DNA of 41,502 nucleotides from Thermoplasmata archaeon (GTDB taxonomy: Archaea; Thermoplasmatota; Thermoplasmata; UBA10834): positions 1 to 41,502 of the forward strand of contig JALOTO010000006.1 of NCBI GenBank assembly GCA_025457845.1. Reading direction: 5' to 3'. Below, in pieces: positions 1 to 41,502 of the stretch. The position numbers and the translations under genes are program-made. Position 1 is the first letter of the stretch. Every line of letters begins with the position of its first letter. The notes below the pieces were generated by a model. The model was given only the letters and a program-made list of their open reading frames with translations. It did not search any database and had not been told where the DNA came from.

Positions 1-473
1 GTGATTATGTCGGCGAGGCCTATCCTGGGCGCGACCTCTGTCGCGCCGGAGACCTCGGCGATCTGCACCCGTCGCCCGATGCTGTCGAAGTACCCCTTGG
101 TCAGCCTCGGGAAGCAGGTCGCGACGGTGCAACCGTCCGGGACGCCGTCCGGGGTCCCGTACGGCGCGTCCTCGGGGGCCGCGACCACGAGCCTGCACTT
201 GCCGAAGTCGAGGTCCATGACCTTCTCGATGTCCCTTCCCGTCTCGAGGACGAGGTCGAGCCCGGTGATGCCCATGTCTGCGGCCCCCATCTCGACGAAC
301 TCAGGGATGTCCTGCGCCCGCGCCATCAGCACCTGGTACCGCCCCTTGCCCACTTCGGCTATCAGGGTCCTGCTGTCCGACTCCGGCACCTTGAGGCCTA
401 TCCGTTCCATCAACCTGATCGCGCTCTGGTTCAGCCTGCCCTTGTTGGGCAGGGCTATCCGCAGCATGGTCAT
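1..473 (-). CDS. hisG: ATP phosphoribosyltransferase HisG, 5' part (gene runs off the left edge)
   Basis: Catalyses the first step of histidine biosynthesis, joining ATP and PRPP to give phosphoribosyl-ATP, in the cytoplasm. About 157 residues are visible. The protein opens MTMLRIALPNKGRL, the hallmark HisG N-terminus, followed by a type-II periplasmic-binding-like fold with ADMGITGLDLVLE, typical of HisG catalytic domain I. The PRPP loop and C-terminus lie outside the window. ATG at 473 is chosen because GAGGTGAT lies just upstream; a second ATG at 467 (MLRIALPNKGRL) is possible. A TATA-like element (GATAAATA, minus strand, 639-646) would give a leader of about 140 nt, which contains a 7-bp hairpin ending 17 nt before the start codon. 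Identity is secure; the leader is inferred. Confidence 0.93.
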   Translation of the reverse strand, partial: MTMLRIALPNKGRLNQSAIRLMERIGLKVPESDSRTLIAEVGKGRYQVLMARAQDIPEFVEMGAADMGITGLDLVLETGRDIEKVMDLDFGKCRLVVAAPEDAPYGTPDGVPDGCTVATCFPRLTKGYFDSIGRRVQIAEVSGATEVAPRIGLADII

Positions 474-780
474 CGCATCACCTCATTCTCTGCAGGGCCA
501 AGGCTGGGACCCTGCACATCGTTCAAAACCCCGGCACTCTGGCTGTCTCTACTGAAGTCACTCGTGAAGACGACCAGACACGACTTCTCTCGTAGCCATG
601 CTCTTGCGCCTCGGGCAGGCAGCCGAGGGCGGGAGCTGTATTTATCGATTTTGTCCATCGGAAGACAAATGTGCGCCGATTATGTACATCGATAGCGACT
701 GCAGTGGACAATAACATACATTACAGATTGCCACTTGCGCTATGCCCTCGACCTGTCTTCCCGACTGTAAGACCCTGCGA
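474..780. other. Intergenic region between hisG and the Sec61beta gene
   Basis: No convincing protein gene was found on either strand. It holds the hisG leader: a hairpin-forming inverted repeat at 491-516 and a minus-strand TATA-like element GATAAATA at 639-646. The 660-720 stretch is AT-richer, as expected of promoter DNA. The Sec61beta gene ends into it from the right. Confidence 0.6.
491..516 (-). promoter_or_regulatory. Inverted repeat in the hisG leader
   Basis: TGCAGGG and its exact complement CCCTGCA are separated by 12 nt. In hisG mRNA this folds into a 7-bp stem located 17 nt before the start codon and just upstream of the GAGGTGAT ribosome-binding site. It could be a protein operator or an RNA element acting on translation. 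The repeat is seen; the function is unknown. Confidence 0.4.
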
Positions 781-945
781 TCAGGTCGGGTACAGGACGC
801 CGAACAGGATGACTATAACCGACGTCCCGACGCAGAGACCGACGACGAGCCAGGGGTTCACCTTCAGCGCCTTGTCGTCCTCCGAGTCGAAGTAACGGAT
901 GAGACCGGCCGCAGAGTGGAAACCCTCGTTCTTCTTCTTCGGCAT
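781..945 (-). CDS. Preprotein translocase subunit Sec61beta (archaeal SecG)
   Basis: A 54-residue tail-anchored subunit of the archaeal SecYE-beta protein-conducting channel. The sequence starts MPKKKNEGFHSAAGLIRYFD, matching the family pattern of a basic N-terminus, then a 'GLIRYFDSE' block, then VNPW just before the membrane. One hydrophobic helix (residues about 32-51) ends at YPT. Length and architecture fit the family. The start has GAGGAT upstream, and a TATA element at 977-986 is correctly spaced. The gene stands alone between hisG and the response regulator. Confidence 0.9.
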   Translation of the reverse strand: MPKKKNEGFHSAAGLIRYFDSEDDKALKVNPWLVVGLCVGTSVIVILFGVLYPT

Positions 946-976
946 GTGATCCTCGGCCCGCCTATTGAAGGTCTCG

Positions 977-986
977 ATATATAAAC
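977..986 (-). promoter_or_regulatory. TATA box of the Sec61beta gene
   Basis: On the minus strand the sequence GTTTATATAT lies about 32-41 nt upstream of the Sec61beta ATG at 945, so transcription would start near 957 with a leader of about 12 nt. Confidence 0.6.
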
Positions 987-1050
987 ATTGACGGGCGCGC
1001 GCGAGCTTGGGAGAGGCCCCGTGCCATGATTGACGACCAAATGAAAAGCA

Positions 1051-1058
1051 TTATATAA
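1051..1058 (+). promoter_or_regulatory. TATA box of the response regulator gene
   Basis: TTATATAA with purine-rich BRE-like sequence (GAAAAGCA) just upstream. Transcription would start near 1080, leaving about 100 nt of GC-rich leader before the coding region at 1180. Confidence 0.6.
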
Positions 1059-1087
1059 GCCTCAAGGGGATTTTAGACATCCCCCAT

Positions 1088-1159
1088 CTGGCTCGGCGCG
1101 GGGCTAAGATACGGGTAACAGCGGAAGGTGTGCTTCCACTGGAGTCCGAGCGGGGCCAG
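1088..1159 (+). promoter_or_regulatory. Structured leader RNA upstream of the response regulator
   Basis: The leader can fold into a closed structure. CTGG (1088-1091) pairs with CCAG (1156-1159), CTCGG (1092-1096) pairs with CCGAG (1146-1150) with a bulge between, and an inner hairpin GGAAG/CTTCC lies at 1123-1137. The Shine-Dalgarno GGAGGT follows at 1168-1173, outside the stem. It does not match a riboswitch class I recognise, and it lacks tRNA arms. Confidence 0.4.
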
Positions 1160-1179
1160 TTGGCATCGGAGGTCTAGAT

Positions 1180-1554
1180 ATAGCGACTGTCTTCCTGGTC
1201 GATGACGAGAAGTTCATCGTCGACCTGTACAGGGATATCCTAGAGGCGAACGGCCATATCGTCGTAGCAGTGGCCAACGACGGTGAGGAGGCCGTTCAGA
1301 AGTACAAGGACCTCAAGGAGAAGCCCGTCGTCATCATCATGGACCAACGCATGCCGGTCAAGGATGGCGTGAGCGCGACCCAGGAGATACTCTCCATGGA
1401 CCCCAAAGCGACCATATTCTTCGGCAGCGCCGACCTCCACATAGAGAAGGAGGCTTTGGCCGCGGGAGCGAAGGGGTTCCTTCTGAAACCGTTCAGGATA
1501 GAGGAGCTGCTCACGGCGATCAAGGAAGCCGAGAGCGGCAAGTGCAAGGCGTAG
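1180..1554 (+). CDS. Single-domain (REC) response regulator with apparent AUA start
   Basis: A 124-residue stand-alone CheY-like receiver domain, a phosphorylation-switched signalling protein of two-component systems. Acidic pair D8-D9 (VFLVDDEKF), phospho-acceptor D55 (VIIMDQRMP), Ser83 at the switch Thr/Ser position (FFGSAD) and K103 (FLLKPF) are all present, so it should be active. There is no output domain. The only in-frame ATG/GTG/TTG codon after the upstream stop at 1105 is a GTG at 1270, which would delete the acidic pair. A perfect GGAGGT (1168-1173) is placed 6 nt before ATA at 1180, giving (M)ATVFLVDDE, so I place the start there. No kinase gene is adjacent. A 9-bp hairpin follows the stop. 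Confidence 0.85.
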   Translation: MATVFLVDDEKFIVDLYRDILEANGHIVVAVANDGEEAVQKYKDLKEKPVVIIMDQRMPVKDGVSATQEILSMDPKATIFFGSADLHIEKEALAAGAKGFLLKPFRIEELLTAIKEAESGKCKA

Positions 1555-1581
1555 CGGGACCTCGTCGATTCTGAGGTCCCG
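1555..1581 (+). terminator. Perfect 9-bp hairpin after the response regulator
   Basis: CGGGACCTC and GAGGTCCCG are exact complements separated by 9 nt, starting at the base after the stop codon. It could end or stabilise the transcript. There is no U-tract, so it is not a typical archaeal U-rich terminator. Confidence 0.45.
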
Positions 1582-1652
1582 ACCGAGAGTTGATCAGCAT
1601 GAGTGAGAACGAGAGAGAGGACTGGATGTCGGTCATATGCGCTGGCGGCCTA

Positions 1653-1662
1653 CGTTTAAGTA
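1653..1662 (+). promoter_or_regulatory. TATA-like element of lysS
   Basis: CGTTTAAGTA lies about 50 bp before the lysS ATG; transcription would start near 1682. Confidence 0.4.
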
Positions 1663-1707
1663 CGCCCTTCGGATATGACAGCACGCCCTTCGTGGGGGTA
1701 GCCTGAG

Positions 1708-3150
1708 ATGGCGGAAGAAGAGAGTGAACTCAGGGTCCAGATGAGGAAGAAGCTAGAGGCCCTGCAGGCAAGGGGCCTGGACCCGTATGCGAGATACACA
1801 TGGACGCGCACGCACGACACTTCGGCCGTGAAGAAGGACTTCGCGGGCGCAGGCGCTGAGAAGAGCGAGAGCGAGGTGTCCATGGCGGGCAGGGTCATGG
1901 CCCTCAGGCTCCACGGCAAGGCGGGTTTCGCCGACCTCCAGGACAGGGACGGCAGGATGCAGGTCTACTCCAGGCTCGACGAGCTCGGCCCCGAGGGATG
2001 GGAGACCTTCAAGGCTCTCGACAGGGGCGATGTCGTCGGGATCAGGGGACGCGTCTTCCGCACAAAGGCGGGGGAGCTCACGGTCGCAGTCAACCACCTC
2101 GAGGTGCTCTCGAAGGCACTCACCCCTTTCCCGGAGAAGTTCCACGGGCTGCAGGACGTGCAGACCCGTTACAGGCAACGCTACCTCGACCTCATAATGA
2201 ACGAGGACGTGAGGCAGCGGTTCATCAAGAGGGCGCGCATGGTGGCGTTCATGAGGAGCTGGCTCAACGCCAGGGGCGGCGCGCTCGCCAGGCCGTTCAA
2301 GACGCACCACAACTTCCTGGACATGGACCTCTACCTCAGGATAGCGCCCGAGCTGTACCACAAGAGGTGCATAGTCGGGGACCTCGACGGCGTCTACGAG
2401 ATAGGGAAGAACTTCAGGAACGAGGACATAGACGCGCAGCACTACCCAGAGTACACCAGCATGGAGCTGTACAAGGCATACGCCGACTACAACGACATCA
2501 TGGACCTCACGGAGTCGCTCATGCACGAGACTGCGCTGCACATCCTGGGGACGGACAAGGCGAAGTACGGTGACAGGGTCCTGGACCTCGCGAAGCCGTG
2601 GCCGAGGGTCACCATGCTCGACGCGATCAAGCAGCACACTGGAGTGGACTTCGACGCGCTCAGGGATGTCGAGGGGGCGCGACAGGCCGCGATGAAGCTC
2701 GGCGTGAGAGGCATCGAGGACTGCGACACATGGGGCAAGATCGTTGCCGAGACATTCGACCAGAAGGCGCAGCCGCACCTGATCAACCCGACATTCATAA
2801 TCGACCATCCGATCGAGGTCTCCCCGCTCTCCAAGGCGAAGAGGGGAAGGCCCGAGCTCGTCGAGAGGTTCGAGCTTTTCATCAACGGCTGGGAGTTCGC
2901 GAATGCTTTCTCCGAGCTCAACGACCCAGTGGAGCAGGAGAGGAGATTCAGGGAGCAGGAGAGGCACCGGGAGGAGGGCGACGACGAGGCGCATCCCATC
3001 GACCACGACTACATCCGCGCCCTGGAGTACGGACTCCCGCCGACCGGAGGGCTGGGCATCGGGATCGACAGGTTCGCGATGATACTCACCGACGCCCCCT
3101 CGATCAAGGAGGTCCTGCTCTTCCCGCACATGAAGCCAGAGGTCGGCTAG
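1708..3150 (+). CDS. lysS: Lysyl-tRNA synthetase, class II
   Basis: Charges tRNA-Lys with lysine in the cytoplasm. The 480 residues carry an N-terminal OB-fold anticodon-binding domain (about 50-150) and a class II catalytic core. The core has THHNFLDMDLYLRIAPELY, motif 2 FRNEDID, and C-terminal motif 3 GGLGIGIDRFAMIL. It is slightly shorter than bacterial LysS (about 500). Many archaea use the unrelated class I enzyme, so a class II enzyme is taxonomically informative but not unique. ATG at 1708 follows a G-rich GGGGGT segment. A GNAT gene starts 10 nt after the stop and is probably co-transcribed. Confidence 0.95.
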   Translation: MAEEESELRVQMRKKLEALQARGLDPYARYTWTRTHDTSAVKKDFAGAGAEKSESEVSMAGRVMALRLHGKAGFADLQDRDGRMQVYSRLDELGPEGWETFKALDRGDVVGIRGRVFRTKAGELTVAVNHLEVLSKALTPFPEKFHGLQDVQTRYRQRYLDLIMNEDVRQRFIKRARMVAFMRSWLNARGGALARPFKTHHNFLDMDLYLRIAPELYHKRCIVGDLDGVYEIGKNFRNEDIDAQHYPEYTSMELYKAYADYNDIMDLTESLMHETALHILGTDKAKYGDRVLDLAKPWPRVTMLDAIKQHTGVDFDALRDVEGARQAAMKLGVRGIEDCDTWGKIVAETFDQKAQPHLINPTFIIDHPIEVSPLSKAKRGRPELVERFELFINGWEFANAFSELNDPVEQERRFREQERHREEGDDEAHPIDHDYIRALEYGLPPTGGLGIGIDRFAMILTDAPSIKEVLLFPHMKPEVG

Positions 3151-3160
3151 GGGCCTCCAG

Positions 3161-4000
3161 ATGTCCGGCGACGTGAGGATCAGGAGGATCGCACCTGACC
3201 AGATCGACCACCTAGTAGCGGCGCAGAACGAGATCTTCTCGGACTATGTCATCCCCATGAGGGTGACAACGCAGTACTTCCTGGAGTTCCTCCGCTCGGT
3301 CGGAGGCAAGATCTCCAACGTGCACGTCGCGACCGACGGCGCGAGGATAGTCGGATACGTGAACCCGGTGGTCGACGGGAGGGAGTCGTGGGTCGGAGGC
3401 ATAGGTGTCATCCCCGACTACAGGAACAATGGCATAGGCGCCCGCCTCATGGAGGTGGCCGAGGAGTTCTCGAAGGCGGAGGGGGCGGAGGAGATCTCCC
3501 TCGAATACATCCTGGGGAACGAACGGGCCGAGAGGCTCTACCGGAGGCTCGGATACAAGGAGCGCAGGGTCTACATCTCCGCCGAGGGGCGGCCGGAGAG
3601 CTTCGCCGGGTTCGGGGAGATGCCCGAGAAGGCGACCTTGGCCGACATCCTGACGCTCCACGAGAGGGCCTACGGCGACACCTGCTGGCAGAAGAGGAAG
3701 GCGTTCTCGATCATCCAGTCCGCGAGAGGGGCGGACTGCCACAAGGTCGATGGGGGGTTCGTCCTGGTCAGGAAGCTGGACGCGAACGGGTACATACCGT
3801 ACCTCGGGGTGGTGCCGGAGAGGAGGAGGCAGGGGATAGCCACCTCGCTCACGAAGTTCGCCCTGAACAGGCTGCACGAGCTCGGCGCCTACAAGGTCAT
3901 CATCTACAACGTCAACGACGATGCGCAGACCCTGAGACTGCTCGACCAGTTCGGGTTCGGGGTCACGATGAAGCAGGTCGAGATGGGGAAGGCGCTCTGA
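3161..4000 (+). CDS. Tandem GNAT-family N-acetyltransferase
   Basis: 279 residues forming two GCN5-related acetyltransferase domains. The first (about 5-140) has motif A around GVIPDYRNNGIGARLM; the second (about 150-279) has GVVPERRRQGIATSL. Both keep the R/Q-x-x-G-x-G/A acetyl-CoA pyrophosphate loop, so both could bind acetyl-CoA. The acceptor (an amino group of a small molecule, peptide or antibiotic) cannot be told from sequence. It starts 10 nt after lysS and is probably in the same transcript. It converges on the threonine dehydratase gene with a 9-nt gap. Confidence 0.85.
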   Translation: MSGDVRIRRIAPDQIDHLVAAQNEIFSDYVIPMRVTTQYFLEFLRSVGGKISNVHVATDGARIVGYVNPVVDGRESWVGGIGVIPDYRNNGIGARLMEVAEEFSKAEGAEEISLEYILGNERAERLYRRLGYKERRVYISAEGRPESFAGFGEMPEKATLADILTLHERAYGDTCWQKRKAFSIIQSARGADCHKVDGGFVLVRKLDANGYIPYLGVVPERRRQGIATSLTKFALNRLHELGAYKVIIYNVNDDAQTLRLLDQFGFGVTMKQVEMGKAL

Positions 4001-4009
4001 ACATTCATC

Positions 4010-4960
4010 TCAGCCCTTGATGCCTATCCTGTCCAGGTCTATGTTCCCGCCGGAGACGACGACTGCCACCTTCTCGTCGCGCGACAGGCTGACCTTCCCC
4101 TGCAGTATGGCCGCGATGCCGACGACCCCGGAGCCCTCAGGGATCTGTCTCTCGTTCCTCATCGTCCATATGATCGCGTCCTTGAGCGCGCCCTCGTCCG
4201 CGAGCACGACGTCGTCTACGTAGCGGAGCGCGAGGTCGAGGTTCAACTGTGTGATTCCACCGGCCAGGCCCTCGCATATCGTCGGGGGCACCGGCACATC
4301 CACCAGCCTCTTCGCCCTGAAGCACTCGTACATGGTGCGGGTCGCGGTAGACTGGGCGCCTATCGCCTTGAGCCGAGGGTCCACTCCTTTCATCCAGCAT
4401 GCTATCCCGGTCATCAGCCCGCCCCCGCCGATGGGGACGATGACCTTCTCGACCTCCGGCAGCTCCTCTGTTATCTCGAGGCCCACGGTCCCGTGCCCCG
4501 CGAAGACCGAGTAGTCGTCCGTGCCCGAGACGTAGATCCGCCCTTCCCTCTTCACAAGCTCCTGCGCGTGGGCGAACGCCTCGTCGAAGTAGCTCCCGTG
4601 GAGGACCATTTCGGCCCCGAGCGCCCTGCACCTGTCCACCTTGACATTTGGCGTGTTGGCCGGGACGCAGATCTTGGCCTCCACCCCCATGGACCTCGCG
4701 GCCAGCGCGACGCCGAGGGCCCAGTTGCCCGCCGAGGCTGTGATGACCCCTTTCTCGCGCTCCTCCTTCGTCAGCAGGCTCATCCGGTAAAGCGCGCCGC
4801 GCGGCTTGTACGATCCTGTCCTCTGGAGGTTCTCCCACTTGATGTGGACCTCCGCACCGCTGACCTCGCTCAGACCTGCGGACCGTGTCAGCGGCGTGCG
4901 TTCTATGCGCCCCACGAGCGCCTTCCTGGCCTTCAGTACATCTGCGGGTGATATCGTCAT
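4010..4960 (-). CDS. Threonine/serine dehydratase-like PLP enzyme
   Basis: Fold-type II PLP enzyme of 316 residues, probably deaminating threonine to 2-oxobutyrate (or serine to pyruvate). The Schiff-base lysine is K52 in GSYKPRGA, and the PLP phosphate loop is the glycine run in VPIGGGGLMTG. The length matches a catalytic domain alone, without the ACT regulatory domain of anabolic IlvA, so it resembles catabolic dehydratases or serine racemases. Substrate choice between threonine and serine is not resolvable by eye. It stands alone, with about 78 nt separating it from porB. Confidence 0.85.
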   Translation of the reverse strand: MTISPADVLKARKALVGRIERTPLTRSAGLSEVSGAEVHIKWENLQRTGSYKPRGALYRMSLLTKEEREKGVITASAGNWALGVALAARSMGVEAKICVPANTPNVKVDRCRALGAEMVLHGSYFDEAFAHAQELVKREGRIYVSGTDDYSVFAGHGTVGLEITEELPEVEKVIVPIGGGGLMTGIACWMKGVDPRLKAIGAQSTATRTMYECFRAKRLVDVPVPPTICEGLAGGITQLNLDLALRYVDDVVLADEGALKDAIIWTMRNERQIPEGSGVVGIAAILQGKVSLSRDEKVAVVVSGGNIDLDRIGIKG

Positions 4961-5038
4961 GTGGCATCCACTCGTCGGATGAACAGTGGGAGAATGGTGT
5001 AGGGGTTTGAAGGGTTTTGCGCACAGGGACGGTGCGGG

Positions 5039-5929
5039 TCACTGGTGGCACTGCGCGAACTTCTCGTCCGCCTGCCACTTCTTGTTGACCCAGTCCTGCA
5101 GCTTCTGTATGTCCGCCTCGGACATGTGCTTGAAGCGGCCCTGGAGCTTCAGGTAGTCGGCGACCGGGGTCATCTTCGGCTTCCTGTTGATGGTGACCTT
5201 GCCGTTCTCGGCCTCATAGAGGGTCCACATCCCGGTGTCCACCGCCAGCTTGCACATCTCAATCGTCTTGCCGGTGTCGTGCCTCCATCCTGTCGGGCAC
5301 GGGGAGAATACCTGGATGTACCTGAACCCCTTCATCTTCTTGGCCTTCTCGAACTTGTTGATGAAGTCCTGGATGTGGCCGACCGATGCGGTGGCGACGT
5401 ACGGGACGTTGTGGGCCATCATGATCTGGGGCATGTCCTTCTTGAAGTTGGCCTTGCCCGCCTTGGCCTTGCCGACCGGAGTGGTGGTCGTCCACGCGCC
5501 GAACGGGGTGGAACCGGACCTCTGGATGCCGGTGTTCATGTAGGCCTCGTTGTCGTACATCACGTAGATCATGTCCTCGTTCCTCTCCGCACAGGCTGAA
5601 AGGGACTGGATGCCGATATCGGCCGTGCCCCCGTCGCCCGCGACGGCGACGACGTTCGTGTGGTCGTTGCCCTGCATGCGCAGCGCCCTCGACACGCCCG
5701 CGGCGCAGACCGCGGTGTTCTCGAAGGCCACGTGGTGGAACGGGACCTTCCACGAGACGAGCGGATATGTGGCGCCGAAGATGAGCAGGCAGCAGGCGGG
5801 GTTCACGACGACCGTGTCCGGCCCGAGGATCTTCATCATGTTCCTGATCGCGACCGCGCCGCCGCATCCCGCACAGGCAGTGTGCCCGCGCGTGAACAGC
5901 TCCTCGTCTGGCATCTCCTTCAGCTTCAT
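5039..5929 (-). CDS. porB: Pyruvate:ferredoxin oxidoreductase, beta subunit
   Basis: The TPP-binding subunit of the 2-oxoacid:ferredoxin oxidoreductase that interconverts pyruvate and acetyl-CoA plus CO2 with reduction of ferredoxin. 296 residues. N-terminal cluster cysteines are in TACAGCGG, with further conserved cysteines in NPACC and FSPCPTGW. The TPP/Mg motif is GDGGTADIG with the downstream YDNEAYMNTGIQ. Pyruvate specificity is likely from these blocks but not proven against other 2-oxoacids. ATG overlaps the porA stop as ATGA. Last gene of the por operon. Confidence 0.92.
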   Translation of the reverse strand: MKLKEMPDEELFTRGHTACAGCGGAVAIRNMMKILGPDTVVVNPACCLLIFGATYPLVSWKVPFHHVAFENTAVCAAGVSRALRMQGNDHTNVVAVAGDGGTADIGIQSLSACAERNEDMIYVMYDNEAYMNTGIQRSGSTPFGAWTTTTPVGKAKAGKANFKKDMPQIMMAHNVPYVATASVGHIQDFINKFEKAKKMKGFRYIQVFSPCPTGWRHDTGKTIEMCKLAVDTGMWTLYEAENGKVTINRKPKMTPVADYLKLQGRFKHMSEADIQKLQDWVNKKWQADEKFAQCHQ

Positions 5930-7107
5930 TGCTCGACCCCCCTGGTGTTGAGCCAGGTGATATCCTTCCTGGCCTTGCCGGTCTTCGCCGCCTCGAGGAG
6001 GCGTTCGTAGATGAAGCGTATGTCCTTGCCGGACACATCCCTGCCCCCGAGCCCGCCTATGAAGTCCATCACGGGTATGTTCAGCCCGTAGGCGGCGTTC
6101 CTGAACTCGATGAACGACGGGCCAGCGACGCCGTACGAGACGGCCCTGTCGAAGACCCCGACCGCCTTGACCTTCTCCGCGATCTTCCTCAGCTGGGCGG
6201 CCGGATAGGGCCTCCAGAACCTGAGCTTGACGAGGCCGACCTTCTTGCCCTCCTTCCGGAGGTCGTCGACTATCTCCCTCGCGGTCGAGCTCACGGTCCC
6301 CATGGTGATGAGCACCACGTCCGCGTCGTCGACCATGTAGGCGTCGATCATCCCTCCGTGGTCCCTGCCGAACTGCTTGGCGAAGGCGGCGTTGACCTCC
6401 TCGATGACCTTGGGCGCCTCCCTCATGGCCTTGTCCATGTTGTAGCGGACCTCCATCATGTACTCCGGCGGGACGAACACTCCGACCGCCTTCGGGTCCT
6501 TCGGATCGAGGATCGGGCCGGGAGGGACGTACTTCGGGACGAACTTGTCCGCGAGCTCCTGCTCGATGAGGTCGACTGGCTCCACCGTGTGCGAGAGGAT
6601 GAACGCATCCAGGTTGACCGCCATCGGCAGCGCGACGCGCTTGTCCTCGGCAATCCTGAACGCCTGGAGGACCATGTCCTGGACCTCCTGGTTGTTGTCA
6701 CAGAAGACCTGCAGCCATCCGGAGTCGCGCTCGGGCATGATGTCGTTGTGCTCGACCCATATGTTGATCGGCGCTGCGATGGACCTGTTCACGACCGCCA
6801 TCACGACCGGGAGCCTGAGCCCCGAGCAGATGGGCAGGATCTCGTGCATCAGCGCGAGTCCCTGGGACGAAGTCGCCGTGAAGGTCCTGACGCCGGCCGC
6901 GCTGGCGGAGACGCACGCGCTCATCGCGCTGTGCTCGCTCTCGACCTCCATGTACGCGCAGTCCATCTCGCCGTTGTTGACGAACTCGGAGATGTGCTCC
7001 ACTATGAACGTCTGCGGGGTGATGGGGTAGGCGGCGACGGTCTTGACCCTGCTTCTCATAGCGCCGTACGCGGCTGCGTAGTTGCCTGTTACGACCTTCT
7101 TGACCAT
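5926..7107 (-). CDS. porA: Pyruvate:ferredoxin oxidoreductase, alpha subunit
   Basis: 393 residues. The alpha subunit binds the TPP pyrimidine side and the 2-oxoacid. MVKKVVTGNYAAAYGAMRSR followed by VAAYPITPQT is the classic PorA N-terminus. The middle (SSQGLALMHEILP, then AAPINIWVEHND) and the C-terminal Rossmann-like domain II are complete. The start is ATG 7107 because GAGGTGA lies 6 nt upstream; the frame stays open further upstream but only as an antisense-like shadow of porGD. It lies 5 nt after porGD and overlaps porB, so translation is probably coupled. Confidence 0.93.
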   Translation of the reverse strand: MVKKVVTGNYAAAYGAMRSRVKTVAAYPITPQTFIVEHISEFVNNGEMDCAYMEVESEHSAMSACVSASAAGVRTFTATSSQGLALMHEILPICSGLRLPVVMAVVNRSIAAPINIWVEHNDIMPERDSGWLQVFCDNNQEVQDMVLQAFRIAEDKRVALPMAVNLDAFILSHTVEPVDLIEQELADKFVPKYVPPGPILDPKDPKAVGVFVPPEYMMEVRYNMDKAMREAPKVIEEVNAAFAKQFGRDHGGMIDAYMVDDADVVLITMGTVSSTAREIVDDLRKEGKKVGLVKLRFWRPYPAAQLRKIAEKVKAVGVFDRAVSYGVAGPSFIEFRNAAYGLNIPVMDFIGGLGGRDVSGKDIRFIYERLLEAAKTGKARKDITWLNTRGVEQ

Positions 7108-7112
7108 GCCTT

Positions 7113-7997
7113 TCACCTCACCATCTTCAGGGCCTCGGCGGGGCACTCGTTGGCGCATATCCCGCAGCCCTTGCAGTACTCGAGATCGAACTCCATGTGG
7201 TCGCCCTTGCGGTATATGCATCCCTCTGGGCAGTAGAACCAGCAGAAGTTGCACATCGTGCACTTCTCCTTGTCATACTCCGGCCTGAAGACACGCCAGC
7301 TGCCGGTCTTGTTCTCCACGAACGAGCCGGGACCGACTAGCCCGGCCTCGGTCCTCATCGGGATCGCGGCCGCGCCGAGCGGGATCTCGTTCACGTCTGG
7401 AAGCCACTTCTTGGCTGCCTTGAGCGTCCTGTGACCGTGTGATTCGCCGACGACCGTCCTGTCGTAGGCTGCACGTGCGGCCCTGGCGTTCAGCTCGCCC
7501 ACCTTCGGGCCGAGCCTGTCGCCGAAGACCTGCATGATGCCCTTCTCGACGGACTCTATCTTGACCAGGCCAGCCGCCTTCGCGATGGCGCCCAGGATGG
7601 CCGAGTTGGTCGCGGGCTGCTTCAGTATCTCGAGGGCGACGGACGTCGCGTCGACCGTGGCGAGCTTGACGTCCACGCCGACGTCGACCTCGGCCGGCTT
7701 CTTCGCCGTGTTGACAATGACGGTCCCGCCCTTCTTGAGCCCCTCGACCACGTTGACCGTGTCGAGCAGACCCTCGTCGAGAACGACGACGAAGTCAGGT
7801 TCGTAGACCTGCGTCTTGCGGTAGATCCTCTTGCTGTCGATCCTCGTGAACGCCAGGACGGGGGCCCCTCTCCTCTCTGCTCCGAAAAAGGGGAAAGCGA
7901 TTGCATACCCGCCCTCCTGATGTGCCGCGCTCGCGAGTGCTTGAGCCGCCATGACCGCGCCTTGTCCACCGCGGCCGTGGAATCGTACCTCGTACAT
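7113..7997 (-). CDS. Pyruvate:ferredoxin oxidoreductase, fused gamma-delta subunit
   Basis: 294 residues joining two proteins that are separate in many archaea. Residues 1 to about 180 are PorG ([19 protein letters not shown]). The C-terminal 100 residues are the PorD ferredoxin, with two 4Fe-4S motifs, [15 protein letters not shown] and [12 protein letters not shown]. The subunit relays electrons from the TPP site to external ferredoxin. ATG 7997 is chosen over an in-frame ATG at 8036 because the TATA box (8036-8042) overlaps the latter, which would therefore not be transcribed. First gene of the porGD-A-B operon. Confidence 0.92.
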
Positions 7998-8035
7998 CCT
8001 TTGGGCCTCGCTGGATTTTCGAATGATTGGACCCA

Positions 8036-8042
8036 CTTTATA
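8036..8042 (-). promoter_or_regulatory. TATA box of the por operon
   Basis: TATAAAG on the minus strand within AAGCTATAAAGTGG. Transcription would start near 8012, about 15 nt before the porGD ATG. It decides the porGD start. Confidence 0.65.
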
Positions 8043-8235
8043 GCTTTCTGTCTAACGCGGGCGGAGCGGCCAACGGCCATACTTGTCCCCTGGCTTCGAA
8101 TCCCCGACATGACCTCGCCTGAAGGTACGAGCCTCAGCGATATGTTGGCGCGCCCAGAGCATAATCCGACGCGCTTCTCGTGGTCAGGGAGGTGGGCCCA
8201 AAGCTTTTTCCGCAGACCGTGGGATTTGCCATCGG

Positions 8236-10458
8236 ATGTCCAAGAAGCCGTCAGAGGGTGTCACGCTCAGGGTCGCGCGCGCCCATCATCAATCCGAGGT
8301 CGGGCTAGGAAGGGCCCGGATAGACTCCATCACTAGGAAGGACCTCGAGGTCGACGTAGGGGAGATCATCGAGATAGTGGGCAAGAAGAAGACGGCGGCC
8401 AAGGTCTTCAGGGCGGCGACCGAGGACGAGGCGAAGGGCATCATACGCATCGACGGCATGATCCGAGGGAACGCCGGCGTCTCGATAGGCGAGCGCGTCG
8501 TCATACGGAAGGCGGAGGCGCTGCCGGCCGGCAAGGTGATCGTGGCCCCCAAGATCCCCCCCGGGAAACGAGTGAGGTTCGGCACCGGCGTGGAAGGGCT
8601 GTTCAAGAAGGGGCTCATCAACCGCGCTGTCGTCAAGGGGGACGAGATAATCATCCCCAACATCGCCCTCATGGGAGGCTTCCTCCCGTTCGTCGTCGCG
8701 GCGACCACGCCCAACGGCATCGTTCAGATAACCGACCACACCGAGCTTTCGGTCAAGACCGAACCGGTCGAGGTGACCGAGGTCTCCCGGCCATCGGTGA
8801 CCTACGAGGACATAGGCGGGCTCGAGGGCGAGCTCCAGAGGATCAGGGAGATGATCGAGTTCCCCCTGAAGCACCCGGAGATCTTCACCAGGCTAGGGAT
8901 CGACCCGCCGAAGGGGGTCCTGCTCTACGGACCGCCTGGTACCGGCAAGACGCTGATCGCCAGGGCGGTGGCCAACGAGGCAGGAGCGAACTTCTTCTCG
9001 ATCCAGGGCCCTGAGATAATGTCCAAGTTCTACGGCCAGAGCGAAGAGAGGCTCAGGGAGATCTTCACCGAGGCGGAGAAGAACGCCCCGTCGGCGATAT
9101 TCATCGACGAGATAGACTCCATAGCCCCGCGCAGGGACGAGGTCCAGGGGGAGGTCGAGCGCAGGGTCGTCGCCCAGCTGCTGACGCTCATGGACGGCCT
9201 GACGAGCAGGGGCAACGTGATAGTCATCGCGGCCACCAACAGGGAGGACGCCATAGATCCCGCGCTGAGGAGGCCCGGGAGGTTCGACAGGGAGATAGAG
9301 ATCGGGGTCCCGACGGCCGAGGGGCGCTTCGAGATACTCGAGATCCACACCAGGGGCATGCCCCTGGACGAGACGGTCAACCTCAAGCATGTCGGGGACA
9401 TAACCCACGGCTTCGTCGGCGCCGACCTAGCGGCGCTCGCGAGGGAGGCCGCGATCAGGGTGCTCAGGCGCTATCTGCCGGACATAGACCTGGACAAGCC
9501 AATCCCGGCCGAGATACTCGAGAAGATGCGCGTCTCCCAGCTCGACTTCTTCGATGCGCTCAAGGACATCGAGCCAAGCGCGATGAGGGAGGTTCTCGTC
9601 GAGGTCCCGGACGTCGCATGGTCGGACGTAGGGGGCCTGGAGAACGTCAAGAAGGACCTCCACGAGGCCGTGGAGCTCCCGCTCGAGGACCCACAGTCAT
9701 TCACGCGGCTCGGCATAAGGCCGCCTAAAGGAGTGTTGCTCTTCGGCCCGCCGGGGACGGGGAAGACCCTGATCGCGCGGGCGCTGGCGAACGAATCGAA
9801 CGCGAACTTCATATCCATCAAGGGCCCGGAGATAATGTCCAAGTGGGTCGGCGAGAGCGAGAAGGCGGTCCGCCAGATCTTCAAGAAGGCGAAGCAGGTG
9901 TCTCCTTCCATCGTGTTCCTCGACGAGATCGACGCCATCGCCCCCAGGCGCGGGTCGCAGTACGATTCCGGCGTGACGGAGCGGATCGTGAACCAGCTCC
10001 TGACCTCCATGGACGGACTCGAGGACCTCGAGGGTGTCTTCGTGATAGCGGCGACCAACCGGCCGGACATGGTCGACCCCGCCCTGCTCAGACCGGGGAG
10101 GTTCGACAAGCTGCTCCTGATCCCCATCCCCGACGAGGCGGCCAGGCTGAAGATCCTGCAGGTCCACAGCAAGGACATGCCCCTCGAAAAGGTCGACCTG
10201 GTCAAGTTGGCCAAGCGGCTCGACGGCTATGTCGGAGCGGACATCGAGAACCTCTGCAGGGAGGCGGGCCTCACCGCCCTCCGCGAGGACCGGCAGGCGA
10301 ACAAGGTCACCGAGGCGCACTTCGAGAAGGCGCTGACGACGGTGGGTCCCTCGACCGACCCAGACACCATGAAATTCTACGAGGCGCAGTCCAGGATCAT
10401 GAGGACCGCAATGTCTAAGAAGGCCAAAGAGGATAATGCCCTGGGCTACTACAGGTAG
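8236..10458 (+). CDS. Cdc48/p97/VAT-type AAA+ ATPase
   Basis: A 740-residue hexameric unfoldase that extracts and unfolds proteins, feeding the proteasome in archaea. Order: N domain (about 1-185, double-psi barrel plus CDC48_2), D1 AAA (Walker A GPPGTGKT at 232-239, Walker B IFIDEID) and D2 AAA (Walker A at 504-511, Walker B VFLDEID). Both have the ATNR sensor-1 region and the RRPGRFD/LRPGRFD arginine fingers, so both rings look active. The protein ends GYYR; the last three residues fit the hydrophobic-Tyr-X tail by which proteasomal ATPases open the 20S gate. A PRC-barrel gene starts 14 nt later. The length matches archaeal VAT. Confidence 0.95.
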
Positions 10459-10472
10459 TAGTCGGAGATGGG

Positions 10473-10718
10473 ATGAGCATGCGCAAGTTTATCACCGAGC
10501 TGAAGGGCAAGACCGTGATGACCAATGATGGCCAGATACTCGGTATGATCGAGAACTTCATGGTCGACACGAAGTCCGGCGAGCTGCAGAACGTTCTGGT
10601 TATCCCTGCGGAAGAGGTCGAGCCGAGGCTCTTCAAGACGGACGCGCAGGGCAGGCTCGTGCTGCCTTTCAGCGAGATGAAGGCGGTCCGCGACGTCGTC
10701 GTGATGAACATCCAGTGA
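10473..10718 (+). CDS. PRC-barrel domain protein
   Basis: 81 residues, a single PRC-barrel beta-barrel (KTVMTNDGQILGMIENFMVD, then GELQNVLVIPAEEVEP). PRC barrels occur in RNA-processing and photosynthetic reaction-centre proteins; stand-alone archaeal copies have no settled function. The start has GGAGATGGG upstream; ATG 10479 is an alternative two codons in. It is probably co-transcribed with Cdc48. A second PRC-barrel gene lies at 24499. Confidence 0.8.
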   Translation: MSMRKFITELKGKTVMTNDGQILGMIENFMVDTKSGELQNVLVIPAEEVEPRLFKTDAQGRLVLPFSEMKAVRDVVVMNIQ

Positions 10719-10762
10719 ACGAAACTGTCGCCTTGGAATGCTGACGCACCAGCGTGAGCTCC

Positions 10763-13348
10763 CTACCTCTTCCTCGCAGCCCTCTCCTTGGCCTTGAGGA
10801 TCCTGTTGACCAGCTCGGTCTTCGTCCCCTTGTCGTCCAGGCCGAGGGAGCGGCACATCGCCTCGATGTCCTGCTTCCTCATCCCGCGCAGTGACTCCTC
10901 CGTGACCGGCCCGAGGGACGGGGGCGCGTCCTTGTCCCCGAGGACCTCCGCCTTCGGCGCCGCGGGCGCCTTCGCTTCTGGTCCGCGCACGACGGACGCG
11001 TGGCCACGGGCCTCCTGCACAGGGGTCCGCAGGTTCGTGCCCGCGTCCTTGAACTGGGGCGCGAGCCGTAGAGCCTCGTTGAATGCGACCAGCGCCTCGG
11101 GCGCCCTCCCAAGCCGCTTCATCACTATCCCCTTGTCGTTGTACGCCTCCGGCGTCTCAGCGATCTTGATCGACTGGTCGAAGGTCTGCAGCGCGTCCGG
11201 GAGCATGTCCAGCGCCAGCTGGCAGAACCCCTTGTTGGTCATGGCGACGGGCGTGGGGTTGATGACGAGGGACTCCTCGAAGCAGGCGATCGCCTCCCGG
11301 ACCCTCTCGCCGGCGTAGAGCAGGCAGCCGCGGTTGTTCCACACGGCCGGGTAGTTCTTCTGAGCCTTGATCGCCCTGTCGAGCTCCATCCCGGACATGT
11401 CGTGGTCGCCCTTCCTCAGGAGCACTACCCCGAGGTTGTTCTGGGCTTCGGCCCTGTCAAGAGGCATGGACTGCGCCCTCCCGAACGAATCGGCCGCACC
11501 GTCCAGGTCGCCCGCCTCGAGCTTCACGAGCCCCCTGAAGTTGTGCAGGGCCGCCAGGCCCTCCATGGCGATGGCGGTCTCGATGTCCTCGAGCGCCTTG
11601 TCGTACTCCTTCCGCCTGTAGGAGTCAAGGGCCGCGACGGCGTGGGCCTCCCAAGCCACCTTCCACTTCCGCAGCGACTCGGCCACGAAGGCGGCCTTCT
11701 CCCTCTCGCCGGCCTCGATGAGGGCCGTGTGGAGGTTGAAGAGGGCCGGCGCGTAGGTCGGGTCGGCGGACAGCGCGTGCTCGTACGTCTTGGCCGCGAC
11801 CTCAGTCTTGCCCTGTCTGAAGAGGACATTCGCCGCGGCGGTCAGCAGGTGGGCGCTCTCGCCCTCCAGGCGCAGCGACTTGCCGAGGAACTCGGACGAT
11901 TCGTCGAGCCTCCCGAGCAGCATGAGGATCTCGGCCTTGTCGCCGTAGACCTCCTCGGCCAGCTGCTCGACCGTCTCCTCGTGGACCCTGGCGACGACAT
12001 CCTCGGAGAGCTCCGGCTTGATCGGCTCCTGCGCCGCGGTCCCTGACCTCGCGGCGTCGCAGGCGAAGATGTCCTCAGCTATCCGCGGGACCTCGACGAA
12101 CCTCTCGGCCATCTTCCTTGACTCGTCCTCTATGGCCCTTCTCGCCTCCAGGTAGTCCGGGTCAAGCCTGAGCGCCTGCTCGAAGGACGCCTTCGCCTGA
12201 GCGACCCTGCCCAGCTTCCTCTGGGACAGTCCCTTCAGGTACCAGCCCTTGGGGAGCTCCGGCCGCATCTGCGTGACCTGCGTGAATGCCTCGAGAGCCT
12301 CGTCGTACCTCCCGAGCTCGTACTGGAGGTTGCCCTTGTTCATCCATGCCTCCACGAAGTCATGCTTGATCTCTATGGCCCGCTCGTACGCCTCCAGCGC
12401 CTCGGGGACCCTCCCGAGCTTGTGGAGGGTGGCGCCCCTGTTGCTGTGGACCTTCTCGAGCCTGAAGTTGATCTTGAGGAGCTTGTCGAAGGTGTCGAGC
12501 GCCTCCTGGTACCTCCCCAGCCTGTGGAGGGTCGACCCCTTGTTGACCAGCGTCTTCTGCATGGCCGGGTTGTAGAGCAGGGCCCGGTCGTAGCACATGA
12601 GCTCCTCGTTGTACCGTGACAGGGAGAAGAAGCAGTTGCCCAGGGAGAACCAGGTCTCGTCGCTCTCGGGGAGCAGCTCGAGGGCGTGTCTGTAGCACTC
12701 GAGGGCCTGCTCGTGGTACCCCATCTCGTCGAGGGTGTTGCCCTTCATGCGCCACGGGACGTCGTAGCTGTCGTCGATCAGTATCGCCCTGTCGAACGCG
12801 TCGAGTGCCTTCATGTGGTCCTTGTCCGCGAGGGCCTGGTACCCGTCCGCCATCGCTGCCTCCAGGTTATGGTCCAGTCCCGGCACCGCGGCCTTCGCGG
12901 GACGGTCCCTGCGGGTGTCCGCGATCCTCACGAGTTCCCTGTCGAGGTCGAACCGCCTGAAGAGGGCGGCGACCTTCCCGCCGTCCGCGAGGCCGATGTT
13001 GACCTTCTCGGCCGCAGCATCCGCATCGGGAGCTATCGTCGAGGTCGTCATGACGAGCCCGTCGGTGGACTCGGCCTTCTTCATGTACGACGCGAGGCTC
13101 TCGATGTCGTTCTTCGAGATCACGTCGTCCCGCCTGGAGAAGAATACGGCGTACCTCTTCCCGTCTGGCTTGTGCAGGCAGTCCGAGATGATGAACGTGC
13201 CCTTCGGCCTGCTCCTTACGACCTTGAGCTCAAGATAGGCCAGGACCCGTTCGACCATCTTGGCGAAGTCCTGGTCCGAGAGCGCCCTCACGGCGGAGAG
13301 GATCCTCTCGTCCGAACGCTCGCTGAGGATCCTGTCGAGCTGGACCAT
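10763..13348 (-). CDS. Mrr-like domain, TPR-array and SAP-domain protein
   Basis: 861 residues in three parts. Residues about 15-140 resemble the Mrr/PD-(D/E)XK restriction fold (ESTDGLVMTTSTIAPDA and a following LADGGKVAALFRR match its C-terminal half), but the usual Q-x-K strand reads VFFSRR, so catalysis is doubtful. Residues about 150-790 are a long tetratricopeptide solenoid in two blocks with alanine and leucine at TPR positions. The last 45 residues are a SAP motif (MRKQDIEAMCRSLGLDDKGT) suggesting DNA binding. The start is ATG 13348, overlapping the upstream TPR gene's stop as TGATG. Function unknown; a DNA-associated scaffold is my inference. Confidence 0.75.
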   Translation of the reverse strand: MVQLDRILSERSDERILSAVRALSDQDFAKMVERVLAYLELKVVRSRPKGTFIISDCLHKPDGKRYAVFFSRRDDVISKNDIESLASYMKKAESTDGLVMTTSTIAPDADAAAEKVNIGLADGGKVAALFRRFDLDRELVRIADTRRDRPAKAAVPGLDHNLEAAMADGYQALADKDHMKALDAFDRAILIDDSYDVPWRMKGNTLDEMGYHEQALECYRHALELLPESDETWFSLGNCFFSLSRYNEELMCYDRALLYNPAMQKTLVNKGSTLHRLGRYQEALDTFDKLLKINFRLEKVHSNRGATLHKLGRVPEALEAYERAIEIKHDFVEAWMNKGNLQYELGRYDEALEAFTQVTQMRPELPKGWYLKGLSQRKLGRVAQAKASFEQALRLDPDYLEARRAIEDESRKMAERFVEVPRIAEDIFACDAARSGTAAQEPIKPELSEDVVARVHEETVEQLAEEVYGDKAEILMLLGRLDESSEFLGKSLRLEGESAHLLTAAANVLFRQGKTEVAAKTYEHALSADPTYAPALFNLHTALIEAGEREKAAFVAESLRKWKVAWEAHAVAALDSYRRKEYDKALEDIETAIAMEGLAALHNFRGLVKLEAGDLDGAADSFGRAQSMPLDRAEAQNNLGVVLLRKGDHDMSGMELDRAIKAQKNYPAVWNNRGCLLYAGERVREAIACFEESLVINPTPVAMTNKGFCQLALDMLPDALQTFDQSIKIAETPEAYNDKGIVMKRLGRAPEALVAFNEALRLAPQFKDAGTNLRTPVQEARGHASVVRGPEAKAPAAPKAEVLGDKDAPPSLGPVTEESLRGMRKQDIEAMCRSLGLDDKGTKTELVNRILKAKERAARKR

Positions 13349-15252
13349 CAGGCACCGCCCCCCGTCCTGATGGACTTGAGCCACTTCGCCGCCTCCTTGT
13401 TCGATGGGTCGAGGCGGACTGCCTCCTCGAGCAGCTGGACGGCCTCATCGGCCTGTCCGAGGGAGTTGAGCGAGATGCCCTTCCTGCAAATGGCGTGCGA
13501 GTCGTCGGGCACCAGCTCGAGGTACTTTGAGTATGAGTCGGCGGCACGTCTGTACTTCTCCTTCTCGAAAAGGATGTCGGACTTGATGAGCCACGCCTCC
13601 CGGTCATCGGGGACCAGGGCCGTGTACTTGTCGAGACACTGGACCGCCGCCCCCCACCTGCCCAGGCCGCGCATGGTCTTGGCCTTGCCCAGCCATGCCC
13701 TGGGCTCCTCGCCGTCGACCTGGAGGGCCTTCGAATAGCTCTCGTCGGCGCCGCTGAGCTTGTTGTTCGCGATGAGTATGTCGCCCATCGCTATCCACGC
13801 TGGGGCGAGCTTGGGGTCCAGAGTGACCGCCTTGCTCAGATACTGCACCGCGGCCCCCCACTTGCCTTCGAGGTCCGCGACCTTCCCGCGCCAGTACCAT
13901 GCAACTGGATCGTCCCTGTTCTTCTCGTAGAAGACATGGATCTGATGTGACGCGGCACTGGTCTCCTTCTTGGCCACCAGCGCCTCGATGAGCATCAACT
14001 GGACCTGCTTGTACTCCGGGGTGACCCTCAGCATCTCCTCGGCTAGCTGGGCCACGGTGTCGAAGTCCTTCGCCACCATCGCCGCCTTCGCGCGCTCGAT
14101 GGGCGGGACGGGCGCTGTCTCCGGCTCCACATCCTTGTGCGGGTGTTCGTGCGGCCCGTGAGCGTGATGGACCGGGGCCGGTGCGGTCTCTGGGACGGCC
14201 GCCTTGAGCTCCTCTAGGAGGCCTGCGACCTTCTCCTCGACGTCCGGGTTCTTGGAGACCGACCTCTGCCTCTCGGCCACCGAAGCCTCCTCGGCCCGCC
14301 CGATCTCCCTCAGCAGCTCGATGATCTGGTCGTGCGCCTCCTTGTTCTTGAAGTCCAGCGAGAGCGACCGGTTGAAGCACTCCAGCGCCTCCTCGCTCCT
14401 TCCCAGGTTCCTCAGTATCTTCCCCTTGAGGACCCAGAGCGGGGCGGTCTCCCCCTGGGTTATGGTCTCGTCCACCATCCCCAGCGCGTCCATGGTGTTG
14501 CCCATCTGGAGCATCGTCTGGGCGAGCGACTCGCCGACGCGGGTGTCGTCAGGGAAGCTCCTGAGCGCCTCGGTGAGGTAGCCCTCGGCTTCACGGGCCT
14601 CGCCGGCCTCGTAACTCAGCATCCCGAGGTTCCTGACGGCGATCGAGCGCAGGTCGTCCTTGGGGCCGACCTTCGAGAAATACTCCTTGGCGCGCTGGAG
14701 TAGAATCGCCTTCTTGGCATCCTTCCACTTCTTGGATGTGGTCCTGAGGAGTATCCCCCTCGACGACCACCAGTAGACCACGCCGAGCCTGAGGTACAAA
14801 TCGCTCTGCGCCTCGAGCGGGTGCATCTTCTCGATCGATTCCACCTTCTGGACTATTGCGGAGATGGTCTCAGCGGAATCCTCCGAGAGCATCATGGAGT
14901 TGTGGTCCAGCGCGATCTTGACCCCGAGGTGCGCCAGTATGGTGTTGCATCTCTCACAGAAGGCCTTGGCCTCCTCGAGCCTCATCGAGTCGACGGATGC
15001 GTCCTTCACCAGCTTCTGCAGGTCCGTCGAGGGGAGCCTCACGTAACCTGGACCCGGCGTCGGCCCTATCACCGCCGCGAGCGACCCGTTCGCCCTCATC
15101 CGGGAGAACACGCTGGGTCCGACGAGGGTCGGGTTGAGGAAGAACTTGGGTTCCTTGAAGCACGTGTCGGCGCACCCGTCACAGAGGAGCGCATCTCCCT
15201 CTGACGAGCCACCGCATTTGAGGCAGGGCAATAGCAACCCCCTTCGTGTCAT
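13348..15252 (-). CDS. Zinc-ribbon TPR-repeat protein with His-rich linker
   Basis: About 634 residues. The N-terminus has CxxC-x10-CxxCxxxC (C10, C13, C24, C27, C31), a likely zinc ribbon. An all-helical region follows, then a TPR block (about 200-330), a low-complexity linker with six histidines in about twelve residues (near 361-372, nt about 14134-14170), and a second TPR block to the C-terminus. The start is uncertain: ATG 15252 is used, but a TATA-like TTATATC at about 15268-15276 suggests transcription starts near it, and TTG codons at 15237 or 15231 follow a GAAGGGGG. It is coupled (TGATG) to the Mrr-TPR-SAP gene, so the two products probably act together. Function unknown. Confidence 0.75.
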   Translation of the reverse strand: MTRRGLLLPCLKCGGSSEGDALLCDGCADTCFKEPKFFLNPTLVGPSVFSRMRANGSLAAVIGPTPGPGYVRLPSTDLQKLVKDASVDSMRLEEAKAFCERCNTILAHLGVKIALDHNSMMLSEDSAETISAIVQKVESIEKMHPLEAQSDLYLRLGVVYWWSSRGILLRTTSKKWKDAKKAILLQRAKEYFSKVGPKDDLRSIAVRNLGMLSYEAGEAREAEGYLTEALRSFPDDTRVGESLAQTMLQMGNTMDALGMVDETITQGETAPLWVLKGKILRNLGRSEEALECFNRSLSLDFKNKEAHDQIIELLREIGRAEEASVAERQRSVSKNPDVEEKVAGLLEELKAAVPETAPAPVHHAHGPHEHPHKDVEPETAPVPPIERAKAAMVAKDFDTVAQLAEEMLRVTPEYKQVQLMLIEALVAKKETSAASHQIHVFYEKNRDDPVAWYWRGKVADLEGKWGAAVQYLSKAVTLDPKLAPAWIAMGDILIANNKLSGADESYSKALQVDGEEPRAWLGKAKTMRGLGRWGAAVQCLDKYTALVPDDREAWLIKSDILFEKEKYRRAADSYSKYLELVPDDSHAICRKGISLNSLGQADEAVQLLEEAVRLDPSNKEAAKWLKSIRTGGGA

Positions 15253-15294
15253 CCCATGTTGTTCAGGTGATATAATCATAGCGTCGAGGGCCGG

Positions 15295-16848
15295 TCAGCG
15301 CGAGACCAGCTTCGACATGTATGGTCCGTCCGCCGTGTACCCTAGCCGACGGTAGTACTCCCTGGCTCCCACGCCGCTCGTCACACTGACCTTCCGGAAG
15401 CCGGCCTCCGATGCGATCCTCTCGCCCTCAGCGAGGAGGCGCTCTCCGAACCCCCTGTGCTGCCAATGCTTGCCCGCCTTGCCGTCGAGCGGCGCCATCT
15501 GACCGTACACGTGCAGCTCCCGCACCCTCGCCACGTCGGTCCCGCCCCCGGGGATGCGCAGCCTCACGTAGCCGACGATGGAATCGACCGAGGCCAGTTC
15601 GAAGGAGACGAAGTGCTCGCGCCCGCCCGACGCGGCGTACTCCCTGTGCCGCATCTCGACCGGCGACTCTGGCGGGAGCTCCTTCGCGGTGGGCACGTGG
15701 CCTATCTCCCTGCACCTGATGCATCTGCACACCCCCCCGGCATCCTTCAGGTGGGCGAGAGCCAGCTCCCTGAGGTGGCTCTTCCTCACCCCGGCCTCGA
15801 TGAGCTGCACCGGTATGTCGCGCTGGACCCTCAGTATCCTGACCCATTCGGGGACGGCCCTCTTCATGTCGGCGACGAGCGCGGTGGTCTCCTCCAGGGA
15901 CATGGGGGTGTACCGGCCCTCCTTCCAGAGGTCGTACAGCCCGGTCCCCTTGACCACGAGCGTGGGGTATATCTTCAACATGTCAGGCATGAACCGCTCG
16001 TCCTCGAAGAGCGACCTGAAGGACGCGAGGTCCTTCACGGGGTCGGACCCAGGGAGCCCGGGCATCATGTGGTAGCAGACCTTCAGGCCGGCGTCCTTGG
16101 CTCGGCGCGTCGCGTCCACGACCTCGTGCACGTGGTGCCCCCTCTTGACGCCGTCCAGTATCCCATCATCGAGGGATTGGACCCCGAACTCGACCTTGGT
16201 GGCGCCGAGCGCGAGCGAGTGTTCCAGTTGCTCCGCCCCGAGCCAGTCAGGCCGCGTCTCGACCGTCAGTCCGACGCACCTCGCAGGGGCCGTCTCGTTC
16301 GCGGCGTGGGCAGCGGCGAGGTCCGGCGACTCCACGCCGTTCATCGCATCGAAGCAGCGCTTCACGAACCAGTCCTGGTACTCGATGGGACGCGAGGTGA
16401 ACGTGCCGCCCATGACGATCAGGTCGACCTTGTCCGTCCTGTGGCCGATGGCGTTCAGCTGGTCGATGCGCGCCTTGGTCTGCCTGAACGGGTCGTAGCC
16501 GTGCATCTCCGCGCGCCTTGCCGCGGGTTCCTTGCCCGTGTATGACTGCGGCGTGTTGTTCGTGACACCGCCAGGGCAGTAGATGCACCGGCCATGAGGA
16601 CAATCGTAGGGGCTGGTCATCACCGCGACGGGGGCGACCCCGCTCATCGTGCGCACTGGCTTGTTCCTCAGGACGCCCTGCACGCCTTCGCGCAGCTCCT
16701 CGGGGATGCGCTCCAGGATCTCGTGGTTCGTTGGGACGCGGCTGGCCCCGTGCTTCCTGCAGAGGCGGACCTTCAGCCGCATGAGCTCCTCCCTGGTGCT
16801 CGCCTCGCCAGAGATGATGGCGCTGGCGAGTTCGTCCAGGAGGTCCAT
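15295..16848 (-). CDS. elp3: tRNA U34 carboxymethyltransferase Elp3
   Basis: 517 residues. Elp3 uses radical SAM chemistry and acetyl-CoA to build the cm5 group on the wobble uridine of tRNAs. The radical-SAM cluster is C83, C88, C91 in CPHGRCIYCPGG. The core includes VMGGTFTSRP and VEFGVQSLDDG, and the C-terminal GNAT domain (about 400-517) has HRGFGERLL as its acetyl-CoA loop. A second cysteine group, CRCIRCREIGH, fits the Elp3 zinc site. Archaea have Elp3 without the other Elongator subunits. No clear ribosome-binding site; a TATA-like GATAAGTA about 30 bp upstream suggests a short-leader transcript. Confidence 0.95.
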   Translation of the reverse strand: MDLLDELASAIISGEASTREELMRLKVRLCRKHGASRVPTNHEILERIPEELREGVQGVLRNKPVRTMSGVAPVAVMTSPYDCPHGRCIYCPGGVTNNTPQSYTGKEPAARRAEMHGYDPFRQTKARIDQLNAIGHRTDKVDLIVMGGTFTSRPIEYQDWFVKRCFDAMNGVESPDLAAAHAANETAPARCVGLTVETRPDWLGAEQLEHSLALGATKVEFGVQSLDDGILDGVKRGHHVHEVVDATRRAKDAGLKVCYHMMPGLPGSDPVKDLASFRSLFEDERFMPDMLKIYPTLVVKGTGLYDLWKEGRYTPMSLEETTALVADMKRAVPEWVRILRVQRDIPVQLIEAGVRKSHLRELALAHLKDAGGVCRCIRCREIGHVPTAKELPPESPVEMRHREYAASGGREHFVSFELASVDSIVGYVRLRIPGGGTDVARVRELHVYGQMAPLDGKAGKHWQHRGFGERLLAEGERIASEAGFRKVSVTSGVGAREYYRRLGYTADGPYMSKLVSR

Positions 16849-16897
16849 GCCAGAGGCTACGCTGGCTCCTGATATCTACTTATCGGAAAACCAGACA

Positions 16898-17185
16898 TCA
16901 CTGGTACATCAGCGCGTCGTAGATGTCCTCCGGCTCGTCCCCCGTCTTCGGCCGCGGCCTCCTCTTCGGGTTCACGTCTATGTCGGGGACCAGGAGGCGC
17001 ACGTAGGTCTTGTCTGGGAGCGGCTCGAGCGCGACGACGCCCTTGACGACAAGGGCCTTGAGGAGCCTCTGGAGCGTGTCCATTCGCATAGAGAGCTCGT
17101 CCCTCAGCTCCTCCGTCGTGATAGGGTACCAGTCCTTGACGACCGCCATCACCCGGAGCTCATCCTTGCTCAGACGGATCTGCAT
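16898..17185 (-). CDS. Small winged-helix protein
   Basis: 95 residues. The N-terminal two-thirds predict a winged helix (LSKDELRVMAVVKDWYPITT, then LRDELSMRMDTLQRLLKAL and a wing VVKGVVALEPL). It ends in a basic RRPRPK segment and an acidic tail. Probably a DNA-binding regulator, targets unknown. Third gene of a three-gene operon, 4 nt after its neighbour. Confidence 0.65.
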   Translation of the reverse strand: MQIRLSKDELRVMAVVKDWYPITTEELRDELSMRMDTLQRLLKALVVKGVVALEPLPDKTYVRLLVPDIDVNPKRRPRPKTGDEPEDIYDALMYQ

Positions 17186-17189
17186 GGGC

Positions 17190-17477
17190 TCAGCCGAAGT
17201 AGACCGCGTTGGAGTCCTTGTCCTTCTTCTCCTCTTCTGGCTTGGCCTCGTTGAGGACGTCGATAGATAGGATCATGTGCGAAGGTATGAGCCGGAGCAT
17301 CCCGTTCACCTCGCCCAGCTTCTTCTCCAGTTCCATGACTATCGCGGTGTCGTGCGCGATGGCCGCGTATCCCTTGAACATCCCCACCGTCTCCATCGGC
17401 TTGTCCCTGGACTCGAGACTCCTGATCCTGTACGTCGAACCAGGCGTCAGTACAACGGCCTCATCTTTTCTTGGCAT
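17190..17477 (-). CDS. Small conserved-looking protein, function not recognised
   Basis: 95 residues from MPRKDEAVVLTPGSTYRIRS to NAVYFG. The pattern alternates short beta-like strands (MFKGYAAIAHDTAIVMELE, then LIPSHMILSIDVL) with a charged C-terminal tail, reminiscent of a small beta-barrel such as an Sm-like fold; this is only a guess. ATG 17477 is used; it lies inside the end of the upstream regulator gene (17-nt overlap), implying translational coupling. Sandwiched between two winged-helix genes, it may partner one of them. Confidence 0.6.
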   Translation of the reverse strand: MPRKDEAVVLTPGSTYRIRSLESRDKPMETVGMFKGYAAIAHDTAIVMELEKKLGEVNGMLRLIPSHMILSIDVLNEAKPEEEKKDKDSNAVYFG

Positions 17478-17940
17478 GCCTCTCACCCTTCTTGCTCGCG
17501 AGTTCCTGGAGGTGGTCCACCGTCTTCCGGTAGTTCTCCATGGCCACCTGGACATGGGCCTCGGTGAAGTTCCAGGCCTTGCTCAGGTTGCCGTATCTGA
17601 TTCGGTATCCCTTCTTCGTCGACCCGTCCGGCTGGTCCACGTTCATGTCCTCGAGGAGGTCGAACCCCTTGAGCTTGTTGATGTGCCTGTAGACCGTGGC
17701 CTTGGTTGTCCCAAGGGAGACGGCGAGGTCCTCGACGACCCATGCCTTGTCCATCCTCAGGAGGAAGTGGTCCACCAGCAGCTTGTACGGGACGCTGTCC
17801 CGGATGTCCGTAGCATCGGTCTTCGGGTCGTAACCCTTCGGGAAATAACCCACCTGATTGAGGAAGAGGAGCGCCACCTCGTCGATGTTGCTGAGCGGCG
17901 TCAACGGCGTGTTGCTGACGACATTTAGCTCGAAGCTCAT
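17461..17940 (-). CDS. Winged-helix transcriptional regulator
   Basis: 159 residues. A central winged HTH (DKAWVVEDLAVSLGTTKATV, then RHINKLKGFDLLED) with a wing that includes GSTKKGYRIRYG, followed by a helical C-terminus ending in basic KKGERHAKKR. It resembles MarR/ArsR-like archaeal regulators that lead short operons. It probably regulates this three-gene unit or acts with the two small proteins. Effector unknown. Confidence 0.7.
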   Translation of the reverse strand: MSFELNVVSNTPLTPLSNIDEVALLFLNQVGYFPKGYDPKTDATDIRDSVPYKLLVDHFLLRMDKAWVVEDLAVSLGTTKATVYRHINKLKGFDLLEDMNVDQPDGSTKKGYRIRYGNLSKAWNFTEAHVQVAMENYRKTVDHLQELASKKGERHAKKR

Positions 17941-18095
17941 GCTGGTTGTAATCGGACCGACAATAGTTAATGGTTATGCTAGAGTCCGCGCTAACGAACT
18001 CTGCCGCGCCCTGCGCAAACAGCGTGCCGCGTCATTGGCGACGGCCAGCCGGAGTCTGCTCTGCCTCGCTCGACAGTGGTCGGTCCGCGTCGGAA

Positions 18096-19073
18096 TCAGC
18101 TCCATATCAGGATTCGGTGGCAGAGGCCTTTCTGCCTTTGGCCTCGGACTGGACCTACTGGACGGACGATAGATGCCATCAAGACAATGGCCCCGACCGC
18201 GGCAACGACTGAACCGACGCCGATGCGAACAGCCAGTCCGTCGAGCCATGTGTATGCAACGTAGCTGCTGGATGGAACCAGGACACTGGACCAGAACAGG
18301 GCCAAACCGGATAGAGTTCCCAGTCCCCCCAATGGTGTCACGATTGAGAGCAGTGCCCCGCCCACGAGTAGGATGGACACTGCGAACAGAACGGAGGGGT
18401 CTACTCCCGTGACAGCCGGGATTGTCGCCCCTTCAAGGTCCAACCCCCCGCTGAGATAACTGGATGGGTACTCTTCGCTCATCGAGTAATCGTTTCTCAT
18501 CATAATTGCATTCGGGAGAGCAAGGGACATGAGGACCAGGCAAGCGCCTATGAATGCTAGCAGGTTCACCCTCGCGCTCATCACGTCGTCTTGACGGAAC
18601 GTGAATAACCGCCCGTACAGACCATCCATCTTCTTCCACGTCCGCCCTCCGATTGGGAGGATCAGACCGATGAGGACTATGGCCGACGAAAGAAGCGCTA
18701 TCCACACTCCATACTCCATCTCGAACATGACCCTCCTGCTGGTGTATGTGAAGTCAAGGCCGATGGAAATCATGAAGGATGGGACTGAGACTGCCTGGGC
18801 AAGGCCACATATCGGTGAGTGAAGAGACAGGAAGGCGCTGGCCACGAACACGACCATCAGCATCAATGAAATCATTTGAATGGGGGTCGTGGCCCAGGTA
18901 ATGCCTCTCTCACCAAGGAAGAGATCCGCTGGTGAGCTGAGCTCTTCCGCGGTAGCGGGATCATACGACGTCGCCGGCCCGACTATGGTCATCGAATACC
19001 AAGGCAGCATCGATGCGAAGATGCCGAGGATTGCTCCCAAGACCACGAAGAGATTGAAGTCCCATTTCCTCAA
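18096..19073 (-). CDS. Multi-pass membrane protein of unknown function
   Basis: 325 residues with about seven to eight hydrophobic helices, beginning MRKWDFNLFVVLGAILGIFA. The first extracellular-side loop (about 30-60) is polar. The last 20 residues are basic and not hydrophobic (VRGQRQKGLCHRILIWS), unlike the rest, so the tail may be read-through of a shifted frame. Codon use looks less GC-biased than the neighbours, which might mean a transferred or relaxed gene. I do not recognise the family. It stands alone between the winged-helix operon and the ABC importer. Confidence 0.55.
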   Translation of the reverse strand: MRKWDFNLFVVLGAILGIFASMLPWYSMTIVGPATSYDPATAEELSSPADLFLGERGITWATTPIQMISLMLMVVFVASAFLSLHSPICGLAQAVSVPSFMISIGLDFTYTSRRVMFEMEYGVWIALLSSAIVLIGLILPIGGRTWKKMDGLYGRLFTFRQDDVMSARVNLLAFIGACLVLMSLALPNAIMMRNDYSMSEEYPSSYLSGGLDLEGATIPAVTGVDPSVLFAVSILLVGGALLSIVTPLGGLGTLSGLALFWSSVLVPSSSYVAYTWLDGLAVRIGVGSVVAAVGAIVLMASIVRPVGPVRGQRQKGLCHRILIWS

Positions 19074-19125
19074 CGGACCGCCCTCAATCTGGACTGAGCA
19101 GGACGACGCTATATGAATCGTCGCG

Positions 19126-19917
19126 TCATCCCGATGAATCCTTCGACAGTTCCCTTGCCCTCGCCTTCTCGAACTCCGCCTCGAGCTCGGCTAGAACCTC
19201 GCCGCGTATGGCGATGAACTCCTTGCTTGTCCTGTCCCTAGGCCTCGCCAAAGTGACTCGGATGTCCTTCTTGACGGTACCTGGCCTCGCGGTCATCACG
19301 ACTATCCGGTCGGCAAGGTAGACGGCTTCGTCCACCGAGTGCGTGACGAAGAGTATGGTCTTCTTCGTCTCCGTCCAGATCCGCAACAACTCCTTCTGCA
19401 TGAGGTTCCTGGTCTGCGCGTCAAGTGCGCCGAACGGCTCGTCCATGAGGAGCACTGCAGGATCGTTGGCTAGAGCGCGGGCTATTGCCACCCGCTGCTT
19501 CATGCCGCCCGACAGCTGCTTCGGATGAGAGTCTTCGAACCCCTTGAGTCCGACGAGCTCGAGAAGCTTGGAGGAAGCGTCATGTCGCTTCTCAGGTGGG
19601 ACCCCGCGTATCTCCAGGCCGAATTCCACGTTCCGCCTGGCGCTGCGCCACGGGAAGAGGGCGAACTCCTGGAAGACCATCCCGCGGTCAGGGCCGGGGC
19701 CCTTTACGGACTTGCCGTTCACGAGTATGCTGCCGCCGCTCTTTCCCTCGAGCCCCGCCACTATCCTCAGGACAGTCGTCTTGCCGCAGCCGGAGGGGCC
19801 GAGCAGGCATACGAACTCGCCCTCGGGGACGGATAGGTCGAACCCTTCGATGGCGACAAGCTGAGACTTCCCCTTCGCGAAGACCTTGGAGAGGCCCTCG
19901 ATGGATATGCCGCTCAT
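19126..19917 (-). CDS. NitT/TauT-family ABC importer, ATP-binding protein
   Basis: 263 residues that power import of a small anion or organic substrate. Walker A GPSGCGKT (40-47), Q-loop VFQEFALFPW, signature LSGGMKQR, Walker B VLLMDEPFGALD and H-loop THSVDEA are all present; it is closest to the SsuB/TauB/NrtD group. Start ATG 19917 (MSGISIEGLSKVF) has no strong ribosome-binding site. It lies two bases after the stop of a 22-codon mini-frame created by the 70-bp tandem duplication, so translation probably depends on reinitiation. Last gene of the importer operon (binding protein, permease, ATPase). Confidence 0.92.
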   Translation of the reverse strand: MSGISIEGLSKVFAKGKSQLVAIEGFDLSVPEGEFVCLLGPSGCGKTTVLRIVAGLEGKSGGSILVNGKSVKGPGPDRGMVFQEFALFPWRSARRNVEFGLEIRGVPPEKRHDASSKLLELVGLKGFEDSHPKQLSGGMKQRVAIARALANDPAVLLMDEPFGALDAQTRNLMQKELLRIWTETKKTILFVTHSVDEAVYLADRIVVMTARPGTVKKDIRVTLARPRDRTSKEFIAIRGEVLAELEAEFEKARARELSKDSSG

Positions 19918-20016
19918 TTCATCCCCATCCATCTGTACAGCCGGTCGCGAAGACCTTGGAGAGGCCCTCGATGGATATGCCGCTCATTTCATCCCCATCC
20001 ATCTGTACAGCCGGTC
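19875..20016. repeat. Perfect 70-bp tandem duplication at the permease/ATPase junction
   Basis: The 70 bases at 19875-19944 are repeated exactly at 19945-20014, with two further matching bases. Each unit contains the last codons of the permease, the stop/start ATGA and the first 14 codons of the ATPase. Zero mismatches means a very recent event or an assembly error. Confidence 0.95.
19919..19987 (-). other. 22-codon mini-ORF produced by the tandem duplication
   Basis: The duplicate ATPase start (ATG 19987, overlapping the permease stop as ATGA) reads MSGISIEGLSKVFATGCTDG then two more codons and TGA. The stop is separated from the true ATPase ATG (19917) by one base, giving TGAAATG. It is thus a truncated copy of the ATPase N-terminus placed as an overlapping leader frame. 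Whether it is translated is unknown. Confidence 0.6.
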
Positions 20017-20805
20017 TTCGAAGAATCCTGCGATGCCTGTCGTAAGGGTACTCAGCAGTCCTATGACTATCATGCCCGCGAACATCAGGTCGTACTGGCT
20101 TGAGCCGGCCTTCGAGAAGATGTAGAATCCGACGCCGCCTCCGACATTGCCCAGCATCTCGGCGGCGACGATGCACATCCATCCGACTCCCAGGCCGACC
20201 TTCACTCCCGTCATGAAGTACGGAACGGTGAATGGGAGGACCACCTTCGCGAAGATGTGGACTCTCCTTGCGCCGAGGGTTCGAGCTGCATCTAAGAGGA
20301 CCGGGTCGACGGTCTTCACTCCGAAGATGACATTGAGGAGGACGGGGAAGAAGATGCCCAGGAAGACGATGGCGACCGGCCCCCAGACTATTCCGAACAC
20401 TACCAAGAAGATTGGAATCCAGGCCAGAGGAGGGATCGGCCTGAACATCTCGACGATTGGCTTTCCGGCCGCCTCGGCCCCTCTTAGGCTGCCCATGAGC
20501 AATCCGATGGGCAATGCCAGGCCGACGGCGAGAGCGAAACCGAACGCAATGCGCTTCATACTAGCCCAGATGTGATCCGTCATGTAGACGCCGGACTGCG
20601 CATCCTTCACAGTGAATGACTGTATGAGTGCGTCCAGCACCTCGGCGGGAGGCGGCACATACTCATAGAGGCCGGGCGAGGTGGCACGCAGGTACGCCGA
20701 GAAGAGATGCCATCCGATTATGAAGACCGAAAGGGAGAGCAGGCTGAGGGCGACCCTTTGCCAGTTGGCCGCGAACCACTTCTTCAGCTCCTGCTCAACG
20801 GCCAT
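19984..20805 (-). CDS. NitT/TauT-family ABC importer, permease
   Basis: 273 residues, the membrane subunit of the importer. Six or so transmembrane helices and a BPD_transp_1 (SsuC/TauC/NrtB-like) core. The EAA loop that docks the ATPase is DAARTLGARRVHIFAKVVLP. The N-terminus is a cytosolic amphipathic stretch (MAVEQELKKWFAANWQR). The stop TGA overlaps the first copy of the ATPase start. It follows the binding-protein gene by about 54 nt. Substrate cannot be assigned; sulfonates, taurine, nitrate or thiamine precursors are all carried by this family. Confidence 0.92.
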   Translation of the reverse strand: MAVEQELKKWFAANWQRVALSLLSLSVFIIGWHLFSAYLRATSPGLYEYVPPPAEVLDALIQSFTVKDAQSGVYMTDHIWASMKRIAFGFALAVGLALPIGLLMGSLRGAEAAGKPIVEMFRPIPPLAWIPIFLVVFGIVWGPVAIVFLGIFFPVLLNVIFGVKTVDPVLLDAARTLGARRVHIFAKVVLPFTVPYFMTGVKVGLGVGWMCIVAAEMLGNVGGGVGFYIFSKAGSSQYDLMFAGMIVIGLLSTLTTGIAGFFEDRLYRWMGMK

Positions 20806-20859
20806 CGACGGTTCACTTCCTCAGCCCTGATGCTGTGTCCGGAGATAGAGGTTTGGGGG

Positions 20860-21981
20860 TCATGCCGGCCTTATGGTCAGCTCGAACCCCGAATCCTTCA
20901 GCGCTGACTTCAGCAGAAGGAACTGTATCGAACTCTCGGAGGGCACGGCGACGGTCTTGTTGACCAGGTCGTCGAACGACTCGATTCCGGAGCCGATCTT
21001 CACGACTATGGCGCTACCCTCACTGTTCGCCTGAGCGACCATCTTTGCCCCTATGTTCCCATTCAGATGCTTGAATATCGCGGGAGCACAGCCGAGGTAG
21101 CCGATGTCCACGGTGTCGGTTGTGATTGCGTCCATCACTGCACCGCCTGCTGCGAATGGGGCCCCGGTCGCGTTGACTACGTTTAGGCCGTACTTCTCGA
21201 AGATGCTCCCATCACCCAGGACCCGTGGGTCCATGGCGACGACCTTGGCCATCTGGTGCAGATCCGCTGTCAGATACCCGACGTGAATCGGATCGTCCGG
21301 GTTCAGTATGGTGTCGCTCGGCTCGATGGTTGCCGCAGCGGTGAGGTAACTCTCGTCAACGTAGGTGTTGGCGAAGTCCGACACGCCATCATAGCCACGT
21401 TCCGTGATGGTTTCGTTGGTCGTAACATTCAGCTCTATGTACATGTCAGTGAACGTCTCGATGGCCGACACGAAATCGTCGTCCATCTCATATCCATAGA
21501 ACATGTGCTCGAAGGCCGCGGTAAGGACGTCTTCTGACTTGCTCGTGAACTCCATCGCGAGCGTCATGAGGAGGGAGTAGTTCTCGCCCTCTGGGTCGGA
21601 GAGAGCTGACATCACCCAGTCCGTCGCATCCATGTGTGCCCTGACGAAGCGCTGAGTCAGCATCTCTGCGCCTTCGACATCGGCAAGGAACGCCGTCGAG
21701 GCGGCGACGACACAGCACGGGTGGTTCGGCATCAGGTCGCCCGACCACATCATCACCTCACCCTCGCCGCTGACGACCGCATCGGAGCAGAAAGGCTCCC
21801 AGGAAATGAATGCGTCGATGTCGCCATTCGCCAGCGCGGCCTTCATCCCGGTCACGGGGAGGACCGTGTAGTGTACTGTGCCACTGGAGTCCCTGTCCAG
21901 CAGCAAAGCCGCTGCGACGACGCCGACCACGATTGCTGCTACGACCACGACCGCTAGGATGATCTTCAGGTTCTTGTCCAT
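20860..21981 (-). CDS. ABC substrate-binding protein with circularly permuted lobes
   Basis: 373 residues: an N-terminal membrane anchor (about 7-28, no lipobox cysteine), then two halves of an NMT1/SsuA-like binding protein in the reverse of the usual order. Residues about 36-225 are the second lobe (ALANGDIDAFISWEPF, then MPNHPCCVVAAS). Residues about 233-373 are the first lobe (HVGYLTADLHQMAKVVA, VDIGYLGCAPAIFKHL, KTVAVPSESSIQFLLLKSAL). The protein stops just where the second lobe normally begins. ATG 21981 is supported by a TATA element at 22011-22020. It captures the substrate outside the membrane for the permease and ATPase downstream. Family secure; permutation inferred from family knowledge. 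Confidence 0.88.
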   Translation of the reverse strand: MDKNLKIILAVVVVAAIVVGVVAAALLLDRDSSGTVHYTVLPVTGMKAALANGDIDAFISWEPFCSDAVVSGEGEVMMWSGDLMPNHPCCVVAASTAFLADVEGAEMLTQRFVRAHMDATDWVMSALSDPEGENYSLLMTLAMEFTSKSEDVLTAAFEHMFYGYEMDDDFVSAIETFTDMYIELNVTTNETITERGYDGVSDFANTYVDESYLTAAATIEPSDTILNPDDPIHVGYLTADLHQMAKVVAMDPRVLGDGSIFEKYGLNVVNATGAPFAAGGAVMDAITTDTVDIGYLGCAPAIFKHLNGNIGAKMVAQANSEGSAIVVKIGSGIESFDDLVNKTVAVPSESSIQFLLLKSALKDSGFELTIRPA

Positions 21982-22010
21982 GAGTAGACCCAAGGAAACG
22001 ATGCCGCTGC

Positions 22011-22020
22011 GGATTATAAG
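22011..22020 (-). promoter_or_regulatory. TATA-like element of the importer operon
   Basis: CTTATAATCC on the minus strand, about 30-39 nt before the binding-protein ATG, gives a leader of about 10 nt. There is no Shine-Dalgarno sequence at that start, consistent with such a short leader. Confidence 0.5.
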
Positions 22021-22053
22021 GATTTCCCACAGTTGTCGCCCGTTAGTGGTACA

Positions 22054-22069
22054 AGTGTATAAATACACT
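22054..22069. promoter_or_regulatory. Palindromic operator overlapping a TATA box
   Basis: AGTGTAT-AA-ATACACT is a perfect 7-bp inverted repeat around AA. It contains TATAAATA, correctly placed (about 30 bp) for transcription of the XRE regulator starting near 22088. A protein bound here would block TBP, so it is a good autoregulatory operator candidate. It may also affect the divergent importer operon. Confidence 0.6.
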
Positions 22070-22098
22070 GTCAGTTATTGATACTATGAGGACAATTA

Positions 22099-22620
22099 AT
22101 GGATTCGAAGAGACTCCTCGTCTCGGCTGCCTTGGAATCGGACGAGAGCTTCAGGAAGGCCCTCGGGAAGACCCTCGAGGACTTCGGCATGACCGTGCAG
22201 GACCTCGCGCACAAGTCCGGTGTTTCACCCAGCACGATCTACAAGATAATGAACGAGGACCGTTCGCCAAGCCTCGACATACTCAGGAGGATCGTCTCTG
22301 CCGTGCGCGGGAAGGAGGGCGGAAGGGCTGGCAACTTCATCGCGCTCATCGTCACGAGGCAGGTTCTGGACGAGGTCGTCGAGAGGTCGGTCCGGGTGGG
22401 AGATGAGACCGTCAGGGTCAGGGAGTACCCAGCGATGACTGTCGAGGATGCGATTGTGGCGGCGATAAGGGCGGAGCGCGACGGCGCAATCGCGGTCGTG
22501 TGTGCCCCCATAGTGAGCCCGACCATCGAGAAGATCCTCGACATACCGATCGCCACAATAGTCCCTCGGGACAGCGTGACTGAGGCAATCAGACTGGCTG
22601 CGAAGAAGTCCAAAGACTAG
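22099..22620 (+). CDS. XRE-family transcriptional regulator, probable controller of the importer
   Basis: 173 residues. The N-terminal HTH (about 20-70) reads MTVQDLAHKSGVSPSTIYKI with a following SPSLDILRRI. The C-terminal domain (about 85-173) alternates strands and helices (DAIVAAIRAERDGAIAVVCA, ILDIPIATIVP). It looks like a small-molecule sensing Rossmann-like domain comparable to the PrpR N-terminal receptor; this resemblance is tentative. It is divergent from the importer operon and has a palindrome over its own TATA box, both pointing to local regulation. GAGGA precedes the ATG. Its TAG stop and the amidotransferase stop share the palindrome CTAG. Confidence 0.8.
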   Translation: MDSKRLLVSAALESDESFRKALGKTLEDFGMTVQDLAHKSGVSPSTIYKIMNEDRSPSLDILRRIVSAVRGKEGGRAGNFIALIVTRQVLDEVVERSVRVGDETVRVREYPAMTVEDAIVAAIRAERDGAIAVVCAPIVSPTIEKILDIPIATIVPRDSVTEAIRLAAKKSKD

Positions 22621-23357
22621 ATGATCTTCCTTCGAGTCACTCTGAGGTCAAGTCCAACGGTGACCAATTCGCCGTCCTCGACCTCGGAAGTCTGCCCATC
22701 CACCGCGCAGCCGTCGGGGACCTCCTGGTACAGCATTACGTCCGTGCTCCGAACCGCCAACCTCAGCTTGTAGTACCATTCCCAGCCGGGCTCATTGACC
22801 TTCCTGAAGCCTATCAGATTCTGACCGTCGGAGACCAGGAGTATCATCCCCCGGAACGAGGCATCCTTCAGGTCCTCCTTGACAAGGGTCGCGACCGCGC
22901 CGCCCAAGTCTCCGGTGACGGCGTACCTGTCTGCGAGCAGCATGAGAAGCTTTTCGCTATCGGTCTCTCCCTTTGGCGACTGGGCGGCCGAGGGGATATT
23001 GCCGTTCACCGTCCCGTTGTGCGCCAGCACGAGCTGGCCCGAGATGAATGGATGGGTGTTCTTGAGAGAGACGCTCCCGGCTGATGCCGCCCTCACATGT
23101 GCTATGAGGATGCTCGGGGGCTCGATGCCTTCAACATCCCCCGCCGCGGAATCATACGAGGGATCGACGTGAGCGGGTCTTTCGCTCTTGCCAATCTGCG
23201 TCGGCGAGCCGTCAGTGAATGCAACGATACCCCACCCGTCCCTGTGACCCGGCTCCTCCTCCTCGGGAATCCTCCCGGTCCTGGCAACCTCCCTCAGGGC
23301 ATGCAGAGATTCCATCGGGAACCTGGAGCTGAAGACCACCCCAACCATCCTGCACAT
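22617..23357 (-). CDS. Class II glutamine amidotransferase (GATase_4/YafJ type)
   Basis: 246 residues. Class II amidotransferases release ammonia from glutamine using an N-terminal cysteine nucleophile. Here the start MCRMVGVVFS puts Cys at position 2, exposed after Met removal. GHRDGWGIVAF, AHVRAAS, THPF and LAHNGTVNG are the other family blocks. There is no synthase domain, so the acceptor is unknown. ATG 23357 is chosen because it gives Cys2 and has GAGGTG upstream. It lies 10 nt after the OsmC gene, in the same operon, and converges on the XRE gene with a 4-nt stop overlap. Confidence 0.88.
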   Translation of the reverse strand: MCRMVGVVFSSRFPMESLHALREVARTGRIPEEEEPGHRDGWGIVAFTDGSPTQIGKSERPAHVDPSYDSAAGDVEGIEPPSILIAHVRAASAGSVSLKNTHPFISGQLVLAHNGTVNGNIPSAAQSPKGETDSEKLLMLLADRYAVTGDLGGAVATLVKEDLKDASFRGMILLVSDGQNLIGFRKVNEPGWEWYYKLRLAVRSTDVMLYQEVPDGCAVDGQTSEVEDGELVTVGLDLRVTRRKII

Positions 23358-23367
23358 CTGCCACACC

Positions 23368-23784
23368 TCACTCCATGACCTTCGGGACGACATCGACCTG
23401 AAGGGCCATTGAATTCGTGACCAGACATCTTCGCTTGGTCGCGTCAATCGCCTTCTCGAGGTTGGCGAGGTTCGACCCGGGTGCGAAGCGCATCTCCGGA
23501 CGGAGCGTGATCTTCACGAACTTCTTCGCCCCGTCGACGGTCTGCAGGTCGCCGACGGCGGCGCACCTGTAGTCGGTCAGTGTCATGCCCAGGCCCTTCG
23601 AGACGCTCACGAAGACGATCTGGAAGCACATGTTGGCCGCGCCAACGAACGCGTCCTCAGGGGTCATGGGCCCCTTCATGCCGCCGAGCTCCACTGGCGG
23701 CGAGTACGTGACGGTCATCCCGTTCTGCCCGTCCATCTTCGCAGGGTATGAGCCAGTCCACTCTACCTTGGTCTCGAAATCCAT
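23368..23784 (-). CDS. OsmC/Ohr-family protein
   Basis: 138 residues. The OsmC/Ohr family reduces organic hydroperoxides with two conserved cysteines, here C53 (AANMCFQIVF) and C120 (TKRRCLVTNS), in the expected positions. The conserved acidic residue in MTPEDAFVGA is also present. Length is typical. The TATA element GTTTATCC (minus, 23813-23820) puts the transcript start about 10 nt before the ATG. Probably an operon with the amidotransferase, which begins 10 nt later. Some family members have other thiol roles, so peroxidase activity is inferred. Confidence 0.88.
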   Translation of the reverse strand: MDFETKVEWTGSYPAKMDGQNGMTVTYSPPVELGGMKGPMTPEDAFVGAANMCFQIVFVSVSKGLGMTLTDYRCAAVGDLQTVDGAKKFVKITLRPEMRFAPGSNLANLEKAIDATKRRCLVTNSMALQVDVVPKVME

Positions 23785-23859
23785 GGGTATCAGGGCTCGG
23801 AGCCGTTTGGCCGGATAAACAATTTGCGCACGATATCCAGCATTCGCTCACATGTTGGA

Positions 23860-23873
23860 TAAGAAAAAGAAGA
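23860..23873 (-). terminator. U-rich terminator after the thioredoxin gene
   Basis: On the minus strand the sequence after the trx stop is pyrimidine-rich and ends in TCTTCTTTTTCTTA, a run of U in the RNA. This matches the oligo-U terminators of archaea. Confidence 0.55.
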
Positions 23874-23905
23874 GGGGGTGTATGAAGGGTGTTTGGGGGA
23901 TTCGA

Positions 23906-24319
23906 TTATCTTGACAGCGATTTCCGGATCTGGCTCTCGATTGCGGGCCTCGGGAGCGCGCCCACGGTCTTGTCCACCAGCTGTCCGTTCTTGAAGTAGA
24001 GCAGCGTCGGGATGCTCATGATCCTGAACTTGGACGCGGTCTCGAAGTTCTCATCGGTGTTGAGCTTCGCGAAGACCACCTTGCCCTTGCTCTCCTTCGC
24101 CATGGCGTCGATGGTCGGGGAGAGCATCCTGCACGGACCGCACCAAGGCGCCCAGCAGTCTACGACGACGTTCTCGTACCTCTTGACGAACTCCTCGAAG
24201 CTGGCATCGCTCACGGGGACCGGCGCTTCCGGGTAGGACGTCGATGCGCCCGGTGGGCTGGTCTTGTTCATCATCTCGGCCATCTTCTTCGCCCGTATCT
24301 GCTCGATCTCCGATGACAT
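23906..24319 (-). CDS. Thioredoxin
   Basis: 137 residues: a charged helical N-terminal extension (about 35 residues, EIEQIRAKKMAEMMNK) and a thioredoxin fold with active site WCGPC (59-63) and the cis-proline loop SIPTLLYF. Reduces protein disulfides in the cytosol, probably recharged by the thioredoxin reductase encoded at 33542-34507. ATG 24319 is preferred over upstream in-frame codons because the TATA element GATAAAAGG (24347-24355) sits between them and it. Confidence 0.93.
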   Translation of the reverse strand: MSSEIEQIRAKKMAEMMNKTSPPGASTSYPEAPVPVSDASFEEFVKRYENVVVDCWAPWCGPCRMLSPTIDAMAKESKGKVVFAKLNTDENFETASKFRIMSIPTLLYFKNGQLVDKTVGALPRPAIESQIRKSLSR

Positions 24320-24346
24320 GTGTGATTCCGACCTTGCACGCTTGTG

Positions 24347-24355
24347 CCTTTTATC
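24347..24355 (-). promoter_or_regulatory. TATA box of the thioredoxin gene
   Basis: GATAAAAGG on the minus strand. Transcription would start near 24325, a few bases before the ATG at 24319; it excludes the longer reading frame. Confidence 0.55.
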
Positions 24356-24456
24356 TGCATTACCGATTGGAGGTGCCGTACTTAACCGTTGCGACGAAAT
24401 GCCCCGGGAGCGGACCAAGACGTAGTCTTGAGGGTGGAATACTGGATTAGACAAAC

Positions 24457-24464
24457 TATTTAAA
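24457..24464 (+). promoter_or_regulatory. TATA box of the second PRC-barrel gene
   Basis: TATTTAAA, 35 bp before the ATG at 24499; transcription would start near 24486. Confidence 0.55.
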
Positions 24465-24498
24465 CGGAGAATGGCGATACGGTCGATAGGGATGCAGG

Positions 24499-24789
24499 AT
24501 GCTCGAAGAGGCTTCTGAACTCATTGGACTGCAGGTTTACACTAACCAGGGGATATTCCTCGGGAACATATCCAACCTCGTTGTCGAGGTTGACGAGAAC
24601 AAGGTGCAGGGGCTTTTCATAACGAACACGAACCCGCTGCTCGTCGAGGGGTCGAAGTCGGTGAACGTGCCCTTCAGGTGGATCTCGTCCGTCGGGGACA
24701 TCGTCATACTGAAGTACTTCCCCAAGAGGGTCGCCCTCAAGAGGGGGGCCTCCAAGCCCAAGGCCGAGAAGGTCGCTGTTCCAGAGTAA
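24499..24789 (+). CDS. PRC-barrel domain protein
   Basis: 96 residues, one PRC barrel (LIGLQVYTNQGIFLGNISNL, then GLFITNTNP and WISSVGDIVILKYFP) plus a short basic tail rich in Lys and Ala. It resembles the archaeal PRC-barrel proteins found near translation and RNA-processing genes, but no function is proven. A Shine-Dalgarno-like GGGATGCAGG precedes the start. The carbonic-anhydrase-like gene follows 33 nt later. Confidence 0.8.
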   Translation: MLEEASELIGLQVYTNQGIFLGNISNLVVEVDENKVQGLFITNTNPLLVEGSKSVNVPFRWISSVGDIVILKYFPKRVALKRGASKPKAEKVAVPE

Positions 24790-24822
24790 GGGATTTATCG
24801 TACGCTCACGCTCTCGCGTGAC

Positions 24823-25332
24823 ATGACCGAACCGAAGGTCGACCCATCCTGCTACGTCGCGAAGGAGTCCGTCATAATCGGCGACGTCGTCATCGAGAAG
24901 GGTTGCAGCATCTGGCCATTCGCCGTCATCAGGGCTGACATGTCGCCGGTGAGGATCGGCGAGGGATCGAGCATCCAGGAGCACTGCCAGATCCACGGGA
25001 ACCCGGGTAAGCCGACCATAATCGGCAAGGATGTCTCCGTTGGCCACGGGGCCATCATCCACGCGGCGAAAGTCGGGGACCTGGTCATCGTGGGAATGAA
25101 CTCGTGCATACTCGACGACGCGGAGATCGGCCCGGGTTCCATCATCGGTGCCGGGGCCGTAGTCAGGTCTGGAGAGAAGGTCCCGCCAGGAAGCCTCGTG
25201 GTCGGCGTCCCGGGGAAGGTCGTCAAGCAGGGCGATCCCACCCTCGTGGAGGCGGCCAAGAGGAACGCGGAGGCCTATCACAGGCTCCGCGACGCACACA
25301 GGCGCGGGGAGTTCGCCCGGTACCACGTCTGA
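24823..25332 (+). CDS. Gamma-carbonic-anhydrase-like hexapeptide-repeat protein
   Basis: 169 residues forming a left-handed beta-helix. The three zinc-ligand histidines of the gamma-class carbonic anhydrases are present (H58, H75, H80), as are R37, D39 and Q52 in the places of the Cam catalytic Arg, Asp and Gln. Length is that of CamH/YrdA-type proteins, which lack the acidic loop of Cam. It may hydrate CO2 or may be an acyltransferase-like or metal-binding relative; activity in this subgroup is uneven. Confidence 0.82.
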   Translation: MTEPKVDPSCYVAKESVIIGDVVIEKGCSIWPFAVIRADMSPVRIGEGSSIQEHCQIHGNPGKPTIIGKDVSVGHGAIIHAAKVGDLVIVGMNSCILDDAEIGPGSIIGAGAVVRSGEKVPPGSLVVGVPGKVVKQGDPTLVEAAKRNAEAYHRLRDAHRRGEFARYHV

Positions 25333-25389
25333 GGCACCCGTCCCACGGACGGGATTCCATTAATGTCCTGCCCTGCCGATTCCCCCCTC

Positions 25390-25938
25390 ATGACAGAGGA
25401 GGGAGTGACGGTTTGGGATGCGGTCTCTTCCCGGAGGAGCGTGAGGGCCTTCGAGAAGAGAGCCGTCGAGAAGGAGAAGCTCATGAAGTGCCTGGAGGCC
25501 GCCAGGCTGGCGCCGTCGTGGGCCAACAAGCAGTGCTGGCACTTCGTCCTGGTGAACGGCGCGGAGAAGGTGGCCGAGCTGGGGATACTACCGTCCCACA
25601 TCAAGGACACCCCGGCGGTGATCGTGGCCTGCGGCGACCCCGAGAAGAGCGGGGACATCGACGAGAAGAAGTACTACCTCGTCGACGTGGCGATCGCTGT
25701 CGAACACATCGTGTTGCAGGCCGTCGAACTGGGCCTCGGGACGGTCTGGGTCGGGGCCTTCAGGGAGGACAAGATCAGGACGGCCCTCGGGATACCGCGG
25801 AACATCAAGGTCGTCGCCATACTGCCCATCGGTTACCCCGCAGCCAAGGAGGGGTTGACGAGCAAGATCCTCAAGGCTACTGTCGGGAGCAAGTCCAGGA
25901 AGGAGATGGCAGAGATCGTCCACTTCGACAAATGGTGA
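25390..25938 (+). CDS. Nitroreductase-family flavoprotein
   Basis: 182 residues. FMN-dependent nitroreductase fold: N-terminal SSRRSVRAFEKRAV (FMN phosphate contacts), LAPSWANKQCWHFVLV, and a C-terminal GYPAAKEGL block. These enzymes reduce nitro groups, quinones or flavins with NAD(P)H; the physiological substrate is not evident. ATG 25390 is preferred over ATG 25363 because a weak TATA-like CCATTAATG at about 25356-25363 would start transcription near 25383. The HD gene converges on it with a 6-nt gap. Confidence 0.85.
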   Translation: MTEEGVTVWDAVSSRRSVRAFEKRAVEKEKLMKCLEAARLAPSWANKQCWHFVLVNGAEKVAELGILPSHIKDTPAVIVACGDPEKSGDIDEKKYYLVDVAIAVEHIVLQAVELGLGTVWVGAFREDKIRTALGIPRNIKVVAILPIGYPAAKEGLTSKILKATVGSKSRKEMAEIVHFDKW

Positions 25939-25944
25939 GGGCAC

Positions 25945-26460
25945 TCATTGGATCTCATCGAGGTCGACACCGCACGCGCGGGAGAGCTCCTCGTGCAGGG
26001 CCCTGATCCTGCTCGCGGCCTCGGGGCTCACACGTCTGGCGACGTCGGCTATGGCGACTTCCAGGCTCACGCGGCCGCTGGCCGCTATCAGGTTGTCGGC
26101 CTGCGCGACCACCTTCTCCTCGAGTGTGATCGGGATGTAGTCCTTCTCCGGGAGTCCGAGCTGGCGGGCATCCGACCTCGTCAGGCCGGCCCCTATGTGC
26201 CTCTCGACTATGCTCACGAGCTCGGGTGACAGGCCCATATCGGATACGGTCTTTGCCCCCTCGACTGCGTGCATCACCGAGTGGGTCCTGCACCGCCCTA
26301 TGTCGTGGAGGAGCGCCCCGGCCTCCACGAGCTGGGGGTCCGCGCCGCAGCGCCTCGCGATCTTCACCGCGAGTTCGGCCACTGCCTCGCAGTGCTCGAT
26401 GACGTTCTCCGGGCACCCATTCGCCCTCAGCATGGAGAGGCACTCATCTCTTGTCGGCAC
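25945..26460 (-). CDS. HD-domain (HDIG) protein
   Basis: 171 residues of a family of small archaeal HD proteins. Metal ligands: the early histidine in IEHCEAVAEL (H23), LLHDIGRCRTH with the HD pair at 52-53, HAVEGA, and the late acidic residue in VVAQADNLIA. HD proteins hydrolyse phosphate esters of nucleotides; the substrate here is unknown. GTG 26460 is used because VPTRDECLSMLRANGC matches the usual family start. It overlaps the end of trm56 by 17 nt, so the two genes are coupled. ATG 26433 is an alternative. Confidence 0.82.
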   Translation of the reverse strand: MPTRDECLSMLRANGCPENVIEHCEAVAELAVKIARRCGADPQLVEAGALLHDIGRCRTHSVMHAVEGAKTVSDMGLSPELVSIVERHIGAGLTRSDARQLGLPEKDYIPITLEEKVVAQADNLIAASGRVSLEVAIADVARRVSPEAASRIRALHEELSRACGVDLDEIQ

Positions 26461-26968
26461 CCTTCGCCCTGTCGACAACCGTCTTCCCCCTCGGGTTCGG
26501 CAACACCCGGAGCCGGCCCTTGAAGTCCTTGTCGAGGGTCTTCCCATTGGTGAGCCGGTCCATGAATATGGCCAACGCAGCAACCTCGGAGTGAGGCTGG
26601 TTACCCACCGAGATGTTCCTAGTCGCGAGGTCGTAGACCTCGCGGGGGACCTTCTCCGCCCCGACGACGATCATGAGGTCCTTGGCCTCGACCGTGGGCA
26701 TGGCCTTCGCGATGCTCTCACCATACATGGTGAGATGGACGACCTCGCCCTTCCACGCCTTGATAGCCGCCTTCCAACCGACCCCCGTCTTGATCTCGAA
26801 CTTGCCCCCGAACCGGTCCACGACGCTCCTCACGGTCCTCTCGAGCGGCTCGTCCGCGGTCGTCACCCAGATGGCGTCGGCGCCCAGCGCCCTGGCCGTC
26901 AGCGCCACGTGCGTCGTGACCCGCGCGTCCCTCTTCGGACGGTGACCGAGCCTGAGAACTACGATCAT
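26444..26968 (-). CDS. tRNA (cytidine(56)-2'-O)-methyltransferase Trm56
   Basis: 174 residues. An archaea-specific SPOUT methyltransferase that methylates the 2'-O of C56 in the T-loop using SAM. MIVVLRLGHRPKRDARVTTH followed by ALTARALGAD is the family signature; the SAM knot is around HLTMYGES and MIVVGAEKVPREVYDLA. Length is typical (about 175-180). A longer frame upstream exists but reads into Arg/Ser-rich antisense sequence, so ATG 26968 is right. The ArsR-like gene lies 22 nt upstream and the HD gene overlaps downstream. Confidence 0.93.
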   Translation of the reverse strand: MIVVLRLGHRPKRDARVTTHVALTARALGADAIWVTTADEPLERTVRSVVDRFGGKFEIKTGVGWKAAIKAWKGEVVHLTMYGESIAKAMPTVEAKDLMIVVGAEKVPREVYDLATRNISVGNQPHSEVAALAIFMDRLTNGKTLDKDFKGRLRVLPNPRGKTVVDRAKGADKR

Positions 26969-26990
26969 GCACCGCCCCTGTGGTCGACGG

Positions 26991-27491
26991 CTACTCCTTG
27001 ACCCTCTCGATCCTGTGGCCGCGGTAGTCGAGCTTGTTGCTCCTCTTGACAAGGCTCTTGAGCATGGTGAAAGTGACGCCCAGCACCTCTGCGACGTCCC
27101 CGGCGAACTTCCCCTGGGGGCCCACGAGGTCGAAGATCTGCTTCTCGATCTTCGCGTACTCCTTCTCATCCATCACGGCGGCGGCCAGCACATCGCTTAT
27201 CTCGTAGACCGGCCAGGATGCGTTGATGTGGAACGAGGTGTAGTAGGTGTGATAGGCCTTCTCGGGCTGCTGGAGGTCGGCGGAGGTCTGCCAGCGCGTC
27301 TCCACGAGCTTCATCTTCTCGAAGAACAGAAGGGCGTCCTTGCCCGCGGGTCCGAACTGCTTCTCGATCTCCCTCACTGTGTGCCATTCCAAGGTGACGA
27401 GCTTGAGGACCTCGCGTTTGACCTTGGTATCAACCGCCCGGAACATCGGAACTAGTTCTGCCGGTTCGGTTATGACCTTAATCCTAGTCAT
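26991..27491 (-). CDS. ArsR-like winged-helix regulator
   Basis: 166 residues. An N-terminal winged HTH (VDTKVKREVLKLVTLEWHTV, then REIEKQFGPAGKDALLFFEK), a middle segment of aromatic residues (YHTYYTSFHINASWPVYEIS), and a second helical region (YAKIEKQIFDLVGPQGKF) that resembles another HTH. It is a conserved-looking neighbour of trm56. Possibly a regulator or a general transcription-associated factor. The TATA element CCTTATATGC (27515-27524) implies a leader of only a few bases. Confidence 0.75.
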   Translation of the reverse strand: MTRIKVITEPAELVPMFRAVDTKVKREVLKLVTLEWHTVREIEKQFGPAGKDALLFFEKMKLVETRWQTSADLQQPEKAYHTYYTSFHINASWPVYEISDVLAAAVMDEKEYAKIEKQIFDLVGPQGKFAGDVAEVLGVTFTMLKSLVKRSNKLDYRGHRIERVKE

Positions 27492-27514
27492 GGGCGTGCC
27501 CTATCTAAGTGTGG

Positions 27515-27524
27515 GCATATAAGG
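27515..27524 (-). promoter_or_regulatory. TATA box of the ArsR-trm56-HD operon
   Basis: CCTTATATGC on the minus strand, 24-33 nt before the ATG at 27491, so the transcript is leaderless or nearly so. Confidence 0.55.
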
Positions 27525-27678
27525 CTAATTGGAGAGGAAACAGAGGTTCGAAAACATACTGGCTCATGTCGAAAATTGCGGCGCGACGATGCCCACCAGA
27601 GGCTCCGCCGAACCCCGCGGATTGGGGCGACCTTTATGTAGGAGAATCGTCTTCGCTCGCATCGCAGAGTGTGCTCCC

Positions 27679-27972
27679 ATGATGGCAAAGGACCTCAAGG
27701 ACAAGATGAAAGTCGACGAGATCACCCTGACAGTCGTGGAGAAGAAGGAGCCAAGGGAGTGGAAGTCGGGGTGGAGCGGGGCCGGCGGGCGGGTCTGCGA
27801 CGCGACCGGGGAGGACGGTAACGGCGACAAGGTCTCCCTCAGCCTGTGGAACGACGACGTGGACAAGGTCAACGTCAACGACCGCATCAAGATCACGAAC
27901 GGGTGGGTCTCCTCCTACAAGGGGAACCTGCAGCTCAGCGCGGGCAAGTTCGGCAAGCTCGAAGTCCTCTGA
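27679..27972 (+). CDS. Single OB-fold nucleic-acid-binding protein (SSB/RPA-like)
   Basis: 97 residues. One OB fold with the archaeal SSB/SOSS-B pattern: VDEITLTVVEKKEPREW, GRVCDATGEDGNGDKVSLSL, VNVNDRIKITNGWVSSYKG and LQLSAGKFGKLEVL. It binds single-stranded DNA or RNA. There is no acidic C-terminal tail or zinc finger. ATG 27679 (or the next codon, ATG 27682) is preferred over the far-upstream frame start because the TATA-like CTTTATGTA (about 27630-27638) lies just before it. Confidence 0.85.
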   Translation: MMAKDLKDKMKVDEITLTVVEKKEPREWKSGWSGAGGRVCDATGEDGNGDKVSLSLWNDDVDKVNVNDRIKITNGWVSSYKGNLQLSAGKFGKLEVL

Positions 27973-27987
27973 CCCGGTCGACGGGGC

Positions 27988-28557
27988 TCAGATTTCTGAC
28001 AACGCCCACATAAGTAGCCCTGGCACTACGACCATCAGGAAGTCATCGTCCACCCGTGGGACCTTCCACCGCTCCACGGCGACGGCGGACACCGCCCCGA
28101 CGAGACTGAGCACGGCTACGAGCCGCCAATCCAGGTACCCGAAGGCCGACAGGACCACTGCCGATATGACCGAGTACGCGAGGATTGGCACCAGGACCGA
28201 TGCACGACCCTCACCCCTCACCTTCCTGATCTCCCCCGCCAACGGGTCCACGAGGGCCATGCCGACGATGGATACCGACGCGATGTCCCTCGGGAAGACC
28301 CAGAGTGCGACCGTTATCCCAGCAGCAGTCCACACGAACGAGGCTATGGTCTTGGCTTCGTGCTGCCTCAGGCCGAGGAACGTCACCCCGAACCTTAGCC
28401 GCAGGACCTCGATGGCGACGACGGCCCCGAGGAAGAGGATCAGGCCGGACCACCGGGGGATGCCCAGGTAGGGGATCTCCTCGGGGACGACGTAGTACAG
28501 CGGTGCCAGCCCCGCCATCATGTGGATGGCGCGCCTGAGAAGGTGACCTCGGTCCAT
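27988..28557 (-). CDS. Dolichol/phytol-kinase-like membrane protein
   Basis: 189 residues with about six transmembrane helices. It matches the CTP-dependent polyprenol/phytol kinase and CDP-diglyceride synthase superfamily: N-terminal basic R-R-x-x-H (HLLRRAIHMM), a central VDPLAGEIRK and a C-terminal VDDDFLMVVVPGL, like the DDN...P block of SEC59/VTE5 proteins. Probably phosphorylates an isoprenoid alcohol (archaeal polyprenol lipids or dolichol recycling). Substrate is inferred from the family. Confidence 0.72.
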   Translation of the reverse strand: MDRGHLLRRAIHMMAGLAPLYYVVPEEIPYLGIPRWSGLILFLGAVVAIEVLRLRFGVTFLGLRQHEAKTIASFVWTAAGITVALWVFPRDIASVSIVGMALVDPLAGEIRKVRGEGRASVLVPILAYSVISAVVLSAFGYLDWRLVAVLSLVGAVSAVAVERWKVPRVDDDFLMVVVPGLLMWALSEI

Positions 28558-28603
28558 CTGCTGCCCGTGGCTAATCCGCCTGAGGCCCAGATAACCCTTC
28601 GCC

Positions 28604-30049
28604 TCAGTCCGCGAATGCGGTCTTGGACCACTTGGCGTCGATACCCCTGTAGAGTATCCAGGTCGTTATTAGCATGGATCCGAGGACCAGCGCCAGCCCC
28701 GTCACCGCGAAGAACCAGTCCTCGACGAGGCTGAAGGAGAGGATCGTGAGGCCGACGTCCGGCAGGAACGACATCACGCTGAACTTGCCGAGGACCGAGG
28801 TGTCGAACAGGAAGGTGTTGGTCTTCAGGCCGGTTAGGTAGGCGGTGACCGCCACCATGTAGAGCGAGGTGACGAACATCACGACGAGGGCCAGCCACAG
28901 GAGCTCGAGGTCGCCGTTGACGGCGGAGATGGCGACTACGAAGAAGGCGGAGATGCCCATGGTGAGGACGAGGAAGACGGCCATCCTGACCTTGATCAGC
29001 TGGGGCACGGTCACGGGAAGCATCGAGTAGTACTCGGCGAGGTCGATGTTGTTGAGCCAGCTGTACATCAGCGTGCTCACGAAACCGACCATCGCGGCGT
29101 AGAAGACAGAGTTGAAGCCGACCGGGATCGAGAGGCCGTAGTTGACGAACCAGACCGTGAGGGAGAGGAACAGCAGAGGGAGGACGAACGAGAAGAACAT
29201 CTTCGCCACTGTGCCGCTCCGACGCAGGTCGACGAACTCCTTCGCGACCAACGTCCTGTACAGCCCCTTGAGCACGGGTATGCGGGCGTGGTATGCCGGG
29301 AGACGGTCCTCATACTGGTGCGACGTGATGCTTATGCGGATCTCGACCAGGTAGTACGAGAGGGCGGTCAGGACCGCGACCTCAGCGACGGATGCGGCGG
29401 CGTAGACCAGCGCCATCGTCGGGTCCTCCAGGAACGGCCTGACGCTGGTCTGAAGGCCCATTGACGGGATGATGGTCTCGATGCCGACGATGTCCAGGAC
29501 TCCGTAGGCGACGAACGCAATGATTATGGCCGCGGTGACGACCATGAACCACTTCACGCTCCGGACGAACACGACAGACGCGAAGAAGCTCAGTGAGAGG
29601 CCGATCATGAACGTGAGGAGGACGGACGCGAAGAACAGGCCGATGCTCACGAGGCTGTACCCAGTGTAGGCGGACGAGAGGACAAGGCCCAAGGTCGCGG
29701 GGATGAGCAACAGGCAGACGTAGAAGATCGCGTCGCGGAGGTAGATGCCCAGGAATGTCTTCCTGAAGGATATCGGGAGCAGGTACGGCATGGCCACGAG
29801 GAAGTTGCTCCGGCCGTACCTCCTTTCGAGGTACTGCTTGCCCATGAGGCCGAACGTGCCGACGCTGAGGCCGTAGACGAACACGGACATGTGCGTCATG
29901 AAGGCCATCTCGGTCAGGGTCATCCGCTCGAGCATCCCGTCTAGGGTCATGCCCACGATGGTCGCGAGGAAGAAGACGAAGACGGGGAATGTGAGGAACC
30001 GCTCCTGGCCGGAATAGCTCGCGTGTGTCCTGAACTCCTCCTTCAGCAT
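28604..30049 (-). CDS. ABC-2-type transporter permease
   Basis: 481 residues with about 12 hydrophobic segments in two blocks, linked by a cytosolic stretch (about 240-290) rich in charged residues (YEDRLPAYHARIPVLKG). ATG 30049 lies five bases after the ATPase gene's stop. An in-frame extension upstream is only the ATPase gene read in another frame. It pairs with the adjacent ABC-2-type ATPase to form an exporter, such as of antibiotics, lipids or polysaccharides; cargo unknown. No periplasmic binding protein is linked, as expected for export. Confidence 0.82.
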   Translation of the reverse strand: MLKEEFRTHASYSGQERFLTFPVFVFFLATIVGMTLDGMLERMTLTEMAFMTHMSVFVYGLSVGTFGLMGKQYLERRYGRSNFLVAMPYLLPISFRKTFLGIYLRDAIFYVCLLLIPATLGLVLSSAYTGYSLVSIGLFFASVLLTFMIGLSLSFFASVVFVRSVKWFMVVTAAIIIAFVAYGVLDIVGIETIIPSMGLQTSVRPFLEDPTMALVYAAASVAEVAVLTALSYYLVEIRISITSHQYEDRLPAYHARIPVLKGLYRTLVAKEFVDLRRSGTVAKMFFSFVLPLLFLSLTVWFVNYGLSIPVGFNSVFYAAMVGFVSTLMYSWLNNIDLAEYYSMLPVTVPQLIKVRMAVFLVLTMGISAFFVVAISAVNGDLELLWLALVVMFVTSLYMVAVTAYLTGLKTNTFLFDTSVLGKFSVMSFLPDVGLTILSFSLVEDWFFAVTGLALVLGSMLITTWILYRGIDAKWSKTAFAD

Positions 30050-30054
30050 CAGCC

Positions 30055-30786
30055 TCAGGAGCGTCTTCGTAGCGCGTCCCCCCCGACGGTCCGCAGGAAG
30101 ACCCGCTCGAGGCTCTCGCCGTTCTGCAGGAGCTCCGCCTTGGTCCCCTGGACGACGACGCGCCCGAGGTTGACGATGGCCAGACGGTTGCACAGCCGCT
30201 CGGCGATCTCGAGTATGTGAGAGCACATGAAGACCGTGCCGCCCTTGGCCACGTACTCCTCGAGGTGGTCCCTCAGGACCTTCTGGTAGATCGGGTCGAG
30301 GTTGATGAACGGTTCGTCCAGGAAGAGCAGCTCTGGCTCGTGCATGAACGCGGATGCGAGCATGAGCTTCTGTCGCATCCCCTTCGACATGTCCTTGCAG
30401 ATGGTGCCCTTCTTGCTCTCGAGGTCGAAGAAGCTGAGCCATTTCTCGATGCGGTCCTCGACTTTGTCGAGGTTCCTGACCTTCGCGACGAAGAACAGAT
30501 ACTCGTGAGCTGTGAGGTAGGTCGGCGGGCTCTCGACCTCGGGCACTATGCCTATGACCTCCTTGACCTTCATCGGGTGCTTGACCACGTCCACGCCCAG
30601 GACGTCTACGGTGCCGGTCGTCGGTTCCAGCTGCCCAGTGAGTATCCGGATCAGGGTGGTCTTGCCCGCACCGTTCGGACCGAAGAACCCGAAGAAGTCG
30701 CCCTTCTCGACGATTATGGTGACATCGTTGAGGGCCTTCATCCCGCCGAAGTCCTTCACGATGCTCTTCGCCTCGATTATGGGCAT
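30055..30786 (-). CDS. ABC-2-type transporter ATP-binding protein
   Basis: 243 residues. Walker A GPNGAGKT, Q-loop VPEVESPP, ABC signature in MSKGMRQKL (a variant of LSGGQ), Walker B ELLFLDEPFINLDP and H-loop SHILEIAE. It has the one-domain size of ABC-2 exporters (CcmA/DrrA-like). First gene of the ATPase-permease operon, divergent from a small HTH gene at 30933 that probably controls it. The start (ATG 30786) has no clear ribosome-binding site. Confidence 0.92.
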   Translation of the reverse strand: MPIIEAKSIVKDFGGMKALNDVTIIVEKGDFFGFFGPNGAGKTTLIRILTGQLEPTTGTVDVLGVDVVKHPMKVKEVIGIVPEVESPPTYLTAHEYLFFVAKVRNLDKVEDRIEKWLSFFDLESKKGTICKDMSKGMRQKLMLASAFMHEPELLFLDEPFINLDPIYQKVLRDHLEEYVAKGGTVFMCSHILEIAERLCNRLAIVNLGRVVVQGTKAELLQNGESLERVFLRTVGGDALRRRS

Positions 30787-30865
30787 CGGCCCATGCTATC
30801 CTCTCTGGGTTATTTCAACATTGGGCGGTCAGTCTCTTACCATGACACTGGTTCCCCCTTCCGGG

Positions 30866-30873
30866 TTAAATAT
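30866..30873 (+). promoter_or_regulatory. TATA box of the small HTH gene
   Basis: TTAAATAT, about 60 bp before the ATG at 30933; transcription would start near 30893. The divergent exporter promoter lies in the same 146-bp gap. Confidence 0.55.
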
Positions 30874-30932
30874 TTCCAAATGCTATCATGTAGCACGACT
30901 CGGTGGAACCCATCCAGCGAGGAGGTAGTGCC

Positions 30933-31250
30933 ATGAAACCCAAGAGCGGCAAATCCGTCCTCACGAGCAAGATCGAGACAGAGATCGAGCTGCTTCAGAG
31001 ACACGTGGCCATGCTCAAGGCGATCATGGACAACGAACCGATAGGCATCATAAGGCTCTCGGAGATGCTCAACTACCCTCAGCACAAGGTGAGGTACTCC
31101 CTCAGGATACTGGAGCAGGAGGGGCTCATAGACCCGTCGCCAGACGGGGCCGTCACCACGGAGAAGATCCAGGAGTTCCTGGACCACCTGAAGGAGATAC
31201 TGGAGACGATGAGCAGCACGGTCAATGAGCTGCGGGAATCGATTGAGTAA
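30933..31250 (+). CDS. Small HTH regulator divergent from the ABC exporter
   Basis: 105 residues. A helical N-terminus (KIETEIELLQRHVAMLKAIM), a winged HTH (IIRLSEMLNYPQHKVRYSLR, then ILEQEGLIDPSPDG) and a C-terminal coiled-coil-like helix (IQEFLDHLKEILETMSSTVN). Probably a dimeric DNA-binding repressor of the exporter and itself, from the divergent arrangement. ATG 30933 has GGAGGT seven nt upstream; the in-frame GTG at 30903 is disfavoured. Ligand unknown. Confidence 0.75.
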   Translation: MKPKSGKSVLTSKIETEIELLQRHVAMLKAIMDNEPIGIIRLSEMLNYPQHKVRYSLRILEQEGLIDPSPDGAVTTEKIQEFLDHLKEILETMSSTVNELRESIE

Positions 31251-31340
31251 GCCCGAGTTCCCGCCCCATCTCCTCATGGCCAGGCCCAGACAAAAGACTT
31301 ATCTAACTGGTCCGTTTAACTGCGCCTGCCCTACCATAAT

Positions 31341-31416
31341 GCCGTCGTAGCTCAGTCGGCAGAGCGTCCGCCTGTTAAGCGGAAGGTCAACGGTTCGAAT
31401 CCGTTCGACGGCGCCA
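31341..31416 (+). tRNA. tRNA-Asn (GTT)
   Basis: Acceptor GCCGTCG/CGACGGC, D-arm GCTC-AGTCGGCA-GAGC, anticodon stem TCCGC/GCGGA with loop CTGTTAA (anticodon GTT), T-arm AACGG-TTCGAAT-CCGTT, discriminator G. The 3' CCA is encoded (31414-31416). No intron. Confidence 0.97.
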
Positions 31417-31422
31417 TAGTTC

Positions 31423-32415
31423 TCACATCGCGACCGCGCGCGGCCGCCAACGTCTCAGGAAGGTCAGTCCCCTCCTCGCGTTGGACCATCTTGTCAAGTC
31501 GACCACGAAGAGCAGCGTTGCCACCGCGACGACGGACATCCCGAGCAGGCCGTTGAACTCGTTGATCACGCCGAAGAACACCCATACCAGGAGGAACCCG
31601 CCCGCGAAGTAGGCCTTGTGCACCCTGTTGGCCCCCCTGCCCAGCCTGTGCTGCAGGAGGAGCAGGGTCATGGTGCTCATCCCTATCAGGACGAGCACCG
31701 TGAAGACCGAGTTGAAGTGCCTGGTCAGCAGGCCCGAGGCCACAAGGAAGCTGCCCAGCAGGAACAGGAACCCGAGGACCATGAACCTCCGAGGGGACCA
31801 GATGGGGAGGGAGTGCCGGGCGCTCACAAGGTCGGAAGGCATCCTCTTCGCCGCAGCGACGAGCAGGACGACTACGGCCGCCGCCATGAGGTACTGGAAC
31901 AGCGGAGGGACGTACTCGACGCTGAAGAGGACTGCGAAGACCGCTATGTCCAGGGAGAACAGGATGAGCACGAGCCTGTACTGACTGTCGCTAAGAAGCC
32001 TGACCTGGGAGTAGCCGGGCGCGAGCACGGAGAGCACTAGTATCGGCAGGCAGATGCTCACGGCCGAGTGGAATATGGTCAGCCAGACGGCCCACACCCA
32101 GTTGACGTCGAGGAACCGGCCGAAGTCCCCGAGGTCGCCCAGGTCCACCCATCCTGGGTCGAAGAAGCTCTTGACGGCCAGGCCCTCCTCCACTATGCCG
32201 TAGGCGGCGCCGAGCACGAGCACCGTGGCCCAGCCCTTGCCCCACGAGATGGACGTCTCGCGCACCAGCAGGACGCCGGCGCCGTACATCCCCAGGAGCC
32301 CGATGAAGGAGATCGGGTTGAAGAACTCGAGAGGGGGCGATGATCCCGACATGAGCTCGGCGAAGACCGGCGACATGAGGGCGAGCAACCATGCCAGTCG
32401 GGCCTTCTCGGTCAC
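31423..32415 (-). CDS. Multi-pass membrane protein, function not recognised
   Basis: About 330 residues with eight to nine hydrophobic helices. A conserved-looking segment with paired acids (AAYGIVEEGLAVKSFFDPGW) in a membrane helix recalls the EE motif of CPBP/Rce1-type membrane proteases, but the later His motifs of that family are not evident. A second notable block is VNWVWAVWLTIFHSAVSI, with a histidine in a helix. The start is uncertain: GTG 32415 (about 25 bp after a TATA-like TTTGAATAC) is used; a TTG at 32445 extends the frame by ten codons. It abuts the tRNA-Asn gene on the opposite strand. Confidence 0.5.
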   Translation of the reverse strand: MTEKARLAWLLALMSPVFAELMSGSSPPLEFFNPISFIGLLGMYGAGVLLVRETSISWGKGWATVLVLGAAYGIVEEGLAVKSFFDPGWVDLGDLGDFGRFLDVNWVWAVWLTIFHSAVSICLPILVLSVLAPGYSQVRLLSDSQYRLVLILFSLDIAVFAVLFSVEYVPPLFQYLMAAAVVVLLVAAAKRMPSDLVSARHSLPIWSPRRFMVLGFLFLLGSFLVASGLLTRHFNSVFTVLVLIGMSTMTLLLLQHRLGRGANRVHKAYFAGGFLLVWVFFGVINEFNGLLGMSVVAVATLLFVVDLTRWSNARRGLTFLRRWRPRAVAM

Positions 32416-32496
32416 GACGACCCGATTGGCCGGAGAGGTATTCAAATCCTATCAGGGTGGGACGCCCGTCCACGGCGTGAGGGCTGGACAGCAGGG

Positions 32497-32504
32497 CTTA
32501 AATC
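32497..32504 (+). promoter_or_regulatory. TATA box of the AhpD-like gene
   Basis: CTTAAATC; transcription would start near 32525, almost exactly at an in-frame ATG (32526), while the next ATG (32562) has a Shine-Dalgarno sequence. Confidence 0.5.
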
Positions 32505-32561
32505 CGACCTCCAACTGTTACCTCGATGGAACCATCCATCTTGGATGGAGAGGCGAGACCT

Positions 32562-33119
32562 ATGGCCTGGATCAGGACCGTGGACAAGGCGGACTCGAAG
32601 GGAGAGACGAAGAGGGTCTACGACCGAATCGTGAAGGAGAGGGGGCACCTTGCGAACGTGTTCCAGGCCCAGGGGCTGGATCCGAAGGTCCTTGAGAGGG
32701 AGCTCGACCTCTACGTCGAGGTGATGATGGGTGAGGGACCGCTCACGCGCGAGGAGAGGGAGACCATAGCGGTCATCGTGTCGGCCGCCAACAGGTGCGC
32801 CTACGGCGCGATCCACCACTCCGAGGCTCTCGAGACAGTGGACAGGGACCCGGGGGCGCTATACAAGCTCGCGAAGGCGTACACCGACAAGTGCGAGACC
32901 CCCAGGAGCAAGGCCCTGCTCGCATACGCGGCGAAGCTGACCCTCGACCCGAAGGCCATCACCGAGGACGACCTCAAGGACATGCGCGAGGCTGGATTGA
33001 CCGACGAGGAGATCCTCAGGGCGAGCCTCGTCGCGGCGTACTTCAACTTCTCGAACAGGCTCTCCCTCGGCCTGGGCGTGAGGCTGGAGAAGGGCGAAGC
33101 CAGGAGCTACAGGTACTGA
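32562..33119 (+). CDS. AhpD/carboxymuconolactone-decarboxylase-like protein lacking the second active-site Cys
   Basis: 185 residues, an all-helical AhpD-like fold. The peroxidase-related subfamily has N-x-C-x-Y-C-x-x-H-H; here it reads ANRCAYGAIHHSEAL: C79 is kept, the second cysteine is Gly82, and H85-H86 are kept. Disulfide-based peroxidase chemistry as in AhpD is therefore unlikely; it may act as a one-cysteine enzyme or have another job. ATG 32562 is preceded by GGAGAGG at 8 nt; ATG 32526 fits a leaderless transcript and adds 12 residues. Confidence 0.78.
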   Translation: MAWIRTVDKADSKGETKRVYDRIVKERGHLANVFQAQGLDPKVLERELDLYVEVMMGEGPLTREERETIAVIVSAANRCAYGAIHHSEALETVDRDPGALYKLAKAYTDKCETPRSKALLAYAAKLTLDPKAITEDDLKDMREAGLTDEEILRASLVAAYFNFSNRLSLGLGVRLEKGEARSYRY

Positions 33120-33183
33120 GCTGGCTGGTCTGCCGCCCACAGAAACCCTAATAAGGAAAGGGCAGCTTTAGGAGGGACCGCAC

Positions 33184-33280
33184 GGGCCCGTAGCTTAGTC
33201 CGGCGGAGCGATTGGCTCATAGGGGGACAAGCATCCCCTGAGGAACCAGTTGGTCATCGGTTCAAATCCGATCGGGCCCA
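33184..33280 (+). tRNA. tRNA with CAT anticodon and a canonical intron (Ile2 or elongator Met)
   Basis: Acceptor GGGCCCG/CGGGCCC with discriminator A, D-arm GCTT...GAGC, anticodon stem ATTGG/CCAGT, loop CTCATA-A interrupted by an intron, T-arm ATCGG-TTCAAAT-CCGAT. No CCA is encoded. Anticodon CAT is at 33218-33220. CAT tRNAs are initiator Met, elongator Met, or Ile2 (read AUA after agmatidine modification). The GGGCC acceptor with A73 looks more like archaeal tRNA-Ile, so I favour Ile2; this is not proven. Confidence 0.92.
33222..33244 (+). other. 23-nt tRNA intron with perfect bulge-helix-bulge
   Basis: Inserted between positions 37 and 38. The central 4-bp helix is CUCA/UGAG, bulges are UAG and GAA, and the inner helix is GGGGA/UCCCC around a six-base loop. 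Cuts after UA and GA remove 23 nt and leave the 7-base loop CUCAUAA. This is the canonical substrate of the archaeal splicing endonuclease. Confidence 0.93.
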
Positions 33281-33336
33281 CTCCTTCTCACGAACACGGG
33301 ACGCCCGCACGGCGCGCGCGCCCGATGGCCCATGCC

Positions 33337-33456
33337 TCAGAGCTCGCGCATCGGCTTGTTGCAGCACACGAGGATGCCTACGCCCTCCTTCGTGACGTGG
33401 ACCTCTTGACCGCAGATGTCGCAATGATACGTCTTGCCCATCTTCCCCTTCACCAC
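33337..33456 (-). CDS. Desulforedoxin-like FeS4 miniprotein
   Basis: 39 residues: VVKGKMGKTYHCDICGQEV followed by a glycine loop and ILVCCNKPMREL. The CxxC and CC pairs with the final KPM match desulforedoxin and the N-terminal domain of desulfoferrodoxin, which bind one iron with four cysteines and carry electrons. GTG 33456 is chosen because a perfect GGAGGTGA lies 5-6 nt upstream; ATG 33441 is an alternative (34 residues). A TATA-like GGATTTATTCG at 33493-33503 fits. Such proteins reduce superoxide reductases and related enzymes. Confidence 0.8.
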   Translation of the reverse strand: MVKGKMGKTYHCDICGQEVHVTKEGVGILVCCNKPMREL

Positions 33457-33492
33457 TCGCTTCACCTCCCCAGTGAGTGAGCGACCGGCCGA

Positions 33493-33503
33493 CGAATAAA
33501 TCC
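33493..33503 (-). promoter_or_regulatory. TATA-like element of the desulforedoxin-like gene
   Basis: GGATTTATTCG on the minus strand, about 40 nt before the GTG start; transcript start near 33473, leader about 17 nt. Confidence 0.5.
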
Positions 33504-33541
33504 TTCCCCGATGTCATTCGCCGGGGGGGCGCGGCCCGCCT

Positions 33542-34507
33542 TCAGCCGCGCTTGAAGTACGGGTTGGTCAGGTCCTCGAACGCCGAGAGGGCGGCGGCCG
33601 CGCCGCCGTGGACGGCGGCGACTATCTGCCTGATGCCTCCGGAGACGTCGCCAGCCGCGTACACCGAAGGGATGTTGGTCCGGTAGTTCCGGTCGACGAG
33701 GATGAACCCGCCGGGGTCCATCGACAGCCCGAGTTCGGCGGCTAGCTGGTTGCTCGGGACCTCTCCGACCGCCACGAACACACCGTTCACGGCCTTGACA
33801 TGGACCGCATCGGTCTTGAGGTCCCTCAGGCGCACGCCGGTCACCTCGTCACCGCCCAGAACCTCCTCGACTACGGTGTTCCAGAGGACTGGTATCCCTT
33901 TCCTCGAGATGGACTCCTGCAGGTGCCTGTCCGCCCTGAAGGAGTCCCGCCTGTGGATGAGGGTGACCTTGGAGTCGATGGAGTGTAGGTATAGGGCGTC
34001 CGTGAGCGCGGTGTTTCCACCTCCGACGACGACGACCTCCTTCTTCTTGTAGAAGAAGCCATCGCAGGTCGCGCAGTAGCTGACCCCTCGGCCGATCATC
34101 CCCTCCTCCCCGGGGACGTCGAGCTTCTTGTGGTGCGAGCCCGTGGCGAGTATGACCGCTTTCGAGGTCATCCGTCCGTTGGTGGTGGTGAGCTCGAACC
34201 TCTCCCCGCCCCGGATCCTCGTGACCTCCTCGCCCTCCCGTATCTCGACGTAGCGGCGGGCATGCTCGGCCATGACATCCATTAGCTTCATCCCGGGGAC
34301 CTCGGGGAACCCAGGGTAGTTCTCGATGAGAGGGCTGGTCATGACCTGTCCGCCCGGAACGCCCTTCTCGAGCACGACGCAGCTCAGACCTGCCCTCCTG
34401 GCATATATGCCAGCGGCCAGGCCGGCCGGGCCTGCGCCTATGATTATGACATCGTAGTCCGCAGGGTTCTCGTCCGGTTGGCGGTCGTGCATCGAGTCGA
34501 CTGACAT
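33542..34507 (-). CDS. trxB: Thioredoxin reductase
   Basis: 321 residues. FAD domain (DYDVIIIGAGPAGLAAGIYA, Rossmann GxGxxG), redox-active CATC at 145-148 within SYCATCDGFFY, NAD(P)H domain with VVVGGGNTALTDAL, and the C-terminal FAD block VYAAGDVSGG. Transfers electrons from NAD(P)H or F420H2-type donors to thioredoxin, probably the Trx encoded at 23906-24319. ATG 34507 is chosen from a TATA-like GATTAAAG at 34532-34539; ATG 34492 is an alternative. Confidence 0.95.
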   Translation of the reverse strand: MSVDSMHDRQPDENPADYDVIIIGAGPAGLAAGIYARRAGLSCVVLEKGVPGGQVMTSPLIENYPGFPEVPGMKLMDVMAEHARRYVEIREGEEVTRIRGGERFELTTTNGRMTSKAVILATGSHHKKLDVPGEEGMIGRGVSYCATCDGFFYKKKEVVVVGGGNTALTDALYLHSIDSKVTLIHRRDSFRADRHLQESISRKGIPVLWNTVVEEVLGGDEVTGVRLRDLKTDAVHVKAVNGVFVAVGEVPSNQLAAELGLSMDPGGFILVDRNYRTNIPSVYAAGDVSGGIRQIVAAVHGGAAAALSAFEDLTNPYFKRG

Positions 34508-34688
34508 CGACCCGTGAATCTGCAGACCTTGCTTTAATCCTTGTCCGAGGTGGTCCCCTGCAGGTTGCTGGAACAGGGCCAATACAATCAAATACGCTCC
34601 TCGTCCCTAACCGTGGACCAGGAATCTGGAACTGGCACGCCGCGATGGGATGCTCGCGGCGCCCTTCGTAGATGGGTGAGATGCGCAC

Positions 34689-35987
34689 ATGGAACCCGAG
34701 ACCATAACAGCCCTCATCGCAATGGGCTCGATAATCTTCGTCGGCTTCTTCGGGAACCTGTTCTTCAACAGGTTCAGGATACCCGATGTGCTCCTTCTCA
34801 TATTCCTCGGGATGGTCATAGGGCCTGACATCCTTGGGAACCGATTCGGGCTTGTCACGGGGGGCGCTTTGGAGGAGATCAACCAGTTCAAGGACCTCTT
34901 CCTTTCTGCGGCCCTCATAATCATACTGTTCGACGGTGGCCTGTCTCTAGACATCAGGGTCGTCCTCGAATCGATGAGGCTGTCCCTCGTTCACTCGGTT
35001 CTCACGTTCATAATCGAGATCGCGGTGATCTCCGTTGCGCTGCATCTCGTGCTGGAGATGGACTTCTTCGTGGCACTGATCCTCGGGACAATCCTAGGCG
35101 GCACCACTGGTGCAGTCGTGATCCCCGTGGTCAGCAAGATGAGATTGCGCGCGCAGACCAAATCCATGCTGATTATGGAGAGCGTCATAACCGACGTCCT
35201 GATCATCGTCGTTGCCCTAGCGCTCATTTCGGTAGTCAAGATCGGAGAGTTCGATCTTCCCGTCCTCGTGTCCGAGCTCGCCATCAAGTTCGTCGTCGGG
35301 GCGATCGTCGGGTTCGTCGCGGGCGCGGCCTGGTTGTTCGTCCTCGACAAACTGCACAAGCAGCCGCTATCGTACATGATCACCGTTGCGGCGCTCTTCG
35401 TCGTCGCTGGCGTCGTCGAGATGGATCCGATAAACAGCTCGGGGGCCGTCGCGGCCTTGGCCTTCGGGTTGTCGATAGGGAACCGCCAGTTCGTGAAGAA
35501 GAGGCTCACGACGCTTGCACTGACGACCCTCAACGAGGAGCACATACACCATTTCCACACAGAGATCACATTCTTTGTCAGGACATTCTTCTTCGTCTAC
35601 CTCGGCCTTGCGTTCAGGTTCCCCACCTTCACCTGGATCCATCTCATGACCGGGATCCTGATAGTGTGGATAACCATCATGGCGAGGTACCTCACGTCGC
35701 AGATGTCAAAGAGGATAGGGGAGCTCGGCGAATGTGATACGCGCGCCGTGTTTGCGATGGGGCCTAAAGGGCTCTCCGCGGCAGTCCTCGCGACTCTACC
35801 TGCGGCCGAACTCGCGGGGCTGGATGTCTGGACTGACGACCTGGGAATCCTCTTCCTCAACGTCACCCTGATAGTGATCCTGGGCACGACTATCGTCTCC
35901 ACCGTCCTGAGCTTCATGACCGAGAGGGACATAGACAGGAATGAGCGGGCGAAACTCAGACAACGGCTGATTCAGGATCGTCAGTGA
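34689..35987 (+). CDS. Cation:proton antiporter (CPA1/CPA2 superfamily)
   Basis: 432 residues, about 12-13 transmembrane helices of the NhaP/Kef fold. Marker blocks: NLFFNRFRIPDVLLLIFLGM, ALIIILFDGGLSLD, LGTILGGTTGAVVIPVV and LIMESVITDVLIIV, where the ion-binding helix keeps a single Asp after Thr, as in electroneutral antiporters. It moves Na+ or K+ against H+ across the membrane; the ion is not readable from sequence. No RCK domain is attached. GGTGAG precedes the ATG. Its last 7 bases overlap the end of the convergent dehydrogenase gene. Confidence 0.88.
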   Translation: MEPETITALIAMGSIIFVGFFGNLFFNRFRIPDVLLLIFLGMVIGPDILGNRFGLVTGGALEEINQFKDLFLSAALIIILFDGGLSLDIRVVLESMRLSLVHSVLTFIIEIAVISVALHLVLEMDFFVALILGTILGGTTGAVVIPVVSKMRLRAQTKSMLIMESVITDVLIIVVALALISVVKIGEFDLPVLVSELAIKFVVGAIVGFVAGAAWLFVLDKLHKQPLSYMITVAALFVVAGVVEMDPINSSGAVAALAFGLSIGNRQFVKKRLTTLALTTLNEEHIHHFHTEITFFVRTFFFVYLGLAFRFPTFTWIHLMTGILIVWITIMARYLTSQMSKRIGELGECDTRAVFAMGPKGLSAAVLATLPAAELAGLDVWTDDLGILFLNVTLIVILGTTIVSTVLSFMTERDIDRNERAKLRQRLIQDRQ

Positions 35988-37150
35988 GCCTGCAACTCCG
36001 AGATCACGGCGTCGCCGAAGGCCTTGGTCCCGACGCGCTCGTCGAGTCCCGCCATCCTGGCCAGGTCCATGGTGAATACGCCCGCCGCGAGGACCGCCCC
36101 GACCGCCCGGATGATGTCGCCCGCCGCCTCCTTGAGTCCCAAGTGGTCGAGCATCATCGCACCTGACAGTATCGAAGCGCACGGGTTGGCTTGGTCCTTC
36201 CCGGCGTATTTCGGAGCCGTGCCGTGGACGGGCTCGAAGACCGCAATGTTCTCTCCCAGGTTCGCTCCGGGCGCGAGTCCGAGACCGCCCACCTGGGCGG
36301 CGCACGCGTCTGCTAGGTAGTCGCCGTTTAGGTTCGGCGTCGCCAACACTGAGTACTCTTGAGGACGCAACAGGATCTGTTGGAACATGTTGTCGGCAAT
36401 CCGGTCGTTGACGAGAATCCTCTTGTCGGAGCTGCTCCTGTCCGTCACATCATCCTCTGTCGTGATCGAGCCACTGAACTCCGTCTTGGCCAGCTCGTAG
36501 CCCCAATCCCTGAAGGCCCCTTCGGTGTACTTCATGATGTTACCTTTGTGAACCATGGTGACCGACCTTCGGCCAGACCTAATCGCATACTCGATCGAGG
36601 CGCGTATCAGTCTCTTGCTTGCGCCCTCCGAGATAGGTTTCAGTCCAATGCCGACGTCGTCGCCGATGGCCAGGCCCAGCTCCTTCAGGAAGGCCTTGCG
36701 GATCTTGGCGAGTTCCGGCGACCCGCACCTCCACTCCAGCCCTTTGTACACGTCCTCGGTGTTCTCCCTGAAAATGACCACATCCATCCGCTCGGGATGT
36801 TTCACGGGGCTTGGCACGCCATGGAAGTACCTGACAGGGCGTACGGAAGCATACAGGTCCAGCGATTGACGCAACTGAACGTTGAGACTGCGTATGCCTC
36901 CTCCGATTGGCGTAGAGAGAGGACCCTTCAGGGCGACCCCCGCGTCCCTGATTCGGCCCAGAGTGCTCGATGGCAGCCAGTTGCCGCAAGACGCGAACGC
37001 GCGCTCTCCGGCGAGGACCTCATCCCATACGATCGCCGCGGTCTGACCGTTGCATGAGGTCAGCGCCGAATCGACTACCGACATCGCCACGCGGGTCGTC
37101 TCGGGGCCAATCCCGTCCCCTGGGATGAACGGGACGATGATGCGTCTCAC
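35981..37150 (-). CDS. icd: NADP-type isocitrate dehydrogenase
   Basis: 389 residues. Oxidises isocitrate to 2-oxoglutarate and CO2. The substrate loop GGGIRSLNVQLRQSLDLY carries the isocitrate pair S88 and N90 (equivalents of E. coli Ser113 and Asn115), then RPVRYFHGVPSPVKHPE and FRENTEDVYKGLEW. HGTAPKYAG gives K314 and Y315, and R365 is kept, all NADP-type determinants; isopropylmalate dehydrogenases read otherwise at these places. GTG 37150 starts inside the leuD-like stop (GTGA). Sitting after LeuC/LeuD-like genes, it would easily be mislabelled leuB. Confidence 0.85.
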   Translation of the reverse strand: MRRIIVPFIPGDGIGPETTRVAMSVVDSALTSCNGQTAAIVWDEVLAGERAFASCGNWLPSSTLGRIRDAGVALKGPLSTPIGGGIRSLNVQLRQSLDLYASVRPVRYFHGVPSPVKHPERMDVVIFRENTEDVYKGLEWRCGSPELAKIRKAFLKELGLAIGDDVGIGLKPISEGASKRLIRASIEYAIRSGRRSVTMVHKGNIMKYTEGAFRDWGYELAKTEFSGSITTEDDVTDRSSSDKRILVNDRIADNMFQQILLRPQEYSVLATPNLNGDYLADACAAQVGGLGLAPGANLGENIAVFEPVHGTAPKYAGKDQANPCASILSGAMMLDHLGLKEAAGDIIRAVGAVLAAGVFTMDLARMAGLDERVGTKAFGDAVISELQAH

Positions 37151-37650
37151 AGCCTGAACCCCCCGTTCTTCTGGACATGCGGGACCAACCCGCCGTCGTC
37201 GAGCAGGGTGCGCATGGTGACCGGCAGGGCGCGCATGCTCCTGTCGATTCCAGAGGACAACTCCTTGACAACCCCGGCCGACAGGTCGACTGCGAGTTCG
37301 TCCCCATCGGCGATCCAATCCGTGTCCATCTCGATGAGCGGCAGGCCGATGTTGAAGGAACTCCGGTAGAAGATCCTGGCATAGGATTTCGCAATCACCG
37401 CGGAGACCCCCGCTGCCATGAGGGCGCGAGGGGCCTGTTCCCTGCTGGAACCGCAGCCGAAGTTGCGACCAGCCACTATGAAGTCGCCGGGCGACACTGA
37501 ATCCGCGAAGCCCGGGGAAATGTCCTCCATCACGTGCTTAGCTAGCTCTGAGACATCGTCGATCCTGAACTTGTACCTCCCAGAGATGATGTAATCGGTG
37601 TTGATGTCGTCGTTCGGCTGGAACCTGTGGGCGCGGCCCTTCAGCACCAT
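37147..37650 (-). CDS. Aconitase/isopropylmalate-isomerase-type small subunit
   Basis: 167 residues, LeuD/HacB-like swivelling domain. NDDINTDYIISGRYKF, then AGRNFGCGSSREQAP (the conserved small-subunit signature) and ARIFYRSSFNIGLPLIE. The specificity segment after GR reads YKFR, which is neither the YLRT-type of archaeal homoaconitase nor the YL-hydrophobic-M of isopropylmalate isomerase. With the downstream isocitrate dehydrogenase, citrate to isocitrate is the likely reaction, which is inference. ATG 37650 overlaps the large-subunit stop (TGATG). Confidence 0.85.
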   Translation of the reverse strand: MVLKGRAHRFQPNDDINTDYIISGRYKFRIDDVSELAKHVMEDISPGFADSVSPGDFIVAGRNFGCGSSREQAPRALMAAGVSAVIAKSYARIFYRSSFNIGLPLIEMDTDWIADGDELAVDLSAGVVKELSSGIDRSMRALPVTMRTLLDDGGLVPHVQKNGGFRL

Positions 37651-38906
37651 CAGCTCACCTCCCTGGGATCGGCTATCTCGCCCCGCAGGGCGGAGGCGGC
37701 CGCGGTCTCCGGCGAGCACAGGAAGATGTTGACCCCGTTCTCGTTCCCCATCCTGCCCTTGAAGTTCCTGTTGGCGGTGGACAGGACCGTCTCACCGTCA
37801 GCGGGGACCCCTGCGTTCGTTCCCACGCATGGTCCGCATCCTGGCGCGACGATGATCGCGCCTGCGGAGATGAGCGCCTCGATGGAACCAGCCTTCGCGG
37901 CCTCGAGATAGACCCTTCGCGACGCAGGGGCCACTATGAGGCGCGTGGACGACTTCACCCGCTTCCCTCGGACTATGCGGGCAGCTGCCGCCAGGTCCGA
38001 GACGCGGCCGTTCGTGCATGTCCCGATCACCACCTGGTCCACATGCGTGCCGGCGACGCTCGAGACCTCGCACACATCGTCCACCCTGTGCGGGCGGGCG
38101 ACCATCGGGGGGACATCCGACATGTCGATGTCTATCGACTCGCAGTAGGCTGCATCCCCGTCCGGGGAGACGCCTTCCCGCACCTCCAGGCCGTGTGAGC
38201 TGAACCACTCCGCGGTCGCCCCGTCGAACCCGAACGGGGAGAACTTCGCCCCCATCTCGACCCCCATGTTCGCGATGGTCATCCTGCTGTCCATGGGCAA
38301 CGAGGCCACCGATCCGCCGCCGTACTCCATCGACTTGTATGTGGCACCGCCCGCTCCCACCTTGCCGACGAGATGAAGCGCCAGGTCCTTCGCTCCGACG
38401 TTCCTCCCGAGGACGCCGGAGAGGGATATGCGCATGCTCTCCGGCACCTTGAACCACATCTTCCCTGTGGCCGCGCCGACCGCCACGTCGGTCGAGCCCA
38501 AACCCGTGGCGCACGCGTTCAGGGCGCCGTATGTGCATGTGTGTGAATCCGCCCCGAGCACGAGGTCGCCCGGCAGCACCTTCCCGCTCTCAGGTATCAC
38601 CTGGTGACACACGCCCTCGCCGATGTCGTGCAACGGCACGCCGTTCTCGGCTGCGAACCGTCTGATCATCGCATGGATGCGGGAGACGCCGGCGGATGGC
38701 GGCGGGGAACTGTGGTCCAGCACAATCGCCATGCCCCTTGTCGTCCGCGCCCCCGAGAAGCCGAGCTTCTCCAGCTCGCGCATCATGATCAGCGATGTGC
38801 CGTCCTGTGACATGCAGAAATCGACTGATGCGACGACGTGGTCGCCCGCATGGCACTCATGGCCGGCGTGGGCCGACAGGACCTTTTCCGCTATGGTCAT
38901 ACCCAT
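37650..38906 (-). CDS. Aconitase/isopropylmalate-isomerase-type large subunit
   Basis: 418 residues, archaeal LeuC/HacA-like. Carries the 4Fe-4S cysteines (GTCTNGRVSDL and GCGPCVGTN) and the substrate blocks GADSHTCTYGAL, KDLALHLVGKVG and SSVAGTHVD. Together with the small subunit it isomerises a 2-hydroxy tricarboxylate by dehydration and rehydration. Family membership does not fix the substrate. ATG 38906 is used, with GAGGTGAG upstream; GTG 38915 and ATG 38900 are alternatives. Follows the synthase gene by 9 nt. Confidence 0.87.
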   Translation of the reverse strand: MGMTIAEKVLSAHAGHECHAGDHVVASVDFCMSQDGTSLIMMRELEKLGFSGARTTRGMAIVLDHSSPPPSAGVSRIHAMIRRFAAENGVPLHDIGEGVCHQVIPESGKVLPGDLVLGADSHTCTYGALNACATGLGSTDVAVGAATGKMWFKVPESMRISLSGVLGRNVGAKDLALHLVGKVGAGGATYKSMEYGGGSVASLPMDSRMTIANMGVEMGAKFSPFGFDGATAEWFSSHGLEVREGVSPDGDAAYCESIDIDMSDVPPMVARPHRVDDVCEVSSVAGTHVDQVVIGTCTNGRVSDLAAAARIVRGKRVKSSTRLIVAPASRRVYLEAAKAGSIEALISAGAIIVAPGCGPCVGTNAGVPADGETVLSTANRNFKGRMGNENGVNIFLCSPETAAASALRGEIADPREVS

Positions 38907-38915
38907 GGCGACCAC

Positions 38916-40161
38916 TCACCTCTGGGACAGGATGCCGATGTCGACGGCAATGAGCCTCTTGGACTCGTCAGTCTTCCCCTTCGCCTCGCTGAGCCTCGAG
39001 TACGCTGTGACGAACTCGGCGTCGGTCACGTCGCCCTTCTTCTCCTCGCCGAGCCGGCATACCTCTTCCCGTAGCTGCTCCACGAGTTTGGGGTCTGCCG
39101 ACAGCCCGAGGTCCTGCAGCTTATGCCTGACCGAGGAGCGGCCGGAGTGCTTCCCCAGGGCTATGCGCCTAGTCGCCCCCACCATTGACGGGGCGAACGG
39201 CTCGTAGAGGCTCGGCTGCTTGAGGATCCCATCGACGTGGATGCCGGACTTGTGGGAGAAGACGTTGTTCCCCACTACTGGATGGTTCGCGGAGACGCTC
39301 ACGCGGGAGGCGATCTCGACACTCCGGCTCAGAGACTTGAGCGACTCCGTCTCGTACTTCGTGATCCCGAAGTGGGTGTGGAGGTTCATCACCAGGACCT
39401 CCAGCGGAACGTTCCCTGCGCGCTCCCCGACGCCGTTGACAGTGGTCGACACCCAGAGGGTCCTTTCGTCGAACGCGGAGGCGGCGTCGACCGCGGCGAG
39501 GGCGTTCGCGACCGCAAGGCCGAAGTCGTTGTGGGCATGGAACTCGATGTCGATGTCCACTGCACCCATCAGTTCGGAGACGAGCTTCGCCGAAGCGTTC
39601 GGGGTGAGTATCCCCAGCGTGTCACATACATACGCGGAGCCTGTCCCCTCCGGCCTCCTTGCCGGCGGTGGCGAACTCGATCAGGTAATCGACCGAGGTC
39701 CTTGATGCGTCGCCCGCGTTGAAGCAGACGTAGACGCCATGGGACTTTGCGAACTCCACGCAATCCACCAGGCCTGCCAGCTGCTCCTGCCTTGTCATCC
39801 GGAGCTTGTGGGCCAAGGAGAGGTCTGATGTATCGGTCGATATGGATACTGCGTCCACATCGTTCGAGATCGAGTCCCCGACATCGGCCTTCAACATCCT
39901 GTTCCAGCCCATGACCGACATGCCGGAGGACTGTGCCCTCAGCCTGCGGGCGCACGACCTGTCGCTGTCGTTGTACGTAGCGAAAGTCTCGAGCTGCTCG
40001 ACCCCGATGGATTCCAGCGCAGTCGCGATCGCGAGCTTCTCGTCGGAGGAGAACGAGATGCCAGGCATCTGCTCCCCGTCCCTGCACGTCGTGTCAACAA
40101 TCTTCACCTTGGCCTTCGGGAGCGGAGCTCCCGATGATCCCGTGGGCATCTCTGGTCTCAT
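38916..40161 (-). pseudogene. LeuA/homocitrate-synthase-family acyl-CoA condensing enzyme, frameshifted (candidate Re-citrate synthase)
   Basis: Reads as one 413-residue DRE-TIM metallolyase if four extra bases at 39624-39631 are removed. As given, the frame ends after 179 residues at TGA 39622-39624. Active-site motifs: TTCRDGEQMPG (the DRE signature), FHAHNDFG (metal H-x-H) and VNGVGERAGN. It condenses acetyl-CoA with a 2-oxo acid. The dehydrogenase in this operon is an isocitrate type, so the acceptor may be oxaloacetate, making it a Re-type citrate synthase candidate; isopropylmalate, homocitrate or citramalate synthase remain possible. ATG 40161 has GGTGGTGA upstream. ATG 40212 is in frame but lacks a good ribosome-binding site. 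Confidence 0.82.
39624..39631. repeat. 4-bp tandem duplication disrupting the synthase
   Basis: ACAT is present twice in a row (plus strand; ATGTATGT on the coding strand). One copy would give V-C-D-T-L-G-I in frame; two copies give V-C-M-stop. The flanking residues on both sides match the family. Confidence 0.85.
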
Positions 40162-40449
40162 TTTCACCACCTGTTGAGAGCGGGCTTTGGGACGCGCAGA
40201 TGAGGGGCTCATGCGCGGCGCGCCCCTTCGGCCCGATGGTGGAAAAGCCGATGCGTGATATCACCATTGTGTCATTCCAAAGACTAATTCATGCGTATAT
40301 GTCCAAAAGATGACTACGATTGCGCTTCAAATGACCACCATATCAGTCAACAGCGCTTCAAATGCCATCGAGCACCCGCCCAATTCCGATGGAGAGCGTA
40401 CTCTGGCCATTCGTCGCATGGGTTCAAAACGCGTCGCGCGCGTGGCGCG
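40162..40449. other. Intergenic region and leader upstream of the citrate/2-oxoglutarate operon
   Basis: No protein gene on either strand. A possible minus-strand TATA-like ACATATAC (about 40298-40305) would give a leader of about 110-130 nt. It holds the 12-bp direct repeat at 40322-40364 and a GC-rich segment 40434-40449 after enolase. Confidence 0.5.
40322..40364. repeat. 12-bp direct repeat spaced 31 bp apart upstream of the synthase operon
   Basis: GCGCTTCAAATG occurs at 40322-40333 and again at 40353-40364. The 31-bp period (about three helical turns) places both copies on the same DNA face, as expected for a regulator binding cooperatively. They are 20-60 bp upstream of the presumed TATA element. 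Function not known. Confidence 0.6.

Positions 40450-41502
<1,053 letters not shown>

Follow-up and report, generated by a model that had tools for sequence, protein, structure and literature searches.

A circularly permuted NMT1_2/SsuA-type substrate-binding protein from a Thermoplasmata archaeon, in a family whose cut site has probably moved more than once

Why would a substrate-binding protein (SBP) of an ABC importer carry the two halves of its chain in the reverse of the usual order, and how could such an order arise? Here, we address these questions for a gene at positions 20860 to 21981 (- strand) of a 41,502-nucleotide stretch of DNA from a Thermoplasmata archaeon (contig JALOTO010000006.1), hereafter the window. 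We propose, with a probability of about 0.87, that the gene encodes the Venus-flytrap SBP of a NitT/TauT-like ABC importer with a circularly permuted chain, and that it belongs to a family that was re-cut at other sites. What is new is less a single permutation than a family whose cut moved repeatedly, leaving a readable trail.

The open reading frame is unbroken (ATG at 21981, stop at 20860, 373 codons) and encodes an intact protein of 373 aa, which sequence, profile and alignment place among circularly permuted NMT1_2/SsuA-type SBPs. Its parts, all on the - strand, begin with an N-terminal membrane anchor helix that has no lipobox cysteine (residues 4-29; 21895 to 21972; sequence and model helix). 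Profile matches and the alignment to SsuA then define block B (residues 34-228; 21298 to 21882), the canonical second half, which here comes first and contains GDIDAFISWEPF (the WEPF region) and PNHPCCVVAAS, and block A (residues 230-371; 20869 to 21294), the canonical first half, which here comes last, contains HVGYLTADLHQ, DIGYLGCAPAI and SSIQFLLLKSAL (the SSIQFLLLK region), and is followed by the stop. Spacing and alignment place the linker region in which the ancestral C- and N-termini meet at approximately residues 216-231 (21289 to 21336). The initial annotation had described the order anchor, B block, A block, stop, with joins at about 21870-21880 and 21285-21295; the order is borne out by the open reading frame, profiles and phmmer, and the joins agree with the mapped block boundaries.

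The reversed order is also apparent from comparisons with canonical proteins. PF13379 (NMT1_2) matches the window protein at 82.5 bits (cut-off 24.7) as two stretches, and the Pfam matches above cut-off are solely NMT1_2, Phosphonate-bd and NMT1. In a phmmer comparison against the PDB, residues 274-369 align to residues 37-132 of E. coli SsuA (17.4 bits) and residues 39-83 to residues 137-181 (11.1 bits). Later residues thus match the earlier part of SsuA and, therefore, the block order is swapped. Moreover, the cut is reciprocal: residue 33 corresponds to a start at canonical position 144, and residue 371 to an end at canonical position 143. The window protein, having the order B-A instead of the canonical order of NMT1_2/SsuA-type proteins, is a circularly permuted relative of this family and not a canonical member. 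The swapped SsuA alignment, the reciprocal ends and the existence of same-order homologues support the circular permutation suggested in the initial annotation.

In a model of the window protein, the secondary structure resembles that of a normal-order relative at canonical columns, and one such relative is identical to it at 64/135 positions of block A and 70/180 of block B. It is highly improbable that the blocks are separate modules joined in a new order with a likeness to SsuA by convergence alone. As such a scenario would have it, the model finds weak matches in sequential Foldseek and VIA comparisons; against it stand these block identities and the largely identical groups recovered by trees of block A alone and of block B alone. 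Because both blocks are homologous to the same normal-order proteins, we rejected module fusion and convergence. The best Foldseek matches by E-value of the confident model are ionotropic glutamate receptors (TM 0.31 or less); we regard these matches, with an rmsd of 25-33 Å, as noise of sequential alignment.

The swap of two blocks does not equate to a swap of two structural lobes, as had been supposed. Presumably, the SsuA-type topology puts the new ends inside lobe II, in which case blocks A and B would be sequence halves rather than the two lobes. With the ends in lobe II, the tether would hold lobe II while lobe I would be continuous, the reverse of the tethering in canonical SsuA-type proteins. 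Ligand capture and permease docking would proceed as usual despite the permutation.

The gene lies in an operon with genes for an ABC permease (19984 to 20805, - strand; BPD_transp_1, 71.7 bits in Pfam) and an ABC ATPase (19126 to 19932, - strand; ABC_tran, 111.4 bits in Pfam), an arrangement that recurs in many relatives. The adjoining permease and ATPase (19126-20805) mark the system as a NitT/TauT-like ABC importer. A divergent gene for an HTH_3 protein (22099 to 22620, + strand) is, by its position, a candidate operon regulator, and a similar-sized open reading frame occupies its place in many Thermoplasmata loci, as compared by size and position. ELP3 (15295-16848) is likewise found near the transporter in many Thermoplasmata loci, lying within a few kb of it in the window, L001-L011, L014-L017, L019-L025 and L027, among others; because this proximity is seen in many Thermoplasmatota loci, the neighbourhood looks ancestral. 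The open reading frame adjoining the ATPase (325 aa; 18096-19073, - strand) has several hydrophobic stretches and, like one of 612 aa (28604-30442, - strand), has no Pfam match at E≤1e-4. An 873-aa open reading frame (10763-13384, - strand) combines a restriction-endonuclease-like Mrr_cat domain with many TPR repeats and a C-terminal SAP domain.

Could the unusual order be an artefact of a misassembled or miscalled locus in which the real gene has normal order? A search of 5.8 billion proteins gave 350 matches at E≤1e-3 from 7999 scored candidates. Among the 120 listed of these 350 (length 362-408, 51-96% identity to the window protein), all homologue clusters share the cut site of the window protein, which answers the call for homologues of the same order, and 119 of the 120 are <90% identical to it and, thus, are other genes. 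In addition, the permuted order occurs in the chromosome-length records L002, L008 and L018, and permuted loci are usually arranged SBP-permease-ATPase. The proteins of a 39-row alignment share one collinear arrangement between anchor and stop, in which 57 columns are invariant. These independent collinear homologues refute an assembly artefact, to which we assign a negligible probability.

To describe order across the family, we used profile tests, as a strict regular-expression test passed 69/121 proteins because its patterns were too narrow, and segment order, as a doubled-sequence search with the canonical profile split matches at the anchor (52/371 permuted). A contig scan kept 79 loci, comprising 44 permuted, 33 normal and two with block B alone at a contig end. 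Of the permuted loci, 37 are cut at canonical position 144, five at 80 (L044 being assigned by hand) and one at 99, and one is a tandem. They come from Thermoplasmata including Methanomassiliicoccales, Archaeoglobi-related archaea, one Theionarchaeon and Bacillota; the normal-order loci come from Deltaproteobacteria-type bacteria, Thor-, Loki-, Borr- and Baldrarchaeota, one Anaerolineales genome and one uncultured archaeon. A census of 371 sequences holds 242 permuted, 126 normal, one tandem and two partial rows, which are non-independent in that at least 10 of the 79 locus rows match a database row exactly over a 200-residue core. The permuted rows are cut near canonical position 144 (220 rows), 80 (21 rows) or 99 (one row), with L041, L017 and P0264 all counted as cut 144: the first match of L041 begins at canonical position 121, which we read as a signal peptide aligning by chance, and in L017 and P0264 the start of the protein is shortened. 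A match to the binding protein, in either order, is present in 37/243 sampled whole genomes of the phylum of L002, which we take to be Thermoplasmatota (E≤1e-15), and in 23/246 of the phylum of L026 (E≤1e-20). Two further arrangements were observed. In P0176 (581 aa), of normal order, NMT1_2 is accompanied by two B12-binding domains, which resembles a fusion to a corrinoid protein and may stem from gene calling; and a shorter second open frame with a match to block A alone lies directly before the permuted binding protein in L026 (6016-6921).

The positions of the ends bear on how the orders arose. Most cut-144 rows start at canonical positions 142-146 and stop at 138-145, and the spacing from F203 to G235 across the linker region is 28-37 in the 220 rows; cut-80 rows start at 80-83 and, with two exceptions, stop at 79-81; and the cut-99 protein starts and stops at 99. 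The ends are, therefore, reciprocal to within a few residues, with little sequence lost or repeated, as in permutation by duplication. Later loci add 21 with cut 80, two being repeats of earlier places, and a further cut site: L102 starts past the WEP region (about canonical position 183) and ends just behind it, its last segment scoring just 18 bits and following L105 by eye. Cut 99 (L042), cut 183 (L102) and a putative revertant to normal order (L094) are found in one genome each. On a model of a normal-order protein, the cut sites fall in loops, turns or element edges (183 by eye).

The initial annotation had named tandem duplication as a natural route. In-frame tandem forms are found in relatives, though not in the window: L023 (5888-8014) is a single 731-codon open frame, stop to stop, of order B-A-B-A, and the open frames of L089 and L090 (790 and 793 codons) double the cut-80 order. 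Permutation by duplication predicts intermediates of just this sort. By this route, the gene would at each step have been duplicated, fused in frame and then trimmed of its outer parts, and a membrane anchor or lipoprotein signal would have come to lie ahead of the new N-terminus. In L023, the first copy has HPGS for HPCC and DINQ for DLHQ; the second copy keeps HPCC and DLHQ.

Trees built on block-reordered alignments indicate the sequence of events. In a careful 60-row tree rooted on normal-order proteins, the cut-80 clade (100/97) lies inside cut 144 and is adjacent to the cut-144 protein L024 (100/98). In a quick 84-row tree, built without nine redundant rows and with 31 of the 43 new loci L080-L122, the permuted clade of Methanomassiliicoccales includes L094 (SH-aLRT 99; end branch 0.74), and cut 80 includes L102 (97) and the doubled proteins (99). 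In AU tests on 60 of the 84 rows, the further 24 being left out, a position of L094 outside the permuted clade is rejected at p 0.0023, a cut-144 clade separate from cut 80 at p 0.00063 and a position of L102 outside cut 80 at p 8.9e-7; because the groups were named after the trees had been inspected, the p values err on the optimistic side. Two rows, L044 (end branch 2.22) and L079 (1.94), were removed after an 82-row tree. The block A-alone and block B-alone trees disagree in three respects: in the block A tree, P0208-type proteins fall outside the Thermoplasmatota clade, and the trees differ in the place of the Archaeoglobi/Bacillota clade and in whether the Chloroflexota-type normal proteins form one clade.

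The joints themselves carry a second record. We took the distance from Q353 to W61 as the length of the 144 joint and that from P300 to N319 as the length of the 80 joint. In all 126 normal rows the 144-joint distance is 41-47, with a median of 43 in both the Chloroflexota-type group (43-47) and the other 32 rows (41-45). In the 21 cut-80 rows, in which this joint is re-made, it is 54-56, and in further cut-80 loci and the doubled proteins 53-56. The 80-joint distance is 18-22 in 346 rows (220 cut-144, 125 normal and one cut-99). L102, with distances of 57 and 25, has longer linkers at both earlier joints, and L094, with 52 and 19, has a longer linker at the 144 joint alone; in the normal-order L095 the 144-joint distance is 43. 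The corresponding distance within the L023 tandem (Q373 to W419) is 46. Thus, longer linkers are found in relatives at joints opened by earlier orders. L094 (3900-5027, - strand), with its normal order, a 144 joint longer by nine residues and a place inside a permuted clade, is a candidate reversal.

The trees support the idea that cut 80 nests in cut 144, cut 183 in cut 80 and one scarred normal-order protein in the permuted clade. We consider it likely that permutation in one archaeal lineage was serial, leading from normal order to cut 144, on to cut 80 and finally to cut ~183, that normal order was regained once, that in-frame tandem intermediates survive and that each re-made joint has retained an inserted linker. 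That the orders instead arose independently from normal-order ancestors, none serially and with the longer joints as coincidental loop insertions, is in our estimation improbable. At least one event does look independent: cut 99 (L042) groups with normal-order proteins and is scarless, its 144-joint distance of 40 being expected if cut 99 came directly from normal order. However, the cut-80 proteins nest inside the cut-144 clade (100/97 and 100/98; AU p 0.0006) and carry inserted residues precisely at the 144 joint; in L102, both the 144 and the 80 joint carry insertions.

Cut 144 may have been reached independently in Archaeoglobi/Bacillota. We find it rather unlikely that it arose once before the split of Archaeoglobi/Bacillota and Thermoplasmatota, with the Chloroflexota-type normal clade as a reversal. 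The cut is nearly identical in both clades, a scarred reversal seems to have occurred elsewhere (L094), and parsimony is indifferent, with three normal/permuted changes on the 80-row tree under either a single or a double origin (four changes on the 82-row tree with L044 and L079); a single cut-144 clade, although 24.65 lnL worse, is not rejected (p 0.051). By contrast, the Chloroflexota-type group is scarless at the 144 joint, which speaks against a reversal there.

What the importer carries is less readily deduced. D240, H242, N319, Q353, W61, H87 and C90 are nearly invariant across the seven groups compared, which speaks for a kept ligand site; H87 is replaced in one of five P0208-type rows, and P88 and C89 in most Chloroflexota-type rows. 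Judged by their conservation, these residues may form a pocket, with HPCC (residues 87-90; 21712 to 21723, - strand) and DLHQ (residues 240-243; 21253 to 21264, - strand) as presumed pocket elements.

Neighbouring genes suggest a link to methyl metabolism. In five Bacillota loci from three assemblies (L031, L040; L033, L036; L032), the transporter follows genes for a corrinoid protein, RACo, UROD, MtrH and UROD, as labelled by similarity to the L033 proteins, which were themselves labelled by Pfam. Part of this set is visible in L038, L039 and L071, where contig ends interrupt it. In Ferroglobus L041, RACo and MtrH lie directly upstream; in Anaerolineales L043, UROD and RACo lie upstream and an MtrH-UROD fusion ~2 kb downstream, with no permease or ATPase labelled near the binding protein. 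RACo is present in 9/9 first-examined genomes vs. 1/14 control genomes and, in the Thermoplasmatota sample, in 35/37 genomes with the binding protein vs. 8/206 without it, lying 2.0-3.6 kb from the binding protein in 11/39 places. RACo matches split in two pieces were excluded from these distances, so that the nearest distance for G177 is too large; by eye, none of the split matches lies within 10 kb of the binding protein. In the phylum of L026 the association is weak (18/23 vs. 120/223, p 0.028), and among the matches listed RACo lies ~1 kb upstream in G275, G405, G434 and G459 by eye. The co-occurrence is confounded by ancestry.

Because these enzyme classes resemble those of the Mto methoxy-aromatic demethylation system, import of a methylated compound is favoured, and we see about an even chance that the ligand is a methylated organic compound, e.g., a methoxylated aromatic, feeding a corrinoid methyltransferase system. 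Somewhat short of even odds, in our view, is that the transporter carries a sulfonate, nitrate, a thiamine precursor or a metal complex and that the methyltransferase neighbours are lineage background. The best solved relatives bind taurine, alkanesulfonates, nitrate or bicarbonate; the conserved H242, H87, C89 and C90 would be compatible with a site for a metal or thiolate; and the 18 kb around the window gene (12001-30000) hold no methyltransferase genes and no RACo, UROD, MtrH or corrinoid homologue. From its position, HPCC might conceivably form a Thi5-like iron site. Against lineage background stand the sets adjoining the gene in the five Bacillota loci and, in part, in L041 and L043, as well as the short RACo distances in Thermoplasmatota. 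If the methylated-compound reading is true, methyl-using archaea would have an ABC route for methylated substrates.

Natural circular permutations often appear as isolated pairs, for which the route and the order of events must be guessed. This family unites normal order, four cut sites, in-frame tandems, an apparent scarred reversal, joint scars and a largely resolved tree; because all these forms coexist, duplication and trimming become directly testable, and one family records how proteins can be rewired with their shape kept. It also raises the question of why a shift of the chain ends and the membrane tether from one lobe to the other is tolerated by, or benefits, a Venus-flytrap protein. 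Sequential structure search, with glutamate receptors as its best matches in Foldseek, misses such permuted proteins. Among the papers listed from the openly licensed PMC literature, screened mostly at the level of titles and the beginnings of abstracts, none reports a naturally permuted SsuA/NMT1-type binding protein or a permutation in series.

SsuA, TauA, NrtA and CmpA resemble the window system in their homologous blocks, in the adjoining permease and ATPase and in secondary structure at columns aligned to a normal-order relative; however, their order is A-B, whereas the window protein is B-A with its anchor ahead of B. UROD- and MtrH-type Pfam names presumably correspond to MtoB and MtoA. 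The Bacillota neighbourhood resembles the Mto system in having a corrinoid protein, methyltransferases and a RACo-type activase; by contrast, in the parts of the Mto papers available to us, MFS transporters are proposed for uptake, with no mention of an ABC importer whose binding protein is permuted (PMC8359953, PMC8630106). The closest precedent is TpMglB-2 (Tp0684) of Treponema pallidum, described in the accessible part of its report as a lipid-tethered binding protein of an ABC importer with a natural circular permutation (“Type Ic / Cluster Bc”), which still binds ligand and changes conformation, has relatives in other treponemes and Gram-positive bacteria, and for which tethering was raised as a possible cause of the permutation (PMC4990184). 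TpMglB-2 is a Type I/Cluster B glucose-binding protein, whereas the window family has the SsuA/NMT1 fold; its moved part is poorly conserved (13% identity; PMC4990184), whereas here both blocks align well to normal-order relatives. The window protein has no Pfam match to the Type I sugar-binding family, its matches being those given above, and its family differs further in combining several cut sites with tandem and scarred forms. In L043 and L095, inspection by eye shows lipobox-like starts, so that normal-order relatives can be lipoproteins too and tethering is not by itself a sufficient explanation of the permutation. Permutation by duplication has been described for saposin/swaposin and DNA methyltransferases and, in the portion of that account available to us, predicts tandem-duplicate intermediates (PMC3320104), which are matched here by the B-A-B-A protein L023 and the doubled cut-80 proteins L089 and L090. 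In contrast to those systems, an already permuted gene here was apparently permuted again, with inserted linkers at the earlier joints.
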